Shown in pieces: positions 1 to 41,810 of a stretch of 41,810 nucleotides of DNA (position 1 is its first letter; every line of letters starts with the position of its first letter). The stretch is taken from NCBI GenBank assembly GCA_903859215.1, contig CAIOLW010000103.1:1-41810 (forward strand), given 5' to 3'. The DNA is from an uncultured bacterium (GTDB lineage: Bacteria > Krumholzibacteriota > Krumholzibacteriia > LZORAL124-64-63). The notes below the pieces were generated by a model, which saw only the letters and a list, made by a program, of their open reading frames with translations, was not told the DNA's origin and did not search any database. Position numbers and translations under genes: made by a program.

Positions 1-75
1 CGCTACTACCGGGGGGAGGTGGACACGCAGGCGCTGGCCGTCAACCGCCGCCACCGGCTCAAGTACGGGTTCTGA
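1..75 (+). CDS. C-terminal end of an unknown protein (5' truncated)
   Basis: Frame 1 is open from the window edge to a TGA at 73-75, giving 24 residues that end in RHRLKYGF. A terminal Phe after alternating polar and hydrophobic residues is the usual last strand of an outer-membrane beta-barrel recognised by the BAM complex, so an outer-membrane protein is possible. That is a weak inference from a short tail. The gene body lies outside the window. A stem-loop follows directly. Confidence 0.45.
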   Translation, partial: RYYRGEVDTQALAVNRRHRLKYGF

Positions 76-79
76 TGCG

Positions 80-110
80 AGAGACCCGGCAGCCTGGCCG
101 CCGGGTCTCT
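80..110. terminator. Stem-loop between convergent genes, likely bidirectional terminator
   Basis: AGAGACCCGG at 80-89 pairs perfectly with CCGGGTCTCT at 101-110 (an eleventh C-G pair is possible), with an 11-nt loop. It starts five bases after the stop of the upstream gene and lies 30 bases beyond the stop of the reverse-strand gene at 141. There is no long T-run, so it may act as a transcript 3'-end stabiliser rather than a classical intrinsic terminator. Confidence 0.6.
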
Positions 111-140
111 GACCTTCAGGCGCAATCTTCCGGGCACAAC

Positions 141-1019
141 CTACCGATTAGGTTTCTTGGCTGCATCGTGCTTGGCGCGCACGTCGGCCGGCACCGCATC
201 CAAAAACCAAGCCGCCCCCACCGTGAAATTCCGGTAGCCGACCATGTTCGAATACCCCAACTCATCCACCTTGAACGCGAACACGGCCAAATCGGCGCGG
301 GCCACGATCTGCAGCTTGTCCATCGGCTGGAAGCTGAGCCCGAAGTTGCCCTCCAGGTAGAGAGCCGTCTTGTCCTCGAGCTGGCTGTAGCCGTTGATAA
401 TGCCGCCCAGGCCGAAGCCGAGGGACGGCATCACGCCGAAGAAGGTCGCCGGGCGGGCGTCGTACATCATCGAGATGCCGCCCTTCAGGGCACGGAACCC
501 ATCGTCGGTGTCGACGGTGACCCGGTTCCAATCGGCGCTGTTGCGATCGCCGTCTTTGTTGTAGAGCATGGAGGTCGTCGCGCGCCCGGTCATGTAATTG
601 CCGACCAGGTCCATGTGGACATCGTCGCCCAGGTAAATGCCGATCCGGCCACCAATGGCGGTGCCCGGTTCGATCAACTTGCGCGGGGCCATGTAGTGGG
701 GATCGTCGGCCGATTGGGCGAGGATCTCGCCGTTGTAACCCATGACGTTGGCAGCGCCAGGCGTCAGGATCGTGCGTTCACCCAGGCGCTTGAGATCCAG
801 ATAGGTGGCGCCGCTGAACGACCCGCCATAAAGCGACAGGCGGTAGCCCTTCACCTTATAGTCTTTCCACTCGAGAGCCGGGGCGGGTGCCTCGGCGACG
901 GCGGCCTTGGGGTCGGTCGCGGCAGGGGCCGCCGCCGGCTTGACTTCGGCCGCGGCAGCGAGGCTCCCCAAGCCGAGGGCGGCGAAGGCGAAGAGCCACA
1001 CGAGTTTCCTGACGATCAT
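141..1019 (-). CDS. Exported, probably outer-membrane beta-barrel protein of unknown function (292 aa)
   Basis: The ATG at 1019 is preceded on its strand by GAGGTGAG seven bases away, so it is preferred over the longer open frame that reaches 1208. Residues 1-24 form a signal peptide: positive MIVRK, a hydrophobic core, then an Ala-rich cleavage region. Residues 25-47 are a Pro/Ala-rich linker. The rest alternates glycine and aromatic residues in short amphipathic strands, for example near YRLSLYGGSF and GVMPSLGFGLGGI, which is what outer-membrane barrels look like. No catalytic motif is visible. The C-terminus is a charged tail rather than the usual terminal aromatic residue. I do not recognise the family. 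A role in envelope structure or transport is inference from signal peptide and strand pattern only. Confidence 0.6.
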   Translation of the reverse strand: MIVRKLVWLFAFAALGLGSLAAAAEVKPAAAPAATDPKAAVAEAPAPALEWKDYKVKGYRLSLYGGSFSGATYLDLKRLGERTILTPGAANVMGYNGEILAQSADDPHYMAPRKLIEPGTAIGGRIGIYLGDDVHMDLVGNYMTGRATTSMLYNKDGDRNSADWNRVTVDTDDGFRALKGGISMMYDARPATFFGVMPSLGFGLGGIINGYSQLEDKTALYLEGNFGLSFQPMDKLQIVARADLAVFAFKVDELGYSNMVGYRNFTVGAAWFLDAVPADVRAKHDAAKKPNR

Positions 1020-1197
1020 GAACTCACCTCGACCAGGCGCCGGCTGCCGGGCAGCCGTTCGACCGGGATGTGTGGGTCGCGTGGGGGCGCGGATGGTTGG
1101 GTCCGACCGGCAAAGCCGTTTCAGGGACCCAAGTAACGGTAATGTTCCCCGTTCACGGTGTCCAGAACTTTCGACCCGGCGGGCTTGGAGGGCCGTG

Positions 1198-1226
1198 TTG
1201 ACAGCCACTTGTCAGACAATTACCAT
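1198..1226 (+). promoter_or_regulatory. Candidate sigma-70-type promoter for the EF-G-like gene
   Basis: TTGACA at 1198-1203, a 17-bp spacer and TACCAT at 1221-1226 match the -35/-10 pattern (6/6 and 4/6). The spacer contains the perfect palindrome TTGTC-A-GACAA at 1209-1219, and TGACA at 1199-1203 also mirrors TGTCA at 1210-1214, so an operator may overlap the promoter. Confidence 0.55.
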
Positions 1227-1362
1227 TCGAGACCGGGCCGAAATTCCCGGTCAACCGGGCCGCGAATCCCCTCACGGGGTCGCGGGTTTCCACTCTCATC
1301 CGGGCGTCAATTTTCCGCGCGCCACGCGGTATGTCTTCGGGGCCGCGGTTTGCAGCCGCACC

Positions 1363-1380
1363 GGTCCGAGTTTTCGGACC
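1363..1380 (+). promoter_or_regulatory. Perfect hairpin in the 5' leader of the EF-G-like gene
   Basis: GGTCCGA at 1363-1369 and TCGGACC at 1374-1380 form a 7-bp stem with a GTTT loop, 40 bases before the ribosome-binding site. No T-run follows, so it is not an obvious terminator. It may be a leader structure that modulates translation or mRNA stability. Function is unproven. Confidence 0.4.
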
Positions 1381-1432
1381 TCGGGGCGGCAGGGTTGCAC
1401 CGGCTACCGTCGACCACCCAGGAGGACGATCC

Positions 1433-3526
1433 GTGAAGACCTTCCCCATGGAAAAGATCCGCAACGTGGCCCTGATGGGCCCTCACGGTGTCGGCAAGAC
1501 CAGCCTCGCCGATGCGATGCTCCATGTGACCGAGAAGGTCGGTCGTCGCGGCAACGTCGATGACGGCAGCTCCGTGTTCGACTACGCGGAGGAGGAGATC
1601 GAGCGCAAGCAGACGATCTCCGCCAGCCTGGGCTGGACCGAGTTCGAGGGCAACAAAATCAACATCATCGACACCCCGGGCGTCGACGACTTCCGCGGCG
1701 ACGTGTATGCCGCCCTGCGGGTTGTCGAGGGCATCATGTTCGTGATCAAGGCCGACGGCGGCTTCGAGGTGGCTTCGGAGAACCTGTGGAACCTGGTTCG
1801 CGCGACCCACCTGCCGACGTTCCTGATCGTCAACCGGATGCACAAGGAACACGCCAACTGGCGCACCGTCATGAACGGGATCAAGGACCGCATCCCCGGC
1901 GCGGCGCCCCTGCAGTTGCCGATCGGCAACGGTGAAACGTTCGAAGGCGTGGTCGACCTGATCACGATGAAGGGCTCGAAGTTCGACGGCCATCATGCCG
2001 TCGAGTGCCCGATCCCGGACGACCTGGGCGCGGCGGTCATCGAAGCCCGCGAGATGCTGATGGACGCGGCCGCCAACGCCGACGATGTCCTGACCGAGAA
2101 GTACCTCGAGAACGGGACGCTCGACGAGGCGGATATCATCGCCGGCCTGAAGAAGGGCACCCTCGAGGGCACCGTGTACCCCGTGTTCTTCACCGACGCG
2201 CAGAGCGAGGTCGGCGTGCCGTCGCTGCTGCACCTGATCGTGAACCTGTTCCCGAGCGCCTTCTCCCGCACGCGGCAGCCCCTCAAGGGCGTCAAGGCCG
2301 GCACCGACGAGGCGACCGAGTTCACGCCGGGCGTCGAGGGCCCGGTCGTGGCCTATGCCTTCAAGCGCCAATACGAAGCCCAGGGCGGCGACACCACCTG
2401 GCTGCGCGTGTTCTCGGGCACCCTGAAGGCCGGCGAGAACCTCGAGTGCTCCGACGGGCGCAACACCGAGCGCATGGGCCAGCTGTCGGTGGCCCAGGGC
2501 AAGTCCCGCGAGAAGATCGACGTGGCGGGCCCCGGCGACATCGTCATGGCCGCCAAGTTGAAGGCCACCCATACCGGGGTCACGCTGGCCGCCGGCGTGG
2601 ACTTCGCCTTCCCGCCCATCCAGTACCCCGTGGCGACCAGCACCGACGCGATCAGTCCCGCGGTCAGCGGCGACGACGACAAGATGGCCGCCGGTCTGCA
2701 TCGCATCATGGAAGAGGACCCGACCTTCCAGCTGATCCACCAGGGCCACCTGTCGCAGACGCTCCTGGCCACGCAGGGCGAGATCCACACGAACTTCATC
2801 CTCGAGAAGCTCAAGAAGCTCAACGGGGTGATCGTGGAGCGCCGCCGGCCGCGCATCGACTTCAAGGAGACGATCCGCGGGTCGGCCGAGAAGCAGGGGC
2901 GGCACAAGAAGCAGACCGGCGGCCGCGGCCAGTTCGGCGACGTGCACATCCGGATGGATGCGCTGCCGCGCGGGTCGGGCTTCGAGTTCGCCGACGAGAT
3001 CGTCGGCGGCGTGGTGCCCAACAAGTTCATCCCGGCCGTCGAGAAGGGCTGCCGCGAGACGCTGCTGCACGGACTGGTCGCCGGCTACGAGATGGTGGAC
3101 GTGCGCTGCGCGCTGTTCTTCGGCTCGTACCATGCGGTCGACTCGTCGGAAGCGGCCTTCAAGGCGGCCGCCCGCCTGGCCCTCAAGCACGCGGTCGAGG
3201 AGGACGCCGACAAGCTGCGCCCGGTGATCCTCGAGCCGGTCATGAAGGTCCGGATCGTCGTGCCGCAGGCCTACATGGGCGACGTGATGGGCGACATCTC
3301 GACCCGCCGCGGCGCCATCCTCGGCAGCGAGGCCGACGGACCGTACCAGGTCGTCACGGCCAATGTCCCCGAGGACGAACTGTACCAGTACGCCACGTCG
3401 CTGCGTTCGTTCACGCAGGGCACCGGCGTGTTCACGATGGAATTCTCGCACCGTTCCGAGGTGCCGGGCGACGTCCAGAGGCGCCTGATCGACGAGTACA
3501 AGAAGACCGCCAAGGACGAGGAGTAG
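1433..3526 (+). CDS. fusA: Elongation factor G paralogue (EF-G2-like) with altered G3 and G4 motifs, 697 aa
   Basis: The GTG at 1433 has AGGAGGA at 1420-1426 six bases upstream. The ATG at 1448 is too far from it. Length matches EF-G (about 700 aa). The P-loop is GPHGVGKTS at residues 16-24. The G3 motif is DTPGVDDF (80-87) where canonical EF-G has DTPGHVDF, so the catalytic His is Val. The G4 motif is NRMH (134-137) instead of NKxD, so the guanine-specifying Asp is His. Domains II to V look intact, and the domain IV tip GSYHAVDSSE is conserved. EF-G normally translocates tRNA-mRNA on the ribosome. This protein resembles the non-canonical EF-G2 class, whose role is poorly known. A canonical fusA next to rpsL/rpsG is expected elsewhere. 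yebC follows after six bases. Confidence 0.85.
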   Translation: MKTFPMEKIRNVALMGPHGVGKTSLADAMLHVTEKVGRRGNVDDGSSVFDYAEEEIERKQTISASLGWTEFEGNKINIIDTPGVDDFRGDVYAALRVVEGIMFVIKADGGFEVASENLWNLVRATHLPTFLIVNRMHKEHANWRTVMNGIKDRIPGAAPLQLPIGNGETFEGVVDLITMKGSKFDGHHAVECPIPDDLGAAVIEAREMLMDAAANADDVLTEKYLENGTLDEADIIAGLKKGTLEGTVYPVFFTDAQSEVGVPSLLHLIVNLFPSAFSRTRQPLKGVKAGTDEATEFTPGVEGPVVAYAFKRQYEAQGGDTTWLRVFSGTLKAGENLECSDGRNTERMGQLSVAQGKSREKIDVAGPGDIVMAAKLKATHTGVTLAAGVDFAFPPIQYPVATSTDAISPAVSGDDDKMAAGLHRIMEEDPTFQLIHQGHLSQTLLATQGEIHTNFILEKLKKLNGVIVERRRPRIDFKETIRGSAEKQGRHKKQTGGRGQFGDVHIRMDALPRGSGFEFADEIVGGVVPNKFIPAVEKGCRETLLHGLVAGYEMVDVRCALFFGSYHAVDSSEAAFKAAARLALKHAVEEDADKLRPVILEPVMKVRIVVPQAYMGDVMGDISTRRGAILGSEADGPYQVVTANVPEDELYQYATSLRSFTQGTGVFTMEFSHRSEVPGDVQRRLIDEYKKTAKDEE

Positions 3527-3532
3527 GCATAA

Positions 3533-4285
3533 ATGTCCGGGCATTCCAAATGGGCGAACATCAAGCGGCACAAGGGGGCCCAGGACGCCAAGCGCGCCCG
3601 GGTCTTCAGCCGGATGATCCGTGAGATCACGGTCGCGGCGCGCGGTGGCGGCGATCCGGACGGCAACCCGCGCCTGCGGGCGGCACTCATCGCCGCCCGG
3701 CTGGCCAACATGACCAATGACACGGTCGAGAAGGCTATCAAGCGCGGTTCGGGTGCCGACGGCGGCGCCATTGTCGAAGAGGTCAGCTACGAGGGGTACG
3801 GCCCCGGCGGCGTGGCCATCATGGTGGAGTGCCAGACCGACAACAAGAAGCGGAGCACCGCCGACGTGCGTCATGCGTTCACGAAGTTCGGCGGCAACCT
3901 CGGGGCGAACGGGTGCGTCAGCTACCTGTTCGAGCGCAAGGGCATCATCACGTTCGACGCCGAGGGCGTGAACCTCGATGCGGTGATGGAAGCGGCGATC
4001 GAGGCGGGCGCCGAGGACGTGCAGGAGGAGGACGGCACCATCACCGTCACGACGGCGATGGAGGACCTGCACACCGTCAGCGGCAGCCTGGCGACGGCCG
4101 GCTTCAACGCGACGGGCGTCAACCTGATGCCGGTGCCCGGCACCTACATCAAGGTCGAGGGCGACGAAGCCGTCACCCTGATGAAGCTGATCTCGTACAT
4201 GGACGACCTGGACGACGTGGCCCGCGTGTCGGCGAACTTCGACATCGACGACGCGACGATGGCTGCCATCGAAGACCAGCTCTAG
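3533..4285 (+). CDS. yebC: YebC/PmpR family protein (250 aa)
   Basis: The N-terminus MSGHSKWANIKRHKGAQDAK and the stretch AARLANMTNDTVEKAIKRG are hallmarks of the YebC family, and the length of 250 aa is typical. Family members were annotated as transcription regulators (PmpR), while more recent work ties bacterial YebC and mitochondrial TACO1 to translation of difficult, proline-rich sequences. The start has GAGGAG at the end of the preceding gene, so the two are probably translated from one mRNA. ruvC follows after 17 bases. The yebC-ruvC-ruvA-ruvB order is widely conserved in bacteria. Confidence 0.95.
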   Translation: MSGHSKWANIKRHKGAQDAKRARVFSRMIREITVAARGGGDPDGNPRLRAALIAARLANMTNDTVEKAIKRGSGADGGAIVEEVSYEGYGPGGVAIMVECQTDNKKRSTADVRHAFTKFGGNLGANGCVSYLFERKGIITFDAEGVNLDAVMEAAIEAGAEDVQEEDGTITVTTAMEDLHTVSGSLATAGFNATGVNLMPVPGTYIKVEGDEAVTLMKLISYMDDLDDVARVSANFDIDDATMAAIEDQL

Positions 4286-4302
4286 ACCCCGGGAGGGCGC
4301 CC

Positions 4303-4782
4303 ATGATCATCCTGGGCGTCGACCCCGGTTCCCGCGCGACCGGCTACGGTGTCATCGACACCATGCCGGTCGCCCGTATGTTGGGGGGCGGCGTGATCCG
4401 GCCTGCCACCGGCGCGCCGCTGGCCGAGCGCCTGCGCGACATCCACGAGGGGCTCACGGCCGCCATCGCCGAGTTCAATCCCGAGGTGATGGTTGTCGAG
4501 CGGGTGTTCAACGCCCGCAACCCGCACAGCGCGCTGGTGCTGGGGCACGCCCGCGGCGTGGCGCTGCTGGCCGGGGCGCAGGCGGGCCTGGTCCCGTGCG
4601 AGTACACGGCGCGCGAGATCAAGATGGCCGTGACCGGCACCGGCGCCGCAGGCAAGGAGCAGGTGCGCTTCATGGTGATGCGGCTGCTCCGGCTGACGAC
4701 CGAGCCGCCGCTGGACCTGAGCGACGCGCTGGCCGCGGCGCTGGCCCACCAGGGCCGGCAGCGCGCGGGCGCGGCGGGCTGA
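4303..4782 (+). CDS. ruvC: Crossover junction endodeoxyribonuclease RuvC (159 aa)
   Basis: RuvC is the dimeric Holliday-junction resolvase that nicks opposite strands in the RuvABC complex. The catalytic acidic residues D7 (in LGVDPG), E66 (VVERVF), D138 and D141 (LDLSDALA) are all present at the same numbers as in the E. coli enzyme. GGGAGGG at 4291-4297 sets the ATG at 4303. The length is slightly short because the C-terminus stops soon after the last catalytic helix. ruvA and ruvB follow. Confidence 0.96.
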   Translation: MIILGVDPGSRATGYGVIDTMPVARMLGGGVIRPATGAPLAERLRDIHEGLTAAIAEFNPEVMVVERVFNARNPHSALVLGHARGVALLAGAQAGLVPCEYTAREIKMAVTGTGAAGKEQVRFMVMRLLRLTTEPPLDLSDALAAALAHQGRQRAGAAG

Positions 4783-4830
4783 CGCGGCGCTCGCTTGCGA
4801 ACACCACTGGCCGCGGCGGCAGGCCTGGCG

Positions 4831-4836
4831 CATAAT
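4831..4836 (+). promoter_or_regulatory. Possible -10 element of an internal promoter before ruvA
   Basis: CATAAT at 4831-4836 (5/6 to the -10 consensus) stands out in a GC-rich 116-bp gap between ruvC and ruvA. The matching -35 position reads TGGCCG, a poor match, so the promoter is uncertain. It could give ruvAB transcription independent of the upstream genes. Confidence 0.3.
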
Positions 4837-4898
4837 GTCGCGGCCGGGCGGATGGGCCGTCCGTGGCATCGGGCGCCCCGCGGCGGCAGGACGGACGC

Positions 4899-5510
4899 AT
4901 GATCGCATTCCTCGAGGGCATCGTGATGACGGGCGGGACCGACGCGGTCGTGAGCGTCGGCGGGGGCATCGGCCTGGACGTGCACCTGTCGGCGGCGGCG
5001 GCGGCCGAGCTGCCGGCGCCCGGCGAGTCCGTGCGGCTGTGGACGCACCTGGCCGTGCGCGAGGACGCCTGGACACTGTACGGGTTCCTGGACCCGGGCG
5101 AGCGCGAGATGTTCCGGCTGCTGCAGACCGTGTCGGGCGTCGGCCCGAAGGTGGCGATGGGCATGCTGTCGAAGGCCGGCGCGCACGAGATCGCCGCCTG
5201 CCTGCGCGGCGGCGACGAGGTTGCGTTGGCCAAGCTGCCGGGCATCGGCAAGAAGTCGGCGGCGCGCCTGGTGGTCGAACTGGGCAACCGGCTGCCCGAG
5301 TTGCCGCAGGGAATGACGGTCGGCGGTGCGGGCGGCGCGAGAGCGAGGGGCACCATGGAGGCGCTGTCGGTGCTCGGGGCGATGGGCCTGGCGCCGGGGC
5401 AGGCCGAGCAGGCGCTGCAGCGCGCCCGGCAGGCCGACCCCGCGGTGATCGAGGATACCGAGGCCTGGGTGCGCGCAGCGCTCCGGCAACTGAACCGGGC
5501 CGTCGGCTAA
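4899..5510 (+). CDS. ruvA: Holliday junction branch migration protein RuvA (203 aa)
   Basis: RuvA is the tetrameric junction-binding platform for the RuvB motors. The start MIAFLEGIV is the usual N-terminal OB-fold strand, so ATG 4899 is chosen over the in-frame ATG 12 codons upstream. GCAGGACGG precedes it. Two helix-hairpin-helix motifs are visible: LQTVSGVGPKVAMGML and LAKLPGIGKKSAARLVVEL. A Gly/Ala-rich linker (about residues 142-151) leads to the C-terminal domain that contacts RuvB (ALSVLGAMGLAPGQAEQAL). ruvB starts 27 bases downstream. Confidence 0.96.
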   Translation: MIAFLEGIVMTGGTDAVVSVGGGIGLDVHLSAAAAAELPAPGESVRLWTHLAVREDAWTLYGFLDPGEREMFRLLQTVSGVGPKVAMGMLSKAGAHEIAACLRGGDEVALAKLPGIGKKSAARLVVELGNRLPELPQGMTVGGAGGARARGTMEALSVLGAMGLAPGQAEQALQRARQADPAVIEDTEAWVRAALRQLNRAVG

Positions 5511-5537
5511 GGGGCCGACCGCCGGAGGGATGGACGC

Positions 5538-6596
5538 GTGCGCGACCAGCGATGGACCGACCCCGGGCAGCAGGACGGCGACCGCGAGCTGGAGACCAGC
5601 CTGCGGCCGCGGCGGCTGGACGAGTTCGTCGGCCAGCAGAAGGTCAAGGACAACCTGCGCGTGTTCATCGACGCGGCGCTGGCGCGCGGCGAGGTGCTCG
5701 ACCATGTGCTGCTGCACGGGCCCCCGGGCCTGGGCAAGACCACGCTGGCGCAGATCCTCGCGCACGAGATGGGCCTCGAGATCCGGCTGACGAGCGGGCC
5801 GGCGTTCGGCAACGGCGCCGAGCTCATCGCGCTGCTCAGCGAGCAGGCGGACCGGCGCGCCATCTTCATCGACGAGATCCACCGCCTCAGCCGCGTCATC
5901 GAGGAGCACCTCTACCCGGCGATGGAGGACTGGCGGGTCGAGCTCATCATCGACAAGGGCCCCAACGCGCGGCACTTCAACCTGCAGCTCGAGCCGTTCA
6001 CGCTGATCGGCGCCACGACCCGCGCCGGGCTCATCACGCCCGCGCTGCGCAGCCGCTTCGGCATCGTCTGCCACCTGGACTTCTACCCGCCCGAAGAGCT
6101 CGCGATCATCGTCCGGCGCAGCGCCGGCATCCTGGGCGTGCAGCTGGAGGACGGAGGCGCGCTGGAGATCGCGCGGCGCAGCCGCGGCACCCCGCGCGCG
6201 GCCAACCGGCTGCTCCGGCGCGTGCGCGACTTCGCGCAGGTGGACGGGCACGCCACCATCGACCGCGCCGGCGCCGACGCGGCGCTGACACGGCTGGGCG
6301 TCGACGTGCTCGGCCTCGAGCCGCTCGACCTGCGCTACCTCGAGCTGATGGCCAACCATTTCGCCGGCGGGCCGGTCGGCGTGCAGAACCTGGCCGTCAG
6401 CCTGGGCGAGGAGTGCGACACGCTCGAGGACGTCGTCGAGCCGTTCCTGATCCAGACCGGCCTGATGATGCGCACGCCGCGCGGTCGCGAGCTGACGGCT
6501 CGCGGCTGGCGCCACCTGGGGATGGAGCCGCCGGCAGCGAAGGCCAACGGCAACGGCGGCGGCGAGGGCATCGATGCCCAGAGCCGGCTCCTGTAG
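5538..6596 (+). CDS. ruvB: Holliday junction branch migration ATPase RuvB (352 aa)
   Basis: RuvB is the hexameric AAA+ motor that drives branch migration with RuvA. Visible motifs: LRPRRLDEFVGQ near the N-terminus, Walker A GPPGLGKTT (residues 61-69), Walker B IFIDEIHRL, sensor 1 TLIGATTRAG, arginine finger LRSRFGI, and the C-terminal winged helix ending in TPRGRELTARGWRHLG. The start is GTG 5538 with GGAGGG at 5524-5529. The ATG at 5530 is in another frame. The last 20 or so residues are a Gly/Asn-rich tail. queA begins 12 bases after the stop. Confidence 0.97.
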   Translation: MRDQRWTDPGQQDGDRELETSLRPRRLDEFVGQQKVKDNLRVFIDAALARGEVLDHVLLHGPPGLGKTTLAQILAHEMGLEIRLTSGPAFGNGAELIALLSEQADRRAIFIDEIHRLSRVIEEHLYPAMEDWRVELIIDKGPNARHFNLQLEPFTLIGATTRAGLITPALRSRFGIVCHLDFYPPEELAIIVRRSAGILGVQLEDGGALEIARRSRGTPRAANRLLRRVRDFAQVDGHATIDRAGADAALTRLGVDVLGLEPLDLRYLELMANHFAGGPVGVQNLAVSLGEECDTLEDVVEPFLIQTGLMMRTPRGRELTARGWRHLGMEPPAAKANGNGGGEGIDAQSRLL

Positions 6597-6608
6597 GCGC
6601 GAACACCC

Positions 6609-7784
6609 ATGCACGACGGTGACCCCGGCTACCAGTTCGAACTTCCCGAGGACCTCATCGCGCAGGAGCCCGCCGCGCGCCGCGACGGCTCGCGCCTGCT
6701 CGTGGTGGGCGCCGGCGGCCGCATTGCCGGCGAGCGGCCCTTCGCCGACCTGCCGTCGCTGCTGCTCGCGGGCGACCTGCTCGTGCTCAACGAGAGCCGC
6801 GTGCTGCCGGCGCGCCTGTGGTGCCGGCGCGAGGACACCGGCGGTCGCGTCGAGATCCTGCTGGTCGAGCCGGCGGGCGACGGTGACGCCTGGAAGGCGA
6901 TGGCCCGCCCGGCGCGCCGCCTGCGCGAGGGACAGGTGCTGCGCGTGGCCGACGTCGAAGGCCCCGGCGAGGCGCCCGCGCTGACCGTTGTGGGGCGCGA
7001 TGACGAGGGCTTCGTCACCGTGACGGCGCCCGACTTGCCGACGCTCGCGCTGCGCCATGGGCACATGCCGCTGCCGCCGTACATCCGGCGCGAAGCCGAA
7101 GGCGATGCGCGCGAGGCGGAAGACCGCGAGCGCTACCAGACCGTCTACGCGGCGCCCGGGTCCGCCGCTGCGCGCTCGGTGGCGGCGCCGACGGCGGGCC
7201 TGCACTTCACGCCCGCGGTGCTGGCGGCGCTGGCCGAGCGCGGCGTGGGCACGGCGCGGGTGCGCCTGCACGTGGGCCCCGGCACGTTCCAGCCGCCCTC
7301 GGCGGCGCAGATCGCCGCGCGTCGGCTGCACGCCGAGGCGATCACGCTGCCGGCCGCCACGGCGGCGGCGGTGGCGGCGACGCGGGCGGCCGGCGGTCGC
7401 GTCATCGCCGTGGGGACGACGGCGCTGCGGGTGCTCGAGTCGGCGGCGCGGTTGCCGTTGCCGACGGACGCGATCGACGGGACCGCATGGGAATCCACCG
7501 GCGACGGGTTCTTCACCGGATCGGCGCGGCGGATCGGCGGCCACTGGGAAGTGACGGGTTCGACGCGGCTGTTCATCGCCCCGCCCGACACCGTGACGGC
7601 CGCCGACGGCCTGCTGACGAACTTCCACCTGCCGGGCTCGTCGCTGCTGATGCTGGTGGCGGCGCTGGCCGGTGGCGGTGCGTGGCGCGACATCTACCGC
7701 GAGGCGGTCGCGCGCCGCCTGCGTTTCTACAGCTACGGCGACTGCATGCTGCTGTTGCCGGGCGCGGACGGAACCATCGCATGA
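6609..7784 (+). CDS. queA: S-adenosylmethionine:tRNA ribosyltransferase-isomerase QueA (391 aa)
   Basis: QueA transfers and isomerises the ribosyl group of SAM onto 7-aminomethyl-7-deazaguanine in tRNA, giving epoxyqueuosine. Family landmarks are clear: [15 protein letters not shown] at the N-terminus, [60 protein letters not shown], and near the end [17 protein letters not shown] with [11 protein letters not shown]. The length is somewhat above the usual 340-360. The ribosome-binding site is weak, so translation may depend on the upstream ruvB. The TGA overlaps the tgt ATG (ATGA at 7781-7784), coupling the two queuosine genes. Confidence 0.96.
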
Positions 7785-8980
7785 ACGGGAACCGCATGAA
7801 CGACTGGCCGTTGGATACCCCGTTTTCCTTCAACGTGCTGGGCGCCGAGGGGCGCGCGCGCCGCGGCGTGCTGCGTTGCGGCCACGCCGAGGTGCCGACA
7901 CCGGTCTTCATGCCGGTGGGCACCGTGGGTTCGGTCAAGGCCGTGACGTTCGAGCAGGTGGCGGCCACCGGCTCGCGCCTGATCCTCGGCAACACGTACC
8001 ACCTGTACCTGCGGCCCGGTCACGGGCTGGTCGAGCGGCGCGGCGGCCTGCACCGCTTCCAGGGCTGGGACGGTGCGCTCTTGACCGACAGCGCCGGCTT
8101 CCAGGTGTTCTCGCTCAGCGACCTGAACCGCATCACCGACGACGGCGTCGAGTTCCGCTCGCACCTGGACGGCAGCAAGCATTTCTTCAATCCCGAGCTG
8201 AGCATGGAGATCCAGCTGGCGCTGGGCTCGGACATCGTCATGGCCTTCGACCAGTGCGCGCCGTACGGCGCCGAACCGGCCGAAGTGAAACGCGCCGTCG
8301 AGCGCACCACGCGCTGGCTCAAGCGCTGCCGCGACGTGTTCGGCGGGCGCACGCAGCGCGGCGGCTGGGAGCGCGTCCTGTTCGGCATCATGCAGGGCGG
8401 GGTCGATGAACAGCTGCGCCGCCGTTCGGCCGCCGAGATCACCGAGCTGGACCTGCCCGGCTACGCGGTGGGCGGGCTGTCGGTGGGTGAACCCACTGCG
8501 GCGATGCGCGAGATGACCGACCTGGCGGCCGGCCTGCTGCCCGCGGACAAGCCGCGCTACCTGATGGGCGTGGGTTTCCCCGACGACATCCTGGCCGGGG
8601 TGGCCGCCGGCATCGACATGTTCGACTGCGTGCTGCCCACGCGCATGGCGCGCACCGGCACGGTGCTGACCCGCGACGGGCGCCTGGTGGTCAAGAACCA
8701 TGAGTACGCCGAGGACGACCGGCCGCTGGACGGCGAGTGCGGCTGCCCGGTCTGCGCGCGGCATTCGCGTTCGTACATCCGGCACCTGTTCCAGGCGCGC
8801 GAGATGCTCGGGCCCACACTCGCGACCATCCACAACCTGCACTTCTACCAGGAGCTGATGGCGGGCATCCGCCTGAGCCTGGAGGAGGGCCGGTTCGCCG
8901 CCTTCGCCGCCGCCGCGGGCGGGCGCTGGCAGCAGGGCGAGGCCGCCCGGCTGGACGAGGTGCGACGGCGGCAGGGCTGA
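7781..8980 (+). CDS. tgt: tRNA-guanine transglycosylase Tgt (399 aa)
   Basis: Tgt exchanges guanine-34 of GU(N)-anticodon tRNAs for preQ1, the step before QueA. Asp103 ([11 protein letters not shown]) and the nucleophile Asp282 (MFDCVLPTR) are present. The zinc site is made by the cysteines of ECGCPVC and the histidine of TIHNLHFY. The usual DSGGFQ reads DSAGFQ, a small deviation. Start: ATG 7781 overlaps the queA stop by ATGA. The in-frame ATG at 7796 is an alternative that shortens the protein by five residues. It belongs to the same run as queA, so both modification steps are made together. A 150-bp gap follows. Confidence 0.96.
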
Positions 8981-9130
8981 TCGTCCTCGAGGCGCCCGCC
9001 GGGGGCGTCCCCGACCCCGGAGCGGGCCCGCCTTGCCCCCGGGGCGGCCGGATGTCATTGTTTCCCCGGACCGGACCTCGACACGCCCCACCGGGGCGCC
9101 ATGTCGATCATCCCCACGAAGGAGATGTCC

Positions 9131-9466
9131 ATGCTTCCCGTGACCGTCCTGGCCTCGGCCACCCCGCTCGCCCAGGCTGCCGCCGCTCCCGCCGGCAGCA
9201 ACCCGCTCATCATGAACGTCGTCTTCATCGGCTCGATGGTCGTCATCTTCTGGTTCCTGATCCTGCGCCCCCAGAAAAAGCAGCAGGACCAGCGCAAGAA
9301 GATGCTCGAGGCGATCCAGCGCGGCGACCGCGTGCTGACGAGCGGCGGCCTCTACGGCACCGTCAAGGACATCAAGGGCGAGATCATGGTCATCACGATC
9401 GCCGAGAACGTGAAGGTCGAGGTCGCCAGGAGCGCCATCCAGGCCGTCACGCAGGACCAGGCCTGA
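9131..9466 (+). CDS. yajC: Preprotein translocase subunit YajC (111 aa)
   Basis: YajC is a single-pass inner-membrane accessory of the SecDF complex. After a short Ala-rich N-terminus there is one membrane helix (about residues 27-45, NVVFIGSMVVIFWFLILRP), followed by the family signature RPQKKQQ and the cytoplasmic segment QRGDRVLTSGGLYGTV. AAGGAG at 9119-9124 fixes ATG 9131, and the in-frame ATGs at 9101 and 9125 are badly placed relative to it. tgt-yajC is a common order, but the usual next genes secD and secF are absent here. fmt follows instead. TTGCCC at 9033-9038 with CATTGT at 9056-9061 (17-bp spacer) could be a weak promoter of its own. Confidence 0.93.
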   Translation: MLPVTVLASATPLAQAAAAPAGSNPLIMNVVFIGSMVVIFWFLILRPQKKQQDQRKKMLEAIQRGDRVLTSGGLYGTVKDIKGEIMVITIAENVKVEVARSAIQAVTQDQA

Positions 9467-9490
9467 CCGGGCGGATCGCTACGGGGGAAC

Positions 9491-9513
9491 GGGCGTCGCG
9501 ACCGGCGACGCCC
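9491..9513 (+). terminator. Stem-loop between yajC and fmt
   Basis: GGGCGTCG at 9491-9498 pairs with CGACGCCC at 9506-9513, extendable by one C-G pair to leave a 5-nt loop. It stands 25 bases after the yajC stop and 56 bases before fmt. No T-run follows, so it may be a partial terminator or an mRNA-stability element. Confidence 0.4.
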
Positions 9514-9569
9514 GGCCCCGTGAACGCCGGTGCGGGTGACTGTGCCCGCGGCGCAGCAAAGGACGACCG

Positions 9570-10505
9570 ATGAAAGTCGTGTTCATGGGCTCGCCCGACT
9601 TCGCCGTCCCGAGCCTCGAGGCCCTGATCGAGGCGCGGTTCGACGTGCGGTTGGTTGTCACCCAACCCGATCGCCCGGCCGGCCGCGGCCGCCACCTGCT
9701 GCCGACGGCGATCAAGCAGGTGGCCCTCGAGCATCATCTGCCGGTGCGCGAGTTCGGGCGCGGCGAGAACGCCGCCGTCAGCGCCGAGGTGATGGCCTGC
9801 GAACCCGAGGCGATCATCGTCGCGGCCTTCGGCCACATCCTGCGCGAACCCCTGCTGTCGAGTCCCCGCTACGGCTGCATCAACGTGCATGCGAGCCTGC
9901 TGCCGCGCTGGCGCGGCGTCTCGCCCGTGCAGTACTCCATCCTGCACGGCGACACCTGGTCCGGCGTGACGATCATGCGCATGGACCCGGGCGTCGACAC
10001 CGGTCCCATCCTCGGCGTGCGCTCCGTGCCGATCGGCCCGGAGGACACCGGCGGCGAACTGCTCGACCGCCTGGCCGGCCAGGGCGCCGACCTGCTGCTG
10101 GAAGTGCTGCGCGCGCTGCCGACGGGGCAGGTCGTGCCCGAGGTACAGGACGACAGCGGCGCCGTGTACGCGCCGAAGCTGACGCGCGCGCTGTCGGCCG
10201 TGCGCTGGGACCGCGACGTGGTCACGGTGCACAACCAGGTGCGCGCGCTGCAGCCGTGGCCCGGCTGCACCACGTTCCTGGGCGAGCAGATGCTGAAGAT
10301 CACGCAGGCGCGCCCGATGTCGCTCAACCCCGGTGCGCGCGAACCGGGCACCGTGCTCGCGGTGCACGACGGCGGCGTGGTGGTCGCCTGCGGCCAGGGC
10401 GCGCTGCTCCTGACCGGCCTGCAGGTCCCGGGCAAGAAGCCGCTGCCGGTGGCCGAGTTCCTGCGCGGCTTCGCGATCCGTGCCGGCGACGTCCTGCGTT
10501 CATGA
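9570..10505 (+). CDS. fmt: Methionyl-tRNA formyltransferase Fmt (311 aa)
   Basis: Fmt formylates initiator Met-tRNA with 10-formyl-THF. Seen: the N-terminal Rossmann start MKVVFMGSPDFAVPSL, the TQPDRPAGRGR loop, the formyl-THF signature HASLLPRWRGVSPVQYSI, the DTGPIL segment, and a C-terminal OB-like domain with VRALQPWPGCTTFLG. AAAGGA at 9558-9563 gives normal spacing to the ATG. The stop overlaps the rsmB start by ATGA (10502-10505). Peptide deformylase (def) often precedes fmt but is not in the window. Confidence 0.96.
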   Translation: MKVVFMGSPDFAVPSLEALIEARFDVRLVVTQPDRPAGRGRHLLPTAIKQVALEHHLPVREFGRGENAAVSAEVMACEPEAIIVAAFGHILREPLLSSPRYGCINVHASLLPRWRGVSPVQYSILHGDTWSGVTIMRMDPGVDTGPILGVRSVPIGPEDTGGELLDRLAGQGADLLLEVLRALPTGQVVPEVQDDSGAVYAPKLTRALSAVRWDRDVVTVHNQVRALQPWPGCTTFLGEQMLKITQARPMSLNPGAREPGTVLAVHDGGVVVACGQGALLLTGLQVPGKKPLPVAEFLRGFAIRAGDVLRS

Positions 10506-11863
10506 GCGCCCGGCCGGTCCGCGACCTGGCCCACGCAGTCCTGGTGGCGGTGCACGAAGGCCGCCGCCTCGATCGCGAGCTGGATGCGGCGCTGGCGTCG
10601 GCACTGCCGCGCGACCGCGGGCTCCTGGCCGAACTCACCCGCGGCACGCTGCAGTGGCAGGCCCGCTACGACCACCTCATCAAACGCTTCAGCCGCCGCA
10701 GCGGCAGCCCCGACCCGGCCGTGGCCGCCGTGCTGCGCCTGGGCCTGCACCAGCTGTGCGGCCTGGACGGCATCCCGCCGCATGCGGCCGTCAACGAGAC
10801 CGCCGAACTGTGCCGGCGCCGCGCGGGCGCCGGCGCCGTGGGCTACGTCAACGGCCTGCTCCAGAACGTGCGGCGCGAGGTGCTGGGCGAGGAACCGCAG
10901 TCCGGCCGCGCGGCGCGCGAGGCGCTGCTGCTCCCATGGTTCGACGACCTGAAGCCCGGCAGCGCCGCCTGGCAGGCGGCCTGGCACTCGCACCCGCGCT
11001 GGCTGGTCGAGCGCTGGCGCACGCGGCACGGCGCGGACACGACAGACGCGCTGTGCGCCTGGAACAACGAAGCGGTGCCGGTCACGCTGCACGTGCGGCG
11101 CCCGGCGGACGTGGACGCCACACTCACGCAACTGGCGCTAGAGGGCCTGGTCGCAACGAAGCACCCGCGGGTGGCGCGGGCCGTGGTCGCGGGCGCGGGC
11201 TGTGATCGCGCCGCGCTGGTGACGCTGCTGGCCGCGCACCCGGAGCTCATCGTCCAGGACGCGACCGTGCAGGAGGCCACGATGTGGCTGGTCACCGAGG
11301 CGGTCGCCGCGGCGGGGCCCGACAGCGTGCTGGCCGACCTCTGCGCCGCGCCGGGGGGCAAGACGGCGCTGCTGTCCGGCTGGTGGCCCGGCGCCCTGCT
11401 GGCGGCCGACAGCGCGCGCGAGCGGGCGCTGCTGCTCGTCGATACCTTGAAAAGGATTGAGGCCGGTCCGGTCGGCGTGGTATTAGCCGATGGTCGGCGG
11501 CCTGCGCTGAGGCCCGGCTCGCTGGACGCCGTGCTGCTGGACGGCCCGTGCAGCGGCACCGGCGTGCTGCGCCACCACCCGGAGGGGCGCTGGCGGCTGC
11601 GCGAGGCGCACGTCGGGCGCAGCGCGGCGCGGCTGGTGGAACTGGCGACCGCGGCGGCCGACCTGCTCAAGCCCGGCGGCTGCCTGCTCTACGCGACGTG
11701 CTCGCTGGAACCGGAAGAGGACCAGGACGCGGTGGCGGCGCTGCTCGCCGCGCGTCCGGACCTCGAACCCTGGCCCGATGCGGGCGACTGCTGGCAGCGC
11801 CTGTGGCTGCCGCACGAGGCCCGGGGCGACGGCTTCTTCGCCGCCCGCCTCAGGAGGAGGTGA
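10502..11863 (+). CDS. rsmB: 16S rRNA (cytosine-967-C5)-methyltransferase RsmB (453 aa)
   Basis: RsmB (Fmu/Sun) makes m5C967 in 16S rRNA. The N-terminal 140 residues resemble the NusB-like RNA-binding domain (RDRGLLAELTRGTLQWQARYD, PPHAAVNETAELC, YVNGLLQNV). The C-terminal Rossmann methyltransferase has the SAM motif ADLCAAPGGKT and the two cysteines of the m5C family: C350 in DGPCSGTG and C400 in YATCSLEPEED, the latter expected to be the nucleophile. It is coupled to fmt by a 4-base overlap. Its stop lies next to an AGGAGGAGG that serves the following PASTA gene. Confidence 0.95.
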   Translation: MSARPVRDLAHAVLVAVHEGRRLDRELDAALASALPRDRGLLAELTRGTLQWQARYDHLIKRFSRRSGSPDPAVAAVLRLGLHQLCGLDGIPPHAAVNETAELCRRRAGAGAVGYVNGLLQNVRREVLGEEPQSGRAAREALLLPWFDDLKPGSAAWQAAWHSHPRWLVERWRTRHGADTTDALCAWNNEAVPVTLHVRRPADVDATLTQLALEGLVATKHPRVARAVVAGAGCDRAALVTLLAAHPELIVQDATVQEATMWLVTEAVAAAGPDSVLADLCAAPGGKTALLSGWWPGALLAADSARERALLLVDTLKRIEAGPVGVVLADGRRPALRPGSLDAVLLDGPCSGTGVLRHHPEGRWRLREAHVGRSAARLVELATAAADLLKPGGCLLYATCSLEPEEDQDAVAALLAARPDLEPWPDAGDCWQRLWLPHEARGDGFFAARLRRR

Positions 11864-11869
11864 CCGCCC

Positions 11870-12595
11870 GTGAAGCTCTGGAAATTCCTGGTCCTGCTGT
11901 GCGTGGCCGGCGCGGTCGCGGGCGTGCTGGTGGCGGGCATCAACTTCCTGGTGCTGCCGTCGCTCGTGCACAGCAACAAGGTCGTCAACGTGCCCGACCT
12001 GCGCGGCGCCTCGCCGCAGGCTGCGGCCGACCTGCTGCGTCCGCTCGGCCTGGAAGTCGAGGTCTCGCGCACGAGCCCGAACGCGACGATGGGCGCCGGC
12101 CTCATCACCGACCAGGTCCCGAACGCGCAGACGGGCATCCGCAGGGGCCGCACGGTGAAGGTGGTCGTCAGCGCCGGTCCCGCCACGACGCCTGCGCCCG
12201 ACCTGATCGGCCAGTCGGAACGCCAGGCCGGCATCACGCTCGACCGCGACACGTTCCGCAGCGGCCGCGTGGCGCGCCTGGTGCGAACGGGATTGGCCGA
12301 GCCGACCGTCTTCGGGCAGGAACCGCAGCCGGGCACGCGCCTGCACCGCGGCGCCACCGTCAGCCTGGCCGTCGCCGACCCCGGTCCGGCGCCCATGCTG
12401 ATGATGCCCGACCTGCGCGGCCAGCAGCTGGCGCGCGCGAAGGACCTCATCGAAAAGGCCGGCCTGAAGCTGGGCCGCGTGCGCAACGAGCGCGGCGGCG
12501 GGCGCGCGGCCAACACGGTGCTCGAACAACGGCCCGCGGCCGGTCGCCGCGTGGCGCGGGGGGATGAAATTGAGCTCGTGGCCTCGGCCCGCTGA
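11870..12595 (+). CDS. Membrane-anchored protein with three PASTA domains (241 aa)
   Basis: The start is GTG 11870, nine bases after AGGAGGAGG (11852-11860). One N-terminal membrane helix (residues 6-27) is followed by three PASTA-like repeats at about 37-104, 105-173 and 174-241, each with the (V/M)PDLRG or PDLIGQ motif and a closing V(V/A) strand. PASTA domains bind muropeptides or lipid II in penicillin-binding proteins and Stk1/PrkC kinases. There is no kinase or transpeptidase domain here. The position between rsmB and rpe is that of prkC in Firmicutes, suggesting a PASTA ectodomain that is kept without its kinase. A role in sensing or organising peptidoglycan is inference. Confidence 0.85.
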   Translation: MKLWKFLVLLCVAGAVAGVLVAGINFLVLPSLVHSNKVVNVPDLRGASPQAAADLLRPLGLEVEVSRTSPNATMGAGLITDQVPNAQTGIRRGRTVKVVVSAGPATTPAPDLIGQSERQAGITLDRDTFRSGRVARLVRTGLAEPTVFGQEPQPGTRLHRGATVSLAVADPGPAPMLMMPDLRGQQLARAKDLIEKAGLKLGRVRNERGGGRAANTVLEQRPAAGRRVARGDEIELVASAR

Positions 12596-13244
12596 AGGGC
12601 GCGCGCTGGTCGCGCCCTCGCTGCTGTCGGCGGACTTCGCCGACCTCGGCGGCGAACTGCAGTCGCTCGCGGCCGCGGGCGCCGACCTCATGCACCTGGA
12701 CGTGATGGACGGCCACTTCGTGCCGAACCTCACCTTCGGCCCGTTCATCTGCGAGGCGATCCGCCGCCTGACGCCGGTCCCGCTCGACGCCCACCTGATG
12801 ATGACGCACCCGCACCGCTACCTCGAGCAGTTCGCGGCCACCGGCGTCGACGCCATCACCATCCACGTGGAGGCGGCCTGCGACTGCGGCGCCGCGCTCG
12901 ACCGCATCGGCGAACTCGGCTGCCGGCGCGGCCTGTCGCTCAAGCCGGCCACCGACCTGGGCGATGTCCGGCCGCTGCTCGATCGCGTCGACCTGGTGCT
13001 GGTGATGAGCGTGCCGCCCGGCTTCGGCGGCCAGTCTTTCGACGAAGCGGCGCCCGGTCGCATCGCCGCGCTGCGCGAGTTCCGCGCGGAGACCGGCGGC
13101 ACCTGGCTGATCTCGGTCGACGGCGGCATCAACGACGTGACCGGCGCCCGGTGCCGCGAGGCAGGGGCGGATATCCTGGTCAGCGGCTCGTGGCTGCTGA
13201 AGGCCGCCGACCGGAAGCAGCGGACCAGCCTGCTGCGGGGCTGA
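12564..13244 (+). CDS. rpe: Ribulose-phosphate 3-epimerase Rpe (226 aa)
   Basis: Rpe interconverts D-ribulose 5-phosphate and D-xylulose 5-phosphate in the pentose phosphate pathway. The TIM-barrel signatures are clear: VAPSLLSADFADL, DLMHLDVMDGHFVPNLTFGP, LDAHLMM, ITIHVEA, VLVMSVPPGFGGQSF and ISVDGGIN. The ATG lies inside the end of the PASTA gene (32-base overlap) with only a G-run directly before it, so translation is probably coupled. Other in-frame starts nearby (TTG codon 3, CTG codon 15) are less likely. Length is normal. A 273-bp gap with a candidate promoter follows. Confidence 0.95.
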   Translation: MKLSSWPRPAEGRALVAPSLLSADFADLGGELQSLAAAGADLMHLDVMDGHFVPNLTFGPFICEAIRRLTPVPLDAHLMMTHPHRYLEQFAATGVDAITIHVEAACDCGAALDRIGELGCRRGLSLKPATDLGDVRPLLDRVDLVLVMSVPPGFGGQSFDEAAPGRIAALREFRAETGGTWLISVDGGINDVTGARCREAGADILVSGSWLLKAADRKQRTSLLRG

Positions 13245-13265
13245 CCCCGGCCGCCAGCGCCGTCC

Positions 13266-13294
13266 TTGCCCAAATCCCGGCCAGATGCTAGATT
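13266..13294 (+). promoter_or_regulatory. Candidate promoter of the ffh-rpsP ribosomal cluster
   Basis: TTGCCC at 13266-13271, a 17-bp spacer and TAGATT at 13289-13294 match the -35/-10 pattern at 4/6 each in an otherwise GC-rich gap. It would give a 5' leader of about 215 nt before ffh. I looked for the conserved SRP-RNA core in this leader and did not find it. Confidence 0.45.
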
Positions 13295-13517
13295 AGCAGG
13301 CCCTCCAGCCATGTGCAGGGGGTTTTCGGGCCTTGGTCCGCGCCGTGGAAACGGCGGGACGATGTCCGTAAGTTATTGATTTCACGAAGGATGCGCGCCA
13401 GGCCCGGCAGGCGCTGCCCGAAACGGCGGCGTCCACGGGTGGGCACGCCCTTTTGCCGTCGCCTGCCGCCAAGCGGGCGGGCGGGGTGTTACGGACGTCG
13501 GAACGGACAGGATTCTC

Positions 13518-14864
13518 GTGTTCCAGGACCTGACCAGGCGGCTCGACGCGACGCTGAAGAAGCTGTCCGGCGCTGAGCGCCTGACCGAGGACAACGTCAA
13601 GGATGCGCTCCGCGAGGTGCGTCTGGCGCTGCTCGAGGCTGACGTCAACTACAACGTCGCCAAGAAGCTGGTCGCAGGCATCCGCGACAAGGCGCTGGGC
13701 CAGGGTGTCCTGGGCAGCCTGACTCCGGCGCAGCAGGTGGTCGGCATCGTCAACGACGAGCTGACGGCGCTGCTGGGCGGCCAGGCGCGCGAACTGAACC
13801 TGGATCCGGCGAAGGCGAAGAACAAGGGCATGGCCACGGTGATGGTCATGGGCCTGCAGGGCTCGGGCAAGACCACCTTCTGCGGCAAGCTTGCGCTGCG
13901 CCTGAAGAAGGAAGGCCGCACCCCGATGCTGGTGGCGGCGGACATCTACCGCCCGGCCGCCATCGACCAGCTGCACGTGATCGGCGACAGCATCGGCGTG
14001 CTGGTGCACAGCGATCGCGAGCGGAAGAACGCGGCGCAGATCGTCAAGCTCGGCCAGCGCCGCGCGAGGGACAACAACTGCGACGTCCTGATCGTCGACA
14101 CGGCGGGCCGGCTGCACATCGACGACACCCTGATGGGCGAGCTCGAGTCGATCCAGCAGACGGTGCCGATGGACGAGAAGCTGCTGGTGCTCGACGCGAT
14201 GACCGGCCAGGAGGCCGTGAACATCGCCAGCACCTTCGCGGCCCGCCTGGACTTCGACGGCGTCGTGCTGACGAAGATGGACGGCGATGCGCGCGGCGGC
14301 GCGGCGCTCAGCGTGCTGGAAGTGACCGGCAAGCCGGTCAAGCTGGTGGGCGTCGGCGAGAAGCTGGAGGACCTCGAGGTCTTCCACCCCGACCGCATGG
14401 CGGGGCGCATCCTGGGCATGGGCGACGTGCTGACGCTCATCGAGCAGGCCCAGGACAAGATGGATTCGGAGACGGCCGAGCGACTGGCCGGCCGCTTCGC
14501 GCAGGGCGAGTTCTCGCTGGAGGACTTCCAGGCGCAGATCCGGCAGATGAAGAAGATGGGCCCGCTCAAGGGCGTGCTCAAGATGCTGCCGGGCGTCGAC
14601 GGCGACATGCTCGACAAGGCCAAGGTGGACGACAAGCAGTTCCACTCGGTCGAGGCGATCATCAACTCGATGACGGTGAAGGAGCGCAGGCAGCCGGACA
14701 TCATCAACGGCTCGCGGCGCAAGCGCATCGCCAACGGGAGCGGCACCTCGGTGTCGCAGGTGAACAAGCTGCTCAAGCAGTACCGGGACATGCGGCGGAT
14801 GATGCGCGACATCAACGCCGCTGGCGGCCTGGAGGCCTTCGGCAAGAAGGTGTTCCGGGCCTGA
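13518..14864 (+). CDS. ffh: Signal recognition particle protein Ffh (448 aa)
   Basis: Ffh binds signal sequences and 4.5S RNA and, with FtsY, targets ribosomes to SecYEG. The N domain starts VFQDLTRRLDATLKKLSG (the first codon is GTG, read as Met). The G domain has P-loop GLQGSGKTT (residues 112-120), the DIYRPAAIDQL insertion, DTAGRLHID and TKMDGDARGG. The Met-rich M domain includes the RNA-binding helices around GSGTSVSQVNKLLKQY with MRRMMRD. Upstream GGACAGG supports the GTG at 13518. It opens the conserved ffh-rpsP-khpA-rimM-trmD-rplS order. rpsP follows after about 100 bases. Confidence 0.97.
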   Translation: MFQDLTRRLDATLKKLSGAERLTEDNVKDALREVRLALLEADVNYNVAKKLVAGIRDKALGQGVLGSLTPAQQVVGIVNDELTALLGGQARELNLDPAKAKNKGMATVMVMGLQGSGKTTFCGKLALRLKKEGRTPMLVAADIYRPAAIDQLHVIGDSIGVLVHSDRERKNAAQIVKLGQRRARDNNCDVLIVDTAGRLHIDDTLMGELESIQQTVPMDEKLLVLDAMTGQEAVNIASTFAARLDFDGVVLTKMDGDARGGAALSVLEVTGKPVKLVGVGEKLEDLEVFHPDRMAGRILGMGDVLTLIEQAQDKMDSETAERLAGRFAQGEFSLEDFQAQIRQMKKMGPLKGVLKMLPGVDGDMLDKAKVDDKQFHSVEAIINSMTVKERRQPDIINGSRRKRIANGSGTSVSQVNKLLKQYRDMRRMMRDINAAGGLEAFGKKVFRA

Positions 14865-14965
14865 TCGAGGCCGGGTCGAGAGGGGAACCCCGGTTCCCGT
14901 CACGACGGGCCACACACGCCGGGCGCATGGTGCGCACGGCGATACCACGCAAGGGGAGGCTGATA

Positions 14966-15562
14966 GTGTCGACAACGATTCGTCTGACGCGCATGGGTCG
15001 CAAGAAGCGGCCGTTCTACCGCCTGGTCGCCATGGACCACCGCAAGCGGCGCGACGGCGCCTACCTGGCCAATCTCGGTTACTACAATCCTTTCTGTGAT
15101 CCGTTCGACGTGAAGCTGCACACGGACGAGATCATCACCTGGCTGAGCCGCGGCGCCACCCTCAGTGACACGGCGCGCGCTCTGCTGAAGGGCGAAGGCA
15201 TCCTGTACCGGTTCTCGCTGGTGAAGCAGGGTGTGGACGCCGCCGAGATCGAGGCCCGCGTGGAGACCTGGAAGCAGGGCGCCGAGGCCGGCGAGGCCAA
15301 GCGCGTGCAGGAGAAGGCCGGCCGCGTGGCGAAGGCCGCCGCGGAGAAGAAGGCGCAGGAAGAGGCCGAGGCGAAGGCCAAGGCCGAGGCTGAGGCCGCC
15401 GCGAAGGCCGCCGAGGAAGCCGAAGCTGCCGCTGCCGCCGCTGCTGCCGCTGCCGAAGCCGCAGCCGAAGCCGCTGCTGCTGCCGAAGCCGCGGCCGCTG
15501 CCGCTGCCGAAGCCGCCGTCGAGGGCGACGGGGCCGAGGCGCCCGCGGAAGGCGAGAGTTGA
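14966..15562 (+). CDS. rpsP: 30S ribosomal protein bS16 with a long Ala/Glu/Lys-rich C-terminal extension (198 aa)
   Basis: GTG 14966 has GGGGAGG at 14953-14959 in front. An in-frame ATG 13 codons upstream lacks that spacing. Residues 1 to about 86 are the normal bS16 fold (TTIRLTRMGRKKRPFYRLV, NLGYYNPF, TDEIITWLSRGATLSDTAR). Most bacterial bS16 proteins stop there. This one continues for about 110 residues with a charged coiled segment (KRVQEKAGRVAKAAAEKKAQ) and then nearly uninterrupted alanine with glutamate, ending in an acidic tail. Long bS16 tails of this kind are known in Bacteroidetes and relatives. The DNA there is a drifting run of GCC/GCT/GAA codons. It overlaps khpA by four bases. 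Confidence 0.93.
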   Translation: MSTTIRLTRMGRKKRPFYRLVAMDHRKRRDGAYLANLGYYNPFCDPFDVKLHTDEIITWLSRGATLSDTARALLKGEGILYRFSLVKQGVDAAEIEARVETWKQGAEAGEAKRVQEKAGRVAKAAAEKKAQEEAEAKAKAEAEAAAKAAEEAEAAAAAAAAAAEAAAEAAAAAEAAAAAAAEAAVEGDGAEAPAEGES

Positions 15563-15897
15563 ACGCCCCGCGCGACGAGTTCGAGGCCGAACTGGCCCCG
15601 ACCGACGGCGACCTGACGCCGGCTGCGCTGCCTCAGGGTGATGAGTTGACCATCGGTCAGGAGCGCGTGCTCGAACTCATCAGCTACGTGGTGGTCAACC
15701 TGGTCAGCCGCCCCGCGGACGTGACGGTCGATATCCTGCGTCGGCAGGATCGTGACGTGTACCAGGTGAAGGTCAGTCCCGAGGACCTGGGCCGCGTGAT
15801 CGGCAAGGGCGGCCAGACCGCCCGCGCCCTGCGCGTGCTGCTGACCGCGGTCAGCGCCCGGACCGACCAGCGCATCGGCCTGGACATTGTCGAGTAG
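15559..15897 (+). CDS. khpA: KH-domain RNA-binding protein KhpA (112 aa)
   Basis: KhpA (formerly YlqC) is a small KH-domain protein that works with KhpB/Jag in RNA binding linked to cell size and division in Firmicutes. The core LELISYVVVNLVSRPADV and the GXXG loop VIGKGGQTARALRVLLTAV are diagnostic. The start chosen is TTG 15559, overlapping the rpsP stop as TTGA with GGCGAG just upstream. It gives about 30 acidic residues ahead of the KH core. A later in-frame TTG or GTG close to the core would give the usual length near 75-80, so the start is uncertain. rimM begins one base after the stop. Confidence 0.9.
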   Translation: MNAPRDEFEAELAPTDGDLTPAALPQGDELTIGQERVLELISYVVVNLVSRPADVTVDILRRQDRDVYQVKVSPEDLGRVIGKGGQTARALRVLLTAVSARTDQRIGLDIVE

Positions 15898-15898
15898 C

Positions 15899-16465
15899 AT
15901 GGACGACGTGGGCAGCATGGAAGGCGCGGCGCAGCGGTTCATCGCCATCGGCGAGATCGTCCGCGCGGTCGGGTTGCGTGGAGAGCTCAAGTTCTACCCG
16001 CTGCTCGATTTCCACGAGCCCCTGCTCGGCAGCCCGTTCCTCGTCTGGAACGACGGCGCGCCGGCGCAGATCCAGCGGCACCGCATCATGAGCGGCGGCT
16101 GCTGGGGGCTGGCGATCCGCGAGGTCGGCGGGCGCCAACTCGACGGGCGTGGTGCGGCCGAGTCGATGATCGGACGCGAGCTCGGCTTCCTGGCCGCCAG
16201 CTACGGCGACCCGGCGTTCCCGAAACCGAGCGGCGGCCTGCCGTTCCGGTGGCTGGGGCGCGAGGTGGTCACCGGCGGCGGGGACGTGGTCGGGATCGTG
16301 GATGAAGTGCGGCGCATCGGCGCGCAGTTCATGCTGGTCGTTCCCGATGGCAGCCGGGAGATCCTGATCCCGGCGCTGGCGCCGATCCTGCGACCCGACG
16401 ACGGGCTCGAAGGACAGCTGGTGATCGATCCGCCGGAAGGGCTGCTCGATGTCCAGCGAGGCTGA
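15899..16465 (+). CDS. rimM: Ribosome maturation factor RimM (188 aa)
   Basis: RimM binds uS19 and assists assembly of the 30S head. The N-terminal barrel begins [20 protein letters not shown], and the C-terminal PRC-barrel is seen in [10 protein letters not shown] to [14 protein letters not shown] 15899 sits one base after the khpA stop with no clear ribosome-binding site. ATG 15917 (MEGAAQRF) is an alternative. The C-terminus overlaps trmD by 17 bases, so rimM and trmD are expected to be co-translated, as in many bacteria. Confidence 0.93.
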
Positions 16466-17222
16466 TAAGGACGTGGAAACCCCGGCGGCTGCCGCAGCCC
16501 CGGTCATCCGCATCCTGACGCTGTTCCCGGACATGGTCCGCGCGGTGCTGGCCACCAGCATCCCGGGCCGCGCCGAACGCCAGGGGCAGGTCCGCTACGA
16601 GGTCACCGACATCCGGGACTTCGCCGTGGACAAGCACCGCACCGTGGACGACACGGCGTACGGCGGCGGGGCCGGCATGATCATGATGGCGCCGCCGGTG
16701 GTCGAGGCGGTCGAGAAGGTGAGGCGGCGCGAAGACGCGACCGTCATCCTGACGACGCCGCAGGGCGAGACGTTCAGCGAGCAGCTGACCCTCGACCTGC
16801 TGGCGGACCTGCAGGCCAAGGGCGAACTGATCCTGGTCTGCGGGCGGTACAAGGGCATTGATGAGCGCGCCCGCGAGCTGGTCGTCACGCGCGAAGTGAG
16901 CATCGGCGATTACGTCCTGTCGGGCGGGGAATTGCCGGCCCTGGTGGTGGTCGACGCGATCGTCCGGCGCTTGCCGGGCGTGCTGCACGACGAGGATTCG
17001 GCGGCGAACGACAGTTTCACCACCGACCGCGACGGCGGCCTCGACTGCGCCTGGTACACGAAGCCGCCGGTCTTCCGGGGGCTGGAGGTGCCCGAGGTGC
17101 TGATGTCGGGACACCACGCGAACATCGAGAAATGGCGCCGGCAGCAGGCCGGCGAGCGCACGCGGGAAAGGCGGCCGGACCTGGCTTCGGACCGGGACGA
17201 CAGCAAGCGCCGCGGCAAATAG
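16449..17222 (+). CDS. trmD: tRNA (guanine-37-N1)-methyltransferase TrmD (257 aa)
   Basis: TrmD makes m1G37 and so prevents +1 frameshifting. It is a SPOUT trefoil-knot dimer. Seen: [33 protein letters not shown], the knot segment [16 protein letters not shown], the SAM loop [23 protein letters not shown], and the substrate region NDSFTTD to [22 protein letters not shown]. The catalytic Asp is expected in NDSF, where E. coli has EDSF. The first 19 residues are an Ala-rich extension ahead of the usual start. GGAAGGG inside rimM precedes the ATG. The C-terminus ends in a basic tail. Confidence 0.96.
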
Positions 17223-17255
17223 AAGTTGTCTTGAAGATGTGTTTTTTGGCGAGGC

Positions 17256-17274
17256 GGCGTCCCGACGGGGCGCC
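17256..17274 (+). promoter_or_regulatory. Stem-loop in the leader of rplS
   Basis: GGCGTCCC at 17256-17263 pairs with GGGGCGCC at 17267-17274 (one G-U pair, 3-nt loop) in the 133-bp gap between trmD and rplS, just after a T-run at 17242-17247. Leaders of ribosomal protein genes often carry autoregulatory structures, and this may be one. No match to the known L19 leader motif was established. Confidence 0.3.
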
Positions 17275-17355
17275 TGCCGAAAGTGTCGTGGGCCCGCGAG
17301 GGTTCGCGAAAGGCGGCGGTCGCATGAAGCGACCTGTCCGCAACAGGAGGAAGAG

Positions 17356-17700
17356 ATGAACATCATCGACCAGATGCGGGCCGCAAACCTGCGCACCGAC
17401 CTGCCGGACTTCGAGATCGGCGACACCGTGAACGTCGGCGTGCGCATCGTTGAAGGCAACAAGACCCGCACGCAGAACTTCATCGGCACGGTCATCGCGC
17501 GCCAGAACGCCGGCAACGAAGCCTCGTTCACCGTGCGCAAGATGTCCGGCGGCGTCGCTGTCGAACGCGTCTTCCCGGTGCAGTCGCCGAACGTCGAGTC
17601 GATCTCGATCAAGAAGAAGGGCCGCATCCGTCGGGCCAAGCTGTACTACCTGCGTGGCCGCACCGGCCGCAGCGCCCGCATTCGCGAAGCGCGCCGGTAG
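17356..17700 (+). CDS. rplS: 50S ribosomal protein bL19 (114 aa)
   Basis: bL19 lies at the 30S-50S interface. The signature segments are [48 protein letters not shown] and a basic C-terminus with [18 protein letters not shown]. The length is standard. A strong AGGAGGAAGAG at 17345-17355 fixes the ATG at 17356 and removes the upstream open stretch. It closes the ffh-trmD ribosomal group, with rnhB following closely. Confidence 0.97.
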
Positions 17701-17706
17701 TCCCGC

Positions 17707-18342
17707 GTGCGGGCTGTTCCGGGGGCGCTGGCGGGCTATGACCGCGAGCGTTCGCGGGAGGGCCGGCTCGTGCTCGCGGGTGTCGACGAGGCGGGTCGCG
17801 GCTGCTGGGCCGGACCCGTCGTCGCCGCGGCCGTGGTGCTGCCGGACGGCTGGGCGCCCGACGGGCTGGACGACAGCAAAAAGCTGTCGCCGGCGCGGCG
17901 CGAGGCGCTCTATGCCGGGATCCGGGCCCATGCCCTCGCCTGGAAAGCCTGCGCGGTGTCGGCGGCCGAGATCGACCGCACCGACATCCTGCGCGCGACG
18001 TTGCAGGCGATGGCCCGCTCGGTGAACAGCCTCGGCGTCACGCCGGGTCTGGTCCTTGTCGACGGCACGCAACTGCCCCCCGTGGAAGTCCCGGCCGAGG
18101 CGCTGGTGCGCGGTGACGGCACCAGCGCGGCCGTGGCCGCCGCCTCGATCATCGCCAAGGTGCTGCGCGACCGTGTGATGGTCGCCTGGGATCGCCGCTT
18201 CCCCGGCTACGGATTCGCCTCCCACAAGGGCTACGGCGCCGCCGCGCACAAGGCGGCGCTCGATCGCCTCGGCCCCTGCCCCCTGCACCGCTTCTCCTTC
18301 GAGCCGCTCGCCAGCCGCGACCAGGGCCGCCTGTTCCAGTGA
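17707..18342 (+). CDS. rnhB: Ribonuclease HII RnhB (211 aa)
   Basis: RNase HII cuts the RNA strand of RNA-DNA hybrids and removes single ribonucleotides from DNA. The DEDD residues are D27 and E28 (LAGVDEAGRG), D119 (LVDGTQ) and D155 (AKVLRDRVM). The SHKGYGAAAHKAAL motif near the C-terminus is also typical. The usual GPLAGPVV reads GCWAGPVV. The start is GTG 17707, which keeps the family-like YDRERSREG lead-in. GTG 17770 has a better ribosome-binding site (GGGAGGG at 17756-17762) but would begin right at the active-site strand. rplS-rnhB-yraN is a common order. Confidence 0.94.
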   Translation: MRAVPGALAGYDRERSREGRLVLAGVDEAGRGCWAGPVVAAAVVLPDGWAPDGLDDSKKLSPARREALYAGIRAHALAWKACAVSAAEIDRTDILRATLQAMARSVNSLGVTPGLVLVDGTQLPPVEVPAEALVRGDGTSAAVAAASIIAKVLRDRVMVAWDRRFPGYGFASHKGYGAAAHKAALDRLGPCPLHRFSFEPLASRDQGRLFQ

Positions 18343-18370
18343 GGTGACGGGCGCGGTGCGAACCGTCACC
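18343..18370 (+). terminator. Perfect stem-loop immediately after rnhB
   Basis: GGTGACGG at 18343-18350 pairs with CCGTCACC at 18363-18370 with a 12-nt loop, starting at the first base after the rnhB stop. There is no T-run. It may be a transcript 3'-end structure separating the ribosomal cluster from yraN. The rest of the 189-bp gap shows nothing clear. Confidence 0.45.
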
Positions 18371-18531
18371 GCGCGGGGCGTCGCCGGACGTCGCGGTGTC
18401 CACGCGCCACTTCCCGCAGCCGCCGCGAGGGCGGTCCGTTCCGCGCTTCCGCCACCGACTGGCCCGGGGCAGCGCTTCAGGCCGGCCTCTTGCTCGCGAT
18501 CGCAACCGCCTCCCGGCTGGGAACGTACGAC

Positions 18532-18924
18532 ATGGATGCACCCGGAGCAGGGGCCGCCGAACGCGGCCTGTGGGCCGAACGACTGGCTGAGGCCGTGCTT
18601 GTGGCCGGCGGCTACGCGTGCCTCGACCGACGCTTCCGCGCGCCGGGGGGCGAGATCGACCTCGTGGTCAGGCGAGGGCGCGTGCTGGCCTTCGTCGAGG
18701 TCAAGGCGCGGCGCGCCGACGGCGCCGGGCCGCCCGAGTGCTTCGTCGACCGCGCCAAGCGGGGCCGCGTGCGCCGCGCCGCGGCCGCCTGGCTGGCCGA
18801 ACGGGCGGCAGCCTGCGGCCTGCGCCAGGACGCACCCGAGGAACTGCGCTTCGACGTGGTCGCGATCGAGCACCACGGCCCGGGCGGGGGACTGGACATC
18901 CGCCACCTGGTCGGTGTCTTCTGA
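18532..18924 (+). CDS. yraN: YraN/UPF0102 family nuclease-fold protein (130 aa)
   Basis: The family signature is complete: [17 protein letters not shown] near the N-terminus, then [25 protein letters not shown], which carries the E-D-ExK residues of a restriction-endonuclease-like fold, then ELRFDVVAI. The biological role is unsettled. It is conserved next to rnhB in many bacteria. ATG 18532 is preferred, as an upstream TTG at 18490 would add 14 residues unlike the family. The ribosome-binding site is weak. Confidence 0.9.
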
Positions 18925-18938
18925 CGATGGCGGCGGGG

Positions 18939-18970
18939 GGCGCGCGGCCTCGTTGCCGCCCGCGCGCGCC
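18939..18970 (+). terminator. Possible GC-rich stem-loop after yraN
   Basis: GGCGCGCG at 18939-18946 can pair with CGCGCGCC at 18963-18970, 15 bases after the yraN stop. No T-run follows, and such pairing is easy in GC-rich DNA, so this is tentative. It lies in the 105-bp gap before the protease gene. Confidence 0.3.
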
Positions 18971-19029
18971 GTCCGTAACTTCACGCCGATGTCCGCGGGG
19001 CCCGAACCGACGCAACCGGGAGCCTGACG

Positions 19030-22000
19030 ATGCCGCTGCCGCTTCCCGCCACACGACAGGCCAGGCGCCGCGCGCCCGGACGCCAGGCTTGTCGCGCCGC
19101 GCAGGCCGGCCGCCTCGACGGATCTCGTCGCGTCCTTCCGGTGTCCATCGCCGCGTCTCTCCTGGCGCTCATGGTCGCGTGGATGCTCCTGGTGGCTGCT
19201 GTGGCGCCGGCGCGGGGCGCCGACCTGCCCGGCGTGATCGATGCGGACGGCGACGGCGTCGAGGACATCCTGGCGCAGTGGCGGCGCGGCGAGCGCACGT
19301 GGGACGACCTGCGCGGCGTCTCCGTGGCGGCGGCGGACGCGGCGCGCGTGGAGGCGGCGAAGGCGGCCGATGAGGCCGGGCCGCTCGCGGACGGCGGGCT
19401 GTCGGCGGCGGTGAAAGCGGCCGGCGACGGGACCGGTCCGTGGGCCGGCGGGCGCCTGCGCCTGCTCAGCCTCGGCGCCGGTCCGGCGGCGACCGACTGC
19501 GCGGTCAAGGCCGCCGCCGGCGTGGGCACCTGCCGCGAACTTTTCGCCACCGCGCGATTCGGGGGCGTCGCTGTCCTGGACGTCGACCAGGCCGGGCTGC
19601 GCGCGCTGCTCGACGCGCCGCCGCCGGGGCGGCTGGTTCTGGACCGCGACGGTGTGCCCGCGCTCGACCTCAGCCGGCGCGCGATCGGTGTCCCGCGCAT
19701 GGAGACCGGCGCCTGGCGGCTGGGCGATGACGGTTCGTTCTCGCTGGCCATCCTCGACTCCGGTTGCGACACCGCGCACAACGACCTCGGCGATCCCACC
19801 GACGACAACGTGGACGGCCCGCCGCCGTTCGTCGGCGATGCAGCCGACTGGTACCCGGCCGAGAACGGCTGGCCGCTGTTCGAGGGCTACAAGGTGATCG
19901 GCTGGCACGACGTCACCGACGACTTTCCGTTCGCCGCCGGGCCCTGGGACTACCACCACCACGGGACGGCGCTGGCCTCGGTCGCCGCCGGTCGCGGCGT
20001 CGTCTCGAGCGCCTACCGCGGCGTCGCGCCGGCGGCGCGCCTGGTCATCGTGAAGTACTACGACTTCGACCTGACGTGGCACGCATGGGCCGGCGATTTC
20101 CTCGCGGCCTGTTCGTGGCTGCTCGACCGGCGGCAGGAACTCCGCGTGGGCCCGGTCCTCATGGCCGTCAACTGGGACGCCGACCTGGGCATCGCCGCGG
20201 CCGTCGACGAACTCGCCGCCGCGGGACTGACGCCGGTCGCGGCGATGGGCAACTACGGCACCGGCGGCGGCGGCCCGGGCTGGCCGGCCCGCCTGCGCAG
20301 TGCGCTGACCGTGGGCGCGGTCAACGACGCCGGCGCGGTGGCCGCGTTCAGCGGGCGGGGCGGCGCCGTCCCGGGCAAGCCCGACCTCGTCGCGCCCGGC
20401 GGCGGGCTGCTGCCTGACGCGGGCCGCATTGACTGCGCCGACAACGAGCCCAACGACACCTACAGCGGGCGCTGGGGCACGAGCCTGGCCGCCGCGCATG
20501 CCGCCGGCGCGCTCCACCTGCTGGACGAGGCGCTGGGCGAGCAGGCGGTGCACCTGCCGGCCGACGCGACGTCCGTGCGCACGCGCCTGGCGGTGCTGCG
20601 GCTCACGGCCGCGCCGGTGACGGCCGTCGAGACGGCCGACGGCCTGGGCACAACCGCGCTGCCGGCCGGCACGGCGCCGCGCGAGGATCGCGGCTGGGGG
20701 CTGCTGCGCGTGGATGCCGCCGCGCAGGCGCTGCTGGTGCCGCTCCGCCCCGGCGTCGACCAGACCGATTCCTTGCTGACCAACGGGCGGCAGCCGGTCG
20801 TGGCGCGGCGGCTGGACCTGCAGCGCGGTGTGCGCTACCTGCTCGAGGTCCTGCCGTCGCCGGGCGTCGACGTCGAGCTTGTCGTGGGCGACCCGCGCGA
20901 CCTGGACGACGACCCGTCGGGCGCGAAAGTCGTCCGCGTCAACCAGGGGGGCGTCGGCGTCTCGGAGTTCACGTACGTGACGGCGGGCACCGACAGTTGG
21001 CGCCTGCTGGCGGCCAAGCGGTTGTCCGGCAACGGCGCGGTGGTGCTGCGCGTGCGCGAAGCCTCTGCGTGGTCGCAGCAGGGCGCCACGCGGCAGTTGC
21101 CGGGCGCCGTGACGGGACAACCCAATGCGGGTTCGCTCGCGGGGTTCAGCGGCACGTCGTTCGTCGTGCCGTCGCTGGTGGTGGCTGATCCGGTGGCGCG
21201 CTCGGTGAACGTGCTCGCCGCCGACGGCACGCACCGCACGGGCTGGCCCGTGTTCGTCTTCCCGCATCCCTCCGCGCAGGGCGGGCTGAACCAGCCGCTG
21301 CTCTGGGACCTTGACGGCGTGGCGGGCGACGAGATCGTCGTCAGTTCGGCGTACGGCAGCGTCTACTTCTTCACGGCCGCCGGCGCCGTGCAGACGGTGA
21401 ACCTGGCGCTCAACCGCGCGCTGACGGCGCCGGTCGGCTACGCGACGGCCGCCGGGCAGCGACGCGTGCTGGTGGTCGACGCCGTCGGCAACGCCTACGC
21501 CTGGCGGCAGGGCCCGGTGCAGGTGGCGTCCGCCGCGCTCGGCCACCTGTCGCCGCTCGCGCCGGCGGTCGGCGTGCTCGCGAACGGCGGCGCCGAGTCG
21601 ATCGTCGTCGCCTTTGCCGACGGCCGGGTCACGGCGCTGGATGCCCAACTGTCGACGCTGCCGGGCTGGCCGCGCGACCTGGGCGGCACCCCGGCCGCCG
21701 CACCCGTCCTGTGCGACCTCGACCGCGACGGCAGCCACGAGGTCGTCATCCCGGTGCTCGTGGGACAGCCGGCCACGCTCGTGTTCCGCGTGCTGGACGG
21801 CAACGGCGCGCCCGGCCTCGGTGACGGCGCCACGGCGCCCGCGCCGACCGGCGGCGGCTGGCTCGCGGTCTCGGCGGCCGCCGTCTGCGGCCGGCCGGAC
21901 ACCGGCGAACTGCGCGTGGCCGTGACGGGCCTGGCGACGAACAGCCAGGGCGGGCAGGGCGCGGCGTGGACGCTGGCCGAGGCCTGGCTGGGGCTGGACG

Positions 22001-22758
22001 GCCTCGCGGGTTCGCGCGTGGTGCCGGGCCTCGAAGTGCGCGCAACCAGCGACCTGGGGGAACTCAGCCTGACCGCGCTTCTGTTCGGGCCGCCGCTGGC
22101 CTGGAACCACCGGGGCGGGTGGGGGACCGACCCCGCCACGCTCGTGCACCTGTCATGGAGCGAGGTGCTCTACGGCCTGACCGCGATTCCCGGTTCGACC
22201 AGCGCCTGGTTCACGGACACGGGCGATGTCGATGCGCTGGCAGTGCGCCGGCCGACGTTGCCCGGCGGGCAGGTCGCCGCGCCGTTGACGGCGGTGGGCG
22301 CCGCGCTCGCGCGCATCAGCTCCGACGTGCTGCTGCGGCTCGACGCGCAGGACCGCCAGGTCACGATCACGCCGCTGGCCGACCTGTACGCCTCGTCGCC
22401 ACTGTGGGCCGGCGCGCGCGGGGACGGTCGCAACACCGGCGCCTATCCCCTGCAGTACGGGGCCGCGGCCGCGCCGACGGTCACGGCGGCGGCAGGCAAC
22501 CTGGCGGTGCAGCCCAACCCCGGCACCGGCGGCTTCCGTTTCCGCCTGTCCGGGCCGGCCGCCGGACCGGTTGCTTTCGAGGTCTACGACCTGCGCGGCA
22601 GGCGCGTCGCGAGCTTCGGCGGGCCCGCCGAAGGCGACCGCGAAGCCGGCTGGGACGGGCGCGACAGGGACGGGCGCCCGCTCCCGGCGGGGACCTACCT
22701 GGTGCGTGCGCGGGGCGTCGCGGGCGAGCCGTCCACCCGCCTGACCATCGTGCGCTGA
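19030..22758 (+). CDS. Secreted subtilisin-like serine protease with propeller-like repeats and a FlgD-like C-terminal domain (1242 aa)
   Basis: The ATG at 19030 has GGGAG seven bases upstream. A basic N-terminus leads to a hydrophobic signal segment (37-60) and ARGA cleavage site. DADGDGVED (71-79) looks like a calcium-binding loop. The S8 catalytic triad is D243 (ILDSGCD), H311 (HHHGTALAS) and S485 (GTSLAAAHAAG), with oxyanion Asn408 (MGNYG). The usual GTSMAAP proline is Ala. Residues of about 690-1130 hold FG-GAP or propeller-like strands, such as LDGVAGDEIVVSS and LDRDGSHEVVIP. Residues 1160-1242 form a FlgD-like Ig domain ending LPAGTYLVRARG, a type found at the C-termini of secreted FCB-group proteins. 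Likely an extracellular or surface protease; the substrate is unknown. There is no partner inhibitor nearby. Confidence 0.88.
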   Translation: MPLPLPATRQARRRAPGRQACRAAQAGRLDGSRRVLPVSIAASLLALMVAWMLLVAAVAPARGADLPGVIDADGDGVEDILAQWRRGERTWDDLRGVSVAAADAARVEAAKAADEAGPLADGGLSAAVKAAGDGTGPWAGGRLRLLSLGAGPAATDCAVKAAAGVGTCRELFATARFGGVAVLDVDQAGLRALLDAPPPGRLVLDRDGVPALDLSRRAIGVPRMETGAWRLGDDGSFSLAILDSGCDTAHNDLGDPTDDNVDGPPPFVGDAADWYPAENGWPLFEGYKVIGWHDVTDDFPFAAGPWDYHHHGTALASVAAGRGVVSSAYRGVAPAARLVIVKYYDFDLTWHAWAGDFLAACSWLLDRRQELRVGPVLMAVNWDADLGIAAAVDELAAAGLTPVAAMGNYGTGGGGPGWPARLRSALTVGAVNDAGAVAAFSGRGGAVPGKPDLVAPGGGLLPDAGRIDCADNEPNDTYSGRWGTSLAAAHAAGALHLLDEALGEQAVHLPADATSVRTRLAVLRLTAAPVTAVETADGLGTTALPAGTAPREDRGWGLLRVDAAAQALLVPLRPGVDQTDSLLTNGRQPVVARRLDLQRGVRYLLEVLPSPGVDVELVVGDPRDLDDDPSGAKVVRVNQGGVGVSEFTYVTAGTDSWRLLAAKRLSGNGAVVLRVREASAWSQQGATRQLPGAVTGQPNAGSLAGFSGTSFVVPSLVVADPVARSVNVLAADGTHRTGWPVFVFPHPSAQGGLNQPLLWDLDGVAGDEIVVSSAYGSVYFFTAAGAVQTVNLALNRALTAPVGYATAAGQRRVLVVDAVGNAYAWRQGPVQVASAALGHLSPLAPAVGVLANGGAESIVVAFADGRVTALDAQLSTLPGWPRDLGGTPAAAPVLCDLDRDGSHEVVIPVLVGQPATLVFRVLDGNGAPGLGDGATAPAPTGGGWLAVSAAAVCGRPDTGELRVAVTGLATNSQGGQGAAWTLAEAWLGLDGLAGSRVVPGLEVRATSDLGELSLTALLFGPPLAWNHRGGWGTDPATLVHLSWSEVLYGLTAIPGSTSAWFTDTGDVDALAVRRPTLPGGQVAAPLTAVGAALARISSDVLLRLDAQDRQVTITPLADLYASSPLWAGARGDGRNTGAYPLQYGAAAAPTVTAAAGNLAVQPNPGTGGFRFRLSGPAAGPVAFEVYDLRGRRVASFGGPAEGDREAGWDGRDRDGRPLPAGTYLVRARGVAGEPSTRLTIVR

Positions 22759-22809
22759 CCCCCGGTTTTGCTGGTGGGCGCGTCGCGGACTGCATGATAT
22801 GTTTCGCGG

Positions 22810-25800
22810 ATGGAAAACAACGATCCGCGCTCCGCTCTGAACTACTGGCAATCCCTGGCCGCGGCCGAGCGGGCGCTCGCCGGGCTGGATTTCGCCGCCG
22901 CCGAAACCGCCTGGCTGACCGCCGTCGACACGCGGGAACAGTCGTCCGGCCGCGTCTTCTTCACCGAACGCCTGGCCGACGGCATGGCACGCCTGTGGCA
23001 GCGCGGGGCGGCGCGCCCCGGACGCTGGGAACGTCACGCCGGGCAGTTCCGCGCGCAGTTCATGGCTGCCGCCGAGAAGATCGTTCGCGAGGGCGTGCGC
23101 GTCGCCGAGCTGCGGCCCGAAGATGACGCGGACCGCAACCAGCCCATCCTCGAGAAGGCCCTGTTCCTGGTCGCGCGCAGCCGCGTCTTCAGCGAGGAGC
23201 CGGCCTCGGCGGTGCCGCTGCTCAAGGGCCTGTTCCGCACCGCCAGCCGCACCGGCCGTCCCTTCGACCTGAACCTGGTGCGCCACGACATCCCGTTGAC
23301 CGAGGAAGACCGCCTGTGGATGGCGCGCAAGGGCGGCGAACTGCTCGAGTCGTTCGTCGAGCAGGGCGTGCTGCGCCTGGGCTCGCCCGAGTCGCAGGAG
23401 TGGGCCCAGGTCTTCCTGCAGTTGCTGCAGCCGCGGTACTTCGGGTCGGCCGGGCGGATGGAGGAGGAGCGGTGCTGGCTCGAGGCGATCACGGCCGATC
23501 GCCTGCTCGGCCGCGCCTCGGCGAGCGTCGAACTCTACCGTGCGTTCCTGCGCGTGTGTCCCGGCCCGGCGCCGCGCGCGAGCGAGGCGCGCGTGCGCCT
23601 GCTCGAACTGCTCGGCAACACGGACCGCGTGCACTTCCCGGTGCCACGCTACGACGAGGCCCTCGGCGCGATGCAGTCGGCCGGCCTCGAGCAGGGTTCC
23701 GAACTGGCGCCGCGCTTCGAGCGCGCGATCGAACGCATCGAGTACCGCCGGCCCGAGGGCGGGCCGCTGCCCGAACACAACCTGGCCTGGGCCTCGGTCG
23801 CGGTGGAAGCCGACGGCCGTGTCGCCGCCGCGTTCTGGTGGGGCGATCAGCCGCGCGACCTCGCCTTCTGGCGACCCGGCGAAGAGGCTGCGGCCATCGA
23901 CGCCTTCCTGGCGCCGTGCGCCGGCCGCATCGTCGCCGCCGACGAACTCGTCGCGCAGGCCATCGGCATGTCTTGGGAACACGATCCCGCGCCGTGGCCG
24001 GCCGTCGACATCCTGACGGCCGTGCTCGAGAGCCGGTTGCCGGGCGCGGGCGCCGAGCGCGGCGCGCTGGTGCGCATCGCGCTGGCCGAGACACAAGCCT
24101 GGCGCACGGGCTGGGACCCGTCTCTGGGTCATCCGCTGCTCGAACCGCCGCGCCGCGCTTCGCTGGGCGAGGCGTGGCCGCAGGGGCCGGCCGCCGGCGC
24201 GGTGCTCGGGGGGCTGCTCTGGCTGGCCGTGCGCAGCCGCCTGCATGCGGCCGACCCGGCGCTGCGCGCGGGCGTGTCCGCGATGGCGCGCCGCGGCGAC
24301 AAGGTGAGCCGCTTCCTCTACGCGTTCGTCGGCCTCGGCGACGACGCCGGCCGCGCGATGGACGAGGCGTTCGAGCCATGGACGCTGCCCTTGCTCTGGA
24401 CGCGCCCGGACCCGTATGGCTGGTCGTTGACCGTCGCGCGCGCCGCCGCGCCCGAGGCGGGCCCGGACGAGATCGCCGCGGCGCCCGAGCTGGGCCGCAG
24501 TGACCTTGCCATCATCGCGACCGGCAACGCGCCGGCCGTGCTCGCCGCCTGGGGCGAGGGACGGCAGAAGTGGCGCGTGGTGCTGGACCGCTTCGAGCGG
24601 CTCGAGGCGCTCGGCCGCGTCGCCGGCGGGGTCGTCGGTCCCATCACGCTGATCCCCGCGAGCGGCGCCGTGCACGACCTCGACGCGGCGCTGTCGCTGC
24701 TCGAGGACCTGCTCGGCCATCGCGGCCCCGGCCGCGACGCGCTGCTGCCGCTCATGCACTGGACGCGCCTGGTCGAGACGCACAACGGCGACCTGCTCGA
24801 CTTCCGCGAGGTGCGCCCGCGCGCGCACGGCGCGGTGCCGCTCTACGACCGCTACGCGACGCTCGTGGCGGACATTCCGTGCGAAGCGCCGAGCCTGGAC
24901 GGCGCCGGGCGCTCGTGGGCCGCGCAGTTCAGCCAGCGCGTGCGCAAGGCCGGCCTGGTGGCCGGTTCGGTCGAGCACCTGGGGGCCGACGCCGGGCGGC
25001 TCGACGCGCTGTGGGGCGTGTTCGAGGGCAGTGACGCGTCGTGGGTTTTCCTCGACAGCGCCGCCGTCCACTGGGACCTGCTGCGGCGCGACGACATCCA
25101 GATTCGCGCCCTCCACGCCCTGCTGCACACGCGCGGCGGGCGCCATCTCTCGCTGTTGACCGGCGCCGTGTGGCTGCGCAGCGAACTGGAGGAGATCCTC
25201 GGCACGTGGCTCAGCGTGTTCGGCGCACCGTACTGCGCCGCGCTGGCGGACGCGCGCCCGCCGCGGCTGCGGCTGGTCGACCGCGGCGCCGTGCCCGACG
25301 CGCGGCTGCTCATCGCCGAGGCGATGGCTGCGCAGGCTGCGTGGACCGAGCGCGTCGCCGAGTCCGAGGGACAGGTCACCGTCATGGTGCCGGCCGACGG
25401 CGAGGCAGGCTCGTTCTGGTCGCAGGCGCAGGCCGGCCTCGTGGCCGTGGCCGGCCCGCGCTGGCGCTTCCTGGAGGCGACACAGCCGGCCGGACCGGGG
25501 CACGGTGGTCCGCTCGTGGTGCCGGCGTTGAGCAGCCTGCAGGGCAGCGGCGTGCCGGTGGCGGCGGGTGACGATCGCCAGGACTGGCTCGACGCCGACA
25601 CGGAGCGCCGGACGTACCTGGCGTGGCGCGCGCGCCTGTGCGCGCTGGAGGTTGCCGCGCGACTGGCGGGGCCGTGGAGCGGCGTGGACATCCTCGACAC
25701 GCGCTGGTGGCGATTGCTGCGCTCGCGCGCGGTCGGCCACGACACCGCCGAGCCGGGCGGCTGGAACGGCGCGCGCGCCGCGGCGCTCGCGGCGGACGGC

Positions 25801-28800
25801 GCCTGTCGCACGTTCGACCTGCCGGGCTTCGCGTCCGGCGACACGGAAACGGCGTGCGGGCGCTTCCTGCCCGTGGCCCGCCAGTGGGCGGGAACGAACG
25901 CGGCGTCGATCGCGATGAATGACGTGCTCCGGTCCGGCGACGCCGGCATGCCGGCGGGCGTCAACCTGCTGGTCGGCGACCTCGACCCGGTGTGGTCGGC
26001 GGTGGCCGTGCGCACGCGCCTGGCGTGGGAGCGCGGCGAGCTCGACCACTGGGTGCTGCTGGTCAGCGACCATTGTCCGCCCGAGGCGGCCGCGCTGGTG
26101 GCCGCCGGCGGCGTCGACGGCGTGTCCACCTGGGGCGGCGAAGGCGTTGCGGAATTCCCGTCGCCCCTGGTCCGCGTCGTGCCCGCCGATTTCAACGACC
26201 CGCAATTGCGCGCCTTCCTGGCTGCGCACCCGCCGCGCACCGTCGTGGCGACCGGCCTCTACGAGTGGCTCCCGGCGCGCGACCGCGAGGCGCAGGAGTC
26301 GGCGCTCGCCCTGCGCGCGCTGCTCGATGCGCGCGCGCACGGGGTGATCCTGCAGACGGTCTCGATGCCGGCGCCGTGGATCCGCTTCGTCGAACGCGTG
26401 TGCGGCGCGCGGCTGATGGGCGCGTCGTCCGGCGCCGCGGTGCACGACGACGCTGCCGCGGCTGCCGACCTGCAGGCGGGACCGCCGCCCGTTTCCCTGT
26501 GGCCAGGCGTCGGCGCCGCCGATCGTCCCGGCGCGGTCATCCGCCGCTTCCAGGGCCTGCTCGCGCGCCTGCGCCCGGTGATGGTCGAGCGCGCCGGGCA
26601 CGGCGACGGCGCCGAGCACGAACCGACCCCGCCGCCGGGGCGCCAGCTGTTGCCCCTGGACTGGCTCGCGGCGCTCGGTGGCCTGGCCGCATCCGATGTC
26701 GAGCATGGCGCCGGCCTGCTGCGCTGGGTGGCTCGCTTGGCGGGCGACCCGCTGTCGGCCGCCTCGGTGCGCGCGCCCGGCACGCGCCGCGTGAACGAGA
26801 GCCACGCCCTGATCCTGCCCCGGCGCCAGGCCGAGGTCCTGCGCCGCATGGAGCAACTCGGCGGCGCCTTGACCGCCATCCTGCCGCACTGGCTGGCCAA
26901 TGCCCCGGTGGGCGGCCTCACGTGGATCGACCAGGAGCATCCGCCGGTGCGCATCGCGCCGGAGGACCTTGCTGCGGTCGACACGTTGCTGGTCATGGTG
27001 GGCGCCGGCGCCTTCGGTGACGTCGGATTGACGTACACCTGCCCGCGCGGCCTGCTTTACAGCACGCGTCGGATGGTCGGGATCTCGCGTCCCGCCGAGC
27101 AGGTGCTCTCGGCGTTGCAGGACGGGCTCGCGATCTTCGCGTCGCGCCTTGACGAAGTGCTGGGCGCCGCCATCCCCACCAGTGACGGCCTGCTCGTGCA
27201 GACGGGCGTCAGCGAGCTGCAGGCCGAGGAACGGCATTTCCTCGCCCTCGGCTCGGCGCTGGGTTACTGGCGCTGGCTGGGACCGGCCTGTCCCGGGGCG
27301 ATGCACCTGGTGGACCTGCTCAGCCTGGCCGACAGCCCCACGGTGCGCGCCGGCGATGACGGCTGGCAGTTGCTGGGCGCGCTGGTGGCGAACCGTTTCG
27401 CCGCCGCGGGCCTGGTCGACGGCGACGGCGCCGGCGCGGTTGCGCGCGGCGGCGCGGCGGCCGGGCAGAAGCGGTCCTTGACGAGCATCCTCAAGGGCGA
27501 GGGCGCCGGCCAGACGCTGGAGGCCGTCGTGGCCCGCGTCGCCGACGTGGCGGGGCTCGACGACGAGCAGCGCTTCCTGGTGCTGCGCGGCACGCTCGGT
27601 TCCGGACGGCACGAGGCGCTCGTGCGCGGACTCGAGGTGGCGCAGCGCGAGGGCGACGACCCCGGCGAGCTGACGATCTACTGCCCGGACCCGGGCACGG
27701 CCGCGTTCATCGCGCGCGAGTGCCTGCAGCGCGGCTTCCGCGGGCCGCTCGACGTGCGGGTGCCGGCCCGCGGCAGCGCGCCGGACCCGGGTCGTCCCGG
27801 CGGCGCCGAGGGCGCCGATCCCGCGGGCGCGGTCATCGTGATGTGCGAAGTCCAGCGTTTCGAACCGGAGACGCGCTACCGCATCGCGCAGCTGGGGCGC
27901 GGGCGCCGGCTGATCATGACCGTCGATCCGGCGGCCGCGCTCGAGCCGTGGGAGCACCTCTTCCTGACGACGCCGCGCGCGGACGATATCGTCGACCTGG
28001 GTGTGCAGCGACGGCTGGCGAAGCGGCTGTGGGCCGAGGTCGGGCAGTTGGCGCCGTCAGACCGCGACCCGGGCCAATCGCGCCGCCGCGACAAGGGCCT
28101 GGTCCTGGCCGAGTACGCGGCCAACCTCGACCAGTGCGTCGCGCGCATCGTCGCCGCGCGCGACCAGGAGGAACTCGGACCCGTGCTGCGCGTCGTGGCG
28201 GCGCTGCCGGCCGATCTCGACTACATCGCGACGTCGCTGCAGGACCGCGGCTGGCTGGCCGCCAGCGAGCCGCGCCTGGATTGGCTGCTGCTGCCCGGCC
28301 CGCGCGAACTGCTGGCCGCGGTGGCGGACGCGCTTGCCGCCGAGGGCCTGGCGCCCGCGCGGCACGGCCTGCTGGCCGCTGCTGCGGTCGGCGGCACCGC
28401 AGCCGACCAGTCGGCGTCCCCCGCGCCGGCGCCGGCGCTGCTGCCGCGGTTTGTGGAACCCTCGCTGCGCGAGTCCTGCCGCCAGTGGCAGCAAACCTGG
28501 CCGCTGGCTGTGATGCCCGACCTGGCGTCGTTCGCCGCGGCGGCCGCGGTCTCGCCGTGGGGCCAGGTCGTCTTCGCGCAACCGGAGGCGCGCGAGCGGA
28601 TCGAGGCGGTCCTGGCGGCATGGGGGCGCGCGGCCCCGGCCGGCCTGCTGGAACAACCGCTGTGGCAGGCCTGGTGGCTCCTGACGCTGGGCGACCTGGG
28701 CGAGCAGCCGCTGGCCGGCGCGCGCCCGCTGGCGATCCTCGCCGAGGCGGCCCGCACCGGCGGCGCCTACCAGCCGGCCGGCGTCTACATGTGCCAGGGC

Positions 28801-28902
28801 ACCGAGGAGGCGCGGCGGCACTACGAGGTCCTCGGCCGCCTGACCGACCAGGCGCTCGTCCTGTACCAGGTGCGCTCGCCGCTGCCGGGCGACGCCAACT
28901 GA
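22810..28902 (+). CDS. Very large cytoplasmic protein of unknown function with a degenerate helicase-like P-loop module (2030 aa)
   Basis: I do not recognise this protein. The frame is open for 6.1 kb with high-GC codon use like its neighbours. No signal peptide or membrane helix is seen. Residues 10 to about 300 are helical and rich in LxxxExxLxxxDFxxAExxW-type patterns, resembling tetratricopeptide repeats. About 300-1570 shows mixed alpha/beta segments with many Trp and Arg but no motif I can name. Residues 1585-1735 resemble the front of an SF1 helicase: LDDEQRFLVL (Q-motif-like), RGTLGSGRHEAL (Walker A with Lys to Arg, 1594-1601), CEVQRFEP (motif II, DEAQ to CEVQ, 1679-1686), and GRRLIMTVDPAAAL (motif III-like). 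Since the key Lys and Asp are replaced, ATP hydrolysis is doubtful. The start ATG lacks a ribosome-binding site; TTGCTG at 22768 and CATGAT at 22793 are possible weak promoter elements, which would make the mRNA nearly leaderless. tnaA follows 127 bases later. Confidence 0.8.
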   Translation: MENNDPRSALNYWQSLAAAERALAGLDFAAAETAWLTAVDTREQSSGRVFFTERLADGMARLWQRGAARPGRWERHAGQFRAQFMAAAEKIVREGVRVAELRPEDDADRNQPILEKALFLVARSRVFSEEPASAVPLLKGLFRTASRTGRPFDLNLVRHDIPLTEEDRLWMARKGGELLESFVEQGVLRLGSPESQEWAQVFLQLLQPRYFGSAGRMEEERCWLEAITADRLLGRASASVELYRAFLRVCPGPAPRASEARVRLLELLGNTDRVHFPVPRYDEALGAMQSAGLEQGSELAPRFERAIERIEYRRPEGGPLPEHNLAWASVAVEADGRVAAAFWWGDQPRDLAFWRPGEEAAAIDAFLAPCAGRIVAADELVAQAIGMSWEHDPAPWPAVDILTAVLESRLPGAGAERGALVRIALAETQAWRTGWDPSLGHPLLEPPRRASLGEAWPQGPAAGAVLGGLLWLAVRSRLHAADPALRAGVSAMARRGDKVSRFLYAFVGLGDDAGRAMDEAFEPWTLPLLWTRPDPYGWSLTVARAAAPEAGPDEIAAAPELGRSDLAIIATGNAPAVLAAWGEGRQKWRVVLDRFERLEALGRVAGGVVGPITLIPASGAVHDLDAALSLLEDLLGHRGPGRDALLPLMHWTRLVETHNGDLLDFREVRPRAHGAVPLYDRYATLVADIPCEAPSLDGAGRSWAAQFSQRVRKAGLVAGSVEHLGADAGRLDALWGVFEGSDASWVFLDSAAVHWDLLRRDDIQIRALHALLHTRGGRHLSLLTGAVWLRSELEEILGTWLSVFGAPYCAALADARPPRLRLVDRGAVPDARLLIAEAMAAQAAWTERVAESEGQVTVMVPADGEAGSFWSQAQAGLVAVAGPRWRFLEATQPAGPGHGGPLVVPALSSLQGSGVPVAAGDDRQDWLDADTERRTYLAWRARLCALEVAARLAGPWSGVDILDTRWWRLLRSRAVGHDTAEPGGWNGARAAALAADGACRTFDLPGFASGDTETACGRFLPVARQWAGTNAASIAMNDVLRSGDAGMPAGVNLLVGDLDPVWSAVAVRTRLAWERGELDHWVLLVSDHCPPEAAALVAAGGVDGVSTWGGEGVAEFPSPLVRVVPADFNDPQLRAFLAAHPPRTVVATGLYEWLPARDREAQESALALRALLDARAHGVILQTVSMPAPWIRFVERVCGARLMGASSGAAVHDDAAAAADLQAGPPPVSLWPGVGAADRPGAVIRRFQGLLARLRPVMVERAGHGDGAEHEPTPPPGRQLLPLDWLAALGGLAASDVEHGAGLLRWVARLAGDPLSAASVRAPGTRRVNESHALILPRRQAEVLRRMEQLGGALTAILPHWLANAPVGGLTWIDQEHPPVRIAPEDLAAVDTLLVMVGAGAFGDVGLTYTCPRGLLYSTRRMVGISRPAEQVLSALQDGLAIFASRLDEVLGAAIPTSDGLLVQTGVSELQAEERHFLALGSALGYWRWLGPACPGAMHLVDLLSLADSPTVRAGDDGWQLLGALVANRFAAAGLVDGDGAGAVARGGAAAGQKRSLTSILKGEGAGQTLEAVVARVADVAGLDDEQRFLVLRGTLGSGRHEALVRGLEVAQREGDDPGELTIYCPDPGTAAFIARECLQRGFRGPLDVRVPARGSAPDPGRPGGAEGADPAGAVIVMCEVQRFEPETRYRIAQLGRGRRLIMTVDPAAALEPWEHLFLTTPRADDIVDLGVQRRLAKRLWAEVGQLAPSDRDPGQSRRRDKGLVLAEYAANLDQCVARIVAARDQEELGPVLRVVAALPADLDYIATSLQDRGWLAASEPRLDWLLLPGPRELLAAVADALAAEGLAPARHGLLAAAAVGGTAADQSASPAPAPALLPRFVEPSLRESCRQWQQTWPLAVMPDLASFAAAAAVSPWGQVVFAQPEARERIEAVLAAWGRAAPAGLLEQPLWQAWWLLTLGDLGEQPLAGARPLAILAEAARTGGAYQPAGVYMCQGTEEARRHYEVLGRLTDQALVLYQVRSPLPGDAN

Positions 28903-28909
28903 CGCCGAC

Positions 28910-28941
28910 ACAAGCCATGGCCGCGACGGCGTGCGGCTTGT
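28910..28941 (+). terminator. Nested stem-loop between the 2030-residue gene and tnaA
   Basis: ACAAGCC at 28910-28916 pairs with GGCTTGT at 28935-28941, and GCCG at 28920-28923 pairs with CGGC at 28927-28930 inside it. It starts seven bases after the stop of the large gene. There is no T-run, so termination is uncertain. TTGTCC at 28938 and CATGTT at 28961 (17-bp spacer) could be a weak tnaA promoter. Confidence 0.35.
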
Positions 28942-29029
28942 CCGGCACGGCCGCGTTGACCATGTTCCAGCCGGCGCCGGGCCCGCGGGGCGGCGGCGCG
29001 GACGCGAGCCTCGAGCCAGGGAGCGGGAC

Positions 29030-30430
29030 ATGGACTTCGCCTTCGAGCCCTATCGCATCAAGGTCGTCGAGAAGATCGAGCGCACCAGCCGCGAAGAGCG
29101 CAAGCGCCTGCTGATCGAGGCCGGCTACAACGTCTTCAAGGTGCCGTCGCGCGCCATCTACGTCGACCTGCTCACCGACAGCGGCACCGGCGCGATGAGT
29201 GATGTGCAGTGGGCCGCCCTGATGACCGGCGACGAGGCCTACGCCTGCAGCCGCTCGTTCAAGGACTTCGAGGACACCATCCGCGACATCTTCGGCTACA
29301 AGCACGTCATCCCCACGCACCAGGGTCGCGCCGCCGAGGGCCTGCTCTTCACCGCCGTCGTGAAGCCGGGCCAGGTCGTGCCCAACAACATCCACTTCGA
29401 CACGACCCGCGCCAACGTCGAGCACGTCGGCGGCATCGCGCTCGATTGCGTGGACGACGCGGGGCTCGACCCGCGGCTCGAGGCGCCGTTCAAGGGCGAC
29501 ATGAGCCTGCGCAAGCTGGCGCACGCGTTCGAGAAGTACGGCAAGGACCGCATCCCGTTCGTGATGCTCACCATCACCAACAACAGCGGCGGCGGGCAGC
29601 CGGTCTCGATGGCGAATGCGAAGGCCGTCGGCGCCTTCTGCCGCGAGATGGGCGTCCCGTTGATCTTCGACGCCTGCCGCTTCGCCGAGAACGCGTGGTT
29701 CATCCAGCAGCGCGAGGACGGCTACCGCGACGTCGCCATCAAGGACATCTGCCGCGAGATGTTTGCGCTCGGCAGCGGCTGTACGATGAGCGCCAAGAAG
29801 GACGCGCTGGTGAACATCGGCGGCTTCCTGTGCCTGGACGACGACGACTGGGCGCAGGCGGCAACCAACCTGCTGATCCTGCGCGAGGGATTCCCCACGT
29901 ACGGCGGCCTGGCCGGTCGCGACCTCGCGGCCGTCGCGCAGGGCCTGCGCGAGGTGCTCGACCCCGACTACCTGGCCTATCGCATCGGGCAGGTGGCGCG
30001 GCTGGGCGAACGCCTCGACGAGCTGGGCGTGCCGCACCTGAAGCCGACCGGCGGCCACGCCGTGTACCTGGACGCGCGGCGCATGCTGCCGCACATCCCG
30101 CAGGCGCAGTTCCCCGCGCAGGTGGTGACCGCTGCGCTGTTCGTCGAGGCCGGCGTGCGCGCGGTCGAGATCGGCAGCCTGATGTTCGAGCACCGCGACC
30201 CGGACACGGGCAAGCTCGTGCCGCCCGAGATGGAACTGGTGCGCCTGGCCGTGCCGCGGCGCGTCTACACGCACACGCAGCTCGACTACGTGGCCGACGC
30301 CTGCGCGAAGGTCATGGCGCTGGGCGAGCGCCTGTGCGGCCTTGAAGTCACGTGGGAGCCGCCTTCGCTGCGCCACTTCACGGCGGTCCTGCGGCCGGTG
30401 GGCGGCGGCTCGCTGCTGTCGGGGCAGTAG
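29030..30430 (+). CDS. tnaA: Tryptophanase (tryptophan indole-lyase), 466 aa
   Basis: This PLP enzyme of the beta-eliminating lyase family splits L-tryptophan to indole, pyruvate and ammonia. The family is clear: EPYRIKVVEKIERT, DLLTDSGTGAMSD, GDEAYACSRS, IPTHQGRAAE, GGGQPVSMAN, the PLP lysine K257 in TMSAKKDALVNIGGF, FPTYGGLAGRD. The close relative is tyrosine phenol-lyase. Two positions favour tryptophanase: D124 in HFDTTR (Thr in tyrosine phenol-lyase, Asp in TnaA) and I381 in AVEIGS, where tyrosine phenol-lyase has its substrate-binding Arg. Length agrees with TnaA (471). The ATG follows GGGAGCGGGAC. No TnaC-like leader peptide is seen. A 216-residue unknown protein starts four bases after the stop. 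Confidence 0.88.
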   Translation: MDFAFEPYRIKVVEKIERTSREERKRLLIEAGYNVFKVPSRAIYVDLLTDSGTGAMSDVQWAALMTGDEAYACSRSFKDFEDTIRDIFGYKHVIPTHQGRAAEGLLFTAVVKPGQVVPNNIHFDTTRANVEHVGGIALDCVDDAGLDPRLEAPFKGDMSLRKLAHAFEKYGKDRIPFVMLTITNNSGGGQPVSMANAKAVGAFCREMGVPLIFDACRFAENAWFIQQREDGYRDVAIKDICREMFALGSGCTMSAKKDALVNIGGFLCLDDDDWAQAATNLLILREGFPTYGGLAGRDLAAVAQGLREVLDPDYLAYRIGQVARLGERLDELGVPHLKPTGGHAVYLDARRMLPHIPQAQFPAQVVTAALFVEAGVRAVEIGSLMFEHRDPDTGKLVPPEMELVRLAVPRRVYTHTQLDYVADACAKVMALGERLCGLEVTWEPPSLRHFTAVLRPVGGGSLLSGQ

Positions 30431-30434
30431 CGGC

Positions 30435-31085
30435 ATGCCCGGCGGGCCGCAGGTCGCGTGCGTCGGCTTGGACGCCTCGCTGGCCGACCTGGTCGCCGAC
30501 GGCGTGCACTCCGCGCTGTCGGGGCTCGACATGGCGGCGGACCTGGACCGGCTGGTCGTCTGCGCCGACGACCTGGCCGGCGCCGGCGAGGCCTGGGTCC
30601 AGCCCGCCCGCGGGACGCGCGGCCGCGCCCTGACTCTCTACTGCCACCCCGAAGTGTTCCTGGCTGCGCGCCCGGCCGCCGCGGCGGGGCTCCCGAGCGC
30701 GGTCTGGGAGCAGGCCGGGCCGGCGGCCGCCGAGGCACAGGTCGCGGCCGGCGATTTCTCGCGCTCCCGGGCCGAGGTCTTCCTGTACCACGAGTTGCTG
30801 GTGATCCGCGACCTGCTGCGCCGCGAACTGGACCCTTCGCGCGTGCCGGCAACGCTGGCCGAAGCCTTCGCCGCGGCCTGGTCGATCGGTGTGGACGGCC
30901 GCCTGGCCCGGGCCGGGCTGCCCGGCTACCCGCTGGCCGAGCGCCGCCGGCGGTTCAGTCGCCTGTTCTCGCAGGCGGGGATCTTGATGCCGGAGCACTG
31001 GACCATCTTCCAGGAGATCTGGGACGGGGTGGCCGCGCAGCAGCGGGACGTGGCGCGTCTGGCGCGTCGCCTGCCCCGCCTGTAG
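30435..31085 (+). CDS. Protein of unknown function coupled to tnaA (216 aa)
   Basis: The ATG lies four bases after the tnaA stop, with GGGGCAG overlapping the tnaA end, so the two genes are probably co-translated. The protein is soluble: no signal peptide and no membrane helix. The first 60 residues suggest alternating strand and helix (VACVGLDASLADLV, LDRLVVCADDLAG). The C-terminal half is helical and basic (EVFLYHELLVIRDLLRREL, AERRRRFSRLFSQAG). HELLVIRD superficially recalls a zinc-protease HExxH but lacks the second His, so I do not call it. No family is recognised. A role in tryptophan or indole metabolism would rest on position alone. Confidence 0.7.
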   Translation: MPGGPQVACVGLDASLADLVADGVHSALSGLDMAADLDRLVVCADDLAGAGEAWVQPARGTRGRALTLYCHPEVFLAARPAAAAGLPSAVWEQAGPAAAEAQVAAGDFSRSRAEVFLYHELLVIRDLLRRELDPSRVPATLAEAFAAAWSIGVDGRLARAGLPGYPLAERRRRFSRLFSQAGILMPEHWTIFQEIWDGVAAQQRDVARLARRLPRL

Positions 31086-31128
31086 GGGCGGGGGAGGGCC
31101 GGGGCGTCGCCGGGCCGCGCCCGGGCCG

Positions 31129-31159
31129 TTAACATTTGCATTTTCGGGGATGTTATCCC
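31129..31159 (+). promoter_or_regulatory. Possible promoter with dyad upstream of the 295-residue membrane protein
   Basis: TTAACA at 31129-31134 and TTATCC at 31153-31158 (18-bp spacer) lie in an AT-rich patch of an otherwise very GC-rich 228-bp gap. The patch also holds a perfect dyad, GGGAT-GTT-ATCCC, at 31147-31159, covering the -10 candidate. The leader would be about 150 nt. Nothing else stands out in the gap. Confidence 0.35.
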
Positions 31160-31313
31160 AATTTCAGGGACGCCGGATGCGCCGGGCGCGACGGCTTGAA
31201 ATCACGGGGAAACCGCCGGGCAGGGCACCGGGCGCGCCGCGTCCGCCCCCCGGCCTGTTGCCATCGGTCTTGCATCCCACGGCTGGACCCGCCGACCTTC
31301 GGGAGGTTCTTAC

Positions 31314-32201
31314 ATGTTCGGTGCCACTCCTCGGCTTCGCCTTCTGGTGATCCTGCTGGCGGGCATATTGGCGATCTGTGTCGTGGCCGTGGTCGGAATC
31401 AAGAAGAAGGAAGCGGTCGATCCGTACCTTCACACCTCCCTGCGGAAGATCGCGACGGGCGACACGCTGAGCCCCGGCTTCCTGTTCGACGTCGACGCTC
31501 CGGCGTTCGAGTTCGTCCACGGCAGCACCGGCGTCGTGCGCGACGGCAACGTCCTGGAGTTCATCGTCGCCAAGGACCTCGAAGGCCTGGCCGCGAAGCT
31601 GCCCGGGACCCGCCTCGGCGTGCGCAAGGTCTTCACGCCCAAGCCGATGCACCTGGTCCTGCAGCGCATCAAGCGCAACGGCGTGGTCGAGGCCGACAGC
31701 CTCGAGATGCCGTACCCGGTCATCCTGCCGCGCCTGCTGTCCGCCTCGCAGGTCGACCTGCAGGCGCCCGGCGCCGCGCTGCCGGAGATCGGCTGGGACA
31801 CGGCCGCCATCCAGGATGCCAAGCTGTCGTTCATGCCGCAGAAGGATGGCGAGTCGTTCCGCCTCGTGAAGAGCGCGTACGAGAAGATCGCCTATGTGCC
31901 GAAGCACGACCTGTCGCCCGAGGCGCGGTTGAACCCGAAGCCCGAGGACTACGCCTGGTACCTGATCGGCAACAAGGGCTCGCTGCAGGTGGTCGACCTG
32001 ACGCCGGGCGGCAATTTCATGCTGCACCTGGTCCACGCGAAGGAACTGCCGCTGATCGGCGCCTTCACGCTGGTCGCGCTGCAGGACGACGCCGCGGCGC
32101 GCCAGGTGGCGCACCCGGAGATCGGCCACGTGGTCGGCATGGCGCGCCTGAACTGGTTCGAGTATGCCAACAGCTACGTGCAGGGCTGCACGATCCACTG
32201 A
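31314..32201 (+). CDS. Membrane-anchored protein of unknown function (295 aa)
   Basis: GGGAGG at 31301-31306 sets the ATG at 31314. One N-terminal membrane helix (residues 8-29, LRLLVILLAGILAICVVAVV) is followed by a Lys-rich KKKE and a 260-residue soluble domain, presumably periplasmic. The domain is rich in beta-strand patterns with scattered charged loops (FLFDVDAPAFEFVHGS, MPYPVILPRLLSASQVDL, DYAWYLIGNKGSLQVVDL). It has no Cys pair, zinc motif or enzymatic signature that I recognise, and a single Cys near the C-terminus (QGCTIH). Downstream is a strong terminator shared with pfkA. It has its own candidate promoter, so it may not belong to the tnaA unit. Confidence 0.75.
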   Translation: MFGATPRLRLLVILLAGILAICVVAVVGIKKKEAVDPYLHTSLRKIATGDTLSPGFLFDVDAPAFEFVHGSTGVVRDGNVLEFIVAKDLEGLAAKLPGTRLGVRKVFTPKPMHLVLQRIKRNGVVEADSLEMPYPVILPRLLSASQVDLQAPGAALPEIGWDTAAIQDAKLSFMPQKDGESFRLVKSAYEKIAYVPKHDLSPEARLNPKPEDYAWYLIGNKGSLQVVDLTPGGNFMLHLVHAKELPLIGAFTLVALQDDAAARQVAHPEIGHVVGMARLNWFEYANSYVQGCTIH

Positions 32202-32226
32202 CGGGCGCACGACCGGGGACGAAATG

Positions 32227-32262
32227 AAGGACGGGCCCGCGAGGAGCCCGTCCTTCTTCTTG
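32227..32262. terminator. Strong rho-independent terminator between convergent genes
   Basis: AAGGACGGGC at 32227-32236 and GCCCGTCCTT at 32246-32255 form a perfect 10-bp stem with a 9-nt loop, followed by CTTCTTG. Read from the other strand the 3' side is CATTTC after the stem, so it may serve both the 295-residue gene and pfkA. Confidence 0.85.
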
Positions 32263-32284
32263 TCGCGCCGGGCCCGCGGCCCGG

Positions 32285-33244
32285 TCAGACGAGCAGTTCC
32301 ATCAGGCGCGAGTCGCGCAGCACCGACTTGGGACCGGCCTTGGTCTTCTTCTCGAGCGGGCTGGTCTGCACCTTGTTGGCGACGACGCCGACCATCAGGC
32401 CGTGCTCGCCCGCGAACAGAAGTTCGGTGGCGTGGTGGCCCAGGCGGCTGGCCAGGATGCGGTCGAAGCCCGACGGCGCGCCGCCGCGCTGCACGTGGCC
32501 CAGCACGACCATGCGCACGTCGCGCTGCAGGCGGGCCTTGATCTCGAACGAAACGTAGGAGGCCTTGCCGGCGCCCTCGGCCACGATGATCAGCGCATGG
32601 TGCTTGCCGCGCTGGTAAGACTCGGAGATGCGGCGGCAGACATCGTCGATCTTCCAGGGCACTTCCGGCAGCAGCACTTCCTCGGCGCCGGTGGCGATGG
32701 CCGTCTGGGCGGCCAGCAGGCCGTACTCGCGCCCCATGACCTCGATGACGAAGATGCGGCCGTGGCTGGTCGCCGTGTCGCGCACCTTGTCCACGGCGTC
32801 GATGGCGATGTTCAGCGCCGTGTCGAAGCCGATGCTGTAGTCGGTGCCGGGGATGTCGTTGTCGATGGTCGCCGGCACGCCGATGACCGGCAGGCCGAAC
32901 TCCTTCTCGAGCTTGGCCGCGCCGCGGAAGCTGCCGTCGCCGCCGATGACGACCATGCCGTCGAGCTTCAGCTTCTTGAGCGTGCGCCCGACCGGCGCGG
33001 CGCCCTCGTCGGTGGCGAACTGGGGGTAGCGGAAGGTGCGCAGGATGGTGCCGCCCTTCTGCAGGATGCCGCTGACCGAGCCCGGGCCCATCGTCTCGTA
33101 GGTGCCGTCGGCCAGCCCGAGCCAGCCCTGCTTGATGCCGATGACCTCGGCCTCGTGACGCCAAGCCGTCCGCACGACGGCGCGCAGCGCCGCGTTCATG
33201 CCCGCCGCGTCGCCGCCGCCGGTCAGGACCCCGATCCGCTTCAT
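32285..33244 (-). CDS. pfkA: ATP-dependent 6-phosphofructokinase PfkA (319 aa)
   Basis: PfkA phosphorylates fructose 6-phosphate in glycolysis. Seen: RIGVLTGGGDAAGMNAALR at the N-terminus, the nucleotide loop VIGGDGSFRGA, the active-site PATIDNDIPGTDYSIGFDTA with the catalytic Asp in TIDND, VEVMGRE-like IEVMGREYG, and GHVQRGGAPSGFDR. A Gly after GGD and a non-Lys residue before TIDND point to the ATP type, not the pyrophosphate type. Length (319) matches E. coli PfkA. The ATG overlaps the rarA stop as ATGA (33241-33244), so the two reverse genes form one unit. Confidence 0.96.
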   Translation of the reverse strand: MKRIGVLTGGGDAAGMNAALRAVVRTAWRHEAEVIGIKQGWLGLADGTYETMGPGSVSGILQKGGTILRTFRYPQFATDEGAAPVGRTLKKLKLDGMVVIGGDGSFRGAAKLEKEFGLPVIGVPATIDNDIPGTDYSIGFDTALNIAIDAVDKVRDTATSHGRIFVIEVMGREYGLLAAQTAIATGAEEVLLPEVPWKIDDVCRRISESYQRGKHHALIIVAEGAGKASYVSFEIKARLQRDVRMVVLGHVQRGGAPSGFDRILASRLGHHATELLFAGEHGLMVGVVANKVQTSPLEKKTKAGPKSVLRDSRLMELLV

Positions 33245-34659
33245 CCGTCGCCTCCCGTTGAGTCGTTGTTGCCGTCGTTGTCGTTGTCGTCCGCCGGGCC
33301 GCCCTGCCGTTGCCGGCGCAGGTGCCACTGGCGGATCCGCTCGATCCGCCCGGCCAGTTCGGCTTCGAAACCGCGCCTGCCGGGGGTGTAGTAGGTGGTG
33401 CTGGCCAGTTCGTCGGGCAGGCAGCCCATGGCGCCCAGGCCGTCCGGCGTGTCGTGAGCGTACACGTACCCGTCGCCGTAGCCCACTTCTTTCATCAGGC
33501 GCGTCGAGGCGTTGCGCAGGTGCATCGGCACCGGCGGGTTGCTGCCCGTGCCCACCTCGGCCGCCGCCGCGCCGTACGCGCGGTAGAGTGCGTTGCTCTT
33601 GGGCGCCAGCGCCAGGTAGACCGCCGCCTGCGCCAGCGCCAGGGCGCCCTCGGGCATGCCCAGCTGGTGGATGGCGTCGCGCGCGGCCAGCGTGCGGCCC
33701 AGGGCGTCGGGGTCGGCCAGGCCGACGTCCTCGCTGGCGAACCGCACCAGCCGCCGCGCCACGTAGAGGGGGTCCTCGCCGGCCTCGAGCATCCGCGCCA
33801 GCCAGTACACCGCCGCCTGCGGGTCGCTGTTGCGCATGCTCTTGTGCAGCGCCGAGATGATGTTGTAGTGCTCCTCGCCGGCCCTGTCGTAGCGCGCGGC
33901 GCGCGTCTGCACCAGGCGGGCGACGGTGGCGGCGTCCAGCGGGCCGGCATCGGCGTCGGGCCCCGCCGCGGCGGCGACGCTCTCGAGCAGGCCCAGCGCG
34001 GCGCGGGCGTCGCCCTCGCTCAGGCGCGCCAGCAGGTCGAGCGCCTCGGGAGCGAAAGCCGGTGAGCCGCCGAGGCCCGGCGCCGCGGTGGCGGCCCGCC
34101 GGAGCAGCGCGCCGACGTCGGCGGCCGACAGCGGGGCCAGCACGAACAGCCGCATGCGCGAGATGAGTGCGCTGTTGACCTCGAAGCTCGGGTTCTCGGT
34201 CGTGGCGCCGATCAGCGTCACGTCGCCGCGCTCGACCCACGGCAGCAGCGCGTCCTGCTGCGCCTTGTTGAAGCGGTGGATCTCGTCCAGGAAGAGGATC
34301 GTGCGGCGGCCGGTGGCGCGCTGCAGGCGGCCCGCCTCGGCCATCACTTCCTTCAGTTCCTTCGAGCCGACCGCGACGGCGCTGAATTCGAGGAACCGTG
34401 CGCCGCCCAGACCGGCCATCAGGCGCGCCAGCGTCGTCTTGCCGCAGCCGGGCGGGCCCCACAGCAGCAGCGACGGCAGCGTGCCGCCGGCCAGAAGGCG
34501 GCGCAGGGGCCCGTCCGGGCCCAGCAGGTGCGGCTGCCCGACGACTTCGTCGAGGTTACGGGGGCGCATGCGGTCGGCCAACGGCGCCGTGGCCGGCGCG
34601 GTCGTGTCCGCGGTGCGCGGGAGCGCGGCGTCGTCGCCGCCGAAGAGATCGCCGTTCAT
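33241..34659 (-). CDS. rarA: Replication-associated recombination protein A, RarA/MgsA (472 aa)
   Basis: RarA is a clamp-loader-like AAA+ ATPase that acts at stalled replication forks. Seen: LADRMRPRNLDEVVGQPHLLG, Walker A GPPGCGKTT (68-76), Walker B ILFLDEIHRF (121-130), LLPWVERGDVTLIGATTENPSFEVN, ALISRMRLFVL, then the C-terminal tetramerisation region with HKSMRNSDPQAAVYWLARML and YAHDTP. The ATG at 34659 with GCAGGAAC upstream is preferred over a longer frame to 34818. The last 20 residues are a low-complexity Asp/Asn/Gly tail coded by a near-repeat of GAC/AAC codons. It overlaps pfkA by four bases. Confidence 0.95.
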   Translation of the reverse strand: MNGDLFGGDDAALPRTADTTAPATAPLADRMRPRNLDEVVGQPHLLGPDGPLRRLLAGGTLPSLLLWGPPGCGKTTLARLMAGLGGARFLEFSAVAVGSKELKEVMAEAGRLQRATGRRTILFLDEIHRFNKAQQDALLPWVERGDVTLIGATTENPSFEVNSALISRMRLFVLAPLSAADVGALLRRAATAAPGLGGSPAFAPEALDLLARLSEGDARAALGLLESVAAAAGPDADAGPLDAATVARLVQTRAARYDRAGEEHYNIISALHKSMRNSDPQAAVYWLARMLEAGEDPLYVARRLVRFASEDVGLADPDALGRTLAARDAIHQLGMPEGALALAQAAVYLALAPKSNALYRAYGAAAAEVGTGSNPPVPMHLRNASTRLMKEVGYGDGYVYAHDTPDGLGAMGCLPDELASTTYYTPGRRGFEAELAGRIERIRQWHLRRQRQGGPADDNDNDGNNDSTGGDG

Positions 34660-34741
34660 GTTCCTGCCTGCGCGCGGCCTGCGTGCGCGTTCACGGGCGG
34701 TCCGGTCCGCTTTCGGACAGCGCTTTCGGGGCGAACCCGGG

Positions 34742-34770
34742 TTGACGGTGCCCGGTCGCGTCGTTAACCT
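34742..34770 (+). promoter_or_regulatory. Candidate promoter of the deoB-cdd-deoA operon
   Basis: TTGACG at 34742-34747 with TAACCT at 34765-34770 (17-bp spacer) lies 40 bases before deoB. A second possible pair is TTAACC at 34764 with TATTCT at 34788 (18-bp spacer). The region lies between divergent rarA and deoB. Confidence 0.4.
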
Positions 34771-34811
34771 GAACCCTCGACACAAGATATTCTTGGTGAA
34801 GGAGACACCGC

Positions 34812-35996
34812 ATGGCAAGGGCCATTCTCATCGTCCTGGACGGGCTCGGCGTCGGGGGCGCCCCCGACGCGGCCGCGTACGGCGACCTCGGCAGCGACAC
34901 CCTGGCGAACATGGCGACGGCCGCCGGCGGGCTGGTGGTGCCGAACCTCGAGGCGCTCGGGCTCGGCAACCTGCACGCCATCAAGGGGGTGGCCCCGGTG
35001 GCGGCCCCGCGTGCGTCATACGGGCGGCTGGTCGAGGTGTCGGCCGGCAAGGACTCGACGACCGGCCACTGGGAGCTGATGGGTGTCGTCACCGAGCACC
35101 CGTTCCCGACGTACCCGGACGGTTTCCCGCAGGACCTGCTCGACGAATTCACCCGCCGCAGCGGCTGGGGCGTCATGGGCAACAAGCCGGCCAGCGGCAC
35201 CGCGATCATCGCCGAGATGGGCGACGAGCACCGCGCCACGCGCAAGCTGATCGTGTACACGTCGGCCGACAGCGTCTTCCAGATCGCGGCGCACGACGAG
35301 GTCTGCGACCTGCAGGAGCTCTACCGGGTGTGCGAGGTCGCGCGCGAGCTGCTGCAGCCGCCGCACCAGGTCAGCCGCGTCATCGCGCGCCCTTTCACCG
35401 GGCCTGCCGGCGCCTACGCGCGCACGCCGATGCGCCACGACTACTCGATCTCCCCGCCGAAGGAACTGCTGCTGCCGGTGCTGCAGCGCGCGGGCGTGCG
35501 CGTGGAATCGATCGGCAAGATCTACGACCTTTACGCGGGCGTGGGCATCGACAAGACATACGCGTCGCGGAACAACGGCGAGGGCATGGCGCGACTGGAC
35601 GAAGTCTATGCCGCCGCCGCCGACGGCACGCTCATCCTGCTGAACCTGGTCGACTTCGACATGCTGTGGGGCCACCGCAACGACCCGGCCGGCATGCGGC
35701 GCGGGCTCGAGGAGTTCGACCGCTGGCTGGGCGGCTTCCTGCCGCGCCTGCGCGCGGGCGACCTGCTGCTGATGACCGCCGACCACGGCAACGACCCGAC
35801 CACGCCGAGCACCGACCACTCGCGCGAGATGGTGCCCATCCTGGCCTGCCTCGGCGGACGCGAGCAGGGGACGGACCTGGGCACGCACGAGGGCTTCATG
35901 GACGTCGCCGCCACGCTCGCCGAATTCTTCGGCGCGGACGGGCCGCGGCGCGGGGCAAGTTTCCTGGCCCGGCTGGGCGACGGGAGTCAGGCATGA
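34812..35996 (+). CDS. deoB: Phosphopentomutase DeoB (394 aa)
   Basis: DeoB converts (deoxy)ribose 1-phosphate to the 5-phosphate, linking nucleoside breakdown to the pentose phosphate pathway and glycolysis. It belongs to the alkaline-phosphatase superfamily with two Mn sites. Seen: ILIVLDGLGVGGAPDA with metal Asp10, GKDSTTGHWELMG with the likely phosphorylated Thr84, RPFTG, SIGKIYDLYAG, NLVDFDMLWGHRND and the metal motifs TADHGNDPTTPSTDHSRE. AAGGAG at 34799-34804 gives ideal spacing to the ATG. The stop overlaps the cdd start (ATGA). Length is typical. Confidence 0.96.
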   Translation: MARAILIVLDGLGVGGAPDAAAYGDLGSDTLANMATAAGGLVVPNLEALGLGNLHAIKGVAPVAAPRASYGRLVEVSAGKDSTTGHWELMGVVTEHPFPTYPDGFPQDLLDEFTRRSGWGVMGNKPASGTAIIAEMGDEHRATRKLIVYTSADSVFQIAAHDEVCDLQELYRVCEVARELLQPPHQVSRVIARPFTGPAGAYARTPMRHDYSISPPKELLLPVLQRAGVRVESIGKIYDLYAGVGIDKTYASRNNGEGMARLDEVYAAAADGTLILLNLVDFDMLWGHRNDPAGMRRGLEEFDRWLGGFLPRLRAGDLLLMTADHGNDPTTPSTDHSREMVPILACLGGREQGTDLGTHEGFMDVAATLAEFFGADGPRRGASFLARLGDGSQA

Positions 35997-36451
35997 ACGA
36001 CCGGCACCGTGAACTCGTCGACGCGGCCTGCGCGCAGAGGCTCCGCAGCTACTCGCCCTACTCGCACTTCCGCGTGGGCGCCGCGCTGCTGGGCAGGAGC
36101 GGCGTCGTGTACCTGGGCACGAACGTGGAGAACGCCAGCTTCGGCCTGTCGATCTGCGCCGAGCGCGCCGCGATCTGCCGCGCCGTGGCCGACGGCGAAC
36201 AGTCCTTCGAGGCCATCGCCATCTGCGCCGACGGCAGCGAGCCCACGCCGCCCTGCGGCGCCTGCCGCCAGGTGCTGCTCGAGTTCGGGCCCGACCTGGT
36301 CGTCTTGATGGCGGGCAACGGCGGCGCCGCCGGTCCGGTGCAGGTCTCCACGGCCGGCGCACTGGTGCCGCTGGCTTTCACGAACTTCAAGGCCAACCTC
36401 GCGGACGAGCACGGCGACGATTCAAACGGGAAGCAGGGTGGCGGGCGATGA
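35993..36451 (+). CDS. cdd: Cytidine deaminase Cdd (152 aa)
   Basis: Cdd deaminates cytidine and deoxycytidine to uridine and deoxyuridine. The small homotetrameric type is indicated by length and motifs: YSPYSHFRVGAALL, GTNVENASFGLSICAERAAI with zinc ligand C55 and catalytic E57, and PPCGACRQVLLEF with zinc ligands C88 and C91. A tail of about 20 charged residues follows the normal core. Both ends overlap neighbours by ATGA, so Cdd, DeoB and DeoA should be made together. Its product uridine or deoxyuridine is the substrate of the next gene's enzyme. Confidence 0.95.
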   Translation: MNDRHRELVDAACAQRLRSYSPYSHFRVGAALLGRSGVVYLGTNVENASFGLSICAERAAICRAVADGEQSFEAIAICADGSEPTPPCGACRQVLLEFGPDLVVLMAGNGGAAGPVQVSTAGALVPLAFTNFKANLADEHGDDSNGKQGGGR

Positions 36452-37764
36452 ACGTGCTGGACATCATCGAGGCGAAGAAGCGCGGCCGCGAACTGGGCGA
36501 GGCCGAGATCAACGACCTGATCGTCGGCTTCACCGCCAATGACGTGCCCGAGTACCAGATGGCCGCCTTCCTGATGGCGGTGTGGTTCCGCGGCATGACG
36601 CCCGCCGAGACGGCGGCCCTGACCGGCGCGATGCTGCGCTCGGGCGACCAGCTGGACACCTCGGTGCTCTCGGGTCCCTCGGCGGACAAGCATTCGACCG
36701 GTGGCGTGGGGGACAAGGTGAGCCTGCTCCTGGCGCCCCTGGCGGCCGCCTGCGGGCTCAAGGTGCCGATGCTGTCCGGGCGCGGCCTGGGCCACACCGG
36801 CGGCACCCTGGACAAGCTGGAGGCCATCCCGGGCTATGACATCCGCCTGGGCAACGAGCCGTTCCTGGGCATCGTCGAGCGCGTCGGCTGCGCCATCATC
36901 GGGCAGGGACCCCGGATCGCCCCGGCCGACGGGCGCATCTACGCCCTGCGCGACGTCACGGGCACCGTCGACTGCGTGCCGCTGATCACCGCCTCGATCA
37001 TGTCGAAGAAGCTGGCCGCCGGCCCGAAGACGATCGTGATCGACCTGAAGACGGGCTCGGGCGCCTTCATGCGCGACCTCGGGCAGGCGCGCGCGCTGGC
37101 CACGGCGCTGGTCGCCGTGGGGCGCAGCTACGGGCGCAACATGGCCGTCGTGTTCTCGGACATGAACCAGCCCCTGGGCGTCGCCATCGGGCACGCCAAC
37201 GAGACGCTGGAGGCCTTCGCGGCGCTGCGCCCGGGCGGGCGGCAGGCCGCGCCGCAGGACCTGGTGCGGCTGACCGAGGAACTGACCGCCGACATGGTGC
37301 GCGTCGCGGGGCTCGCGGCGACGCCGGAGGCCGCGCTGGCGCTCGTCCGCCGGGCCTGGGACGACGGCAGCGCGCTGAAGGTGATGTTCGCGTGGGTGGC
37401 TGCGCAGGGCGGGCGCCTGGACCCGGCGCGGGACGACTTCGGCCTCGACTGCGCGCCGGCCGCCGCCGACCTCCTGGCGCCCCACGACGGCTGGCTGGAA
37501 ACCGTCGACTGCCGCCAGGTGGGCCTGGCGCTGGCCGACCTCGGCGCGGCGCGTCGCAAGGTGGAGGATGCGCTGGACCTCAGCGCGGGCGTGGACTGGC
37601 TGACGCGCGTGGGGCGCCCGGTGCAGAAGGGCGAGCCGCTGGCGCGCATCTTCACGCGCGACCCCGCGCGGGCCGCGGCTGCCGTCGCCCGGCTGGGCTC
37701 GGCGCTCACGATCGGCCGCGAGCCCGTCGCCGAACTGCCACTCATTCTCGGCCGCGTGGAGTAG
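36448..37764 (+). CDS. deoA: Thymidine/pyrimidine-nucleoside phosphorylase (438 aa)
   Basis: The enzyme splits thymidine, deoxyuridine or uridine with phosphate to the base and pentose 1-phosphate. Seen: MNVLDIIEAKKRGRELGEAEI, MAVWFRGMTPAETAALT, the phosphate-binding SADKHSTGGVGDKVSLLLAP, GRGLGHTGGTLDKLEAIPG, SIMSKKLAAG and KTGSGAFMRD. It is a nucleoside phosphorylase of the NP-II family. Whether it is strict for thymidine (DeoA) or broad (Pdp) cannot be told from sequence alone. The ATG overlaps the cdd stop. A short repeat array and a terminator follow. Confidence 0.95.
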   Translation: MNVLDIIEAKKRGRELGEAEINDLIVGFTANDVPEYQMAAFLMAVWFRGMTPAETAALTGAMLRSGDQLDTSVLSGPSADKHSTGGVGDKVSLLLAPLAAACGLKVPMLSGRGLGHTGGTLDKLEAIPGYDIRLGNEPFLGIVERVGCAIIGQGPRIAPADGRIYALRDVTGTVDCVPLITASIMSKKLAAGPKTIVIDLKTGSGAFMRDLGQARALATALVAVGRSYGRNMAVVFSDMNQPLGVAIGHANETLEAFAALRPGGRQAAPQDLVRLTEELTADMVRVAGLAATPEAALALVRRAWDDGSALKVMFAWVAAQGGRLDPARDDFGLDCAPAAADLLAPHDGWLETVDCRQVGLALADLGAARRKVEDALDLSAGVDWLTRVGRPVQKGEPLARIFTRDPARAAAAVARLGSALTIGREPVAELPLILGRVE

Positions 37765-37771
37765 CGCCGGC

Positions 37772-37807
37772 CATCGGGAACATCGGGAACATCGGGATCA
37801 CCGGGAT
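37772..37807 (+). repeat. Tandem 9-bp repeats downstream of deoA
   Basis: Four units in a row: CATCGGGAA (37772), CATCGGGAA (37781), CATCGGGAT (37790) and CACCGGGAT (37799). A degenerate fifth unit, CACCGTCAG, runs into the terminator hairpin. They begin seven bases after the deoA stop. Confidence 0.8.
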
Positions 37808-37817
37808 CACCGTCAGC

Positions 37818-37840
37818 AGGGCCGCCCGCCGGGCGGCCCT
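37818..37840. terminator. Perfect terminator stem-loop between convergent deoA and the PBP gene
   Basis: AGGGCCGCCC at 37818-37827 pairs with GGGCGGCCCT at 37831-37840 over a 3-nt loop. The gap holds nothing else apart from the tandem repeats. No T-run follows on either strand, but placement between two convergent stops supports a bidirectional terminator. Confidence 0.7.
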
Positions 37841-37860
37841 CTGCGTTCCCGGCCGCGGCC

Positions 37861-39996
37861 TCAATGGAACTCGTCGCCGCCCTTGTCCAGCGAGCGGAAG
37901 TCGCGCCCGCCGCCGGCCTGGTCCACCAGCCGGCCCCCATGGACGTTGCACTTGTCCTTCGGGACACTGTTCGCCAGGAAGACCTCGCTCAGCACCGAGT
38001 CGCACCCGGTCAGCGCCAGCCGGCCGGTGCGCATGCAGATCGCGTGGTCGACCACGCCCGTGGCCGGCCGGGTGAACGCCTCGTCGCCCTTGCGGGCGGT
38101 GACCCGCCCCATGAACGACGCCCAGATCGGCAGCGCCATCCGCGCGCCGGTGGCCCCGCGGCCCATCGTCACCGGCTCGTCGAAGCCGACCCACACCCCG
38201 GCGCAGAAGCTGGGCGTGAAGCCGACGAACCACGCGTTCGTGTTGTCGTTCGTCGTGCCGGTCTTGCCGGCGCCCGTGCGCGTGAAGCCGTATTCCCGCG
38301 CGCGCGACGCCGTGCCCTGCGTCAGCGTGCTGGTCAGCAGGCTGGTCATCAGGTAGGCCTCGGCCGGGTCGACCGACGCGTGCGCATTCGGGTGCGCCTC
38401 GAACAGCACCTCGCCGTCCACGGTCTCGACGCGCGTGATCAGGTACTGGTCCATGCGCACGCCCTGGTTGGCGAACGCGCTGTAGGCGTCGACGACCTCG
38501 GCCAGCGTGACCTCGCCCGCGCCCAGGAACAGCGACGGCACCTGCGGCAGGTCCTCGGCGAAGCCCAGCTTGCGCAGGTTGGCCATCACCGGCGGCAGGC
38601 CGAAGTCGAGGAACAGCTTCGCCGTCGGCACGTTCACCGAGTGGCTGAGCGCGAAGCGGACCGTCATCGGGCCGTCGAAACGCTCGGAGTAGTTCTCCGG
38701 CCGCCAGATGCCCGACGCGCCGGTGTCCAGCTCGAACGGCGTGTCCATCAGGATCGTGCTGGGCGTGTAGCCCTTCTCGAGCGCCGTCAGGTAGACGAAC
38801 GGCTTGAAGGTGGAGCCGGGCTGGCGCAGTGCCTGCGTGGACATGTTCCACTTCGAGTCCTCGAACGAGCGGCCGCCCACCATGCCGAGGATGGCGCCGG
38901 TGCGCACGTCCTGCAGCAGCGCGGCGCTCTGCAGGTAGGTGACCTTCGCCGGGCGCTTGCCGGCCGCCACGCGCTTGTCGTACTCGGCGCGCTGCTGGCG
39001 GCGGGGCCGGTCCTTCTCCTCTTCCTGCAGGTGTGATTCGAGCGACTCCTCCATCCAGGACTGGTACTGCGGCACCAGCGTCGTCCACACGCGCAGGCCT
39101 TCGCGGTACAGGCGCTCGGCCCCGTAGTCCTTCTCGAGCTGCTTGCGCACCTCCTCGACGAAATAGGCGGCGAAGCCGGCCGACGCCGCGGCGGCCTCGC
39201 CATCGGCAACCCGCACCTTCGACGCACCGATGGTCTGGGCCTCGGCGCGCGTGAGGTAGCCGGCCGAGATCATGGTCTCGAGCACCGTGGCGCGCCGCCC
39301 GTAGGCGGCATCGAGGTGGCGCAGCGGCGAGAATCGTTCCGGCTGCTGGATCATCCCGGCGATCATCGTGCACTCGGCCGGGCCGAGGTCCCACACGTCG
39401 CGCCCGAAGAACAACCGCGCCGCGGCCTGCACGCCGTACGCGCCCTTGCCCAGGTAGATCTGGTTGAGGTACATCGCGAGGATCTCGTCCTTCGTATAGA
39501 CGGACTCGATCTGCGCGGCGACGATCCACTCGCGGAACTTGCGTGTCAGGCGCTTCTCGCTCGGCAGCAGCTCGGGGAACAGGTTGCGCGCGAGTTGCTG
39601 CGTCAGCGTGCTGCCGCCGGGGCTGGCGTGGGAGGTGAGGTTGATCCAGATGACGCCGACGATGCGCCGCAGGTCGACGCCGTAGTGGCTGTAGAAGCGC
39701 TTGTCCTCGACCGCGACCACCGCGTGCTGCAGCACCAGCGGGATGCGCTCCAGCGGCACGATCGTGCGGTTCTCCGTGTAGAACTCGCGCAGCGTCTCGC
39801 CGCCCGCCGCGTAGATGACCGTCTTCACCGACGGGTCGATCCTGCGCAGCGCATCGACCGGCGGCAGGTCGTGCGCCAGCCAGTTCAGGCCGATGATCGT
39901 CCCCGTCACCGCCACGACGAACAGCGCCACCACAGCCAACAGCAGTCGGCGAACCCAGGGGAGGGGAATCTTCCGTTCGAGCAGTCTCCGCAGCAT
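37861..39996 (-). CDS. mrcA: Class A penicillin-binding protein (PBP1A-type bifunctional peptidoglycan synthase, 711 aa)
   Basis: The enzyme polymerises lipid II and cross-links peptides in the periplasm. ATG 39996 has GGGAGGG just upstream, and the longer open frame to 40704 would run into the rRNA leader. A membrane anchor spans residues 18-38. The glycosyltransferase domain has the catalytic E97 (AVVAVEDKRFYSHYG), GGSTLTQQLARNLF and RKFREWIVA. The transpeptidase domain has S395-xx-K398 (GSTFKPF), the SxN motif S453-V-N455 and K578-T-G (GKTGTTND). A Lys/Arg/Gln-rich insertion (about 321-345) lies at the join of the domains. No partner gene is adjacent. Confidence 0.95.
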   Translation of the reverse strand: MLRRLLERKIPLPWVRRLLLAVVALFVVAVTGTIIGLNWLAHDLPPVDALRRIDPSVKTVIYAAGGETLREFYTENRTIVPLERIPLVLQHAVVAVEDKRFYSHYGVDLRRIVGVIWINLTSHASPGGSTLTQQLARNLFPELLPSEKRLTRKFREWIVAAQIESVYTKDEILAMYLNQIYLGKGAYGVQAAARLFFGRDVWDLGPAECTMIAGMIQQPERFSPLRHLDAAYGRRATVLETMISAGYLTRAEAQTIGASKVRVADGEAAAASAGFAAYFVEEVRKQLEKDYGAERLYREGLRVWTTLVPQYQSWMEESLESHLQEEEKDRPRRQQRAEYDKRVAAGKRPAKVTYLQSAALLQDVRTGAILGMVGGRSFEDSKWNMSTQALRQPGSTFKPFVYLTALEKGYTPSTILMDTPFELDTGASGIWRPENYSERFDGPMTVRFALSHSVNVPTAKLFLDFGLPPVMANLRKLGFAEDLPQVPSLFLGAGEVTLAEVVDAYSAFANQGVRMDQYLITRVETVDGEVLFEAHPNAHASVDPAEAYLMTSLLTSTLTQGTASRAREYGFTRTGAGKTGTTNDNTNAWFVGFTPSFCAGVWVGFDEPVTMGRGATGARMALPIWASFMGRVTARKGDEAFTRPATGVVDHAICMRTGRLALTGCDSVLSEVFLANSVPKDKCNVHGGRLVDQAGGGRDFRSLDKGGDEFH

Positions 39997-40335
39997 GCAC
40001 CCTCCCTGGTCTCCGGCGCCTGCCCCACCGTAGGGCCTGCGGCACTCACAATAACCGGGCGTTGCGGCGCAAGTCCAACCCGCGGTGAAGACACCTGCGG
40101 GAAGTGGGGCGGGAACAGCAGGCCAGGGGAGAGGTCGGCGCACGGGCCGGGCGTTGATCACCGCGAACCCGGCTGGGCGCCCCGGCGGTGTGCCGAAGAG
40201 CGGCCGATTGCCCTCCGGGCGGCGAGATTTCGGTCCCGAAGCGCCTTCCGCCCAAAGCACAAATGGCCGAACTACCTGTTTTGAAGCCCATTTGCGGCAT
40301 CTGTGCCAGTCTCCGAAAAAAAACGCAAAATACTT
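39997..40335. other. Intergenic region between the PBP gene and the rRNA promoters
   Basis: No gene is supported here, and the frames open in it are short and lack ribosome-binding sites. It contains the candidate PBP promoter (40050-40078), a 7-bp inverted repeat CAAATGG/CCATTTG (40260-40266 and 40288-40294), and A-rich DNA from 40316 that leads into the first rRNA promoter. Confidence 0.55.
40050..40078 (-). promoter_or_regulatory. Candidate promoter of the PBP gene
   Basis: On the reverse strand TTGGAC (40078-40073) and GTTATT (40055-40050) are 17 bp apart. This puts the transcription start about 50 bases before the PBP start codon. Match is 4/6 for each box. Confidence 0.4.
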
Positions 40336-40364
40336 TTGACAGGCATCCGATGTGAAACTAACTT
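40336..40364 (+). promoter_or_regulatory. rRNA operon promoter P1 with upstream A-tract
   Basis: TTGACA at 40336-40341, a 17-bp spacer and TAACTT at 40359-40364. It is preceded by an A-run after TCCG (about 40314-40332), which resembles an UP element. About 340 bases lie between it and mature 16S rRNA. Confidence 0.75.
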
Positions 40365-40478
40365 CCGCCCCGTTGCCCGACGCTGCGGTCCGTGACCGCC
40401 CGGGCAACCGCTTCCCTGGACGGCCTTTGCGGCCCACGGGGAAGGGGCTCGGCTCCGAAAAAAAGATCAACTTTCCGG

Positions 40479-40507
40479 TTGACACACTTCGGCGGCTTGA
40501 GTACATT
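40479..40507 (+). promoter_or_regulatory. rRNA operon promoter P2 with upstream A-tract
   Basis: TTGACA at 40479-40484, a 17-bp spacer and TACATT at 40502-40507. A second A-run after TCCG (about 40455-40465) stands at the position expected of an UP element. P1 and P2 are 143 bp apart and share the same upstream motif, as in tandem rRNA promoters. Confidence 0.8.
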
Positions 40508-40510
40508 GTC

Positions 40511-40527
40511 TCCCCCTGCAAGGGGGA
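40511..40527 (+). other. Perfect stem-loop at the start of the rRNA leader
   Basis: TCCCCCT at 40511-40517 and AGGGGGA at 40521-40527 pair over a GCA loop, directly after the P2 -10 box. It would be at the very 5' end of P2 transcripts, where a boxB-like or protective hairpin is plausible. Confidence 0.45.
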
Positions 40528-40552
40528 CCGGCGGCAACGACTGCTCGGTTCA

Positions 40553-40564
40553 GCTCTTTGACAA
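40553..40564 (+). promoter_or_regulatory. boxA antitermination element of the rRNA leader
   Basis: GCTCTTTGACAA closely matches the bacterial boxA (GCTCTTTAACAA in E. coli), which recruits NusB-NusE for processive rRNA transcription. It lies between P2 and the 16S gene, where it is expected. Confidence 0.75.
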
Positions 40565-40700
40565 CGGAATAGCGTGCGATGGCCCGAATGCAATACTGAG
40601 CCGCGCGACTCACTGCAATCCACTTCGGTGGAGTGCGGTTTTTCAGCGGCGAGTTTCAATTGCGCTAAAACAGGAGCGAAGCTTCTGTTGTTATTTTTTG

Positions 40701-40708
<8 letters not shown>
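40557..40708 (+). repeat. Direct repeat of TTTGACAACGGA at boxA and at the 16S 5' end
   Basis: The 12-mer TTTGACAACGGA occurs at 40557-40568, overlapping boxA, and again at 40697-40708, running into the 16S rRNA 5' end. The copies are exactly 140 bp apart and flank the terminator-like hairpin. Confidence 0.75.
40612..40643 (+). terminator. Terminator-like UUCG hairpin inside the rRNA leader
   Basis: The arms 40612-40623 and 40628-40639 pair (TCCAC with GTGGA, then one A-G mismatch and six more pairs including a G-U) around a TTCG tetraloop, and TTTTTC follows. It looks like an intrinsic terminator or a processing stem 49 bases after boxA. Confidence 0.5.

Positions 40709-41810
<1,102 letters not shown>

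Follow-up and report, generated by a model that had tools for sequence, protein, structure and literature searches.

A giant core protein of two Krumholzibacteriota families with an altered SF1 helicase-like module and probably two further helicase-derived modules

Introduction

To our knowledge, pseudo-helicases are known mainly from RecC and AddB. In these proteins, selection maintains a helicase-like SF1 fold that has lost its ATPase motifs. This inactivated fold reads single-stranded DNA in the groove along which a motor would move (PMC4824097).

Here we analyse a protein of 2030 residues that shows the same combination of a helicase-like fold, lost ATPase motifs and retention under selection. 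It is encoded within a window of 41,810 nucleotides (the whole stretch of DNA that was analysed) from an uncultured bacterium of the Krumholzibacteriota. In contrast to AddB and RecC, the protein is about twice as long, and has a helical N-terminus and probably further SF2-like modules. Our preferred reading, which we hold with moderate confidence, is that it is a giant pseudo-helicase, in which a TPR-like N-terminus would be followed by serial DinG/XPD-like, RecQ-like and UvrD-like modules, and that it would serve as a non-catalytic DNA-binding scaffold. One helicase-derived module is well supported, and three are probably present, judging from profile comparisons. The modular architecture is moderately supported, and the mechanism proposed below is inferred. 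We refer to the GTDB family of the window as f1, and to another family within its class as f5.

A vertically inherited core gene

The gene is the following:

22810-28902, + strand: coding sequence of the giant pseudo-helicase, 2030 aa (open frame, full-length orthologues, dN/dS 0.11-0.17)

An earlier, sequence-only reading of the window had reported one uninterrupted frame of 6.1 kb here, and this observation is borne out by independent evidence. The frame runs unbroken from an ATG through 2030 codons to a stop, and its GC content by codon position (GC1 0.79, GC2 0.55 and GC3 0.92, in a contig of 71.5% GC) is the pattern of a coding frame. Homologues of full length (1975-2246 aa) are found across f1, and dN/dS against two orthologues from the same genus is 0.11 and 0.17, indicating purifying selection. 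The open reading frame is thus a real gene. An antisense frame at 22153-27957 (1934 aa) was rejected as an artefact of high GC content, since the antisense frames in relatives are riddled with stops and the frame is not conserved.

In a sample of 80 species of the phylum (38 of f1, 4 of f5 and 38 others), the giant gene is a single-copy core gene, present in 36/38 f1 genomes and 4/4 f5 genomes, and in none of the 38 others. The two f1 genomes without it are assemblies that are 75-76% complete. Because f1 and f5 form one clade in a PriA tree (support 100/99), a single gain of the gene is enough to explain this distribution. The gene also occupies the same chromosomal slot in both families, with trmD/rnhB upstream and pfkA-rarA, on the minus strand, downstream. 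It is vertically inherited. The idea, hinted at earlier, that it belongs to a separate system of a mobile or defence-like kind finds no support: PADLOC and PHROGs gave nothing relevant, and searches of plasmids, phages and viral contigs found no relative.

Four neighbouring genes were considered:

19030-22758, + strand: subtilase (Peptidase_S8) with a FlgD_ig C-terminal domain, upstream neighbour (Pfam)
28931-30430, + strand: tnaA, tryptophanase-type beta-eliminating lyase, downstream neighbour (family match)
30435-31085, + strand: 216-aa gene with no family assigned, kept close to the giant gene in both f1 and f5
31314-32201, + strand: 295-aa gene that encodes a lipoprotein in relatives, also kept close to the giant gene in both families

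In most f1 loci, and in 3/4 f5 loci, the subtilase/FlgD_ig gene lies on the upstream side of the giant gene; it has no match in the basal f1 loci G015, G024, G022, G016 and G005. The tnaA gene, which had been suggested as a possible co-occurring partner, adjoins the giant gene in all f1 loci that extend to this position, but the f5 loci contain no match, so an obligate link is not supported. The 216-aa gene, about which the same question had been raised, is a constant neighbour in both families (best E 1e-24 to f5), and the lipoprotein gene likewise has clear f5 relatives (best E 5e-35). The giant protein diverges much faster than the products of its neighbours: beyond the genus, identity within f1 is 25-53%, versus 67-81% for TnaA.

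Searches of Pfam, NCBIfam, PADLOC, PHROG and, by sequence, the PDB returned no family match for the giant protein, which thus represents a core gene family absent from every curated library searched. Curated helicase family models found no convincing match in 22 aligned f1 members or in the 3 f5 proteins tested. A match to CHAT-TPR proteins, which are likewise large and have a TPR-like N-terminus, had been envisaged as an alternative identity, but none of 22 members has a CHAT match, even when E values up to 10 are allowed, and no other curated family fits. The conserved motifs HNGDL and LDSAAVH were also considered as possible signatures of a CHAT, caspase or gingipain protein, but gave no family match.

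The C-terminal module

The C-terminal part of the protein contains these features:

27532-28899, + strand: UvrD-like decayed SF1 module, about residues 1575-2030 (hhalign to PriA and UvrD)
27577-27621, + strand: Walker A equivalent LVLRGTLGSGRHEAL, with Lys replaced by Arg (profile alignment)
27832-27861, + strand: motif II equivalent VIVMCEVQRF, with DEAQ replaced by CEVQ (profile alignment)
27907-27936, + strand: motif III-like stretch RLIMTVDPAA (conserved in f1; without a statistical test of its own)

Within these features, GSGR corresponds to residues 1597-1600 (27598-27609 of the window) and CEVQ to residues 1679-1682. We compared profiles with hhalign and scored the alignments against column shuffles (expressed as z); a first round without column filtering or shuffles had shown nothing clear. 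The Walker A region of f1 aligns with that of PriA, pairing GVTGSGKTE of PriA with GTLGSGRHE (E 8.6e-5 for the full segment and 1.9e-5 for a short one; z 10.9-13.8), and with the UvrD Walker A at z 4.2-5.7. The f5 C-terminus aligns with UvrD over the stretch from 1B to motif II (Prob 74.5, E 2.7e-5, z 11.9), and its last half matches UvrD as far as motif V (z 3.9). Since the Walker A of PriA, an SF2 helicase, outscores that of UvrD for the f1 C-terminus, the assignment of that half to SF1 rests on f5. In an hmmsearch of the f1 C-terminal profile against 2536 local ORFs, six PriA proteins ranked directly behind the family's own members (E 3e-4 to 3e-3). Weak matches to PDB profiles also fall at the expected motifs: HelD and DbpA at Walker A, and mycobacterial UvrD1 at motif II. 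The curated model PF00580 was not reached, despite the homology to the SF1 core seen by hhalign. An AF2 model of residues 1560-2030 had a pLDDT of 36.7, its alignment of only five close sequences being too shallow.

The replaced residues are a property of the whole family, and are not peculiar to the genome of the window. None of the 26 homologues spanning this site has the Walker A Lys. The motif is mostly G(S/T)GR in f1, with exceptions that include GSAR, GSCR, GTGA and TTGA, and takes the forms GSGR, GGEG and RTGR in f5. Motif II is mostly CE(V/A)QRF in f1. We conclude from the alignments that the C-terminal module is a real SF1-like module whose catalytic residues are replaced, which agrees with the sequence-only reading. 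That reading had also asked whether both replacements are universal. For the P-loop Lys this holds in every homologue inspected; for motif II, DEAQ is indeed missing in 23/23 f1 members, but f5 is partly acidic (LVDDVD, LLDDYH, AVDGAH and LVEDVH). The module shares its motif order with UvrD, PcrA and Rep, yet differs from these SF1A helicases in both motifs and scores below every family model.

One alternative reading of the altered motifs is a nucleotide-responsive switch, i.e., a regulatory pseudo-ATPase in which GSGR binds ATP without hydrolysing it and the conformation shifts upon binding. Arg is the commonest substitute for the Walker A Lys, and some f5 members retain a Ser or Thr after the Arg together with an acidic motif II (GSGRSS and LVDDVD in G050). 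However, other members carry GTGA (G016), TTGA (G024) or GGEGER (G046), and most f1 proteins have His or another residue in place of the Ser/Thr and lack the motif II Asp. These variants make a switch conserved across the family unlikely, and we consider this alternative quite improbable. Walker A mutants in which Lys is changed to Arg can bind ATP, so nucleotide binding could still occur in members with GSGR.

Candidate helicase modules in the middle

The sequence-only reading had found no nameable motif in a middle portion of 1270 residues. This now appears too pessimistic, because divergent homologues carry DinG-like and RecQ-like signatures, from which we assign two further features:

24127-25809, + strand: tentative DinG/XPD-like decayed SF2 module, about residues 440-1000 (f5 CCCC motif, hhalign)
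25807-26679, + strand: RecQ-like decayed SF2 module, about residues 1000-1290 (f5 hhalign, zinc ribbon)

Markers at aligned positions in the window are ATGNAPAV (24508-24552), HNGDL (24757-24801), LDSAAVH (25042-25074) and DTRWW (25684-25719). Ahead of the SF1 module, f5 proteins have two invariant sets of cysteines. The first set has the form C-x55-68-C-x3-C-x4-8-C in four f5 orthologues; an acidic motif II comes about 32-37 residues later, as measured in two members. This arrangement resembles the order and spacing in DinG proteins of the same phylum, most of which show C-x53-64-C-x4-C-x5-C with DEAH 41 residues further on. In the FeS register, the f5 DinG-like segment (M1) aligns with DinG at z 4.8 for a short segment and 1.9 for a long one, whereas the four other targets score about 0. 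On the other hand, the giant protein differs from DinG/XPD FeS helicases in its longer chain, its lack of a Walker A motif and its weak profile score, and the cysteines are lost in f1: the four-cysteine FeS motif is absent from the window protein and from the f1 rows inspected. Furthermore, the f5 and f1 M1 profiles have no significant match to each other. The DinG-like module is proposed tentatively.

The RecQ-like module, suggested by similar comparisons, is moderately supported. An f5 segment aligns with RecQ at z 7.1-9.4 in the register of motifs Ib, II and III, pairing PERLL of RecQ with PPSLL and DEAH with PEAD, and scores about 0 against UvrD, DinG and RarA. In a PDB profile search, E. 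coli RecQ (1oyw) appeared weakly, with E 0.39. The second cysteine set, a CxxC..CxxC ribbon downstream of the RecQ-like stretch, would correspond to the zinc ribbon of RecQ. This ribbon is kept in the basal f1 members G015, G022, G016 and G005, and lost in the window protein. In contrast to RecQ, however, DEAH is replaced by PEADRLF and other sequences, the ribbon directly follows the first lobe, no HRDC or RQC domain is recognised and there is no match to a RecQ HMM.

These patterns bear on an alternative in which only the C-terminal 450 residues derive from a helicase, and the middle is an unrelated, fast-evolving part of a generic protein-protein scaffold that does not contact DNA. Within the family of the window itself, only the SF1 module gives a significant signal: f1 segments M1 and M2 match no helicase set significantly, and the window's own clade, taken alone, gives a non-significant z of 2.3 for RecQ and no register match for DinG. 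The helical N-terminus would also suit such a scaffold. For the window protein, the DinG-like and RecQ-like assignments therefore rest on collinearity with f5 and with the basal members. The specificity of the RecQ alignment (z 7-9 with controls), the invariance in f5 of both the DinG-spaced CCCC motif and the ribbon, and the persistence of the zinc ribbon in basal f1 nonetheless argue against this explanation, which we regard as unlikely. Most likely, according to these comparisons, the middle consists of two further decayed helicase modules. If so, most of the chain, and not one module, appears to be helicase-derived.

The N-terminal region

The remaining feature of the protein is its N-terminus:

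22810-24129, + strand: all-helical, TPR-like region, about residues 1-440 (AF2, Foldseek, TPR_14)

Similarity between f1 and f5 is strongest in this region (E down to 2.5e-14). An AF2 model of residues 1-330 is entirely helical (mean pLDDT 58, pTM 0.49). Its top Foldseek matches are TPR superhelices, with non-significant E values at or above 0.027, and TPR_14 was detected in 3/22 members with a best E of 0.039. The resemblance to TPRs noted previously thus receives weak support from this model and from sub-significant matches, and we tentatively describe the N-terminus as TPR-like.

Proposed role and origin

No consensus nucleotide site was found in any module of any member inspected, which makes a motor role unlikely. 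Since all ATP-hydrolysis sites are lost, gripping DNA or partner proteins is likelier than translocation. Furthermore, intact UvrD and PriA genes are present separately in the same genomes, as are DinG and RecQ genes in most genomes tested, and the fact that so long a chain is kept under purifying selection beside them points to a non-catalytic role, which could be that of a scaffold or regulator.

By analogy with AddB and RecC, whose inactivated SF1 folds scan single-stranded DNA for an active partner, we infer that the protein is a scaffold that grips DNA and docks proteins through its N-terminus. Such a protein would not translocate along DNA. The DNA-binding grooves of its retained folds would hold, or recognise, DNA in single-stranded or branched form, and its helical N-terminus would provide a docking site for partner proteins. 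The giant protein may act in the manner of the dead helicase portion of RecC/AddB, although by the defining features of the UvrD, RecQ, DinG and RecC/AddB families it lies outside all of them.

The analogy could further suggest an accessory subunit of a nuclease/helicase repair complex, i.e., a functional analogue of RecC/AddB for an AddA-like partner, since the inactivated SF1 fold is of the same kind (PMC4824097). Unlike RecC and AddB, however, the giant protein shows no match to a nuclease domain across the aligned f1 members, even with E values up to 10 allowed. No AddA or RecB partner gene, nor any other gene for a helicase or nuclease subunit except rnhB, is adjacent, and AddAB-like genes are found at separate loci in G015 and G049. 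We therefore consider a repair-complex subunit very improbable.

As to how a non-catalytic scaffold with several helicase-like modules could have arisen, we offer a somewhat doubtful account: the ancestor might have been a fused DinG-RecQ-UvrD protein, in which all motors were switched off before f1 and f5 split. It would have persisted as a core gene product in the role of a multi-groove DNA-gripping scaffold, while the FeS and zinc sites were then lost stepwise in f1. An intact triple helicase was sought elsewhere in the phylum, but the RecQ, UvrD and DinG matches in large ORFs were other proteins or unrelated long frames. Literature searches revealed no described DinG-RecQ-UvrD fusion, which by itself does not prove that none exists. 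If the preferred architecture is correct, two to three dead helicase modules in a protein that is core to two families would provide a clear test of the function of helicase folds after loss of the motor. The members form a graded series for this purpose: f5 retains metal sites and a partly acidic motif II, basal f1 retains the zinc site only, and derived f1 retains none of these.

Genes surrounding the giant gene

Downstream of the giant gene, which encodes the predicted pseudo-helicase, the window carries the following features:

28931-30430, plus strand: tryptophanase-like gene
30435-31085, plus strand: 216-aa gene, conserved in the window's own family (f1) and in a second family of the same class (f5)
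31314-32201, plus strand: 295-aa gene, a lipoprotein in most relatives
33926-36451: long ORF with a cytidine deaminase domain

In f1, the gene order is giant gene, tryptophanase-like gene, 216-aa gene. The tryptophanase-like product passes the NCBIfam subfamily cut-off and reaches neither the TnaA nor the tyrosine phenol-lyase equivalog cut-off, so its score does not fix the substrate. No match to this gene was found in the giant-gene loci of f5. The 216-aa protein, which has no Pfam match, is strongly conserved across f1 and f5 in its C-terminal half (VDGRL..GLPGY..AERR..FSRLF..AG.L.P.HW.IF..LW). The lipobox of the 295-aa protein ends in GC followed by VDPY in most relatives; in the window and genome G003 the cysteine is absent, and VVGIKKKE stands there.

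The cytidine deaminase domain lies at the 3′ end of its ORF. The same ORF has an N-terminal extension, probably spurious, that overlaps the minus-strand gene rarA (about 33241-34734) in antisense orientation.

On the other side, rnhB adjoins the giant gene without an intervening S8 protease in the basal f1 genomes G015 and G024 (loci L046 and L047). The protease was therefore lost, or never present, in that branch.

A RecQ-containing protein in a third family

L162:2884-6987, minus strand: RecQ-containing protein of 1368 aa, family f4

This protein is unrelated to the family of the giant protein. About 35 of its residues are directly duplicated, as two tandem copies (ADKNIALLYVNEAVGKYSVGHLVLPSLHVRVDHNA).
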